A program made the translations under genes and the position numbers. The notes below the pieces were generated by a model, which did no database searches, had not been told where the DNA came from, and was given only the letters and a program-made list of their open reading frames with translations. Of a stretch of 41,750 nucleotides of DNA, positions 1 to 41,750 are shown piece after piece. Source of the DNA: Maribacter sp. (lineage in GTDB: Bacteria > Bacteroidota > Bacteroidia > Flavobacteriales > Flavobacteriaceae); contig NZ_JADGES010000018.1 of the NCBI RefSeq assembly GCF_016744255.1, positions 1 to 41,750 of the forward strand, written 5' to 3'. Position 1 is the first letter of the stretch, and the number at the start of each line of letters is the position of its first letter.

Positions 1-763
1 TATTAATATTATCATTTGGACTAGTGTAATCCCCTCCAAAAGCGATTCCTAACATATCATCATAAAAAGCTAACGAATAAATACCTTCTGTTGGTTTTTC
101 GCCTATTACAGGTGTTCTTAAAACACTCCAAGTAACTCCTTTATTATCAGAATAATAAACCCTACTATCTGTAGTAACCACCCAAGCCTTATCTCCTTTC
201 ACTACAATATTGGTATTACTTGCGGCAAATGCACCTTCACCTTCTATTGCTTCTGGCAAATCCTCACAAGAAATTTTATCCCAATTACTACCGCCATCTC
301 TTGTAATAAGTATAGAGACACAACCATTTCTACTGTCCCCAACAGCAATACCTTCTTTATTATTCCAAAAAGTCATAGCATCATAAAAAACACCTTCTCC
401 TTCTTCTTTATACACCAGCTCCATTTTCCCTGCATCACCAGTTTTATATAGCAAAGCCGGACTTTCTACAGAAAGCATAAAAAAATCTGTATCCGTATGA
501 GCAACAGACCTAAAGTGAAGTTCTTTTTCTTTATATTCCATTACATTCAGTCGCACTTTATTACTGGATAAATCAATATTACCAAAAACACCTTTATTAG
601 CAGCAAAAGCAAGACTATTCCCCATAATTTCAATAGCTCTTACGCTTACAGAATCTTCGTAAATAGGCTCTATTTCTACCTGTGTAAACGGTTTTCGTAC
701 TACTTCTTCATTACAACCAAATAATAAAAAAAAAGAGAACAGTGTGTAAACAAAATACTTCAT
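1..763 (-). CDS. BNR/YCF48-like repeat lipoprotein (3' part cut off by window edge)
   Basis: An open frame runs from an ATG at 763 leftwards off the window, giving 254 visible residues with no stop. The N-terminus is a lipoprotein signal: a hydrophobic stretch ending LLFGC, with the lipobox Cys at residue 17, so it is probably an outer-membrane or periplasmic lipoprotein. The rest contains recurring beta-propeller-like segments with Asp-box character (RDGGSNWDKI, SDNKGVTWSVL), as in YCF48/BNR 'oxidoreductase' or photosystem-II-stability-factor-like proteins of Bacteroidota. Known members are mostly of unknown function and the oxidoreductase name has little support. It is divergent from the rsmB-like gene, with a well-formed promoter at 779-808. 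Family assignment is fairly safe; function is unknown. Confidence 0.75.
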   Translation of the reverse strand, partial: MKYFVYTLFSFFLLFGCNEEVVRKPFTQVEIEPIYEDSVSVRAIEIMGNSLAFAANKGVFGNIDLSSNKVRLNVMEYKEKELHFRSVAHTDTDFFMLSVESPALLYKTGDAGKMELVYKEEGEGVFYDAMTFWNNKEGIAVGDSRNGCVSILITRDGGSNWDKISCEDLPEAIEGEGAFAASNTNIVVKGDKAWVVTTDSRVYYSDNKGVTWSVLRTPVIGEKPTEGIYSLAFYDDMLGIAFGGDYTSPNDNIN

Positions 764-778
764 AAATATTAATTTTCT

Positions 779-808
779 CAAAAATAAGTGTATTCACTTC
801 TAATACAA
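779..808 (-). promoter_or_regulatory. Bacteroidota sigma-70-type promoter for the lipoprotein gene
   Basis: Read on the minus strand, TTG (806-808) is followed after exactly 19 bases by TATTTTTG (779-786). This matches the Bacteroidota consensus TTG-N19-TAnnTTTG in full. The start codon at 763 lies 16 bases beyond the -7 box, leaving a short leader. Inferred from consensus only. Confidence 0.6.
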
Positions 809-816
809 TACCTTTG
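809..816 (+). promoter_or_regulatory. -7 box (TACCTTTG) for the rsmB-like gene
   Basis: TACCTTTG fits TAnnTTTG exactly and lies 20 bases before the ATG at 836. There is no TTG at the expected -33 distance. It directly abuts the -33 box of the divergent lipoprotein promoter, so the two promoters are back to back. Confidence 0.5.
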
Positions 817-835
817 CAGCCTTATTTTTTAAACG

Positions 836-2056
836 ATGAAATTACATAGAAATCTAGTTTTTGCAGTTATAGATGCGTTAAATCTTATTTTTAACGAGGA
901 TCAATATGCGGATAAAGTAGTACAAAAAGTATTAAAGTTCGATAAACGTTGGGGTTCTCGGGACCGCGGATTTATTGCAGAAACGACCTATGACATTGTT
1001 AGATGGAAACGTTTATATTCTGAAATTGCAGAGGTAAAAGCCCCATATTCTAGACCTAAATTATTTAGACTATTTGCTGTTTGGGCTATTCTTAAAGGCA
1101 TAAAACTCCCCGATTGGAAACAATTAGAACCTACTCCTGAAAGAAGAATTAAAGGGAAATTCGATGAACTTTCTCAAATTAGAAAATTCAAAGAATCTTT
1201 ACCAGATTGGATGGATGAAATTTGCGTAAAATCTCTAGGGGAAAAATTATGGAACAAAGAATCTGCAGCTTTAAACCAACAGGCTGATGTAATTTTAAGA
1301 ACAAACACCTTAAAAACATCCAAAGAAACATTACGTAAAGCTTTACTAGAAGCTGGTATAGATGTAGATCCTATAAAAGGGTACGCTAATGCTTTAAAAC
1401 TTGCGGAACGTAGTAATGTTTTTACTACAGAAGAATTTAAAAAAGGCTTTTTTGAAGTACAAGATGCTTCTTCTCAATTAGTTTCGGAGTTTTTAGGCGT
1501 AAAACCAGGAATGCGTGTTGTAGATACGTGTGCTGGTGCTGGTGGAAAAACATTGCATTTAGCTGCCCTTATGGAAAATAAAGGACAATTAATAGCTTTA
1601 GATATTTATGAAAATAAATTAAAAGAATTAAAGCGTAGAGCAAAACGCGCAGGAGCTCACAATATAGAGCCTCGTGCTATCGATAGCAGCAAAGTAATTA
1701 AAAAATTATATGGTTCCGCAGATCGTGTTTTAATTGATGCCCCATGTTCAGGCCTAGGAATTTTAAGAAGAAACCCGGATGCTAAATGGAAATTGCAACC
1801 AGAATTTATAGACAAAATTATAGCAACGCAGAAAGAAATTATTCGTAGTTATAGTAAAATAGTAAAACCAGGAGGACAAATGGTATATGCTACTTGCTCT
1901 ATATTACCGCAAGAAAACATAGACCAAGTAAAATCGTTTTTATCCTCTGAAGAAGGTAAAGACTTTGAACTTGTAAAAGATAAAAAAATATTTGCTTCCA
2001 CTAGTGGTTATGATGGTTTCTATATGGCTTTGCTTCAGAAAAAGACAGCAGAATAG
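836..2056 (+). CDS. rsmB: RsmB/NOP-family 16S rRNA (cytosine-C5) methyltransferase
   Basis: This is a 406-residue SAM-dependent RNA m5C methyltransferase. The N-terminal ~130 residues are helical and NusB-like. The Rossmann-type catalytic domain follows, with SAM motif I (VVDTCAGAGGKT, about residues 227-238), motif IV APCSGLG with Cys304, and motif VI ATCS with Cys354. In this family the motif VI Cys attacks the cytosine and the motif IV Cys releases the product, and both are present. E. coli RsmB modifies C967 of 16S rRNA. Flavobacterial homologues are shorter and their target base is inferred. It appears monocistronic, with its own -7 box and the 100-bp repeat immediately downstream. Family is certain; the exact target nucleotide is not. 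Confidence 0.9.
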   Translation: MKLHRNLVFAVIDALNLIFNEDQYADKVVQKVLKFDKRWGSRDRGFIAETTYDIVRWKRLYSEIAEVKAPYSRPKLFRLFAVWAILKGIKLPDWKQLEPTPERRIKGKFDELSQIRKFKESLPDWMDEICVKSLGEKLWNKESAALNQQADVILRTNTLKTSKETLRKALLEAGIDVDPIKGYANALKLAERSNVFTTEEFKKGFFEVQDASSQLVSEFLGVKPGMRVVDTCAGAGGKTLHLAALMENKGQLIALDIYENKLKELKRRAKRAGAHNIEPRAIDSSKVIKKLYGSADRVLIDAPCSGLGILRRNPDAKWKLQPEFIDKIIATQKEIIRSYSKIVKPGGQMVYATCSILPQENIDQVKSFLSSEEGKDFELVKDKKIFASTSGYDGFYMALLQKKTAE

Positions 2057-2074
2057 ACTTTTTTTTGCATACAA

Positions 2075-2174
2075 GTAAACTACCTCGAGGCAGACTCACG
2101 AAGTATTCGTAGGAAAACAATCTTAAAATTTCGAGGCAAGCCTCAGAGCATTTAAATCTCGATTATCGAGTAAA
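2075..2174. repeat. Dispersed 100-bp palindromic repeat, copy A
   Basis: This segment is 90% identical (10 mismatches, no gaps, counted by eye) to the reverse complement of 23730-23829. The element contains three hairpins. In this copy the first (CCTCG...CGAAG) has decayed, the second is CGAGG-CAAG-CCTCA with one mismatch, and the third, CTCGATTATCGAG at 2158-2170, is perfect. It sits 18 bases after the rsmB stop codon. It resembles a REP or MITE-like intergenic element; the type is inferred. Confidence 0.9.
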
Positions 2175-2175
2175 G

Positions 2176-2195
2176 TAATTAACAATTGTTAATTA
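2176..2195. promoter_or_regulatory. 20-bp perfect palindrome upstream of purL
   Basis: TAATTAACAATTGTTAATTA is an exact palindrome centred about 40 bases before the purL -7 box and starting one base after repeat copy A. Its position suits an operator or activator site for purL. It could also be the flank of the repeat or simply AT-rich symmetry. Confidence 0.4.
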
Positions 2196-2224
2196 TTAGC
2201 TCTTTCATTTATAGTTTAAAAATG

Positions 2225-2232
2225 TAAATTTG
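2225..2232 (+). promoter_or_regulatory. -7 box (TAAATTTG) for purL
   Basis: TAAATTTG is an exact match to TAnnTTTG, 32 bases before the purL ATG. No TTG is seen at -33, which would fit a promoter that depends on an activator. Confidence 0.5.
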
Positions 2233-2264
2233 TGTTTTCTTAAAACTAAACAACAAGAAGCGCA

Positions 2265-5200
2265 ATGATTCATTTTTTCGGGAATGCGACAAACAAAGTT
2301 TTTGCAGTACAAACTACAGCTGAACTTTCAGAAGAAACTACAAATAAACTAATATGGTTGTTTGGCAACCAACCCAAAATAAATGCGGCGTCTCTAGACG
2401 CCTTTTTTATTGGCCCAAGAGCAGCAATGATAACTCCTTGGAGTACCAATGCTACAGAAATAACTCAGAATATGGGAATTACTGGTGTAATTCGTATTGA
2501 GGAATTTTATAGTGTTGCTGATGACTTCACTGATTTTGACCCCATGCTTTCTCAAAAATTTGAAAGCATAAATCAAGACACTTTTACTATACATATTCAA
2601 CCAGAGCCTATTCTAAACATTGATGACATCGGTGCTTACAATAAACAAGAAGGACTTGCTCTTAGCGATGAAGAAGTTTCTTATTTAGATGGCGTTTCTG
2701 AGAAAATAGGAAGAAAATTAACAGATTCCGAAGTATTTGGATTTAGCCAAGTAAATTCAGAACACTGTAGGCATAAAATATTTAATGGCGATTTTATTAT
2801 TGATGGTAAACAAATGCCATCTTCTCTTTTTAAATTAATAAAAAAGACATCGCAAGAAAACCATAACGGTATTGTTTCTGCCTATAAAGACAATGTGGCT
2901 TTTGTAAAAGGCCCAGAAGCAGTACAATTTGCTCCAAAAACAGCACATAAGCCAGATTTTTACCAAGAAGAAAAATTCGATTCTGTTATTTCTATAAAAG
3001 CAGAAACACATAACTTCCCAACCACAGTAGAACCTTTTAATGGTGCTGCAACTGGTGCAGGAGGAGAAATAAGAGACCGTTTAGCTGGTGGTCGAGGTTC
3101 TTTGCCTTTAGCAGGAACGGCCGTTTACATGACGGCTTATTCTCGTTTAGAAAAAGACAGAAAATGGGAGAATGGTTTAGCAGAACGCAAATGGCTATAC
3201 CAAACTCCAATGGATATTTTAATAAAAGCATCGAATGGAGCATCCGATTTTGGAAACAAATTTGGACAACCACTAATTAATGGTTCTGTACTTACTTTTG
3301 AACATAAAGAAGAAGCCACTTCTAGCGATAATCCCCGTCGATTAGGTTTCGATAAGGTTATTATGCAAGCTGGTGGTATTGGCTACGGAAAAGCATCCCA
3401 AGCTATAAAAGAAAAACCTAAAGAAGGGGATAAAATTGTTATTCTTGGTGGCGACAATTACCGTATAGGTATGGGTGGCGCAGCGGTTTCTAGTGCAGAT
3501 ACTGGTGAATTTAGTTCATCTATAGAATTAAATGCCGTACAACGCTCTAACCCCGAAATGCAAAAACGTGCTGCCAATGCTATTCGTGGTATGGTAGAAA
3601 GCGAAACTAACCCTATTGTTTCTATACATGATCATGGAGCTGGTGGACATTTAAACTGTCTATCTGAATTGGTTGAAGAAACTGGAGGAAAAATAGATTT
3701 AGATAAATTACCCGTTGGTGACCCTACCCTTTCTGCTAAGGAAATAATTGGTAACGAATCTCAAGAACGTATGGGATTGGTAATTGGCAAAAAAGACACT
3801 GGCCTACTTAAAGAAATAGCAGACCGTGAACGTTCGCCAATGTATGAAGTTGGCGATGTTACTACCGATGATCGCTTTACTTTTGAATCGAGTACTACAG
3901 GTGAAAAACCTATGGATGTTGCTCTTTCCGATATTTTTGGAAGTTCACCAAAAACAGTTTTAACAGATACTACTATAAAACGTAGTTACGATGCTCCAGA
4001 ATATACATTAGAGAATTTTCATGAGTACTTAGAGCAGGTATTACAGTTAGAGGCTGTAGCTTCTAAGGATTGGCTTACAAATAAAGTAGACCGTTGTGTT
4101 GGTGGTCGTGTTGCAAAACAACAATGTGCTGGCCCATTACAATTACCATTGAACAACTGTGGTGTAATGGCGTTAGATTTTAAAGGAAAAGAAGGAATTG
4201 CTACTTCTATTGGACACTCTCCTATTTCAGCATTAATTGACCCTGCTGCAGGAAGTAAAAATAGTATTACAGAAGCATTAACGAACCTAGTATGGGCACC
4301 TTTAAAAGACGGGTTACAATCTGTTTCTTTATCTGCAAACTGGATGTGGCCTTGTAAAAATGAAGGAGAAGATGCTCGCTTATATAAAGCTGTAGAAGCA
4401 ATATCTGAATTTTCAATTGCTTTAGGTATTAACGTACCAACAGGAAAGGATTCTCTTTCCATGAAACAAAAATATACGGATGGCGATGTAATATCTCCAG
4501 GTACTGTTATTATATCTGCTGCTGGAAACTGTAACGATATTACGAAAGTAGTAGAGCCTGTTCTTCAAAAAGATGGAGCTTCTATTTATTACATCAACCT
4601 ATCTAAAGACACTTTTAAATTAGGCGGTTCTTCTTTTGCACAAATACTAAATACAATTGGTAAGGAAGCACCAACAGTAAATGATGCTGGTTACGTAAAA
4701 ACGGTTTTCAATACGATTCAAACTTTAATTAAAGAAGGGCAAATAGTTGCAGGTCATGATGTTGCCTCTGGCGGATTAATAACCACTTTATTAGAAATGT
4801 GTTTTGCTGATGTTGCTTTAGGAGCTAATTTAGACTTGAGTAGTTTAGATGAAACGGATACTATTAAACTTCTTTTTGCAGAAAATGCTGGTATTGTTAT
4901 TCAAGCAAAAGATGCATCTATCGAATCCGTTTTAAGTAATGCATCCATCGATTTTAAAAAGATTGGAACTGTTTCTTCAGAAGCTACAGTTACCATTAAA
5001 AACGGAAGTATGGAAATGGGCTTAAATGTTAGCTCATTACGAGATACTTGGTTTAAAACATCCTATTTATTAGATGCTAAACAAACGGCTAACAACTTAG
5101 CAAAAGACCGCTATGATAATTACAAAAACCAAACGCTACAATATACTTTTCCTAAGAACTTTACTGGAAAATTAAAAGCTAGACCAACGAACAGACCAAA

Positions 5201-5942
5201 AGCTGCTATTCTTAGAGAAAAAGGAAGTAACTCGGAACGCGAGATGGCTAATGCCATGTATTTAGCTGGTTTTGATGTAAAAGATGTACACATGACCGAT
5301 TTAATTTCTGGTCGTGAAACTCTAGAAGACATTCAATTTATAGGTGCTGTTGGCGGTTTCTCTAATTCCGATGTACTTGGTAGTGCAAAAGGTTGGGCTG
5401 GTGCTTTTAAATACAATGAAAAAGCAAATACTGCATTAAAAAACTTCTTTGCAAGACCAGATACTCTTTCTGTTGGTATTTGTAATGGCTGTCAATTATT
5501 TATGGAGCTAGATTTAATTAATCCAGATCATGATACACATGGTAGAATGATACATAATGAGTCTCAGAAACACGAAAGTAATTTTACATCGGTTAAAATT
5601 CAAGAGAATAATTCCATAATGCTATCTTCTTTAGCTGGTAATACTTTAGGCGTTTGGATTTCTCATGGTGAAGGTAAATTCAATTTACCATACGGAGAGG
5701 ATAAATACCAGATTGTAGCTAAATACGGTTATAAAGGGTATCCTGCAAATCCTAATGGAAGTGATTACAACACTGCTATGATGTGCGATGCTACTGGTCG
5801 TCATTTGGTTACTATGCCGCACTTTGAGCGTTCTACATTCCCTTGGAACTGGGCGCACTACCCTACCAATAGACAAGATGAAGTTTCTCCTTGGTTAGAA
5901 GCTTTTGAAAACGCTTATAATTGGGCACTTACTCATAAATAG
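2265..5942 (+). CDS. purL: Phosphoribosylformylglycinamidine synthase (large, single-chain PurL)
   Basis: At 1225 residues this is the large, single-chain type that fuses the synthetase and glutaminase. It catalyses the fourth step of purine synthesis, converting FGAR, ATP and glutamine to FGAM. The N-terminal region covers the PurS-like and linker domains; NSEHCRHK (about residues 165-172) and the KAETHNFPTTVEPFNGAATG segment belong to the first ATP-binding half. A second AIRS-like half follows (HDVASGG, about 829-835). The C-terminal class I amidotransferase has the nucleophile Cys1073 in GICNGCQ and the His1186/Glu1188 pair in PHFE. All key residues are present, so the enzyme should be active. 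It is monocistronic, bounded by its own promoter and a strong terminator. E. coli PurL is slightly longer (1295). Confidence 0.97.
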   Translation: MIHFFGNATNKVFAVQTTAELSEETTNKLIWLFGNQPKINAASLDAFFIGPRAAMITPWSTNATEITQNMGITGVIRIEEFYSVADDFTDFDPMLSQKFESINQDTFTIHIQPEPILNIDDIGAYNKQEGLALSDEEVSYLDGVSEKIGRKLTDSEVFGFSQVNSEHCRHKIFNGDFIIDGKQMPSSLFKLIKKTSQENHNGIVSAYKDNVAFVKGPEAVQFAPKTAHKPDFYQEEKFDSVISIKAETHNFPTTVEPFNGAATGAGGEIRDRLAGGRGSLPLAGTAVYMTAYSRLEKDRKWENGLAERKWLYQTPMDILIKASNGASDFGNKFGQPLINGSVLTFEHKEEATSSDNPRRLGFDKVIMQAGGIGYGKASQAIKEKPKEGDKIVILGGDNYRIGMGGAAVSSADTGEFSSSIELNAVQRSNPEMQKRAANAIRGMVESETNPIVSIHDHGAGGHLNCLSELVEETGGKIDLDKLPVGDPTLSAKEIIGNESQERMGLVIGKKDTGLLKEIADRERSPMYEVGDVTTDDRFTFESSTTGEKPMDVALSDIFGSSPKTVLTDTTIKRSYDAPEYTLENFHEYLEQVLQLEAVASKDWLTNKVDRCVGGRVAKQQCAGPLQLPLNNCGVMALDFKGKEGIATSIGHSPISALIDPAAGSKNSITEALTNLVWAPLKDGLQSVSLSANWMWPCKNEGEDARLYKAVEAISEFSIALGINVPTGKDSLSMKQKYTDGDVISPGTVIISAAGNCNDITKVVEPVLQKDGASIYYINLSKDTFKLGGSSFAQILNTIGKEAPTVNDAGYVKTVFNTIQTLIKEGQIVAGHDVASGGLITTLLEMCFADVALGANLDLSSLDETDTIKLLFAENAGIVIQAKDASIESVLSNASIDFKKIGTVSSEATVTIKNGSMEMGLNVSSLRDTWFKTSYLLDAKQTANNLAKDRYDNYKNQTLQYTFPKNFTGKLKARPTNRPKAAILREKGSNSEREMANAMYLAGFDVKDVHMTDLISGRETLEDIQFIGAVGGFSNSDVLGSAKGWAGAFKYNEKANTALKNFFARPDTLSVGICNGCQLFMELDLINPDHDTHGRMIHNESQKHESNFTSVKIQENNSIMLSSLAGNTLGVWISHGEGKFNLPYGEDKYQIVAKYGYKGYPANPNGSDYNTAMMCDATGRHLVTMPHFERSTFPWNWAHYPTNRQDEVSPWLEAFENAYNWALTHK

Positions 5943-5950
5943 ACAAAAGA

Positions 5951-5987
5951 AAAGGGTTTTAGTTATTCAGAACTAAAACCCTTTTTT
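5951..5987. terminator. Strong intrinsic terminator between convergent genes
   Basis: A 14-bp perfect stem (5951-5964 with 5971-5984) has a 6-base loop ATTCAG and is followed by a T-run. It starts 8 bases after the purL stop. The A-rich left flank should let it also stop transcription from the convergent T9SS gene. Confidence 0.9.
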
Positions 5988-6012
5988 AATAACCATAATT
6001 AACTAAACCAAC

Positions 6013-8619
6013 TTACCTAATAACCATTTTACCACTCCATGTTTTATCGGAAGTACTACTTAATTTATATAAGTAAATCCCTGATGGTAAATTATTTCTT
6101 TGCACGGTAATTTCATTCTGACCTACCGTAGTATTACCTTTCATAGTTTGGGAAGATAATAAATGCCCTCCAAGGGTATATACTTCCAAAGTATATTTAG
6201 ACACTTTATCATCATAAAAATACAATGCTCCTTCTGTTGTTACAGGGTTTGGCATTAATACCGATTTTTTGGTATTATTAAGTACAAACTCATATGCTAT
6301 TTCTTCATTATTAAAATCTAAATTAGAAAGGTTTAATTTTTTATCTTCCAAATTACCTGTCTTAGATTTTAAGTTAAAAGATATAACTTTTAGACTAGAA
6401 AAATCCGTGCTAGAATCCCCTTCGTTTTTAAACATTTCATAAGGAATAGAAAAGGTGGTTACCTCATCGGACAAAGAAACTTCTGTAGTAAATTCTTCTC
6501 CGTTGCCTTTTAAAAGCTTTATCTCTAAATCTCCAGTACCTGAAGCTTCAAAAGAAAAATTCTGATATTCGGATAAATCAACAGGTAAAAACCTTGGACT
6601 AAAAGCTCTATAAACTCCTATATAATCTTCTGTTGCACCTTTTAAATTAATGTTCCGTTCTACTCTATAGCCACTTCCAGTATATACATTGTCATTCTGA
6701 TTTACGCTATACGTTTGAATCGTTGTTGTGCTCGAAGAATCATCTAAGCCCCAAGGAGCATCGGCTACAAACAAATCATCTGGAGTTCCTGCCTTATCAG
6801 CACTTATTCTAAATCCAAAATCGAATAAAGAACCTGTATCTACAGATACAGAACCTATATAACCTTCTAAGTTCGTTTGCAAAGTCATCCTATCTGCATC
6901 ACTTGTTTCTGTACGCTTTAAACCTCCTTCTAAATAAATTTCATTAGAACGATTATTATTGACTACTTGCATATTAATTTTACCATTTTTATAACTGGCA
7001 GATTTTACAAATACAGGTGGCGGCGTAGAGCCTTTATAACTTTCAATAGTTGTGTTAGATTCTAATAAATCTAATATTTCTTCTCCTAAAAGAACCAAAT
7101 CATCTACAGAATTAGACCAAATCTGAAAATTGTAATACATAGTATTATCTTGGTATGTATCAATATTCCAATGCGATTCCACAACGAATTTATCATTCTC
7201 ATCTAATCTTGCAGAAAAAGTCAAGGCAAATTCAATATTACCATCCGCTTGTTTTATTCTAGATTTAATAAAATCATGCTCCCTAACCTGAATATTAGAC
7301 ACGGACAACAATTCTGCTCCTAGAAAACGATCACAAATAAACTTACTATGCTCATATACTTTGTTTTCCGTTTTTATTACCATTAAAGCACTAACGGTCT
7401 CTGTGTTTTTTAAATAATCTACCGAATAAATATCTGATGCATTTGTTAGTGCTAACAAATCTGCAGGAGAAGACTCTATAGTACTAGTTTCTCCAATAAT
7501 ATTTAAAGGTACTAAGGTATTTAAAGGAATCTGAGAAGGGGAATACTTTCCGCTCTTTTTATAGCTAGCTCCTTTTTTAATTGTTTTAGCTGTTAATTTA
7601 TCGAATTTATAATTTGTTTTTGCTCTATTATAGTTCCGTTTGCTAATTAAATTGGCTAATCTATCATTACTCTCCAACCCTCCAGAGTTTCCTCCAGAAG
7701 TTGTTGTTATAACAGGACATGCACTTACTCCTGAACAAGACGGATCGTCACAATCTACTAATCCATCTCCATCATCATCCAAACCATTAATACAATCCTC
7801 TTGCGGAACAGGCGCTGTAGGACAACGAGCTCCATCATTTAAAGAACTTGAAGGGCCAAAAGCAAAAATATTAGAAGTCATTCCTCCATTTGCTACAATA
7901 GTATTCACCGTATTAATCTTATATACGGAACCTGTTTGATTAGCTGATATATAAAAATTACCATCCACATCAAAATAGACCGCTCCATACGTATAATTAA
8001 GTCCTGATAAAATAGGAACTTCTCCTAAATCTTCTACATTTCCGGTATCTGCTGTAATCCTGTATAAATGATTTGTGCCTTTCTCTACAGTATACAATTT
8101 ACCATCAGTAGCATTAAAGGCCCAATCGTGTATACTAATACTCTTACTCAAAGTATGCTCTCCCACATATTCTAATTGTGTATTAGATTCTGGATTTAAA
8201 TCTATAGAATGGTATGTTGAAGATCCTGAACGAATATAATAAATGCCATCTATGCTAATATCGCCAACATATCTATTACCTGTATTGGGTAAGTTAGCAA
8301 TGGTGTACACATCTGTAGAAAAGTCATTACCAATACGTACAATAGATACTTGTGGTGTAGATAAATACCCCCAAAGATAGCCATCGGCTGAATTATACGC
8401 TGCGGCATTAATGTTTCCACCAACAATGTCTTCGGCTACTAAATAAGAGCTCCCTGAAGCCAAATCCAGAGCATAAATATCATTCCGCTGAAACAAGTAC
8501 GCATTAAAATCGCACTGAAAAGGTTCTGACTGTGCTATACTGTTCTGCGAATAACAAATTGTAATAAAAAATACACATAGTGCTTTTAGGGATAGTTGAC
8601 AAGAGTAGATTTTTTTCAT
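6013..8619 (-). CDS. Secreted multidomain protein with T9SS type A sorting domain
   Basis: This is an 868-residue secreted protein. Residues 1-29 form a Sec signal peptide ending in SIAQ. Residues ~30-270 look like a beta-propeller of the DUF6923 kind found in bacterial surface proteins. Residues ~275-297 hold an Asp-rich calcium-binding-like segment with paired Cys (NGLDDDGDGLVDCDDPSC). A long central region of unknown fold follows. About residues 665-775 resemble a carbohydrate-binding jelly roll (FSFEASGTGDLEIKLLKG). Residues ~790-868 are the Por_Secre_tail sorting domain, with PNPV at its start and GIYLYKL near the end, which targets it through the T9SS to the cell surface or medium. No catalytic site was recognised. 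It stands alone between a bidirectional terminator and its own promoter. An adhesive or glycan-binding role is possible but not shown. Confidence 0.85.
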   Translation of the reverse strand: MKKIYSCQLSLKALCVFFITICYSQNSIAQSEPFQCDFNAYLFQRNDIYALDLASGSSYLVAEDIVGGNINAAAYNSADGYLWGYLSTPQVSIVRIGNDFSTDVYTIANLPNTGNRYVGDISIDGIYYIRSGSSTYHSIDLNPESNTQLEYVGEHTLSKSISIHDWAFNATDGKLYTVEKGTNHLYRITADTGNVEDLGEVPILSGLNYTYGAVYFDVDGNFYISANQTGSVYKINTVNTIVANGGMTSNIFAFGPSSSLNDGARCPTAPVPQEDCINGLDDDGDGLVDCDDPSCSGVSACPVITTTSGGNSGGLESNDRLANLISKRNYNRAKTNYKFDKLTAKTIKKGASYKKSGKYSPSQIPLNTLVPLNIIGETSTIESSPADLLALTNASDIYSVDYLKNTETVSALMVIKTENKVYEHSKFICDRFLGAELLSVSNIQVREHDFIKSRIKQADGNIEFALTFSARLDENDKFVVESHWNIDTYQDNTMYYNFQIWSNSVDDLVLLGEEILDLLESNTTIESYKGSTPPPVFVKSASYKNGKINMQVVNNNRSNEIYLEGGLKRTETSDADRMTLQTNLEGYIGSVSVDTGSLFDFGFRISADKAGTPDDLFVADAPWGLDDSSSTTTIQTYSVNQNDNVYTGSGYRVERNINLKGATEDYIGVYRAFSPRFLPVDLSEYQNFSFEASGTGDLEIKLLKGNGEEFTTEVSLSDEVTTFSIPYEMFKNEGDSSTDFSSLKVISFNLKSKTGNLEDKKLNLSNLDFNNEEIAYEFVLNNTKKSVLMPNPVTTEGALYFYDDKVSKYTLEVYTLGGHLLSSQTMKGNTTVGQNEITVQRNNLPSGIYLYKLSSTSDKTWSGKMVIR

Positions 8620-8653
8620 TTCTTCTAAGATTTGGGATTCTATAGATTAAAGG

Positions 8654-8661
8654 CAAATGTA
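8654..8661 (-). promoter_or_regulatory. -7 box (TACATTTG) for the T9SS protein gene
   Basis: On the minus strand TACATTTG matches TAnnTTTG exactly, about 35 bases upstream of the ATG at 8619. A TTG at standard -33 spacing is missing. Confidence 0.5.
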
Positions 8662-8744
8662 AAATATAGATAATAAGATTTTTCTTACAAATAGTTTAAT
8701 GATACATATAACTAGATAAAATTCAATTTATTGCTGACGAATGG

Positions 8745-8846
8745 TTAAAATGAGATATCTGTTTATTTTAAAAATTCTATTGATTATCTGCTATTTTTTT
8801 AATAATTCTGAATTATTTAAAGTTATTTTTAGTAATCTCATTTTAA
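8745..8846. repeat. 12-bp inverted repeat pair in the divergent T9SS-gene/fadD promoter region
   Basis: TTAAAATGAGAT (8745-8756) recurs as its exact reverse complement ATCTCATTTTAA (8835-8846). Between them, near the centre, is the palindrome AATAATTC-T-GAATTATT (8801-8817). It could be a pair of operator half-sites or the ends of a small decayed element. No flanking target duplication was seen. The rest of this 275-bp gap is featureless AT-rich DNA. Confidence 0.5.
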
Positions 8847-8894
8847 AATCCCATTCCCTTTTCTTACTTTGCAAGTACTTATCAGAAACCTAGT

Positions 8895-10667
8895 ATGCAA
8901 AAAATAACCCGTCTCTTTGATTTTCCTTATTATCAATTAGAAAAATTTAACCTAGAAAAATCCCTCGTTTCTAAACAAAATGGGGAGTGGATATATACAT
9001 CAACCAAAGAATACCTTGCCAAAGCAAATGCCATAAGCAGAGGTCTTTTAAAATTGGGAGTTAAACCTAATGATAAGATCGCTATTATTTCGCTCACCAA
9101 TAGAACGGAATGGAATATTATGGATGTAGGTGTTCTACAATTAGGCGCACAGAATGTACCTATTTACCCTACTATATCAGAGGAAGATTACGCTTATGTC
9201 TTAAATCATTCCGAAGCTAAATATTGTTTTGTTTCCTGCGATGAAGTTCTTAGTAAAGTAAAAGCGGTTAAAAACGAAACTCCACATTTAAAAGAAGTGT
9301 ATTCTTTTGATGCTTTATCTAATTGTAAGAATTGGAATGAAGTCTTAGAACTTGGAGCCGATACTAACAATCAAGAAGAAGTAGACAAATTAAAAGATGC
9401 TGTAAAACCAGGAGATTTAGCTACACTAATATATACATCTGGAACAACAGGTAGACCTAAAGGGGTCATGCTATCTCATGATAATATCGTAAGTAATGCC
9501 ATAGAAAGCTCTAGACGATTTCCCATTGTGGACGGAAATACAAGATCTCTTAGTTTTCTACCCTTATGTCATGTCTACGAACGTATGCTTATCTATTTAT
9601 ACCAATATCGCGGAGTAACTATATACTATGCGGAGGCTATGGACAAGATTAGTGATAACCTTAAAGAAGTAAAGCCGCATGTTATGACAGCCGTTCCTAG
9701 GCTTTTAGAAAAGGTATATGACAGTATTATTGCCAAAGGCGCTGCTTTAAGCGGTATTAAAAAAATGCTTTTCTTTTGGGCTGTAGAAGTAGGTTTAAAA
9801 TATGAGCCTTATGGCCAAAATGGCTGGTGGTACGAAAAAAAATTAAAACTCGCTCGTAAATTAATATTTAGTAAATGGAGAGAAGGACTAGGCGGACATT
9901 TAAACCTTATTGCTTCTGGTAGTGCTGCTCTACAACCAAGATTAGCTAGAATTTACAATGCCGCTGAATTTGGCGTTATGGAAGGCTACGGTCTTACCGA
10001 AACTTCCCCTGTTGTTGCTGTAAACGATATGCGTAAGAATGGTTTTAAAATTACTACCGTAGGTAAGTTACTTAACCGTACAAAGGTTAAAATAGCAGAT
10101 GACGGCGAAATATGTGTAAAAGGCCCCCAAGTTATGATGGGCTATTATAAAGACCCAGAAAAAACTGCTGCCGTAATTAAAGATGGCTATTTTCACACCG
10201 GTGATATTGGAGAGATTGATGAAAATGGTTTCTTAAAAATTACCGATCGTAAAAAAGAAATGTTTAAAACTTCTGGAGGTAAATATGTAGCACCTCAATT
10301 ATTAGAAAACAGATTTAAACAATCTAGATTCATTGAACAACTAATGGTCGTTGGAGAAAGCGAAAAAATGCCTGCTGCCCTAATACAGCCAAATTTTGAA
10401 TTCATTCAAGAATGGGGTAAATTACACCACTTAGTTTTAGAAAATAATACCGATATTATTACGAATCAAAAAGTTATAGACCGTATACAAGAAGAGGTAG
10501 ATTTAGCCAACCAAGACTTTGCTAAATGGGAAAAAGTGAAACAATTTAGACTAACCCCAGATGTTTGGAGTATCGAAGAAGGCCATGTAACCCCTACCCT
10601 TAAACTTAAAAGAAAAGTTATAAAAGAAAAATACATAGCGCTTTATAATGATATTTATGGGCACTAG
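8895..10667 (+). CDS. fadD: Long-chain fatty acid-CoA ligase (AMP-forming)
   Basis: This 590-residue enzyme of the ANL superfamily activates long-chain fatty acids to acyl-CoA with ATP. The P-loop-like signature LIYTSGTTGRPKGVMLSH lies at about residues 178-195. GYGLTETSP is the A5-type motif, and the hinge and C-terminal motifs GYFHTGDIGEIDENG and DRKKEMFKTSGGKYVAP are intact. The length and the insertion around the ~270-330 region fit the FAA1/long-chain type seen in Bacteroidota. It lies just upstream of the MarR/fadNAE cluster and supplies its substrate, but the MarR operator between them suggests a separate transcript. A weak -7 box, TTACTTTG at 8874-8881, precedes it. Chain-length preference cannot be read from sequence. 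Confidence 0.93.
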   Translation: MQKITRLFDFPYYQLEKFNLEKSLVSKQNGEWIYTSTKEYLAKANAISRGLLKLGVKPNDKIAIISLTNRTEWNIMDVGVLQLGAQNVPIYPTISEEDYAYVLNHSEAKYCFVSCDEVLSKVKAVKNETPHLKEVYSFDALSNCKNWNEVLELGADTNNQEEVDKLKDAVKPGDLATLIYTSGTTGRPKGVMLSHDNIVSNAIESSRRFPIVDGNTRSLSFLPLCHVYERMLIYLYQYRGVTIYYAEAMDKISDNLKEVKPHVMTAVPRLLEKVYDSIIAKGAALSGIKKMLFFWAVEVGLKYEPYGQNGWWYEKKLKLARKLIFSKWREGLGGHLNLIASGSAALQPRLARIYNAAEFGVMEGYGLTETSPVVAVNDMRKNGFKITTVGKLLNRTKVKIADDGEICVKGPQVMMGYYKDPEKTAAVIKDGYFHTGDIGEIDENGFLKITDRKKEMFKTSGGKYVAPQLLENRFKQSRFIEQLMVVGESEKMPAALIQPNFEFIQEWGKLHHLVLENNTDIITNQKVIDRIQEEVDLANQDFAKWEKVKQFRLTPDVWSIEEGHVTPTLKLKRKVIKEKYIALYNDIYGH

Positions 10668-10713
10668 TTTGTTGTAATACAACTATCTAATACCTAATTA
10701 CATCTATTTTTTT

Positions 10714-10745
10714 GAAAATTTATTATGCACGCATAGTAAATTTTC
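10714..10745. promoter_or_regulatory. 32-bp inverted repeat, candidate MarR autoregulatory operator
   Basis: The left arm GAAAATTTATTATGC (10714-10728) and right arm GCATAGTAAATTTTC (10731-10745) match as inverted repeats at 14 of 15 positions around a 2-base AC centre. The right arm ends 2 bases before the -7 box of the marR gene, so a bound dimer would block RNA polymerase. This is the expected place for a MarR-family repressor site. Operator function is inferred. Confidence 0.7.
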
Positions 10746-10747
10746 TT

Positions 10748-10755
10748 TATATTTG
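10748..10755 (+). promoter_or_regulatory. -7 box (TATATTTG) of the marR-fadNAE operon
   Basis: TATATTTG matches TAnnTTTG exactly, with a predicted transcription start near 10761. It overlaps a possible TTG start at 10753, which shows that the ATG at 10774 is the real start of marR. Confidence 0.6.
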
Positions 10756-10773
10756 GTTTCCTATAGAAAATAT

Positions 10774-11226
10774 ATGAAGGAATTAACCATAGATTATGCA
10801 CTACGTGCCACTTGGCAAGCCGTGACTAGAATGTACAATGAAGAAGCTAAAGAATTTGGTACAACTATGGCTGTTGGTTTTACTCTTTTAAGTATAGACC
10901 CAAAAACAGGAACTCCCTCTACCGCCTTAGGCCCTAAAATGGGTATGGAAGCTACAAGTCTTTCGAGGATATTAAAAAGTATGGAAGAAAAAGGGCTAAT
11001 TAAACGTAAACCTAACCCTAATGACGGGCGCGGTGTTTTAATACACCTTACCAACTTCGGTTTAGAAAAAAGAAAAGAATCTAAAGATGTTGTATTGCGA
11101 TTCAATGAAGCTGTAAAAAATAGTGTCACGGAAGAACAATTACATAATTTTTTTGAAGTAACCGATACTATAAACAAGCTTATTGCCGATAAAAAAATCT
11201 ACATAAAAGATACGAATCATAAATAA
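10774..11226 (+). CDS. MarR-family transcriptional regulator of the fad operon
   Basis: This 150-residue winged-helix regulator is the first gene of the operon. The recognition-helix region MEATSLSRILKSMEEKGLI (about residues 57-75) is followed by the wing motif with the family's DxR signature (PNDGRGVLIHL). Helices at both ends would form the dimer interface. The ATG at 10774 is chosen over an in-frame TTG at 10753 because the latter lies inside the -7 box. It is followed after 10 bases by fadN, so it is probably co-transcribed with fatty-acid oxidation genes and senses an acyl-CoA or fatty acid, as FadR-type regulators do by convergence. The ligand is an inference. The near-perfect dyad immediately upstream suggests autorepression. 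Confidence 0.88.
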   Translation: MKELTIDYALRATWQAVTRMYNEEAKEFGTTMAVGFTLLSIDPKTGTPSTALGPKMGMEATSLSRILKSMEEKGLIKRKPNPNDGRGVLIHLTNFGLEKRKESKDVVLRFNEAVKNSVTEEQLHNFFEVTDTINKLIADKKIYIKDTNHK

Positions 11227-11236
11227 TAGTAATTTA

Positions 11237-13642
11237 ATGAACAAGCATATTAACAAAGTTGCCGTCGTTGGCTCAGGGATAATGGGAAGCGGAATTGCAT
11301 GCCATTTTGCCAATATTGGAGTAGAAGTTTTGCTATTAGACATTGTTCCTCGTGAACTAACAGAAAAAGAGCAAGCTAAAGGCCTTACTCTCCAAGATAA
11401 AGTAGTGAGAAACCGTTTAGTAAACAACGCACTTACAACAGCATTAAAATCGAAACCCTCGCCTATTTACAATCAAAAATTTTCTAGTAGAATTACTACT
11501 GGTAATTTAGAAGATGATATTGCTAAAATCGCTAAGGTAGATTGGATTATAGAAGTTGTCGTAGAACGTTTAGATATTAAAAAAATGGTTTTCGAGAATA
11601 TCGAGAAACATAGAACCCCCGGAACCTTAATATCTTCCAATACTTCAGGTATTCCAATTAAATTTATGAGTGAAGGTCGCAGTGAGGACTTTCAGAAATA
11701 TTTTTGCGGAACGCACTTCTTTAACCCAGCACGTTACCTTAAACTTTTCGAAATAATCCCAGGACCTAAGACTTCGACAGAAGTGTTAGATTTCTTGAAT
11801 GGTTATGGCGAACAGTTTTTAGGAAAAACATCGGTAGTTGCTAAAGACACACCTGCCTTTATTGGTAATCGTATTGGTATCTTTAGTATCCAGAGTTTAT
11901 TTCATTCTGTTAAGGAATTAGGAATGACTGTGGAAGAAGTTGATAAATTAACTGGTCCCGTAATCGGTAGACCAAAATCGGCTACTTTTAGAACGGTAGA
12001 TGTTGTTGGTTTAGACACATTGGTACATGTTGCCAATGGAATACATGAAAATTGTACAGAAGATGAACGTTTAGAATTGTTTAAACTTCCAGGTTTCATC
12101 GATACCATGATGGAAAAAAAATGGCTAGGTAGTAAATCTGGTCAAGGTTTTTACAAAAAAGTAAAAGGAGATAAAGGAAAAAGCGAAATTTTGACTTTGG
12201 ATTTAGATACGATGGATTATCGTGCTAAAAAAAGTGCCAAATTTGCTACACTTGAACTTACAAAAACTATTGACAAAGTAGTAGATAGGTTTTCTGTACT
12301 TACAGGAGGAAAAGATAAAGCTGGTACCTTCTACAGAAAGAGTTTTGGAGCTTTATTCGCCTATGTTACGCATAGAATTCCTGAAATCACCGATGAACTT
12401 TATAAGATTGATGATGCTATGAAAGCAGGTTTTGGTTGGGAACATGGTCCTTTCCAAATCTGGGATGCTGTTGGTTTAGATAAAGGAATAGAATTTGCTA
12501 AAACAGAAGGTTTAGAAGTTGCTTCTTGGATAACAGATATGAAAACTGCAGGAATAACCAGTTTTTATTCCGTTACAGATGGGGCTACTTTTTTCTATGA
12601 TATTCCGACTAAGTCCATGAAAAAAGTTCCTGGTCAAGATGCTTTTATCATATTAGATAATATTAGAAAAACCAAAGAAGTCTTTAAAAATAGTGGTGTT
12701 GTAATTGAAGATTTAGGAGATGGCATTCTTAACGTAGAATTCCAATCCAAAATGAACACTATTGGTGGCGATGTATTAGCCGGACTTAATAAGGGTATAG
12801 AATTAGCAGAAAAAGACTTCCAAGGCTTAGTCGTTGGTAACCAAGCAGCCAATTTTTCTGTAGGTGCCAATATTGGAATGATTTTTATGATGGCTGTGGA
12901 ACAAGAGTATGATGAGTTGAATATGGCTATAAAAATGTTCCAAGACACCATGATGCGTATGCGCTACTCCTCTATCCCAACAATCTCTGCACCACACGGT
13001 ATGGCTCTTGGTGGCGGTTGCGAATTATCGCTTCATGCAGATAAAGTGGTTGCTGCTGCGGAAACTTATATTGGTTTAGTAGAATTTGGTGTTGGGGTTA
13101 TTCCTGGCGGTGGTGGTTCTAAAGAATTTGCTGTAAGAGCTTCCGATTCTTTTAGTAAAGGGGATGTAGAACTAAACGTACTCCAAGAATACTTCTTAAC
13201 CATTGGTATGGCAAAAGTATCTACATCGGCATATGAAGCATATGATTTAGGTATCCTTCAAAAAGGAAAAGATATTGTAGTAGTAAACAAAGACCGCCAA
13301 ATAGCAACTGCAAAAGCACATGCTAAACTAATGGCCGAATCTGGTTATACGAAACCCGTAAAACGAAAAGACGTTAAAGTTTTAGGAAAACAAGCTCTTG
13401 GAATGTTCTTAGTAGGTACAGATTCTATGGAAGCAAGTCACTACATCAGTGAGCACGATAAGAAAATTGCAAATAAGTTAGCGTATGTTATGGCTGGCGG
13501 TGATTTATCTGAGCCAACAAGAGTAAGCGAGCAATATTTATTAGATCTAGAAAGAGAAGCTTTCTTATCCTTATGTACAGAGCGCAAAACTTTAGAACGT
13601 ATTCAACACATGTTAAAAACAGGTAAACCACTACGTAATTAA
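11237..13642 (+). CDS. fadN: Bifunctional 3-hydroxyacyl-CoA dehydrogenase/enoyl-CoA hydratase
   Basis: This 801-residue beta-oxidation multienzyme has the dehydrogenase first and the hydratase last, the order found in B. subtilis FadN and the reverse of E. coli FadB/FadJ. The NAD-binding Rossmann motif VAVVGSGIMGSGIACHFA starts near residue 9; SSNTSGIPI and GTHFFNPARYLKLFEI are dehydrogenase signatures. The crotonase fold occupies about residues 490-700, with ANFSVGANIG for the oxyanion hole and GLVEFGVGVIPGGGGSKEF bearing the catalytic Glu region. It hydrates 2-enoyl-CoA and oxidises 3-hydroxyacyl-CoA. It sits between marR and fadA. The gap to fadA (100 bp) is unusually long for this operon and contains a tandem repeat. 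Confidence 0.94.
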   Translation: MNKHINKVAVVGSGIMGSGIACHFANIGVEVLLLDIVPRELTEKEQAKGLTLQDKVVRNRLVNNALTTALKSKPSPIYNQKFSSRITTGNLEDDIAKIAKVDWIIEVVVERLDIKKMVFENIEKHRTPGTLISSNTSGIPIKFMSEGRSEDFQKYFCGTHFFNPARYLKLFEIIPGPKTSTEVLDFLNGYGEQFLGKTSVVAKDTPAFIGNRIGIFSIQSLFHSVKELGMTVEEVDKLTGPVIGRPKSATFRTVDVVGLDTLVHVANGIHENCTEDERLELFKLPGFIDTMMEKKWLGSKSGQGFYKKVKGDKGKSEILTLDLDTMDYRAKKSAKFATLELTKTIDKVVDRFSVLTGGKDKAGTFYRKSFGALFAYVTHRIPEITDELYKIDDAMKAGFGWEHGPFQIWDAVGLDKGIEFAKTEGLEVASWITDMKTAGITSFYSVTDGATFFYDIPTKSMKKVPGQDAFIILDNIRKTKEVFKNSGVVIEDLGDGILNVEFQSKMNTIGGDVLAGLNKGIELAEKDFQGLVVGNQAANFSVGANIGMIFMMAVEQEYDELNMAIKMFQDTMMRMRYSSIPTISAPHGMALGGGCELSLHADKVVAAAETYIGLVEFGVGVIPGGGGSKEFAVRASDSFSKGDVELNVLQEYFLTIGMAKVSTSAYEAYDLGILQKGKDIVVVNKDRQIATAKAHAKLMAESGYTKPVKRKDVKVLGKQALGMFLVGTDSMEASHYISEHDKKIANKLAYVMAGGDLSEPTRVSEQYLLDLEREAFLSLCTERKTLERIQHMLKTGKPLRN

Positions 13643-13705
13643 AAATTACTAAGCGATTTGCCTTTAGCCTATAGCTACTTGGCAATACCAATAACTAATA
13701 TAGAT

Positions 13706-13733
13706 GCTAGTAGCCAAAAGCTAATAGCCAAAA
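13706..13733. repeat. 14-bp tandem repeat in the fadN-fadA gap
   Basis: Two adjacent copies, GCTAGTAGCCAAAA and GCTAATAGCCAAAA, differ at one base. Looser copies of the same TAGCC/TAGCT words lie just upstream (about 13661-13690). The run ends 9 bases before the fadA ATG. Function is unknown. Confidence 0.75.
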
Positions 13734-13742
13734 GTATAAAAA

Positions 13743-14933
13743 ATGAAACAAGCATACATAGTTAAAGCATACAGAACCGCAGTAGGTAAAGCTCCTAAAG
13801 GTGTGTTCCGTTTTAAAAGAACAGATGAATTAGCAGCAGAAACCATCGCATACATGATGAAAGAACTGCCAGATTTTGATAAAAAACGTATTGACGATGT
13901 TATTGTAGGCAATGCAATGCCAGAAGGTTCTCAAGGATTAAATATGGCTAGACTCATCTCTTTAATGGGCCTAGATATTGTTGATGTTCCAGGCGTAACT
14001 GTAAACCGTTTTTGTTCTTCAGGGATTGAAACTATTGGTATCGCTACAGCAAAAATACAGGCCGGAATGGCAGATTGTATTATTGCTGGTGGTGCGGAAA
14101 GTATGAGCTCTGTTCCTATGACAGGAAATAAACCAGAACTAAATTACGATTTAGTAAAATCTGGTCATGAAGATTACTACTGGGGAATGGGAAATACTGC
14201 TGAAGCAGTTGCAAATCAATTTAAAGTTTCTCGTGAAGACCAAGATGAGTTTGCTTATAACTCGCACATGAAGGCTTTAAAAGCACAAGCAGAAGACCGT
14301 TTCCAAGACCAAATTGTTCCTATTAACGTAGAACAAATTTATATCGATGAAAATGGAAAAAAAGCATCTAAAAGTTACACCGTAACAAAAGATGAAGGAC
14401 CAAGGAAAGGAACTTCCAAAGAAGTTTTAGGAAAATTAAGACCTGTTTTTGCCGCTGGCGGTAGTGTTACTGCTGGTAACTCTTCGCAAATGAGCGATGG
14501 TGCTGCATTTGTATTGGTTATGAGTGAAGATATGGTTAAGGAGCTAAATCTTGAACCTATAGCAAGGCTAGTTAACTATGCCGCTGCTGGTGTAGAACCA
14601 CGTATTATGGGTATTGGTCCAGTTAAAGCTATTCCAAAAGCTCTAAAGCAGGCAGGATTAAAGCAAGAAGATATTGAGCTAATAGAACTTAACGAAGCCT
14701 TTGCTTCACAATCTTTGGCCGTGATGAGAGAATTAAAGATTAACCAAGATATTGTAAATGTAAATGGCGGAGCAATTGCACTAGGACACCCATTAGGTTG
14801 TACTGGAGCAAAACTTTCTGTTCAGTTGTTTGATGAAATGCGTAAAAGAAATATGCAAGGGAAATATGGTATGGTAACTATGTGCGTGGGAACTGGACAA
14901 GGAGCAGCTGGAATTTATGAATTTTTAAAATAA
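13743..14933 (+). CDS. fadA: Acetyl-CoA C-acyltransferase (3-ketoacyl-CoA thiolase)
   Basis: This 396-residue type II thiolase carries out the last beta-oxidation step, cleaving 3-ketoacyl-CoA with CoA to acetyl-CoA and a shortened acyl-CoA. The nucleophile is Cys91 in NRFCSSG. His349 lies in [15 protein letters not shown], and the acid/base Cys381 is in [15 protein letters not shown] provides the conserved Asn. Length and motifs are normal. The gene is flanked by fadN and, after a decayed four-helix-bundle gene, fadE. Together with FadN it would form a trifunctional unit; whether the two proteins associate is not known from sequence. Confidence 0.95.
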
Positions 14934-14958
14934 GAAGAGAGAGAAAAGACTAATAACA

Positions 14959-15301
14959 ATGCGACATAACTATAAGAATTTAAAAATTTGGCAGTTAGGT
15001 TTAGAAATAGTAAATGATGTATTGCTAGCATTTCCAAAACATGAACGTTTTGATTTGAGTTCACAAATTAGTCGTTGTTCTGTATCTATGCCTAGTAATA
15101 TCGCCGAAGGCTCTGGAAGAACTGACAAAAGCTTCAAGAACTTTATAAATTACTCTTTAGGCTCTTCTTTCGAATTGGGAACCCCATTATTGGTGGGCTC
15201 ACCATAGAAAATATATTAATAACGAAACATTAAAAACACTGGAAGATAAGATTTCAGAATGGCAGAGAATGACAATGGGCTTCCAAAATAGTCTAAAATA
15301 A
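14959..15301 (+). pseudogene. S23/four-helix-bundle protein (23S rRNA intervening-sequence type), frameshifted
   Basis: The first 75 residues match the S23 ribosomal-protein-like four-helix-bundle family: YKNLKIWQLGLEIVNDV, then SSQISRCSVSMPSNIAEGSGR, then NYSLGSSFEL. The frame then ends early at 15207. Removing one G from the GGG at 15195-15197 restores AHHRKYINNETLKTLEDKI and runs to a proper stop at 15299-15301, giving about 113 residues, the normal family length. Two substitutions just before the shift (ELGTP where ELETQ is usual) point to real decay rather than a single sequencing error, though that cannot be excluded. Genes of this family often occur inside 23S rRNA insertions. Here it splits fadA from fadE. 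Confidence 0.8.
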
Positions 15302-15347
15302 AGTCTTTCATCTCTATTCTATTTTTACTTTTTTAAACAAAAAAAAT

Positions 15348-17150
15348 ATGGCTACAGAAAACGAACTTTTAAGAGGAGGACAATTCCTGGTTAAAGAAAC
15401 TAAATGCGAAGATGTTTTTACGCTTGAGGATTTAACGGAAGAGCATAAAATGATGCGGGATAGCACCAAAGAATTTGTAGATAGAGAACTTTGGGCACAT
15501 TGGGAACGTTTTGAGAAAAAGGATTACGCTTTTACAGAGGAAACTATGCGTAAAGCCGGCGAACTTGGTCTTTTGAGTATCGCTGTTCCTCAGGCATACG
15601 GTGGAATGGGAATGGGTTTTGTTTCTACCATGTTAGTTTGTGATTATATTTCTGGCGCAACTGGTTCTTTCAGTACTGCATTTGGAGCACATACTGGTAT
15701 TGGAACTATGCCAATTACACTATATGGTACCGATGAGCAAAAACAAAAATACGTGCCAAAATTAGCGTCAGGAGAATGGTTTGGTGCCTATTGCTTAACA
15801 GAACCTGGAGCTGGTTCCGATGCAAACTCTGGAAAAACAAAAGCCGTTTTATCTGATGATGGTAAGCATTATAATATTTCTGGACAAAAAATGTGGATTT
15901 CCAATGCTGGATTCTGCAACTTGTTTATAGTATTTGCTAGAATAGAAGATGACAAAAACATTACTGGTTTTATTGTAGAAAATGACCCAAGTAATGGAAT
16001 TACTTTAGGAGATGAAGAAAAAAAATTAGGAATTCACTCCTCCTCTACTCGCCAGGTATTTTTTAGTGACACCAAAGTTCCTGTAGAAAATATGCTTTCT
16101 ACAAGAGGAAACGGATTCAAAATTGCAATGAATGCTCTTAATGTTGGTCGTATTAAACTGGCAGCAGCTTGTTTAGATGCACAACGTAGAGTTATTGGTG
16201 AGGCTACCAAATATGCTAACGAACGCATACAGTTTAAAACACCAATTATGAATTTTGGTGCTATAAAAGCCAAAATTGCTAATATGGCTACTAACTGTTA
16301 TGCAGATGAATCCGCTAGTTATAGAGCAGCAAAAAATATTGAAGATAGAATTGCTTTAAGAGAAGCTGCAGGTAACACTCACCAAGAAGCAGAACTTAAA
16401 GGTGTTGAAGAATATGCAATTGAATGTTCTATCCTTAAAGTCGCGGTTTCCGAAGATGTACAAAGCTGTACAGATGAAGGAATTCAGATATTTGGTGGTA
16501 TGGGCTTTTCTGCAGATACCCCAATGGAATCTGCTTGGAGAGATGCTAGAATTGCTCGTATTTATGAAGGCACAAACGAAATTAATAGAATGCTAGCTGT
16601 TGGTATGTTGGTTAAAAAGGCAATGAAAGGTCATGTAGACTTATTAGGCCCTGCAACTGCCGTTGGCGAAGAATTAATGGGAATTCCTTCTTTTGATGCT
16701 CCTGATTTTTCTGAGCTTTTCGCAGAAGAAAAAGATGTAGTAAAAAGATTAAAAAAAGTATTTTTAATGGTTGCTGGCTCTGCGGTTCAAAAATATGGTG
16801 CAGAACTAGAGAATCACCAGCAATTAATGTTGGCAGCATCCGATATATTAATTGAGATATACATGGCTGAATCTACGATTTTAAGAACGGAAAAAAATGC
16901 TAAACGTTTTGGCCAAGATGCTCAAAAAACCCAAATAGCAATGTCTAAATTGTATTTATATACTGCTGTGGATACCGTTATTCAAAAAGGAAAAGAAGCT
17001 GTCGTTTCTTTTGCTGAAGGAGATGAGCAACGCATGATGTTAATGGGACTTAAACGTTTTACAAAGTACACAAATCAACCTAACGTAGTAGCTTTACGTA
17101 CGCAAATTGCGGATAAAGTAGCTGCCGATAATGGTTACACCTTTGACTAA
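15348..17150 (+). CDS. fadE: Acyl-CoA dehydrogenase (long-chain type)
   Basis: This 600-residue FAD-dependent dehydrogenase catalyses the first oxidation of beta-oxidation. The N-terminal helical domain is followed by the FAD/substrate signature CLTEPGAGSDANS (about residues 149-161) and KMWISNAGF. The C-terminal helical domain carries FGGMGFSADTPMESAWRDAR, with the catalytic Glu407 in RIYEGTNE. A further ~170-residue helical C-terminal extension is like that of VLCAD/ACAD9 and B. subtilis FadE rather than short-chain enzymes, suggesting long-chain substrates. Electrons would go to an electron-transfer flavoprotein not present in the window. It is the last gene of the fad operon, closed by two hairpin terminators. 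Confidence 0.94.
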   Translation: MATENELLRGGQFLVKETKCEDVFTLEDLTEEHKMMRDSTKEFVDRELWAHWERFEKKDYAFTEETMRKAGELGLLSIAVPQAYGGMGMGFVSTMLVCDYISGATGSFSTAFGAHTGIGTMPITLYGTDEQKQKYVPKLASGEWFGAYCLTEPGAGSDANSGKTKAVLSDDGKHYNISGQKMWISNAGFCNLFIVFARIEDDKNITGFIVENDPSNGITLGDEEKKLGIHSSSTRQVFFSDTKVPVENMLSTRGNGFKIAMNALNVGRIKLAAACLDAQRRVIGEATKYANERIQFKTPIMNFGAIKAKIANMATNCYADESASYRAAKNIEDRIALREAAGNTHQEAELKGVEEYAIECSILKVAVSEDVQSCTDEGIQIFGGMGFSADTPMESAWRDARIARIYEGTNEINRMLAVGMLVKKAMKGHVDLLGPATAVGEELMGIPSFDAPDFSELFAEEKDVVKRLKKVFLMVAGSAVQKYGAELENHQQLMLAASDILIEIYMAESTILRTEKNAKRFGQDAQKTQIAMSKLYLYTAVDTVIQKGKEAVVSFAEGDEQRMMLMGLKRFTKYTNQPNVVALRTQIADKVAADNGYTFD

Positions 17151-17185
17151 TTTAAATAGAAAACTAAGGTTTTCAAATAGAAAGG

Positions 17186-17215
17186 AAAACCGCTCCAAAT
17201 TGGGGCGGTTTTTTT
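17186..17215 (+). terminator. Intrinsic terminator of the fad operon
   Basis: The stem AAAACCGCTCC/GGGGCGGTTTT (one G-U pair) has loop AAATT and is followed by a T-run, 36 bases after the fadE stop. Confidence 0.88.
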
Positions 17216-17244
17216 ATGTAAAAGAATCTTATAAAACTGCATAA

Positions 17245-17277
17245 AAAAAAGCATCCATAAAATATGGATGCTTTTTT
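17245..17277. terminator. Bidirectional terminator between fadE and the M49 peptidase gene
   Basis: A 15-bp perfect stem (six A-T pairs plus GCATCCATA/TATGGATGC) with an AAA loop has A-run and T-run on opposite sides. It can serve both convergent genes and starts 21 bases beyond the minus-strand stop at 17299. Confidence 0.88.
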
Positions 17278-17298
17278 ATAAAGAAGAAATTCTAAATC

Positions 17299-19323
17299 TT
17301 ATTTCTTCTTTAAAAAACTATAGTTTAAAGAATAGGTTAGCATTTGTTTTTCAAAACTTTCGGGATAGGTAACTTTTACATCTGTAATTTCTCCTGCATC
17401 ATTCGTCATAGGCATAAGAACAGGGTTTACAAAACCACTATAAGGAGCCGATTTAAATTGGCTGTTTCTATCTAGAACTTCAGCATGTAATTTTTGGTCT
17501 ACTTTTACACCGTATCCCTCCACTAAGTCCTGAGCAGCTTTAAAATCTCCTTCTGATTTAATACGTTGTGCCTCTTTTAAAAGAGCGGCAAAGATATTCC
17601 TCAATTTAGCATAATCATTAATGTTATAGAATGTTTTCCCTTCTCTTGTTACTTTTTCTATCACATTATCTTTCTTCCCTTTTTCAAAAGCCCAAGCAGA
17701 AACCCATTGTCTATTTACCATATGGTCTTCTTCTATATCATTCCCTAATTCTATACGAACCAACTGCGTCATTAAGCCATTTCTAATATAACCATCATAA
17801 GCAGCCTTACCAATTTTCTCCCAATCGCTAACTAAACCTAATTCTTGTAATTTAGGATCCATTAAATAATATAAACCCACTAAATCTGCCCTACCTTCTT
17901 CCATGGTAGATGCGTAATTTTTAAGTGTTTCTTTAGGTTGCCCAATACCTTTATTTATTTGCCCAGATGCATGGCCTATTACTTCGTGTAAAGCAGTGTG
18001 TAATTTATCTGCAAGCTTCCCATATTCTTCTTCTAAAGCAATTTCTTCATTATCATTCGCAAATTCTTTTAATCTGCCACTACCACCAGCGTTATTATAA
18101 GCTCCAATAATGTTGCCCAAAGAAACAGACTTACTTCCGTGCTCTTGTCGTATCCAATTATTGTTAGGTAAATTAACACCAATAGGGGTACTTGGAGAAG
18201 CATCACCAGATTCCCCAGCAACATTTACAGTTTTATAAGAAACCCCAACAACGTTATCTTTTTTATGACTCTCTATTAAAGGAGAATTATCTTCAAACCA
18301 TTGTGCATTTTTAGAAAGCACAGCCATTTGTTTAGACATTTCAAAATCTTTAATTTGTATAATACTTTCATACGACCCTCTATATCCTTTTGGATCGTTA
18401 TATACTTCTATAAAACCATTAATCCAATCTATATTTCCTTTTGTGGAAGTAACCCATGCAATACAATACTTATCCCATACATTTAAATCTCCAGTTTTAT
18501 AATATTCTATTAATAGAGAGAATGCATTTGCTTGTTTTTCATTTTCTGCAACAGTTTTGGCTTTTTCTAACCAACCAATTACAGCATCAATAGCAGTACC
18601 ATATAAACCACCTGATTTCCAAAATTTCTCCACTACTTTACCATTTTCTCTAACCAAAGTAGAATTTAAACCTGCCTCAATAGGCATTCCTTCTGGACCT
18701 TTATCTGCTGTTTTATAAAAAGCTTCTACGTCTGCATCCGTTATAGAAGATCCATAAAAATTAATGGCAGAAGAAGCTATATTATCTACACCTTTCTTCT
18801 TATTTACTTTTTTTACATCTTCATCATTAAAAATAACTCCCACTACATTTTCACTTAAAGTTGTATTCGTATCCTTTAATAACTGCTCTAAATACCCTTT
18901 ACCAAACCTTGGTTTTATTTTGTCATTGGAATAATGATGGTGTATACCATTAGAGAACCACACTCTTTTTAAATATTCCTCAAAAGAATGCCAATCCCCA
19001 GAGTTTTTATCTCCGCTAAAAGAGGTATAAATATTCTCTAAAGCCGTTCTAACTTCTAAATTATGACGGTAATTTTGATCCCAAATAATATCTCTACCAG
19101 AGAGCCCTGCTTGTGTTAGGTAATAAACCAATTTCTTTTCCTTTAAGGTAAGCTCTTCAAAACCTGGTATTTGGTAATTTAAAACCTTAATATCGGCAAA
19201 TTCATCCACCACATACTCAAAGGTTTCTTTTTTGTTCAAAGGTTTACTTTCTTTTACCTTTTCTTGGCAAGACCAAAGAAGGCTTATCACTAAAATTCCT
19301 CCAATTAAATTTGTTATCTTCAT
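17299..19323 (-). CDS. M49-family (dipeptidyl peptidase III-like) zinc peptidase lipoprotein
   Basis: This 674-residue lipoprotein (lipobox LWSC, Cys19) belongs to the DPP III/M49 family. The zinc site HEVIGH is at residues 446-451, and EEGRAD at 475-480 supplies the third ligand. The spacing of about 24 residues is short compared with eukaryotic DPP III, but is as I recall for the Bacteroides enzyme of nearly the same length. M49 enzymes remove dipeptides from oligopeptide N-termini. Homologues in flavobacteria are often labelled 'dihydrofolate reductase' in databases, for which I see no support. It is transcribed alone towards the fad operon. Periplasmic or outer-membrane peptide degradation is the likely role. 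Confidence 0.85.
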   Translation of the reverse strand: MKITNLIGGILVISLLWSCQEKVKESKPLNKKETFEYVVDEFADIKVLNYQIPGFEELTLKEKKLVYYLTQAGLSGRDIIWDQNYRHNLEVRTALENIYTSFSGDKNSGDWHSFEEYLKRVWFSNGIHHHYSNDKIKPRFGKGYLEQLLKDTNTTLSENVVGVIFNDEDVKKVNKKKGVDNIASSAINFYGSSITDADVEAFYKTADKGPEGMPIEAGLNSTLVRENGKVVEKFWKSGGLYGTAIDAVIGWLEKAKTVAENEKQANAFSLLIEYYKTGDLNVWDKYCIAWVTSTKGNIDWINGFIEVYNDPKGYRGSYESIIQIKDFEMSKQMAVLSKNAQWFEDNSPLIESHKKDNVVGVSYKTVNVAGESGDASPSTPIGVNLPNNNWIRQEHGSKSVSLGNIIGAYNNAGGSGRLKEFANDNEEIALEEEYGKLADKLHTALHEVIGHASGQINKGIGQPKETLKNYASTMEEGRADLVGLYYLMDPKLQELGLVSDWEKIGKAAYDGYIRNGLMTQLVRIELGNDIEEDHMVNRQWVSAWAFEKGKKDNVIEKVTREGKTFYNINDYAKLRNIFAALLKEAQRIKSEGDFKAAQDLVEGYGVKVDQKLHAEVLDRNSQFKSAPYSGFVNPVLMPMTNDAGEITDVKVTYPESFEKQMLTYSLNYSFLKKK

Positions 19324-19464
19324 TATGCTATATCTTACTATTCGTAGGTATAAAATTAATAAAAGATAGCGTAAATGCTATAAAGATTCTCTATTGATTT
19401 ATTCTAAATTAAGGATACTTTTTACAAGTGAAATGTATGTTTGTATTGCTTCCCTTTTTACAGA

Positions 19465-19500
19465 AAAACCCCTTCCAAAACTAGTTTTGGAAGGGGTTTT
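19465..19500 (-). terminator. Perfect 36-bp palindromic terminator of the GH15 gene
   Basis: Positions 19465-19482 and 19483-19500 are exact reverse complements (core CCCCTTCCAAAACTAG). On the minus strand the hairpin is followed by TTTTT, 62 bases after the GH15 stop, so it terminates that gene. The rest of 19324-19561 shows no credible gene. Confidence 0.8.
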
Positions 19501-19561
19501 AATAATAAACTCTTATGTCTATTCTAAAAAAAACTATGTGTTTTATCAGATTCAATACAGA

Positions 19562-21361
19562 CTATTGTATATTCTCTAAAATCTTTTGCTCATCATTCTT
19601 TTTAGAGAAAAGAATAGCACATTCTATCATAGCCAAATGAGAATACGCCTGCGGAAAATTCCCTAGGAGTCTCTTTGTTTTAAAATCTATATCCTCACTG
19701 AATAACCCTAAATGGTTACTATAACCAAGTAATTTATTAAATAAATCTAAAGCCTTTTCTTCTTCTCCTATTTTAAATAAACTGTTTATAAACCAAAAAG
19801 TACATATCGTAAAGGAAGAAGATGGTAATCCAAAATCGTCTTCATTTTTATACCTATATAGTAAGCCATCATTACTAAGTTCTTTTTCAATAGCTTTTAC
19901 TGTACTTACAAATTTAGGGTCTTTTGCTTCTATAAACCCATAAGATTCCATAAGTAAAACACTAGCATCTAAATCTTTAGCTCCATACGATTGCACAAAA
20001 GATTTCACTTCTGGATTCCAAGCATTCTTATGAATGTCTTCTCTAATTTCTTTTTCTAAAAGCCTCCATTGCTTAACTTTACCTGTTTTACCAAAGATTC
20101 CTGCGATTTTTATAGCACGATCTATAGCTACCCAACATAGTACTTTAGAAAATGTAAAATGCCTGTCTTCCGCTCTAAACTCCCAAATACCTTTATCGGC
20201 TTCTTTCCAGTGTTTATTTACAATCCAAACAATCCCCTTGGTAATACCCCAGAGTTCTTCTCCGTTTTCTAGATTAGTACCAAACTTTACTAATTGCTCA
20301 TAAATAACATCCATAAGAATGCCATAAATATCATTCTGAGTTTGTTTGTACGCTGCATTACCAACACGAACAGGCTTAGAACCTTTGTAACCATCTAAAT
20401 GATCCAAGGTTTCTTCGGTAAGCTTCTTTTGCTTATTAATACCGTACATTATCTGTAGTTTTTCATTCTTATCTGGCATTAAATCAATAATAAACTGTAG
20501 ATATCTTTTGGCAGAATTTTTATGTCCCAATTCAGAAACTACCTTTATTACCATAGAAGCATCGCGAATCCAACAGAAACGATAATCCCAATTCCGAACC
20601 TCTCCTATTGTTTCTGGTAAAGAAGTGGTTACCGCAGCTAAAACAGCCCCTGTCTTATCGTAAGTTAACATCTTTAACGTAAGAGCACTACGTATTATTT
20701 GTGCATTAAATTTACTGTAAGTAGGCGTACGATCTACCCAATTTAACCAATAAATCTTAGTCCGCTCTAAATCTAAATATACCTTATGTAAATCTGGTAC
20801 GAAGAGTTTTTCATTATAGGATATTAAAAAATAACCATCTCTTTTAAGCAATATTTCTTCTCCATTTAAAACCTCTTCTTTATCAAAAGAAGTATACATA
20901 AATAAAGTATCGAACTGTTCTTGGTTTGTAAGACTTACTATAAAATCATCCTTTACATATGAATTTGTTATCCCTTTAGCATATTCCAATTTAGGGTCAT
21001 ACTTTATCGAAAATACTGGTCTTCCAAACTTATGTTTTAAATATCTAACTACTTCAGGTGGTGCATGGTAATCTTCTTTGTTTTTATAGTACCTTGGCAT
21101 AAAATCATGTACTTCAAAAGCGTCTTCTCCATTATTATAAGTGGTTATTAATATGCAAGTCTGTGGCTCGTAACTCTGAGAAATAGAGTATGATGAATCT
21201 ACTAAAATTTCGAAGCTCCCTCCTTTTTCTTCGTCTAGTATTTTTGCGAATACTGAGGAAGAATCAAATTCAGGAAGACAACACCAATCTAATGAACCTG
21301 TGTTCGAAATTATAGCCGCGCTTCTACAATTTCCAATTATTCCGTAATTTAAGTTGTCCAT
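19562..21361 (-). CDS. Glycoside hydrolase family 15 protein (trehalase/glucoamylase-like)
   Basis: This 599-residue cytoplasmic GH15 protein has no signal peptide. The N-terminal beta-sandwich begins YGIIGNCRSAAIISNTGSLD with DWCCLPEFDS, typical of bacterial GH15. The (alpha/alpha)6 catalytic domain starts with RNWDYRFCWIRDAS at about residue 255. GH15 includes glucoamylases, glucodextranases and the mycobacterial-type trehalases. Its position head-to-head with a trehalose-6-phosphate synthase/phosphatase makes trehalose the likely substrate, giving a synthesis/breakdown pair controlled from one intergenic region. Specificity is inferred from context, not from residues. A hairpin terminator lies downstream. 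Confidence 0.88.
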   Translation of the reverse strand: MDNLNYGIIGNCRSAAIISNTGSLDWCCLPEFDSSSVFAKILDEEKGGSFEILVDSSYSISQSYEPQTCILITTYNNGEDAFEVHDFMPRYYKNKEDYHAPPEVVRYLKHKFGRPVFSIKYDPKLEYAKGITNSYVKDDFIVSLTNQEQFDTLFMYTSFDKEEVLNGEEILLKRDGYFLISYNEKLFVPDLHKVYLDLERTKIYWLNWVDRTPTYSKFNAQIIRSALTLKMLTYDKTGAVLAAVTTSLPETIGEVRNWDYRFCWIRDASMVIKVVSELGHKNSAKRYLQFIIDLMPDKNEKLQIMYGINKQKKLTEETLDHLDGYKGSKPVRVGNAAYKQTQNDIYGILMDVIYEQLVKFGTNLENGEELWGITKGIVWIVNKHWKEADKGIWEFRAEDRHFTFSKVLCWVAIDRAIKIAGIFGKTGKVKQWRLLEKEIREDIHKNAWNPEVKSFVQSYGAKDLDASVLLMESYGFIEAKDPKFVSTVKAIEKELSNDGLLYRYKNEDDFGLPSSSFTICTFWFINSLFKIGEEEKALDLFNKLLGYSNHLGLFSEDIDFKTKRLLGNFPQAYSHLAMIECAILFSKKNDEQKILENIQ

Positions 21362-21384
21362 AATTTCTTATTAAAGTAATTTTG
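21354..21384 (+). promoter_or_regulatory. Promoter for the trehalose synthase gene
   Basis: TTG (21354-21356), a 20-base spacer, then TAATTTTG (21377-21384) fits the Bacteroidota promoter pattern well. It overlaps the first codons of the divergent GH15 gene and predicts a ~65-base leader before the ATG at 21458. Confidence 0.5.
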
Positions 21385-21403
21385 AGAGCCCTAGATACTC
21401 TAG

Positions 21404-21421
21404 TACAATATCGTAATTGTA
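21404..21421. promoter_or_regulatory. Dyad TACAAT-N6-ATTGTA in the GH15/otsAB leader
   Basis: Exact 6-bp arms lie around ATCGTA, in the 96-bp region between the divergent trehalose genes and just downstream of the predicted otsAB start. It may be an operator or a leader element; weak evidence. Confidence 0.3.
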
Positions 21422-21457
21422 GGAAAAATATTATAAATTTCCGATAAAATTTGCTTC

Positions 21458-23665
21458 ATGAGTAAAACTATAATAATTTCTAATAGACTACCAGTGCAAT
21501 TACAAATTTCTGAAGGAGGCATTGTTGCCACCCCTAGTGTTGGAGGTCTCGCCACAGGAATGAAATCGATACACAACAGCGGGGAAAGCCTATGGATAGG
21601 ATGGTCTGGACTTACGGATGAAGAAACACCAGCACAATTAAACAATGCTATTGATGAAGCTTTAGCAGAGCATAATTGCTCTAGAGTAAACCTTTCTCAA
21701 CAAGAAATGGAAGGATATTATTTTGGTTTTAGCAATAGAACCATTTGGCCCCTGTTTCATTATTTTATGGAATATACCGAGTTTGAACTTAGCTTCTGGG
21801 AGTCTTACAAAGCTGTTAATCAAAAATTTGCAGATGCCATTATAGCAAAATCTAACGATGACGATATTATATGGATCCATGATTACCAATTAATGTTGGT
21901 ACCTCAAATGGTGAAAGAAAAAAAACCTAATGCTGCTATTGGTTTCTTTTTACATATTCCTTTTCCTTCCTATGAAATATTTAGAACGCTACCGTGGCGC
22001 GAAGAACTTTTAACTGGGCTTTTAGGTGCCGATTTAATTGGTTTTCATACCTATGACTACGAACGTCATTTTTTAAGTTCTGTACGAAGATTGTTAGGAT
22101 TAGAAGTTAGTTTTAACGATATAAATACAGGTAACAGAATAGTAAAAGTGGACTCTTTCCCTATGGGAATTGATTACAAAAAATTCCACGATGCCGCTAT
22201 TACTCACAATGCTTTAGCTCCAGAAAACCGTTCTATACTACAAAAACGTCTAGACGACCATAAAATATCAGCCCCCGATACCAAATTAATTCTATCGATA
22301 GATCGCTTGGATTATAGTAAAGGGATAGCTAAAAGAATTTCTGCTTTCGAATATTTTCTAAATAAATATCCGGAGTATAAAGAAAAGGTACGCTTGGTGA
22401 TATTAGCCGTTCCGTCTAGATCCAATGTACCTCAATATAAACTACTAAAAAAAGAAATAGACGAATTAGTTGGTCGCTTAAATGGCGAATTATCTACCGT
22501 GAACTGGACTCCCATTTGGTATTTTTATCGTTCTATGCCTTTTAAAAATTTAATCGATTTATATACTTCTAGTGATATTGCTTGGTTAACACCACTTAGG
22601 GATGGAATGAACTTAGTCGCCAAAGAATATATTGCTACAAGAACAGATAAAACAGGAGTTCTTATCTTAAGTGAAATGGCTGGTTCTGCTTATGAAATGA
22701 ATGAAGCATTACTCATTAACCCTAATAATTTTGAGCACCAAGCAGAGACTCTTAAAAAAGCCATTACCATGCCTAAAAAAGAGCAAATGGCACGTAATAT
22801 GTTTTTACAAAAAAGACTGGAACGCTATAATGTAGAAGTATGGGCTAGAGAGTTTATGAACGCTCTTAAGAATCAAATGAAAAATAACGAAGCGTTTGTT
22901 TCTAAAAAAATGGATAATCAAATTCTAAAACATATTATCCAAGATTATAAAAAAGCAAAAAATCGTCTCATCTTTTTAGATTATGATGGCACCCTAGCTG
23001 ATTTTCATGTAGATCCCCAAAAAGCCTCTCCTGACGAAGCACTTTATGAAGTATTGGATAAAATACACAATCAAAAAAACACGACCCTATTTTTAATAAG
23101 TGGTAGAGATAAACAAACTTTTACCAAATGGTTCTTACATAAAAAATATAATATGATTGTGGAACATGGAGTTTGGATCTCTAGAAACGGTGAGGAATTC
23201 TCTATGCTAGAGAAAGTAAAATCGGATTGGATGCATAAAATAAAACCTGTTTTAGAATCTTTTGTGGATCGTACTCCTGGTTCTTTTATTGAAGAAAAAA
23301 ATTACTCTTTAGCTTGGCATTATCGTAATACCGACCCTGATTTTGGAGAAAAACGTGCTACGGAATTGAACACAGTACTGACTAGTTTAACTAGTAATGA
23401 CAGCCTTAGCGTATTAAATGGTAACAAGGTTATGGAAGTTAAAAGCAGTAATGTAAACAAAGGTAGAGCTGCCGTTAGAGTTCTTAGCGAATCTAATTTT
23501 GACTTTATTTTCGCGATGGGAGATGATTGGACAGATGAATATATGTTTGAAGAACTACCAGAAAGCACTATTTCTATAAAAGTAGGAAGACAAAAAACCC
23601 AAGCAAAATATTTTGTAGCAAATACTAAAAAGGTAAGAGAGCTGATACAAAAATTTGTGAAATAA
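21458..23665 (+). CDS. otsAB: Fused trehalose-6-phosphate synthase / trehalose-6-phosphate phosphatase
   Basis: This 735-residue bifunctional enzyme makes trehalose from UDP-glucose and glucose-6-phosphate. Residues ~1-470 are a GT20 synthase: VGGLATGMKSI near the N-terminus, WIHDYQLMLVPQM, FFLHIPFPSYEIFRTLPWR, DRLDYSKGI and LRDGMNLVAKEY, all normal for substrate binding. Residues ~495-735 are a HAD-type phosphatase with nucleophile motif DYDGTLADF, SGRDK and GDDWTDEYMFE. The fusion couples both steps, as in several Bacteroidota and in eukaryotic class II enzymes. Trehalose serves as osmolyte and stress protectant. It is divergent from the GH15 gene, and the second 100-bp repeat begins 65 bases downstream. 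The symbol otsAB denotes the fusion. Confidence 0.95.
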   Translation: MSKTIIISNRLPVQLQISEGGIVATPSVGGLATGMKSIHNSGESLWIGWSGLTDEETPAQLNNAIDEALAEHNCSRVNLSQQEMEGYYFGFSNRTIWPLFHYFMEYTEFELSFWESYKAVNQKFADAIIAKSNDDDIIWIHDYQLMLVPQMVKEKKPNAAIGFFLHIPFPSYEIFRTLPWREELLTGLLGADLIGFHTYDYERHFLSSVRRLLGLEVSFNDINTGNRIVKVDSFPMGIDYKKFHDAAITHNALAPENRSILQKRLDDHKISAPDTKLILSIDRLDYSKGIAKRISAFEYFLNKYPEYKEKVRLVILAVPSRSNVPQYKLLKKEIDELVGRLNGELSTVNWTPIWYFYRSMPFKNLIDLYTSSDIAWLTPLRDGMNLVAKEYIATRTDKTGVLILSEMAGSAYEMNEALLINPNNFEHQAETLKKAITMPKKEQMARNMFLQKRLERYNVEVWAREFMNALKNQMKNNEAFVSKKMDNQILKHIIQDYKKAKNRLIFLDYDGTLADFHVDPQKASPDEALYEVLDKIHNQKNTTLFLISGRDKQTFTKWFLHKKYNMIVEHGVWISRNGEEFSMLEKVKSDWMHKIKPVLESFVDRTPGSFIEEKNYSLAWHYRNTDPDFGEKRATELNTVLTSLTSNDSLSVLNGNKVMEVKSSNVNKGRAAVRVLSESNFDFIFAMGDDWTDEYMFEELPESTISIKVGRQKTQAKYFVANTKKVRELIQKFVK

Positions 23666-23729
23666 CTAGTCTGTTGCCTAAGCACTTAATAAATGTAGCC
23701 GATAAAATTCTAGCTAAATCATTTTGATT

Positions 23730-23829
23730 TTTACTCGATAATCGAGATTTAAATGCTCCGAGGTTTGCCTCGAAATTTTAAGGTTGTTTTCCTACCAATG
23801 CCTCGTGGGATTGCCCCGAGGTAGTTTAC
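23730..23829. repeat. Dispersed 100-bp palindromic repeat, copy B (inverted relative to copy A)
   Basis: The reverse complement of 2075-2174 matches with 10 mismatches and no gaps. This copy is the better preserved. Hairpin 1 is CTCGATAATCGAG (23734-23746). Hairpin 2 is CGAGG-TTTG-CCTCG (23759-23772). Hairpin 3 is CCTCG-T-GGG-ATTG-CCC-CGAGG (23801-23821). It follows otsAB and abuts the truncated transporter pseudogene, as if it sits at or caused the break. Confidence 0.9.
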
Positions 23830-23844
23830 CCAGCTAGCAAGTTG

Positions 23845-24436
23845 CAATTTAAAGAAACAAAGGGTTTATTTAAATTAAACCGTTTTAAAAGGCAGTAATC
23901 GGATATTTTGTCCACATGTAGGAGCTATATGCCTTTTGAACATTTACCCCCTCTAGCCATTAAAACCTACAACCAAATAAACTCCAATTCTTTTTCTATT
24001 TCGTTAACAACGAGAATAGTAATTGCTTTTGGAGGGTTTTCGTGTATTCATAGTGGCATAATATCCCAAACGTTTTAGAAGCTACAAAGTAACCCTAACG
24101 GCTTTACTAATTTCCTGTCATTTTCACTTGGTTTCCCCTTATTATTTCAACTTTCTACTTCCTTCATTTATAATAAGTTGGTGCATTTGGAGTATGGCCG
24201 TAACTACATATTCCCTACCGTTTTCTAACGTAGTGGCTCAAGCAGTCCCACAAAACTAAAAGCAACAAGCTTAACCATTACAAATTGTATAGGTTTTAGT
24301 ATACTGAGTATTGAGTTACTCTCTTTTTTATCTACCATAATACTTCCTAAATTATTTATATCTGCTATTAGCTATGGGGTCTGTAATAGGTGTTATTGGT
24401 TTTACAAAAAAACCGCCTACCGTTTTCTTTAATTAA
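23845..24436 (+). pseudogene. Decayed C-terminal half of an MFS transporter
   Basis: No intact frame exists, but joining frames recovers about 190 residues of a major facilitator C-terminal half: VIGYFVHM-ELYAF-TFTPL, ISLTTRIVIAFGGFS, RFRSYKVTLTALLIS, IWSMAVTTYSLPFSNVV, TSLTITNCIGF, and LLAMGSVIGVIGFTKKP. Two expected Trp codons in the HMWELYAFW-like motif have become TAG (23919-23921) and TGA (23937-23939). Frameshifts are needed near 23889, 23950, 24070, 24257 and 24363, and TAA codons lie at 23886 and 24257. The N-terminal half is missing; the remnant begins in the central loop (KETKGLFKLNRFK), right beside repeat copy B. The substrate is unknown, but its place after trehalose genes would suit a sugar transporter. 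Confidence 0.82.
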
Positions 24437-24443
24437 ATTAATT

Positions 24444-24460
24444 TAAGATACCGTATCTTA
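24444..24460. promoter_or_regulatory. 17-bp palindrome before the M28 peptidase gene
   Basis: TAAGATAC-C-GTATCTTA has perfect 8-bp arms and ends 24 bases before the ATG at 24485. It overlaps a possible weak -7 box (TATCTTAG, 24455-24462), so it could be an operator for the peptidase/mod run of genes. Confidence 0.4.
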
Positions 24461-24484
24461 GAAAAGTCTAATTAAAACAACGCT

Positions 24485-25816
24485 ATGAGATTACTAATTT
24501 TATTAGGACTATTCGTCTTATCTAACACTTGTCTAGCTCAAAAAGAAGCAGATATTTATGCTATTGTTAATTCCGTTTCTGCGGAAAGAATTAAAAATGA
24601 TGTTACCACTCTTGCTAATTTTGGCACAAGACATACCTTAAGCGATACCATATCAAAAACCAGAGGTATTGGCGCTGCCAGAAGATGGATTAAAAAGGAG
24701 TTCCAAAAAACAGGGGAAGATTGTAATAACTGCTTGGAAGTAACCTACCAAAAAAACTTGGTGAAAAAGGGTGAAAACGATAGGATTACAAAAGACGTTT
24801 GGGTGGTGAATGTTTTGGCCATTCAAAAAGGAACAAAATACCCCAATCGCTATATTATTATGAGTGGCGATATAGATTCTAGAGTCAGCGACCCCAACAA
24901 TTACACCTCTGATTCTCCTGGAGCCAATGATAATGCTTCTGGTATGGCGGGTACTTTAGAGGCCGCTAGGGTATTATCTAAATATAGTTTTGAGAATAGT
25001 ATTATTTATGTTGGTTTATCTGGAGAAGAACAGGGCCTTTTCGGAGGCAAGGGTTTGGCTGCGCATGCAAAAGAAAAAGGCTGGGAAATTATTGGCATAT
25101 TAAATAATGATATGATTGGTAATATTACAGGAGTAAATGGAGTGATTAGTAATCGTGATTTTAGAATATTCTCTGAACCTGTTCCTCCTACCGAAACAGA
25201 AAAAGAAAGAAAAGCACGTAGGTTTTATGGTGGCGAAGTAGATGGTATTTCTAGACAATTGGCACGTTATGTTTATAAAACCACCAAAAAATATATGCCA
25301 GAAATGAATCCCATGCTAATTTATAGACTAGATCGTTTTGGTCGTGGTGGCCATCATAGACCTTTTAATGATGCTGGTTTTGCTGGAATTCGTATTATGG
25401 AAGCCCATGAAAACTATACCCAACAACACCAAGATATTAGAACAGAAAATGGCATTGCTTACGGAGATGTTGTAAGCCATGTAAATTTTGAATACAACAA
25501 AAAACTTACAGCTGTAAATGCCATTAGTTTAGCATCTATCGCATGGGCTCCTCCTGCCCCCAAAAAAGTAGAAATTGGTGGTATTGTAGAACCCGCAGCT
25601 AAATTTAAATGGAGTAAAGTAGATGGTGCCGTAGGGTATAAAATTTATTGGAGAGACACTACTTCACCTACTTGGGATTATAGCAAACCTGTAGGCAATG
25701 TACTACAATACACTTTAAATGGTATTGTTATTGATAATTATTTCTTTGGCATAGCATCTATAGGTGCAAACGGTCAAGAAAGTTTTATTACCTTTCCAAA
25801 TGCTATTTTTAGATAA
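24485..25816 (+). CDS. Secreted M28-family zinc aminopeptidase with C-terminal fibronectin-like domain
   Basis: This 443-residue exported protein has a signal peptide of about 19 residues ending in CLAQ. The M28 catalytic domain shows GANDNASG (bridging Asp), SGEEQGLFG (catalytic and ligand Glu) and NNDMIGN (ligand Asp). HENYTQQHQD near residues 314-323 supplies the last His. At the first ligand position the usual HxD reads SGDIDSR, with Asp in place of His. From about residue 345 a fibronectin type III-like domain follows (FKWSKVDGAVGYKIYWRD). It likely cleaves N-terminal residues from peptides in the periplasm or outside. No T9SS tail is present. The M1 gene follows after 14 bases, indicating co-transcription. 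Confidence 0.88.
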   Translation: MRLLILLGLFVLSNTCLAQKEADIYAIVNSVSAERIKNDVTTLANFGTRHTLSDTISKTRGIGAARRWIKKEFQKTGEDCNNCLEVTYQKNLVKKGENDRITKDVWVVNVLAIQKGTKYPNRYIIMSGDIDSRVSDPNNYTSDSPGANDNASGMAGTLEAARVLSKYSFENSIIYVGLSGEEQGLFGGKGLAAHAKEKGWEIIGILNNDMIGNITGVNGVISNRDFRIFSEPVPPTETEKERKARRFYGGEVDGISRQLARYVYKTTKKYMPEMNPMLIYRLDRFGRGGHHRPFNDAGFAGIRIMEAHENYTQQHQDIRTENGIAYGDVVSHVNFEYNKKLTAVNAISLASIAWAPPAPKKVEIGGIVEPAAKFKWSKVDGAVGYKIYWRDTTSPTWDYSKPVGNVLQYTLNGIVIDNYFFGIASIGANGQESFITFPNAIFR

Positions 25817-25830
25817 CAAATTTTTATAAA

Positions 25831-27474
25831 ATGAAAACACTCACATATTTAACTCTCTTATTCGCTTTTATATCAGTACAATCGCAAGAACTTCTTTCTT
25901 CTAAAAACACTTTTACAGAGCAAGATACTTTAAGAGGTAGTATTACTCCTGAAAGAGCTTGGTGGGATTTAAACTATTACCACCTAAAACTTGAAGTAAA
26001 GCCCGATGAAAAATACATTAGTGGTAGTAATTTAATACGATATAAGGTATTAGATGAAAAACAAACACTTCAAATAGACTTACAGCCCCCATTAATAATT
26101 GAAAAAGTAACACAAGACGGTAAAGAGTTAAAAGTAGCTTCTAATGGAAACGCGCATTTTATAACTCTTCAAAAAAAGCAAGAAAAAGGGCAATTTAATG
26201 AACTAACAGTAACCTATTCAGGACACCCAAAAGAAGCCATTAGAGCACCTTGGGATGGAGGTTTCTCTTGGAAAAAAGATGAAAATAACAAACATTTTGT
26301 AGCAACTAGTTGTCAAGGCTTAGGAGCTAGTGTTTGGTGGCCAAACAAAGACCATATGTATGATGAAGTAGACAGTATGGCAATTAGTGTTACCGTTCCT
26401 AAAGGGCTAATGAATGTCTCTAATGGGCGCCTTAGAAAAATAGAAAAACATAAAAAAACCAATACCTACCATTGGTTTGTAAGTAACCCAATTAATAATT
26501 ACGGTGTAAATGTAAATATTGGCGATTATGTTCATTTTGGTGAAGTCTTTGACGGTGAAAAAGGGAAATTAGACATGGATTATTATGTACTAAGAGATAA
26601 TCTAGAAAAAGCCAAAATTCATTTTACAGATGCTCCAAAAATGATGAAAGCCTTTGAGCATTGGTTTGGACCTTATCCTTTTTATGAAGACAGTTTTAAA
26701 TTAGTAGAAGTTCCTTATTTAGGTATGGAACACCAAAGCTCCGTAACCTACGGTAATAAATATAAAAAAGGATACTTAGGAAAAGATTTATCTGGTAGCG
26801 GCTGGGGATTAAAGTTCGACTTTTTAATAATTCACGAAGCTGGTCATGAGTGGTTTGCTAATAATATAACCAATAAAGACATTGCCGACATGTGGATTCA
26901 TGAAGGATTTACCAGTTACTCAGAAAACCTTTTTCTAGATTATTACTACGGTTCCAAGGCCTCCTCCGAATACGTAATAGGCTTACGTAAAAACATAGTT
27001 AATGACAAACCCATAATAGGCCCTTATAACGTAAATACAGGAGGTTCCAAAGATATGTATTACAAAGGCTCTAATATGCTACATACTTTACGACAAATAG
27101 TAAACAATGATAGTTTGTGGAGAACCGTATTAAGAGGGCTAAACAAAGATTTTTATCATACCACAGTAACTACCCAAGATATAGAAGATTATTTATGCAG
27201 ACATACCAAAAAGGATTTAACTTCCTTTTTTGACCAATATTTAAGAACTACTAAAATCCCAAAATTGCAATATACCATAGAGGGCAACTCCTTAAAATAC
27301 AGATATACCAATGTTATCCCTGGGTTTACCATGCCACTGCGCGTATTTATAAAAGAAAAAGCGTTTTGGATTCACCCTTCAGAAAATTGGAATACGAAAT
27401 CCTTTAAAATGGATGTATCTACACTTAAAATTGATCCTAATTTTTATATTACCACAACTAACGTAATTGATTAG
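25831..27474 (+). CDS. M1-family zinc metallopeptidase
   Basis: This 547-residue exported protein (N-terminal signal MKTLTYLTLLFAFISVQSQ) is an M1 aminopeptidase. The N-terminal beta-domain runs to about residue 230. The exopeptidase motif appears as LGMEHQS rather than GxMEN. The zinc site HEAGH (335-339) has its third ligand Glu358 after the standard 18 residues. It is shorter than PepN because the large C-terminal helical domain is absent, which is common in Bacteroidota. It lies 14 bases after the M28 gene and 29 bases before modA. A secreted peptide-degrading pair is likely. Why these precede molybdate transport genes is unclear; read-through is possible. Confidence 0.9.
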   Translation: MKTLTYLTLLFAFISVQSQELLSSKNTFTEQDTLRGSITPERAWWDLNYYHLKLEVKPDEKYISGSNLIRYKVLDEKQTLQIDLQPPLIIEKVTQDGKELKVASNGNAHFITLQKKQEKGQFNELTVTYSGHPKEAIRAPWDGGFSWKKDENNKHFVATSCQGLGASVWWPNKDHMYDEVDSMAISVTVPKGLMNVSNGRLRKIEKHKKTNTYHWFVSNPINNYGVNVNIGDYVHFGEVFDGEKGKLDMDYYVLRDNLEKAKIHFTDAPKMMKAFEHWFGPYPFYEDSFKLVEVPYLGMEHQSSVTYGNKYKKGYLGKDLSGSGWGLKFDFLIIHEAGHEWFANNITNKDIADMWIHEGFTSYSENLFLDYYYGSKASSEYVIGLRKNIVNDKPIIGPYNVNTGGSKDMYYKGSNMLHTLRQIVNNDSLWRTVLRGLNKDFYHTTVTTQDIEDYLCRHTKKDLTSFFDQYLRTTKIPKLQYTIEGNSLKYRYTNVIPGFTMPLRVFIKEKAFWIHPSENWNTKSFKMDVSTLKIDPNFYITTTNVID

Positions 27475-27503
27475 TTTTAAAACAAAATTTAAGTTATAAA
27501 AGC

Positions 27504-28274
27504 ATGATAAGGTCTTTTTTTTATTCTTGTCTGTTTTGTATTTTTAGCGTTTTTACTATTTCTTGCAAACAAGATAGTAACGAAAAACCTATCCTAATTG
27601 CAACGGCTGCTAATATGCAAGAAGCTATGCAATTGCTAGTAGAGGATTTCACTAAAAAAACAGGAATAAAATGCCAATTAGTAGTAAGTTCTTCGGGTAA
27701 GCTAACCGCACAAATAAAAGCAGGCGCCCCATATAATATATTGGTATCTGCTGATATGAAATATCCCGAAGAAATTTATAAATCTGGTTATGCTATAACC
27801 CCTCCAAAAGTATATGCTTATGGAAAATTGGTTCTTTGGAGTGCGAATTCAAAAATTACACCATCTATTTCCTTTTTAAAAAAAGACGCTATACAACATA
27901 TTGCCATTGCTAATCCTAAAACAGCTCCATATGGAAGAGCTACAGAAGACGTTTTATCATATTACAATTTAAAAGAGTTACTAATGCACAAATTTGTAAT
28001 TGGTGAAAGTATATCGCAAACCAATCAATTTATTCATTCGCAAGCAGCAGAAATAGGTTTTACGGCAATGTCTACCATAACATCAGAAAAAATAAAAAAA
28101 AAAGGTAATTGGGTTGCTTTAGACACCAACACTTACCGCCCTATTAAACAATGTGTTATAGTTATAAATAAAGAAGCAGAAAGCAATAAAAAAGCCAAAA
28201 ATTTTTATTCCTACCTTTCTTCGAAAGAAGCACAACTTACGTTAACAAAATTTGGATATTCTATATATGAATAG
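27504..28274 (+). CDS. modA: Molybdate ABC transporter substrate-binding lipoprotein
   Basis: This 256-residue periplasmic binding protein of the ModA/WtpA type is tethered as a lipoprotein (TISC, Cys21). The characteristic N-terminus ATAANMQEAMQLLVEDF and SSSGKLTAQIKAGAPYNILVSAD give the oxyanion-binding residues (Ala/Ser and Ser positions in the ATAAN and SSSGKL segments). It captures molybdate or tungstate for the ModBC transporter. It leads a coupled set: the next gene starts inside its stop region (ATGAATAG overlap), followed by modB and modC. No separate promoter was recognised in the 29-base gap before it. Confidence 0.92.
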   Translation: MIRSFFYSCLFCIFSVFTISCKQDSNEKPILIATAANMQEAMQLLVEDFTKKTGIKCQLVVSSSGKLTAQIKAGAPYNILVSADMKYPEEIYKSGYAITPPKVYAYGKLVLWSANSKITPSISFLKKDAIQHIAIANPKTAPYGRATEDVLSYYNLKELLMHKFVIGESISQTNQFIHSQAAEIGFTAMSTITSEKIKKKGNWVALDTNTYRPIKQCVIVINKEAESNKKAKNFYSYLSSKEAQLTLTKFGYSIYE

Positions 28275-28671
28275 TTTTAAAGGAAATATAAGCCATATAA
28301 ATACCAAAGGAAATCTGTCTATAATTACTATTCAAATTAATGATAAAATAAAACTTAAGTCTATTGTAGTAGAAACTCCAAAAACAGCATCATTCTTACA
28401 TATAAATAATGAAATAGCAGTACTTTTTAAAGAAACAGAAGTTATTATTTCTATAGACCAAAATAGTAAGAGTAGTGTGCAAAATAGCATTTTGGGAACT
28501 ATAAAGTCTATTGAAAAAGGAGCTCTTTTAAGCAAAGTAAATTTGGCAACTTCTGCTGGGGATTTAACCACCATAATAAGTACCGATGCAATAACCGATT
28601 TAAACTTAAAAATAGACCTAAAAGTTACCGCCCTAATTAAATTAAATGAAATAATGCTTTCTAACACATGA
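28267..28671 (+). CDS. Double Mop/TOBE-domain molybdate-binding protein
   Basis: This 134-residue cytoplasmic protein is made of two tandem TOBE/Mop repeats (about residues 1-65 and 70-134). The repeats align at FKGNISHINTKG and ILGTIKSIEKGA. Such molbindins bind molybdate in oligomers and serve for storage or homeostasis. The ATG at 28267 is preferred to an in-frame TTG at 28252, as it gives the tight 8-base overlap with the modA stop and starts exactly at the domain. Its stop overlaps the modB start by 4 bases (ATGA), so translation is coupled through the operon. The sequence is diverged, so the domain call rests on pattern and context. Confidence 0.75.
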   Translation: MNSFKGNISHINTKGNLSIITIQINDKIKLKSIVVETPKTASFLHINNEIAVLFKETEVIISIDQNSKSSVQNSILGTIKSIEKGALLSKVNLATSAGDLTTIISTDAITDLNLKIDLKVTALIKLNEIMLSNT

Positions 28672-29339
28672 ATTGGGAACCTTTAATACTAACCTTTAAA
28701 TTAGCACTAGTAACAACAGTGTTGTTACTCATTATAGCTATTCCCTTGTGCTATTGGTTAGCCTATTCTAAATCTAGAATTAAACCTATTATAGAAACAC
28801 TGGTAAGTATGCCTTTGGTATTACCCCCAACAGTTCTAGGGTTTTATTTTCTTGTTGCTTTTAGTCCTAATAATGCTTTAGGAGATTGGTTAAATGGCAC
28901 TTTGGGAATTAAATTGCTTTTTTCATTCCCTGGGCTGGTTATAGCATCTATCTTTTATAGCTTGCCCTTTATGGTACACCCTATTCAATCTGGACTATAC
29001 AGCATTTCTCCTTCTTTAAAAGAAGCTGCATATGTTATGGGAAAATCTAAATTTTCTACTTTAATCCGTGTTCTTCTTCCGAATATAAAATCTTCTTTAT
29101 TAACCGGTATTGTTCTTTCTTTTGCACATACCATAGGCGAATTTGGTGTTGTACTAATGATTGGTGGTAATATTCCTGGAGAAACAAAAGTGGCTTCCAT
29201 AGCAATTTATGATGAGGTAGAAGCACTAAATTATAGTGCCGCTAACTCTTACTCGCTAGTGCTTTTTGCTATAACCTTTTGTATTCTTTTAATGGTATAT
29301 TTAATTAATGGCGGATACTTAAAAAAATCTAGGAAATGA
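28668..29339 (+). CDS. modB: Molybdate ABC transporter permease
   Basis: This 223-residue inner-membrane permease has five or six hydrophobic segments. The N-terminal portion PLILTFKLALVTTVLLLIIAIPL is a typical ModB start. The cytoplasmic EAA loop (KEAAYVMGKSKFSTLIRVLLP) docks the ATPase ModC, and HTIGEFGVVLMIGGN is strongly conserved in ModB. It overlaps both neighbours by 4 bases. The length is normal. Confidence 0.95.
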   Translation: MNWEPLILTFKLALVTTVLLLIIAIPLCYWLAYSKSRIKPIIETLVSMPLVLPPTVLGFYFLVAFSPNNALGDWLNGTLGIKLLFSFPGLVIASIFYSLPFMVHPIQSGLYSISPSLKEAAYVMGKSKFSTLIRVLLPNIKSSLLTGIVLSFAHTIGEFGVVLMIGGNIPGETKVASIAIYDEVEALNYSAANSYSLVLFAITFCILLMVYLINGGYLKKSRK

Positions 29340-30211
29340 TTGCGCTTAATATTCAAAAAGAATTACAATCTACCGATGGCAAAATGCTACTAAACCTTAA
29401 TTTAAGAATTAACAAAGGGCAATTGGTAACTTTATATGGCCCATCTGGAGTAGGAAAAACATCTACATTAAGAATGCTCTCTGGACTCTTAAAACCAGGA
29501 GAAGGGGTTATTACGGTTAATGATACTACCTGGTTTAGTACAGATAAAGATATAAATCTAAAACCTCAGCTTAGAAAAATTGGGTATGTTTTTCAGGATT
29601 ATGCTCTTTTCCCCCATATGAGTGTACTACAGAACTTAGAGTTTGCGCTTCATAAAAACCAAAAGAGCAATATTATTACCGAGCTCCTAACCATAATGGA
29701 GCTAGACCAACTTAAAGGCAGAAAACCAGACACGCTTTCTGGAGGACAAAAACAAAGAGTAGCATTAGCAAGAGCTCTTGTTCAAAAACCAGAAATACTA
29801 TTACTAGATGAGCCTCTTTCTGCTCTAGATAGTACTATACGATTAAAACTACAAGACTACATCTTAAAGGTTCATAAGAAATATAGTTTAACCACCATAC
29901 TAATAAGTCATGATATTGGTGAAATCTATAAGCTATCGGATTGGGTTTTTGTTTTAAAAGATGGCCTTTTAATCCAAGAAGGTACACCATCGGAAGTATT
30001 TATCTCCAAAAAAGTAAGTGGCAAATTTAAGTTTACAGGAGAAATTATATCCATAGAAAAGGAAGATGTTGTATTCATTGTCCGTGTTCTTATTTTCTCC
30101 GAAATAGTAAAAGTGATTGCACAAGAATCTGAAATTCAAAATTTAGGTCCTGGAGATAAAGTAATAATAGCCTCAAAAGCTTTTAATCCTATTATATTAA
30201 AACTGGAGTAA
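29336..30211 (+). CDS. modC: Molybdate ABC transporter ATP-binding protein
   Basis: This 291-residue ABC ATPase energises molybdate uptake. The Walker A motif GPSGVGKTS is at about residues 35-43. The Q-loop lies in YVFQDYALFPHMS. The signature LSGGQKQRVALARAL precedes Walker B ILLLDEPLSALD, and the switch His is in ISHD. The last ~65 residues (FTGEIISIEKEDVV onwards) form a single TOBE/Mop regulatory domain, shorter than E. coli ModC (352 residues). Together with the separate double-Mop protein, the operon encodes three Mop units. It is the last gene of the mod operon. Confidence 0.94.
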   Translation: MIALNIQKELQSTDGKMLLNLNLRINKGQLVTLYGPSGVGKTSTLRMLSGLLKPGEGVITVNDTTWFSTDKDINLKPQLRKIGYVFQDYALFPHMSVLQNLEFALHKNQKSNIITELLTIMELDQLKGRKPDTLSGGQKQRVALARALVQKPEILLLDEPLSALDSTIRLKLQDYILKVHKKYSLTTILISHDIGEIYKLSDWVFVLKDGLLIQEGTPSEVFISKKVSGKFKFTGEIISIEKEDVVFIVRVLIFSEIVKVIAQESEIQNLGPGDKVIIASKAFNPIILKLE

Positions 30212-30219
30212 ATACCTTT

Positions 30220-30263
30220 TTAGAATAAAAATCTAGCGAAATAAATCGCTAAAAATATTCTAA
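30220..30263. terminator. Nested inverted repeat after modC (weak terminator candidate)
   Basis: The outer arms TTAGAATA/TATTCTAA enclose inner arms TAGCGA/TCGCTA with loop AATAAA. It begins 9 bases after the modC stop. There is no T-run, so termination would be weak; it may instead protect the mRNA 3' end. Confidence 0.4.
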
Positions 30264-30323
30264 TAATTTATTTAAGAAAACTCCTGAAACCTCCGTAAAA
30301 CCCATAAACAATACGATTTACGT

Positions 30324-30343
30324 TTACGATATCGATATCGTAA
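30324..30343. promoter_or_regulatory. 20-bp perfect palindrome upstream of the methylmalonyl-CoA operon
   Basis: TTACGATATCGATATCGTAA is an exact palindrome, centred about 70 bases upstream of the predicted transcription start. Its length and symmetry fit a dimeric regulator site of the TetR or similar kind. No regulator gene is adjacent. Confidence 0.55.
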
Positions 30344-30352
30344 GTTTTTTGA

Positions 30353-30374
30353 TTATATGATTTCTGTCATATAA
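30353..30374. promoter_or_regulatory. CRP/FNR-like dyad upstream of the methylmalonyl-CoA operon
   Basis: TTATATGA-N6-TCATATAA has perfect 8-bp arms and the TGA-N6-TCA geometry of CRP/FNR sites. The centre (30363.5) is about 42 bases before the predicted start, the class II activator position, and there is no -33 TTG. Activation by a CRP/FNR-family protein is inferred. Confidence 0.5.
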
Positions 30375-30392
30375 CTCGCAACCCCTTACTTC

Positions 30393-30400
30393 TAATTTTG
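30393..30400 (+). promoter_or_regulatory. -7 box (TAATTTTG) of the methylmalonyl-CoA operon
   Basis: An exact TAnnTTTG match lies 49 bases before the mce ATG. The -33 box is missing, with the dyad at 30353-30374 occupying that region. Confidence 0.5.
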
Positions 30401-30449
30401 TGGTGTATTAATAAAGGAACCTAATAACACATATAAAAACACACGAATT

Positions 30450-30860
30450 ATGAACATATCTCATATTGAGCATTTAGGAATTGCAGTAGATAACTTAGAA
30501 GATTCTATAAAATATTATGAAGGGGTGCTCGGCCTTAAATGTTATTCTGTAGAAGAGGTTACTGATCAAAAAGTAAAAACAGCTTTTTTCTTGGTAGGAT
30601 CCACAAAAATTGAACTTCTAGAAAGTACTTCCCCGGATGGCCCTATTGGCAAATTCATAGCAAAAAAAGGACAAGGAATTCATCATATTGCTTTTGCCGT
30701 AGACGATGCAACAAAAGCATTACAAGTAGCAGAAGAAAGAGGCGTACAATTAATAGATAAGGTTTCTAGAAAAGGAGCAGAAGGATTAGAAATAGGATTC
30801 CTTCATCCAAAATCTACATTAGGCGTTCTTACCGAATTATGCTCAAAACCTAAAAAATAA
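30450..30860 (+). CDS. mce: Methylmalonyl-CoA epimerase
   Basis: This 136-residue protein of the vicinal-oxygen-chelate fold interconverts (R)- and (S)-methylmalonyl-CoA. Metal ligands are visible: His8 in IEHLGIAV, His in [11 protein letters not shown] and Glu in GVLTEL near the C-terminus. The catalytic Glu is in the KIELLE segment. Length and sequence are typical. It is the first gene of an eight-gene operon and links the mutase product to the decarboxylase substrate, so its placement supports a complete pathway. Confidence 0.95.
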
Positions 30861-30897
30861 CACCCTTTTTAATAAGCAAGTAACCCAATATATTACG

Positions 30898-32457
30898 ATG
30901 GCAAATCAAGATAAAATTAATGAGCTCATTGAGAAAAGAGCAAAAGCAAAACTCGGTGGTGGTGAAAAAAGAATTGATTCCCAGCACTCTAAAGGAAAAT
31001 TAACAGCCCGGGAACGAATTGACATTCTTTTAGATGAAGATAGTTTTGAAGAGTTTGATATGTTTGTTACCCATAGAACCAAATCTTTTGGTTTAGATAA
31101 ACAGGTTTATCTTTCCGATGGTGTAATAACCGGTCACGGTACTATAGACGGAAGAATAGTGTATGTATTCTCTCAAGATTTTACGGTGTTTGGAGGTTCA
31201 TTATCAGAGACTTATGCTCTAAAAATTTGTAAAATAATGGATATGGCAATGAAAATTGGTGTCCCTGTTATTGGTCTTAATGATAGTGGTGGTGCTCGTA
31301 TTCAAGAAGGTGTTCGTTCACTTGCTGGTTATGCAGAGATTTTTCAACGTAATATAATGGCTTCTGGAGTTATTCCTCAAATATCTTCCATATTAGGTCC
31401 CTGTGCTGGTGGTGCTGTTTATTCGCCTGCCTTAACTGATTTTACTATAATGACGGACCAAACAAGTTATATGTTTGTTACAGGTCCTAAAGTGGTTAAG
31501 TCCGTTACTGGTGAGGTTGTAACTACAGAAGAACTAGGTGGTGCTCAAATTCACTCTACAAAATCTGGTGTCTCTCACTTTTTAGCAGAAAACGATGAAG
31601 AAAACCTTCTTTTGGTAAGAAAATTAATGAGCTACCTTCCTAGCAATAATTTGGAAGATCCACCATCTATTAAATGTTCGGACCCTATTGATAGATTAGA
31701 TGATATTCTGAATGATATTATACCAGAAAATCCTAATCAACCTTATGATATTGTAGATGTTATTTCTGTTATAACGGATAATGGAGAATTTACAGAAGTA
31801 CATAGAAATTATGCACGTAACATTACGGTGGGCTTTGCTCGTTTTAATGGCCACCCTGTGGGTATTGTGGCTAACCAGCCTAAATATTTTGCTGGTGTTT
31901 TAGATTGTGAAGCATCTAGAAAAGCTGCTCGTTTTGTTCGTTTCTGCGATGCATTTAATATTCCTATTGTAACTCTAGTAGATGTACCAGGATTTTTACC
32001 AGGTACAGGTCAAGAATATGCAGGTATAATTCTACACGGTGCAAAACTGTTATTTGCTTATGGTGAAGCAACTGTTCCTAAAGTTACCATTACACTACGT
32101 AAATCTTATGGCGGTGCTCATGATGTAATGAGTTGTAAGCAACTTCGTGGCGATTTAAATTATGCATGGCCAACTGCAGAGATAGCAGTTATGGGTGCTA
32201 AAGGAGCTGTAGAAGTCTTAGAAGGTTCTAATATTAGAAAAATAGAAGATGCCAATGAAAAACAAGAATACATAGAGAAAAAAGAGGATGAGTATAATAC
32301 CAAATTTGCTAATCCTTATGTAGCTGCTAAATACGGATTTATTGATGATGTTATTGAGCCAAGAAACACAAGATTTAGAATTGTTAGAGCTCTAGAATTA
32401 CTTAGTAACAAGAAAGAAGTAAACCCTCCTAAAAAACACTCTAATATCCCATTATAA
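30898..32457 (+). CDS. mmdA: Carboxyltransferase subunit of a methylmalonyl-CoA decarboxylase (PccB-like)
   Basis: This 519-residue crotonase-type carboxyltransferase is homologous to propionyl-CoA carboxylase beta (PccB) and methylmalonyl-CoA decarboxylase alpha (MmdA). [18 protein letters not shown] is the standard N-terminal signature. [18 protein letters not shown] and [17 protein letters not shown] line the acyl-CoA site. [12 protein letters not shown] and [13 protein letters not shown] belong to the biotin half-site. Such proteins move CO2 between propionyl/methylmalonyl-CoA and biotin. Homology alone cannot separate PccB from MmdA. The neighbours (OadG-like, biotin carrier, Na+-pump beta) and the absence of a biotin carboxylase favour MmdA. 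Its stop overlaps the next start by one base. Confidence 0.88.
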
Positions 32458-32819
32458 TGGCAAATATATTATTATTTACAGACCAAATAAGCCAAGGCTA
32501 CATTATACTAATCACTGGGTTAGTAATTGTATTCAGTGCGCTTTTAACACTCTCTTTATTCTTTCAGCATGGGCTACCGGTTATGCTATATCTATATAAG
32601 ATTATAACCAAAGGAAGAGAGAAAAAAATAAAGGATATTAAAGTAGAAGCAGATAAGGAGTTTACCGGTGAAATAGCCGCAGCCATATCTTTAGCGCTAC
32701 ACATGTATTTAAATGAGCAGCATGATAATGAGAATGCCGTCTTAACTATTAAACAAGCAAGAAAATTGTATTCTCCTTGGAGCTCCAAAATATATGGTAT
32801 TCAAAATAGACTAAAATAA
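32457..32819 (+). CDS. OadG/MmdD-like small membrane subunit of Na+-pumping decarboxylase
   Basis: This 120-residue protein has one transmembrane helix at about residues 13-35 (YIILITGLVIVFSALLTLSLFF). A charged cytoplasmic tail follows. This is the layout of oxaloacetate decarboxylase gamma or methylmalonyl-CoA decarboxylase delta subunits, which tether the carboxyltransferase to the membrane beta subunit. The tail includes a helix (FTGEIAAAISLALHMYLNEQHD) that recurs in OadG-like proteins of Bacteroidota. The sequence is weakly conserved, so the call relies on topology and operon position (overlapping mmdA, 25 bases before the biotin carrier). Confidence 0.75.
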   Translation: MANILLFTDQISQGYIILITGLVIVFSALLTLSLFFQHGLPVMLYLYKIITKGREKKIKDIKVEADKEFTGEIAAAISLALHMYLNEQHDNENAVLTIKQARKLYSPWSSKIYGIQNRLK

Positions 32820-32844
32820 ACCGAGTAGCAAAAAAATACAACTA

Positions 32845-33264
32845 ATGAAAAACTTTGCATTTAAAATAAACGAAAACAGTTACAAGGTTAAAATTGTTTC
32901 TCAAGAAAATAACAAAATAGAACTAGAAGTAAACGGAACTTCTTACGCCGTAGAAATGGATAAGGATATTAAATCTAAAAAAACCCCTACTCTAGTTCGT
33001 GCAGCTTCTAAAAGACCCGCAGAGCCTCTTAAAGTAAACCCTACTTCTTCTAAAACTAAAATTGTAGCTCCTATTCCTGGAACTATACTTAGTCTAAATA
33101 TTAAAATAGGAGATGTTATTAAAGTCGGTGATTCCCTTTTAATACTAGAAGCCATGAAAATGGAAAACAATATTGTTGCAGAAAAAGCTGGTACAGTAAC
33201 CGCTATGAATATAGCCGTTGGGCAGCAAGTATTGCAAAATGAAGTAATGATAGAACTAGAATAA
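32845..33264 (+). CDS. mmdC: Biotin carboxyl carrier subunit of methylmalonyl-CoA decarboxylase
   Basis: This 139-residue biotinyl protein carries the lysine Lys105 in the canonical EAMKMEN motif, within a C-terminal biotinyl domain (about residues 69-139) starting VAPIPGTILSLNI. A Lys/Pro-rich linker precedes it. The N-terminal ~50 residues form a small domain found in these carriers. The carrier takes CO2 from the carboxyltransferase and delivers carboxybiotin to the membrane beta subunit. It is followed by a 64-bp gap containing a hairpin. Confidence 0.88.
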   Translation: MKNFAFKINENSYKVKIVSQENNKIELEVNGTSYAVEMDKDIKSKKTPTLVRAASKRPAEPLKVNPTSSKTKIVAPIPGTILSLNIKIGDVIKVGDSLLILEAMKMENNIVAEKAGTVTAMNIAVGQQVLQNEVMIELE

Positions 33265-33269
33265 AAATT

Positions 33270-33314
33270 AGAGCATCCATTTTCTTACATCTAAAGAGAA
33301 AAGAAAATGGCTCT
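33270..33314 (+). other. Intercistronic RNA hairpin between biotin carrier and beta subunit genes
   Basis: CCATTTTCTT (33277-33286) pairs exactly with AAGAAAATGG (33301-33310). AGAG/CTCT extends the stem after a 3-base bulge. There is no T-run, so it is not a terminator. It ends 14 bases before the beta-subunit ATG and may act in mRNA processing or translation control. Confidence 0.5.
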
Positions 33315-33328
33315 TAAAGCATAAACAA

Positions 33329-34651
33329 ATGAAAAAATTAATAATTCTTTTTAGTGTTCTTTCTGTTCTATTATTTGTAAGACCTTTACTATTTAGTACT
33401 ACTAACAGTCCAGATTTTAATAACACTTCTGTTGCAGCCAATGAAACACCACAAGAAGATGGAGAATCTTTTTATTCGGATGCATTTAAAGGCATAAGCC
33501 AATTTTATCAATACACAGGTTTTGCTAATGCAACATGGGGTAATATAATAATGATTCTTATAGGAATTGTCTTTATTTACCTTGGTATTAAATACGATTA
33601 TGAGCCCCTACTACTAATCCCTATTGGCACGGGTGTTATTCTAGGTAATATTCCATTTGTCCCAGGAAACCAAACGGGTATATATGAGGCAGGTTCTGTC
33701 TTTAACTATCTCTATTTTGGAGTAGTAAAAGGAATATATCCGCCTTTGATATTTTTAGGTATTGGTGCCATGACAGATTTTTCGTCCCTTATTGCCAATC
33801 CTAAACTAATGTTATTAGGTGCAGCTGCTCAAATAGGCGTATTTGCTACATTTCTAGGAGCTTTATATTTAGGATTTAACCTTCCAGAAGCTGGCGCAAT
33901 TGGTATCATTGGTGGTGCAGATGGCCCTACTGCTATTTTCCTTTCGTCCAAACTTGCAAATGGTATTAACCTTCTTCCAGATGGTACTACCGTTAAAAAC
34001 CTTATTGGCCCTATTGCCATTGCCGCATACTCTTACATGGCTTTGGTTCCAGTAATTCAACCCCCAATAATGCGCTTACTGGTAAATAAAGAAGATCGTA
34101 AAATTAAAATGAAACCACCAAGAGCGGTTTCTCAAAAAGAAAAAATGATTTTCCCCGTAGTAGCCTTATTGTTAACTACATTTATTTCTCCTAGTGCATT
34201 ACCATTATTAGGAATGTTGTTCTTTGGTAACTTACTAAAAGAATCTGGTAGAACAGAGCGTTTAGCAGATACTGCTCGTACCAAATTAATTGATATTGTT
34301 ACCATATTATTAGGGGTAACTGTAGGAGCATCGACACAAGCAGATATATTCATAACTAAAGATTCCATGTTAATATTTGGCCTAGGAGCAATATCCTTTG
34401 TCATAGCAACTATGGGAGGATTATTTTTTGCCAAATTCATGAATCTATTCTTAAAAGGAGACAACAAAATAAATCCATTAATCGGTGCCGCAGGTGTTTC
34501 GGCAGTACCAGATAGTGCCAGAGTTGTCCATGCGGAGGCTTTAAAATCGGACCCATCTAACTATTTATTAATGCATGCCATGGCACCAAACGTATCGGGT
34601 GTAATTGGTTCTGCAATTGCGGCGGGTATTATTTTAAGTTTCTTAGGATAA
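33329..34651 (+). CDS. mmdB: Na+-translocating decarboxylase beta subunit
   Basis: This 440-residue integral membrane protein of the OadB/GcdB/MmdB family decarboxylates carboxybiotin and couples this to Na+ export. There are about ten hydrophobic segments. PLIFLGIGAMTDFSSLIANPK and GIIGGADGPTAIFLSSKLA are the strongest family signatures, with the Na+-site Asp at residue 198 (GADGPT). AAGVSAVPDSARV and APNVSGVIGSAIAAG near the C-terminus are also conserved. The N-terminal ~90 residues carry an extra hydrophobic segment and an acidic linker before the core, longer than in the classical enzymes but common in Bacteroidota. Together with the three preceding genes it completes the pump. Confidence 0.93.
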   Translation: MKKLIILFSVLSVLLFVRPLLFSTTNSPDFNNTSVAANETPQEDGESFYSDAFKGISQFYQYTGFANATWGNIIMILIGIVFIYLGIKYDYEPLLLIPIGTGVILGNIPFVPGNQTGIYEAGSVFNYLYFGVVKGIYPPLIFLGIGAMTDFSSLIANPKLMLLGAAAQIGVFATFLGALYLGFNLPEAGAIGIIGGADGPTAIFLSSKLANGINLLPDGTTVKNLIGPIAIAAYSYMALVPVIQPPIMRLLVNKEDRKIKMKPPRAVSQKEKMIFPVVALLLTTFISPSALPLLGMLFFGNLLKESGRTERLADTARTKLIDIVTILLGVTVGASTQADIFITKDSMLIFGLGAISFVIATMGGLFFAKFMNLFLKGDNKINPLIGAAGVSAVPDSARVVHAEALKSDPSNYLLMHAMAPNVSGVIGSAIAAGIILSFLG

Positions 34652-34693
34652 AACAACATAATTTTTTTAGCATAACAACAAATATTTACTACC

Positions 34694-35983
34694 ATGAAAA
34701 TACCAAATGTAATGTCAGCTGATGAAGCTGTAAAACTTATAAAATCCGGAAATAGAGTATTAATTCAAGGCGGTTCAGCAACTCCACAGACTTTAATTAA
34801 AGCTATGGTAAAACATGGCCCTCAATTAAAAGGAGTAGAAATTGTTCACTTACATACCGAAGGAGAATGTGGCTATACAGATCCATCTTTAAAAGAAAGC
34901 TTTAGAACTAGCGCTTTTTTTATCGGTGGTAATGTTCGGAAAATGGTAGGTAATACCGTAGATTATATTCCTATATTTTTAAGTGATATTCCAAGTCTTT
35001 TTCGTCAAGGATATATGGACTTAGATGTAGTTCTTGTTAATGTTTCACCACCAGATAAACATGGTTTCTGTTCTTTAGGTGTCTCTGTAGATATCGTTAT
35101 TTCTGCTATAGAAAAAGGAAAAAAAGTGATTGCCCAGATAAACCCAAGAATGCCACGAACTTTCGGAGATGCTATTGTTCATTTAAACCAGTTCCATGCT
35201 TGCGTTCTTGTAGAGGAAGAAATACACGAAATGAAATTTGTTGCTCCCTCTAAAGAAGAAGAAGCAATAGGAAAAAATATTGCCGAGATTATTGAAGATG
35301 GCGCTACCCTACAAATGGGGATTGGTGGTATTCCTAATGCTGTATTAACGTACTTACATAACCATAAAGATTTAGGAATACATACTGAAATGTTTTCGGA
35401 AGGAATCGTAGATTTAGTAGAAAAAGGAATCGTTAATGGCTCTAAAAAGAAAATAAATCCAAATAAAATTATTTCAGGATTTGCAATGGGAACCAGACGC
35501 CTATACGATTTTATGGATGATAACCCTGAAATTGAAATGTTAGATATTGCTTATGTAAATGACACAGCTATTATACGCCAAAACCCTAAGGTTACTGCTA
35601 TAAACTCTGCCATCGAAATAGATTTCACTGGTCAAGTTTGTGCCGATTCTATAGGTACTAGAATGTTCTCTGGTGTTGGTGGTCAAATGGATTTTATGCG
35701 TGGTGCTGCTCTTTCTCAAGGAGGAAAACCAATTATTGCTGTTACCTCTACAACGCTTAAAGGTGTATCTAAAATTGTACCAGCACTTAAACCTGGTGCT
35801 GGAGTGGTTACAACACGTGCACATGCTAGATTTGTTGCAACGGAATATGGTGTAGCAGAGTTATTTGGTAGAACTTTAAAACAAAGAGCACAATCTTTAA
35901 GAGATATTGCACACCCTGATCATAGAGAAGGATTAGATCAAGCAATTTTCGAAAGATTTGGAAGTAGTCTAATGGTTAAGTAA
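34694..35983 (+). CDS. Acetyl-CoA hydrolase/transferase family CoA-transferase
   Basis: This 429-residue CoA-transferase is of the Cat/4-hydroxybutyrate CoA-transferase kind. The N-terminal half has GGSATPQTLIKAMVKH and the NVSPPDKHGFCSLGVSVD signature. The C-terminal half contains MGIGGIPNAVLTYL, HTEMFSEG with likely catalytic Glu232 (forming a glutamyl-CoA intermediate in this family), and GGQMDFMRGA. Within this operon the most economical reaction is propionyl-CoA + succinate giving propionate + succinyl-CoA, which would recycle CoA and re-prime the mutase. Acetate or another acid as acceptor cannot be excluded. A plain hydrolase function is less likely given the context. Confidence 0.85.
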   Translation: MKIPNVMSADEAVKLIKSGNRVLIQGGSATPQTLIKAMVKHGPQLKGVEIVHLHTEGECGYTDPSLKESFRTSAFFIGGNVRKMVGNTVDYIPIFLSDIPSLFRQGYMDLDVVLVNVSPPDKHGFCSLGVSVDIVISAIEKGKKVIAQINPRMPRTFGDAIVHLNQFHACVLVEEEIHEMKFVAPSKEEEAIGKNIAEIIEDGATLQMGIGGIPNAVLTYLHNHKDLGIHTEMFSEGIVDLVEKGIVNGSKKKINPNKIISGFAMGTRRLYDFMDDNPEIEMLDIAYVNDTAIIRQNPKVTAINSAIEIDFTGQVCADSIGTRMFSGVGGQMDFMRGAALSQGGKPIIAVTSTTLKGVSKIVPALKPGAGVVTTRAHARFVATEYGVAELFGRTLKQRAQSLRDIAHPDHREGLDQAIFERFGSSLMVK

Positions 35984-35997
35984 TTTAACCTTCTTTA

Positions 35998-37842
35998 ATG
36001 AATGATATTATGAATAATACAAATAATACAAATAAAAAACTCTTCACCGGTTTTGAGACTGTTACCAAGGAGAAATGGATGGAAAGGGTTACCGTAGATT
36101 TAAAAGGTGCTGATTTTAATAAGAAATTAGTTTGGAAAAACTTAAGTAAAATTAATATTCAGCCTCTTTATAATACTGAAGATGCTAAAGAGTATTTAAA
36201 AAATACAGGAGAAAACTCCCAAACTTTAGTAAACTATAGAAGTATTTATGTTTCTTCGGAAAAAAGAGGAAACGCTTTGGCTTTAGACGCTATAAAAGAA
36301 GGTCATAATGGTATTCTTTTTATCGTTAAAGGCAATATGGCTCCTGCCCGACTTTTAAAAGATATAGACTTAAACAAAATTACCGTTTCGTTTACTATAA
36401 AGAAAAACGCAGCAACATTTGTCCAAAATTTTATAGCACATGTTAAAAGCAGTAAAGTAAAAGCTAACAACCTTAAAGGTTTTGTAGACACTCAATTAAT
36501 CTCTAAATATGTTACCAAAGGAGAATTTGCTAAGAAAGCATTTAGCGAAGCTGCTGAAGTATTTTCTTTAGTTGAAAAATACCCCAATTATAAAGCACTA
36601 ACTATTTCTGGCAGTGAATATTTAGATTCAGGAGCCAACCAAGTACAAGAAATTGCCTATACCTTAAATTCTTTGGTATATGTAATAGAAAAACTTTCTG
36701 AAAAAGGAGTTAACACACAAGACATCTTTGACAATCTTAATTTTAAATTTGCAATAGGCCTAGAATACTTTGTAGAAATCGGAAAATTCAGAGCTTTCAA
36801 TAACCTCTTAAAAGAAATTGCTACAAAGTACGAGATTAAAGAGTTTAAGCATACTATACTTGCTAAAACATCTATTTGGAGTAAATCTATTACCGATGCA
36901 CATACCAATTTATTAAGAGCAACCACCGAAGCTATGTCTGCTATTTTAGGCAATGTAGATGGTGTTTTAGTAGATGCTTATGATAACGAATTTAATGATG
37001 CATCAGACTTTTCTAGTCGAATAGCAGGTAATATAACCACTATCCTAAAAGAAGAATCTTATTTCGGAAAAGTAGCAAACCCTGTAGATGGGTCTTATTA
37101 TATAGAAGAAGTATCATTAGCAATTGCAGAAAAAGCTTTAGAACTATTTAAAACTATTGAAGCTGAAGGTGGTTTCTATACCGCTTTTGAAAAAGAAATA
37201 ATTCAAGAGCAAGTAGCAGAAATTAGATTGCAAAAATTAAAACTAATAAGCCAAAGACGACTACCAATGGTTGGTATTAATAAATACCCTAACCTAATGG
37301 AGAAAGTTTCTTCTGAGCTACTGTCCAATGGAAACACTAACAAAAATAGTAAACTTCTAAAACCACGTAGAGCATCTCTAGAAATTGAAGCCATGCGTAA
37401 AAAAACAGAAGAATTGGTTGAGCAAACTAAAGTTAGACCCATTGTAGAACTTACTAGTTTTGGAAACTTAAATATGCGTAAAGCAAGAGCCGCATTTGCT
37501 TATGATTTTGTTGGTGTAAGTGGCTATAATGTACAACAAGAAAAAAGTCATGAAAGCGCAGAACAAGCTGCAGAATCAAGTGCAAAATCTGACTCTCATG
37601 TAGTTGTAATATGTAGCTCAGACCAAGACTATGATGAAAAAGCTCTTAGCTTTATACAAGCTTTTAGAGCGATAAGTAAAGACAAAATTTTATTACTGGC
37701 AGGAAACCCTACTGGAGATTTAATGAAAGAATTAACCGACGCAGGATTAGATGGTTGTGTTAATTTACGTTCCGATGTACTTGTTACGATTACCAGTATT
37801 CAAAATAAAATACAGAAAATCTTAAACCCATTAGCAGTATGA
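35998..37842 (+). CDS. mutA: Methylmalonyl-CoA mutase small (non-catalytic) subunit
   Basis: This 614-residue beta/small subunit partners MutB to interconvert succinyl-CoA and (R)-methylmalonyl-CoA. It has the TIM-barrel fold with recognisable mutase segments, such as [23 protein letters not shown] and [19 protein letters not shown]. The C-terminal B12-like domain lacks the DxHxxG cobalamin-ligand motif, as expected for the small subunit, and the substrate-site residues are degenerate. The sequence is the most diverged in the operon, which is usual for this subunit. A second in-frame ATG exists at 36010. The stop overlaps the mutB start by 4 bases (ATGA), so the two subunits are translationally coupled. 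Confidence 0.92.
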
Positions 37843-39971
37843 GACCCGATTTTTCAGATTTAAAACTAAATACCGCAGTTGAAGAAAAGGAAGCTGCTAA
37901 AGGAAAGGAAGCTGTTTGGAATACTCCAGAAGGAATTCCTGTAAAAAAACACTTTACTAAAGAAGATATTCTAGAGGCTGAGCATTTAAAATTTACTGCT
38001 GGTGTACCTCCATTTTTAAGAGGCCCATATAGCGCAATGTATGCTATGCGCCCTTGGACAGTACGTCAATACGCAGGTTTTTCAACTGCCGAAGAATCTA
38101 ATGCATTTTATAGAAGAAACTTAGCCGCAGGTCAAAAAGGACTTTCTGTTGCTTTTGATTTGGCTACACACCGTGGTTACGATTCGGATCACCCTCGTGT
38201 TACTGGTGATGTTGGTAAAGCTGGCGTTGCTATAGATTCTATTTTAGATATGCAGGTTTTATTTGACCAAATTCCGTTAGATAAAATGTCGGTTTCCATG
38301 ACAATGAATGGTGCCGTATTACCTATTATGGCATTCTATATTGCTGCTGCAAAAAAACAAGGCGTTTCTTTAGATAAGCTTTCTGGTACTATTCAGAATG
38401 ATATTTTAAAAGAATTTATGGTGCGTAATACATACATATACCCACCAGCACCATCCATGCAAATTATTGGTGATATTTTTGATTACACCACTAAAAATAT
38501 GCCTAAGTTTAATTCTATCTCTATTAGTGGATACCACATGCAAGAAGCAGGTGCTACAGCAGATATTGAATTAGCATATACTTTAGCAGATGGAATGGAA
38601 TATATACGAACCGGATTAAAATCTGGTTTAAAAATTGATGAGTTTGCTCCCAGACTATCTTTCTTCTGGGCAGTAGGTATGAACCATTTTATGGAAATTG
38701 CAAAAATGCGTGCTGCACGTATGCTTTGGTCAAAAATTATAAAAACATTCAACCCACAAAACCCAAAATCTATGGCTTTGCGTACGCATAGTCAAACTTC
38801 TGGATGGAGTTTAAGTGAGCAAGACCCATTTAACAATGTGGCTCGTACTTGTATAGAGGCAATGGCTGCCAGTTTAGGAGGAACACAATCCCTACATACT
38901 AACGCCTTAGATGAAGCAATTGCTTTACCAACAGATTTCTCTGCAAGAATTGCACGTAATACGCAAATCTTTATCCAAGATGAAACCCAAATGACAAAAG
39001 CGGTGGATCCTTGGGCTGGTTCTTACTATGTGGAGTATTTAACACAAGAAATAGCCCAGAAAGCTTGGAAACTTATTGAAGAAGTAGAAGAACTAGGCGG
39101 AATGGCAAAAGCGATTGAAACCGGAGTTCCTAAAATGCGTATTGAAGAAGCTTCTGCTCGTAAACAAGCACGTTTAGATTCTGGTAAGGATATACTCGTT
39201 GGTGTAAATAAATTTAAAACAAATGAACCTTCTAATATTGAAATATTAGAAGTAGATAACACTGCCGTTAGAGACTCTCAGATTGCACGTATTAATAAAA
39301 TGAAAGCAGATAGAGACCAAGCTGTCGTAGATGCTAATATTGCTGCTTTATCTAAATGTGCAGAAACTGGAGAAGGTAATTTATTAGAATTAGCTGTTGA
39401 AGCTGCCGAAAACTTTGCTACATTAGGTGAAATATCCGATGCTTTAGAAGTCCATTTTGGAAGACATAAGGCAGATACTAAATTAATAAGCGGCGTGTAT
39501 AGTAAAGAAGTAGATAACGATAGTACTTTTGCAAAAGCCCAAAAATTGGCTGATAAATTTGCAGAGATAGAAGGTCGTAGACCTCGTGTAATGATTGCAA
39601 AAATGGGGCAAGATGGGCACGATAGAGGTGCTAAAGTAGTTGCTTCTAGTTTTGCCGATTTAGGTTTCGATGTAGATATGGGCTCTTTATTCCAAACCCC
39701 AGAAGAAGTAGCAAAACAGGCTATAGAAAATGATGTGCATTTTGTAGGAGCTTCTAGTTTAGCTGCTGGCCATAAAACTTTAATTCCACAATTAATTGGG
39801 GAATTAGAAAAGCTAGGCCGACCAGATATTATGGTTTTTGCCGGTGGCGTAATACCACAACAAGATTATGATTATCTATTAGAACGCAAAGTAGCAGCTA
39901 TTTTTGGCCCAGGTACTGTAATATCAGAATCTGCAATAACTATAATGGAGAAATATTTAGAGTTAGATTAA
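37839..39971 (+). CDS. mutB: Methylmalonyl-CoA mutase large (catalytic) subunit
   Basis: This 710-residue adenosylcobalamin enzyme has the N-terminal TIM barrel with [21 protein letters not shown] (substrate tunnel), [17 protein letters not shown] and [19 protein letters not shown]. The B12-binding domain begins at [19 protein letters not shown] with cobalt-ligating His594 in DGHDRG, followed by [12 protein letters not shown] and [11 protein letters not shown]. Length and residues are normal. It is the last gene of the operon, closed by a strong terminator. The G-protein chaperone MeaB/ArgK that protects this enzyme is not in the window. Confidence 0.97.
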
Positions 39972-39987
39972 CACTACCTATTTATGT

Positions 39988-40027
39988 AAAACCCCCAAAA
40001 CGTATCCGTTTTGGGGGTTTTCTTTTT
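39988..40027 (+). terminator. Strong intrinsic terminator of the methylmalonyl-CoA operon
   Basis: A 15-bp perfect stem (AAAACCCCCAAAACG with its complement) has loop TATC and is followed by a T-run, 17 bases after the mutB stop. Confidence 0.92.
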
Positions 40028-40149
40028 TAAAAGCTTTCCTCCTACTCTAAAAGCTAATTTGTAGTAATATTATGTTAAAATTAAGAGGAATATCGCTAAG
40101 TAAAACGTAAATTTAAGGGTATACAATTGTTATATCTAATTACAAAAAG

Positions 40150-40452
40150 ATGGAAACAACAAATTTCGACACACTATCCCAAGCTGTTAATACTTTAACA
40201 AAGAAAGGTTTTTCCGAAGACTTTAAAGCGGAAGAAAAACATATCGTTGCATTATATTCCAAGAGAGAATATGTACCAGAAGACCTTGTTATTTCCGAGT
40301 CCTTTCGTTTCGAGGGAATTAGTAACCCAGAAGACGAAACAGAACTCTTTGCCATTGAAGCAAAAGACGGTACAAAAGGTACTTTAGTAATGTCTTACAG
40401 TGCAAAACACAACCAAAATGTAGAGTTAATTAAGAAAATAAAAATCCAATAA
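40150..40452 (+). CDS. Small conserved Bacteroidota protein of unknown function
   Basis: This 100-residue acidic soluble protein has the pattern FDTLSQAVNTLTKKGFSEDF, ESFRFEGISNPEDETELFAIEA, KDGTKGTLVMSYS. I recognise it as a family widespread in Bacteroidota that is often labelled 'phosphoribosylpyrophosphate synthetase'. It is far too short and has no PRPP-binding motif, so that name should not be used. Its stop codon directly adjoins the ATG of the dnaJ-like gene, so the three genes to 41647 look like one operon. It may belong to protein quality control by association only. Confidence 0.8.
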   Translation: METTNFDTLSQAVNTLTKKGFSEDFKAEEKHIVALYSKREYVPEDLVISESFRFEGISNPEDETELFAIEAKDGTKGTLVMSYSAKHNQNVELIKKIKIQ

Positions 40453-41346
40453 ATGACTTTTATAGATTATTATAAAATATTGGGTATACCAAAGAATGCT
40501 ACTGAGAAAGACATTAAAAAAGCATATCGAAAATTAGCCCGTAAATATCATCCAGATTTAAATCCTGACAATAAAGAAGCCGAAAAAAAATTCAAGGAAA
40601 TTAATGAAGCAAATGAAGTATTAAGTAATGCGGAAAACCGTAAGAAGTACGACAAATACGGAAAAGATTGGAAACATGGTGAGGAGTTTGAAAAAGCAAA
40701 GCAACAGCAACAAGCCCAAAGACAGCATCAGGGATACTCGGCTGCCAATGGTGGCTACTCAGATCAAGATTTTTCTGATTATTTTGAATCCATGTTTGGG
40801 CGAGCAAAAACTTCTTCTAATCGAGGCAACAGAAATTTTAAAGGCCAAGATTTTAATGCGGAACTTCAATTAGATTTAAAAGATGTTTATTCCACCCATA
40901 AACAAGTATTAACCGTTAACGGCGCTAAAATAAGGCTCACTATTCCTTCGGGCGTAGAGAACGGTCAGGTTATTAAAATAAAAGGGAAAGGTGGAAAAGG
41001 CATAAACGGGGGTATTAATGGAGATTTGTACATTAAATTTTTTATTAAAAACCACACACAATTTAAAAGAGAAGGAAACAATTTATATGCCACTGTAGAT
41101 TTAGATTTATATACTTCTATTCTAGGAGGAGAAATAACGGTAGATACTTTTAATGGAAAAGTTAAAATAAAAATTGCCCCGGAAACACCCGATGGAACAA
41201 AGATAAAACTCAAAGGCAAAGGTTTTCCTGTGTATAAAAAAGACAATCAATTTGGCGACTTAATAGTCACTTATCGCATAAAAATTCCAACAAAATTAAG
41301 TGATAAAGAAAAAGAGTTGTTTACAGAACTACAAAAATTACGATAA
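40453..41346 (+). CDS. cbpA: DnaJ-family co-chaperone, CbpA type
   Basis: This 297-residue J-domain protein stimulates the DnaK ATPase. The J-domain is at residues ~1-70 ([31 protein letters not shown], written here as the family pattern) with the essential HPD at about 34-36. A Gln/Gly-rich linker (~75-125) follows, then two DnaJ C-terminal substrate-binding beta-domains (from about 137). The zinc-finger Cys repeats of DnaJ proper are absent, which makes it a class B/CbpA-type protein. The next gene is the CbpA partner CbpM, confirming the assignment. It starts immediately after the stop of the preceding small gene. Confidence 0.92.
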
Positions 41347-41347
41347 A

Positions 41348-41647
41348 ATGGGACTACAAGATTTAATACGTATAGATACCCTTTGTTCCTTCTATAAATT
41401 AGAAATATCATTTTTTGATGATTTAGATAATATTGGACTTATAAAATTGGAAACGTTTGAACAGCAAAAATTCATTCATCAAGATAAAATAAGTGACCTT
41501 GAAAAAATAATTAGACTCCATCACGAATTGCATGTAAATATAGAAGGCATTGATATTGTTTTTAATCTCATTGAAAAAGAGCTAAAATTACAAGAAGAAA
41601 TAAATTCCTTAAAAAACAGATTACGCCTGTACGAAGATAATTTGTAA
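41348..41647 (+). CDS. cbpM: Chaperone modulator CbpM
   Basis: This 99-residue protein is of the CbpM/MerR-like helical type, which binds the J-domain of CbpA and regulates it. RIDTLCSFYKLEISFFDDLDNIGLI resembles the CbpM helix-turn-helix start. The C-terminus (IEKELKLQEEINSLKNRLRLYED) is a coiled coil. The ATG at 41348, two bases after the cbpA stop, is chosen over an in-frame ATG at 41300 inside cbpA, because the domain begins there. It is the last gene of the operon. Confidence 0.85.
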   Translation: MGLQDLIRIDTLCSFYKLEISFFDDLDNIGLIKLETFEQQKFIHQDKISDLEKIIRLHHELHVNIEGIDIVFNLIEKELKLQEEINSLKNRLRLYEDNL

Positions 41648-41704
41648 TGCATGTCTCGTCCTAAATAATCGATACAGATTATTAAAGGATTAAATTTATT
41701 AATT

Positions 41705-41739
41705 AAAGCTGAACAATGATATCATTGTTCAGCTTTTTT
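41705..41739 (+). terminator. Perfect palindromic terminator after cbpM
   Basis: A 16-bp perfect palindromic stem (41705-41720 with 41721-41736, core GCTGAACAATGAT) is followed by a T-run. It lies 57 bases after the cbpM stop. Confidence 0.88.
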
Positions 41740-41750
41740 GTTTTGTACTG

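Follow-up and report, generated by a model that had tools for sequence, protein, structure and literature searches.

Eight genes in the window (the whole stretch of 41,750 nucleotides of Maribacter sp. DNA analyzed here) probably form a closed CoA cycle that would convert succinate to propionate and CO2 with export of Na+, as part of a fermentative, probably oxygen-limited state activated by a Crp/Fnr-family regulator. All eight ORFs are intact and lie on the + strand between positions 30450 and 39971. Their order and protein families agree with the preliminary description of this DNA, which had also recognized a flavobacterial host, as confirmed here. A beta-oxidation gene set is located within the same 41,750-nt window. 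The features of the operon are as follows:

30356–30371, + strand: dyad of Crp/Fnr geometry, TATGATTTCTGTCATA, predicted activator site at a conserved, fixed offset
30393–30400, + strand: Bacteroidota-type −7 box, TAATTTTG, at an offset from the dyad that is identical across regions
30450–30860, + strand: mce, methylmalonyl-CoA epimerase, 136 aa (TIGR03081, 145 bits, cut-off 115)
30898–32457, + strand: mmdA, carboxyltransferase (alpha), 519 aa (PF01039, 653 bits; TIGR01117, 799 bits, below cut-off; named from context)
32457–32819, + strand: oadG/mmdD-like small membrane subunit, 120 aa (PF04277, OAD_gamma, a weak 29.8 bits against a cut-off of 27)
32845–33264, + strand: mmdC-like biotin carrier, 139 aa (PF00364, 51 bits; AMKM present)
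33329–34651, + strand: mmdB, putative Na+-translocating carboxybiotin decarboxylase (beta), 440 aa (TIGR01109, 462 bits, cut-off 191)
34694–35983, + strand: cat, class-I CoA-transferase of the 4-hydroxybutyrate type, 429 aa (PF13336, AcetylCoA_hyd_C, 211 bits; PDB 2oas, 478)
35998–37842, + strand: mutA, methylmalonyl-CoA mutase small subunit, 614 aa (PF01642, 284 bits; TIGR00642, 348 bits, cut-off 617)
37839–39971, + strand: mutB, methylmalonyl-CoA mutase large subunit with B12 domain, 710 aa (NF006944, 1293 bits, cut-off 876; PF02310)
39988–40021, + strand: intrinsic terminator 3′ of mutB (15-pair stem and T run; −22.9 kcal/mol, z −5.5)

The intergenic gaps, in gene order, are 37, −1, 25, 64, 42, 14, and −4 bases, and a strong terminator follows the last gene. 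This spacing and the terminator are in line with the operon-like layout proposed earlier, and the eight genes are likely transcribed as one unit.

The beta subunit scores over its family cut-off and keeps 10 of the 11 functional residues of the solved OAD beta subunit (positions taken from PMC7274780), as do 80 of 80 relatives, which argues for the Na+-pump type suggested in the preliminary description. Residues Asp203, Ser382, and Asn412 of the Na+ site (OAD numbering) correspond to Asp198, Ser391, and Asn421 in the window MmdB and are kept in all 80 relatives; Glu40 and Arg304 (OAD numbering) are likewise kept in the window protein. OAD Asn311, given as essential in PMC7274780, is replaced by Thr in the window MmdB and in all 80 relatives. 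MmdB matches PDB 6iva (OAD beta) with 346.6 bits and carries an N-terminal signal-like extension of approximately 50 aa; the MmdB tree leaves out L139 (563 aa). The 799 bits of MmdA on the curated mmdA model TIGR01117 are under the cut-off of 999, as are the scores of another Bacteroidota MmdA (815) and of the propionyl-CoA carboxylase (PCC) carboxyltransferase of the window's genome (783), so this model is unable to separate methylmalonyl-CoA decarboxylase (MMD) from PCC carboxyltransferases. Both the biotin carrier (57 bits on NF047903, under the cut-off of 200) and the OadG-type subunit are encoded inside the operon. Biotin carboxylase is absent from the operon; three matches were identified genome-wide, none of them on the window contig. 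From these features we infer that the operon products may be active enzymes coupled to Na+.

The cat product is the sole PF13336 match in the window's genome, and its nearest PDB relatives are 4-hydroxybutyrate CoA-transferases. It scores 102.5 bits on the propionyl-CoA:succinate CoA-transferase model TIGR03458 (YgfH; cut-off 658.7) and is also under the curated cut-off for butyryl-CoA:acetate CoA-transferase. The class of a CoA-transferase does not fix its substrates, which are presumably propionyl-CoA and succinate here. MutA and MutB have the make-up of a two-subunit mutase, a large subunit with a B12 domain and a small subunit, with MutA under the curated TIGR00642 cut-off (348 vs. 617). 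They are the sole PF01642 matches in the window's genome, so the operon mutase is the only one there.

In the proposed pathway, the CoA-transferase would move CoA from propionyl-CoA to succinate, MutAB would convert succinyl-CoA to methylmalonyl-CoA, Mce would epimerize methylmalonyl-CoA, MmdA would transfer the carboxyl group to the biotin of MmdC, and MmdB would free CO2 from carboxybiotin, coupled to Na+ export. The Crp/Fnr-family activator at the predicted dyad would turn on the operon jointly with pta-ackA and B12 uptake, and a separate ATP-dependent PCC would serve the opposite direction, now dependent on the mutase of the operon. This pathway is the source of propionate in Phocaeicola vulgatus, where deletion of the mutase is reported to abolish propionate (PMC11405475).

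Evidence for the predicted switch comes from the promoter. In class II Crp/Fnr promoters, a TGA-N6-TCA dyad lies some 41 bp before the start site. In 68 of the 69 promoter regions, a consensus dyad ATGAY-N4-RTCAT, scored as present at ≥8 of 12 letters, sits at a single constant distance from the −7 box; the set leaves out L032 because its epimerase gene is cut by a contig end. TGA and TCA are invariant across these dyads, and the spacer to the −7 box is variable in sequence. The octamer TAATTTTG is what we take to be the Bacteroidota −7 box; TAnnTTTG occurs 61 times in the window against 64 expected, so the box is uninformative unless taken together with its fixed offset from the dyad. Similarly, TATGATTTCTGTCATA is the only window match allowing at most one mismatch, which is not significant alone with a chance mean of 0.5. 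An offset control over 2.31 Mb of loci, including the mce promoters, gave 70 matches at the fixed offset versus a mean of 1.1 at 89 others. The operons of genomes G166, G101, G206, and G425 and a further 18 distant Bacteroidota loci showed no dyad at this offset. A second palindrome, TTACGATATCGATATCGTAA at 30324, is not among the palindromes listed for relatives and was set aside, and a sigma-70 promoter scan was of no use (33 found vs. 38 in shuffles). A Crp/Fnr-family activator bound at the dyad, immediately upstream of the promoter, is predicted to switch the operon on. Two Crp/Fnr genes were identified by homology in the window's genome, beside sulfide-type genes on contig C9, and these are not evidently the regulator of the operon. 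Searching for Crp/Fnr genes by regular expression gave none, and the two homology matches indicate that this approach was too strict.

The same promoter architecture occurs at other genes. In a 34% sample (1.22 Mb) of the window's genome, six matches were found at the fixed offset, compared with a mean of 0.19 and a maximum of 2 at 69 other offsets. Of these, one belongs to the operon itself, two represent a single dyad read on its two faces, one is followed by no gene, and one adjoins other Crp/Fnr genes; the matches include the pta-ackA promoter and a divergent B12-uptake pair with a cobalamin riboswitch attached (98.9 bits). In relatives, the architecture is present upstream of the nosZ operons of L059 and L088, which are two of the two loci reaching that promoter. 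The window and the sampled third of its genome yielded no nosZ, nosD, or MeaB. Sharing of this architecture with pta-ackA, B12 uptake, and nosZ would favor the decarboxylating, fermentative direction and lends independent support to the low-oxygen role put forward in the preliminary description. Membership of the Crp/Fnr family does not imply oxygen sensing, and both regulator and signal are predicted here from promoter sequence. It is conceivable, although not the reading we favor, that the pathway runs in the same direction under a carbon or cAMP switch (MalR-like), so that the operon would answer to overflow or carbon state rather than to oxygen. The dyad indicates the Crp/Fnr superfamily only, pta-ackA and B12 uptake would fit overflow too, and carbon sensing has been predicted for the Crp/Fnr homologues of Flavobacteriales (PMC8510549); the nosZ operons of L059 and L088, which encode an anaerobic trait behind the same architecture, argue against it.

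All eight genes occur in the same order in 53 of 80 named Flavobacteriaceae-type loci, as revealed by the search of Flavobacteriaceae that the preliminary description had called for, which indicates that the arrangement is more than chance. The pump subunit was identified in only 21 of 249 Flavobacteriaceae genomes. Between genera, operon MutB reaches 87–93% identity in the copies listed for 18 of the remaining 20 pump genomes; identity is 76% in G166 and G101, and the operon of G206 contains no MutB. Compared with 75–79% between genera for the PCC carboxyltransferase, these values suggest possible lateral transfer of the operon.

The window's genome also encodes a complete ATP-dependent PCC on contig C171, whose carboxyltransferase is 62–65% identical to that of the operon. 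Its PCC-type biotin carboxylase adjoins its own carrier and carboxyltransferase, and neither MmdB nor OadG is located beside it. Gene order therefore gives no sign that a separate biotin carboxylase serves the 30898 product in ATP-dependent carboxylation, an arrangement that the preliminary description had named as counting against a Na+ pump. The mutase pair that follows PCC in a genus mate is missing here. Because the operon mutase has no substitute, any use of PCC requires expression of the operon as well, which weighs against the proposed fermentative switch. PCC and the Na+ pump would share one mutase, and thus one methylmalonyl-CoA pool.

Backward operation, also raised in the preliminary description, would use the Na+ gradient to carboxylate propionyl-CoA from amino acids or odd-chain lipids to methylmalonyl-CoA and succinyl-CoA, sparing ATP. 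The genome contains NqrB, a subunit of Na+-NQR and hence of a primary Na+ pump, which fits either direction, and the beta-oxidation gene set of the window would fit the backward one; a light-driven Na+ supply was considered, and no rhodopsin match was found in the genome, but control genomes were equally silent. Six of the 21 pump-bearing genomes lack ATP-dependent PCC, and none of the six has a second full-length MutB, which leaves the operon as the sole route of this kind found in them. However, we consider backward operation improbable in view of the complete PCC in the window's genome, a promoter common to fermentation genes, and the distribution of PCC. PCC is present in 15 of 21 pump genomes versus 126 of 228 others (G233, whose biotin carboxylase gene is split, was scored as having PCC), with no sign that pump and PCC are negatively associated (15/6 vs. 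126/102, Fisher p 0.17). The two are not mutually exclusive over the 249 genomes, and the counts do not support a general rule in which the pump replaces PCC. Moreover, this PCC is also missing from 82 of the 208 genomes that have a mutase and no pump, so little can be read from its absence. A bioenergetic study found carboxylation by the methylmalonyl route infeasible, under syntrophic conditions unlike those of this host (PMC7743110). Equally doubtful, in our judgment, is a cell that trades ATP for the Na+ gradient and back, with the pump of the six PCC-less genomes reversing to fix CO2 into propionyl-CoA.

Marine flavobacteria contain odd-chain lipids, and such lipids are regarded as general. 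That decarboxylation supplies propionyl-CoA, the end of the pathway, for odd-chain or branched lipids instead of an energy-conserving end product is very unlikely given its patchy presence (21 of 249), control common to pta-ackA and nosZ, and a Na+ pump that would be unnecessary, even though 13 of 80 loci, which retain at least part of mutA, are missing the CoA-transferase expected to free propionate.

The usual picture of marine Flavobacteriaceae is one of aerobes that degrade algal polysaccharides. The fermentative reading of the operon predicts that members of Lutibacter, Winogradskyella, Maribacter, Formosa, Polaribacter, and other genera could ferment when oxygen is short, with a requirement for B12 and release of propionate, and suggests that flavobacteria usually called aerobes retain fermentation as a fallback. 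The dyad provides a precise, checkable predicted binding motif for the Crp/Fnr regulator. The enzymes are already known; by title or abstract start, none of the open-access matches listed deals with a Flavobacteriaceae MMD operon or its regulation, and neither the eight-gene arrangement nor its switch is described among them.

Presumably, the subunit types are the same as those of the MMD of Veillonella and Propionigenium modestum. Flavobacteriaceae are described as aerobic, whereas Veillonella and P. modestum are anaerobes, and the operon adds a 4-hydroxybutyrate-type CoA-transferase and a Crp/Fnr-type promoter site. The reactions, succinate to propionate with Na+ export, are the same in these anaerobes (PMC8473912). 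Related MMD clusters occur in other genomes of the phylum, and MmdB of their main group is ∼64–76% identical to that of the operon over the matched part. Unlike in the operon, the locus numbers of the Phocaeicola vulgatus genes are far apart (mutase bvu_0309-0310, epimerase 2792, decarboxylase 1465/2491/3102, and CoA-transferase 1163; PMC11405475). Eighteen distant loci (L123–L128 and L130–L141) have no mutA-mutB pair after mmdB, and in two of them, L134 and L135, a mutase-like gene (47%) precedes the MMD cluster. The OAD beta subunit (PDB 6iva) has Glu40, Asp203, Arg304, Ser382, and Asn412 in common with the window MmdB, but not Asn311, and the window protein has approximately 50 residues fewer between helices 2 and 3, the site of OAD domain E. 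In Defluviicoccus, MMD is linked to a storage polymer, and an operon of this make-up does not appear in the excerpted text of PMC9041414. MMD and PCC genes are present in one organism there, as here, and its MMD has been proposed to build a Na+ gradient in the anaerobic phase of anaerobic/aerobic alternation (PMC9041414).

The eight genes claimed in the preliminary description (epimerase, carboxyltransferase, OadG-like protein, biotin carrier, beta subunit, CoA-transferase and two mutase subunits) are real and intact according to open reading frames and family profiles. The flavobacterial host was also borne out: the closest named relative is an uncultured Maribacter (96% identity in the beta subunit, MmdB), colinear with the window across about 24.4 to 40.0 kb. 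Intergenic gaps in the operon are -4 to 64 bases, and a strong predicted terminator begins 17 bases past the end of mutB. The host genome, G000, has 3.59 Mb in 181 contigs and is 99.9% complete. Features of the window are as follows.

8895-17150: beta-oxidation genes (acyl-CoA synthetase of AMP-binding type, 3-hydroxyacyl-CoA dehydrogenase/hydratase, thiolase, acyl-CoA dehydrogenase), which could supply propionyl-CoA
27504-30211: molybdate-type ABC transporter immediately upstream of the operon (ModA and ModB above cut-off, plus ATPase), found at the same position only in L073 among named loci
30324-30343: perfect 20-base palindrome TTACGATATCGATATCGTAA, just 5' of the promoter dyad and absent from the palindromes listed for relatives
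30450-39971, forward strand: operon mce, mmdA, oadG/mmdD-like, mmdC-like, mmdB, cat, mutA, mutB
33329-33490: N-terminal extension of the MmdB protein (some 50 residues, including a hydrophobic, signal-like segment)

The same eight-gene order, sought in relatives as earlier proposed, is complete in 53 of the best 80 among 115 confirmed named loci, some of them cut by contig ends. In these 80 loci the CoA-transferase gene follows mmdB in 64, is absent before mutA in 13 and is fragmented in L078; neither mutase nor CoA-transferase was found after mmdB in L059 and L064. Near the cluster, 53 of the 80 loci have a MeaB-family GTPase gene, which in 52 of them lies downstream on the opposite strand (one such protein scores 346 bits against Pfam MeaB); the window and the sampled third of G000 yielded no such gene. 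MmdB occurs in 21 of 249 family genomes and 17 of 202 genera, with no beta-subunit match in the genus mate G129; the phylum figure, 84 of 296 genomes, takes in distant decarboxylase subunits. The mutA-mutB pair after mmdB is absent from all 18 distant loci (16 from other classes of the phylum, two from the same class), two of which (L134, L135) carry a 47% mutase-like gene ahead of the cluster. In G425 (same class, different family) mce through mutB are present without the CoA-transferase gene, and in G206, of the same family, mutase and CoA-transferase genes adjoin the decarboxylase genes on the opposite strand. In a further family locus (L151, G062:C1:341000-360000), from a single-contig genome, mmdA and mutA each match as two pieces, reflecting either decay or sequencing error.

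The window MmdB matches the solved beta subunit of oxaloacetate decarboxylase (OAD) with 346.6 bits. Ten of eleven functional OAD positions, including the Na+ residues Asp203, Ser382 and Asn412, are identical in the window and in all 80 named relatives (best 80 of 115 loci), whereas Asn311 is replaced by Thr in every one of them. The OAD study describes all eleven as essential except Arg389, Ser419 and fold residues (PMC7274780). Flavobacterial MmdB measures 438-445 aa in 21 of 21 tree sequences and 438-457 aa in 78 of the best 80 of 115 loci, while the remaining two, which are shorter, sit at contig starts; the distant copies have 376-389 aa, save one of 563 aa. The N-terminal extension accounts for this difference, being present in flavobacterial copies and absent from nearly all distant copies read. 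In the MmdB tree, flavobacterial copies and G425 form one group (support 96/60 including G206, 99/94 without it) beside Bacteroidia-type copies.

Upstream of the window mce lies a dyad of Crp/Fnr geometry, followed by TAnnTTTG, which we take to be the promoter box at its customary distance from the transcription start. Among 69 promoter regions (70 minus L032), which are kin and hence non-independent, a dyad of at least 9/12 letters stands at a single identical offset from this box in 59 and at a different offset in two; seven lack the box and one has a lower-scoring dyad. Under a relaxed rule (at least 8/12 letters, final A permitted in the box) the fixed offset holds in 68 of 69, the exception being L041. 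Across these 68 sites TGA and TCA are invariant and the dyad-to-box spacer is variable, which is a stronger argument than the count of related regions. In 2.31 Mb of loci including these promoters, dyads of at least 10/12 letters occur 70 times at the fixed offset against a mean of 1.1 at 89 others. Because the dyad centre lies 29.5 bases upstream of the box, the predicted activator would likely occupy a class II position near -41. The architecture recurs in five of five further family loci (L149-L152 and L155, some sharing their strain with a named locus). Searches of the G166, G101, G206 and G425 operons did not find the dyad at the fixed offset, and the 18 distant loci, several covered from mmdA onward only, likewise gave none. 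The dyad thus belongs to the main flavobacterial group. In form it resembles the sites of HcpR-type Crp/Fnr proteins in other bacteria, TTGACnnnnGTCAA (PMC1274295). A distinct palindrome with core ACTAAAACGTTTTAGT lies upstream of the dyad in several Lutibacter-type mce promoters (L019, L026, L027, L031, L034, L037, L062, L077).

A matrix built from the 68 sites gave six fixed-offset matches in 1.22 Mb (34%) of G000, with a mean of 0.19 and a maximum of 2 at 69 other offsets.

Matches at the fixed offset in the sampled part of G000
Operon promoter: score 22.4, top match, itself in the training set
pta-ackA promoter: score 15.7, second; genes assigned by family profiles
PF01497 binding-protein gene promoter: score 10.8; one dyad between divergent genes
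TonB receptor gene promoter: score 6.1; other face of the same dyad

Of the two remaining matches, one has no gene behind it and one (6.9) is close to two further Crp/Fnr genes. In L169 (G000:C9, 2830-7085) two Crp/Fnr-type genes, one Pfam-tested, have neighbours that we take to be sulfide-quinone-reductase-like, DUF2892-like and rhodanese-like. Since a cobalamin riboswitch (98.9 bits) precedes the TonB receptor gene, the divergent pair is putatively assigned to B12 uptake, although the receptor itself scores below the curated B12 cut-off (103 of 600). In relatives, nosD falls within 19 of the 80 loci (best 80 of 115), and both loci covering nosZ with its operon start, L059 and L088, show the dyad-box architecture. 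Their nosZ operons begin with a fasciclin gene, followed in L088 by cytochrome c, nosZ, one ORF, nosL, nosD, an ABC ATPase and a membrane protein. Further matches in relatives include function-unassigned genes and gene-free stretches; the sampled third of G000 yielded neither nosZ nor nosD.

Because acetate fermentation and B12 uptake, together with N2O reduction in relatives, share this promoter, we consider it fairly probable that the operon serves an oxygen-limited state, in which its enzymes would convert succinate to propionate with Na+ export. A Na+ circuit in G000 is indicated by NqrB. That the predicted regulator senses carbon rather than oxygen is a fair alternative, such sensing being predicted for Flavobacteriales Crp/Fnr homologues in PMC8510549.

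The mutase supply also bears on the oxygen-limited reading. PF01642 matches in G000 are confined to the operon mutase genes, and PF13336 matches to its CoA-transferase. Contig C171 carries carrier, biotin carboxylase and carboxyltransferase of an ATP-dependent propionyl-CoA carboxylase (PCC) consecutively. In G129 this row runs on into mutA-mutB, whereas in G000, colinear over eight genes through the PCC carboxyltransferase, the mutase pair is missing thereafter. A second full-length MutB of two-subunit type is lacking in 13 of 21 pump genomes (G000 and 20 others), truncated in two (533 and 540 aa) and full or nearly full in six, so that operon MutB is the sole full-length large mutase subunit in G000 and most sampled pump genomes. 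Many also carry a mutase-like frame of about 1140-1170 aa, presumably a fused isobutyryl-type enzyme. PCC occurs in 15 of 21 pump genomes versus 126 of 228 others (odds ratio 2.0, p 0.17); the two systems are not mutually exclusive. The six pump genomes without PCC biotin carboxylase likewise yielded no PCC carboxyltransferase; 82 of 208 mutase-bearing, pump-less family genomes also lack that biotin carboxylase. As G000 has no other mutase, propionyl-CoA use via PCC also requires the operon, which must then be expressed at some basal level or respond to a further signal; this counts against a purely anaerobic role. In the MutB tree, a 100/100 branch has all seven stand-alone copies on the same side. 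Three operon copies (G166, G101, G425) cluster with these (98/81) rather than with the main operon group; a single lineage of operon mutases is therefore not established. This result and the absence of nos genes from the sampled third slightly weaken the oxygen-limited reading.

In Phocaeicola vulgatus, according to PMC11405475, mutase deletion abolishes propionate and the pump contributes about 2% of ATP by the authors' estimate; by analogy, the energy gain may be small. Knowledge of the enzymes and the pathway goes back to Hilpert and Dimroth (cited in PMC8473912). As far as our literature searches reach, what is new is the conserved eight-gene operon of Flavobacteriaceae, its position as the only mutase source in G000, and the predicted Crp/Fnr-type control common to operon and fermentation genes.
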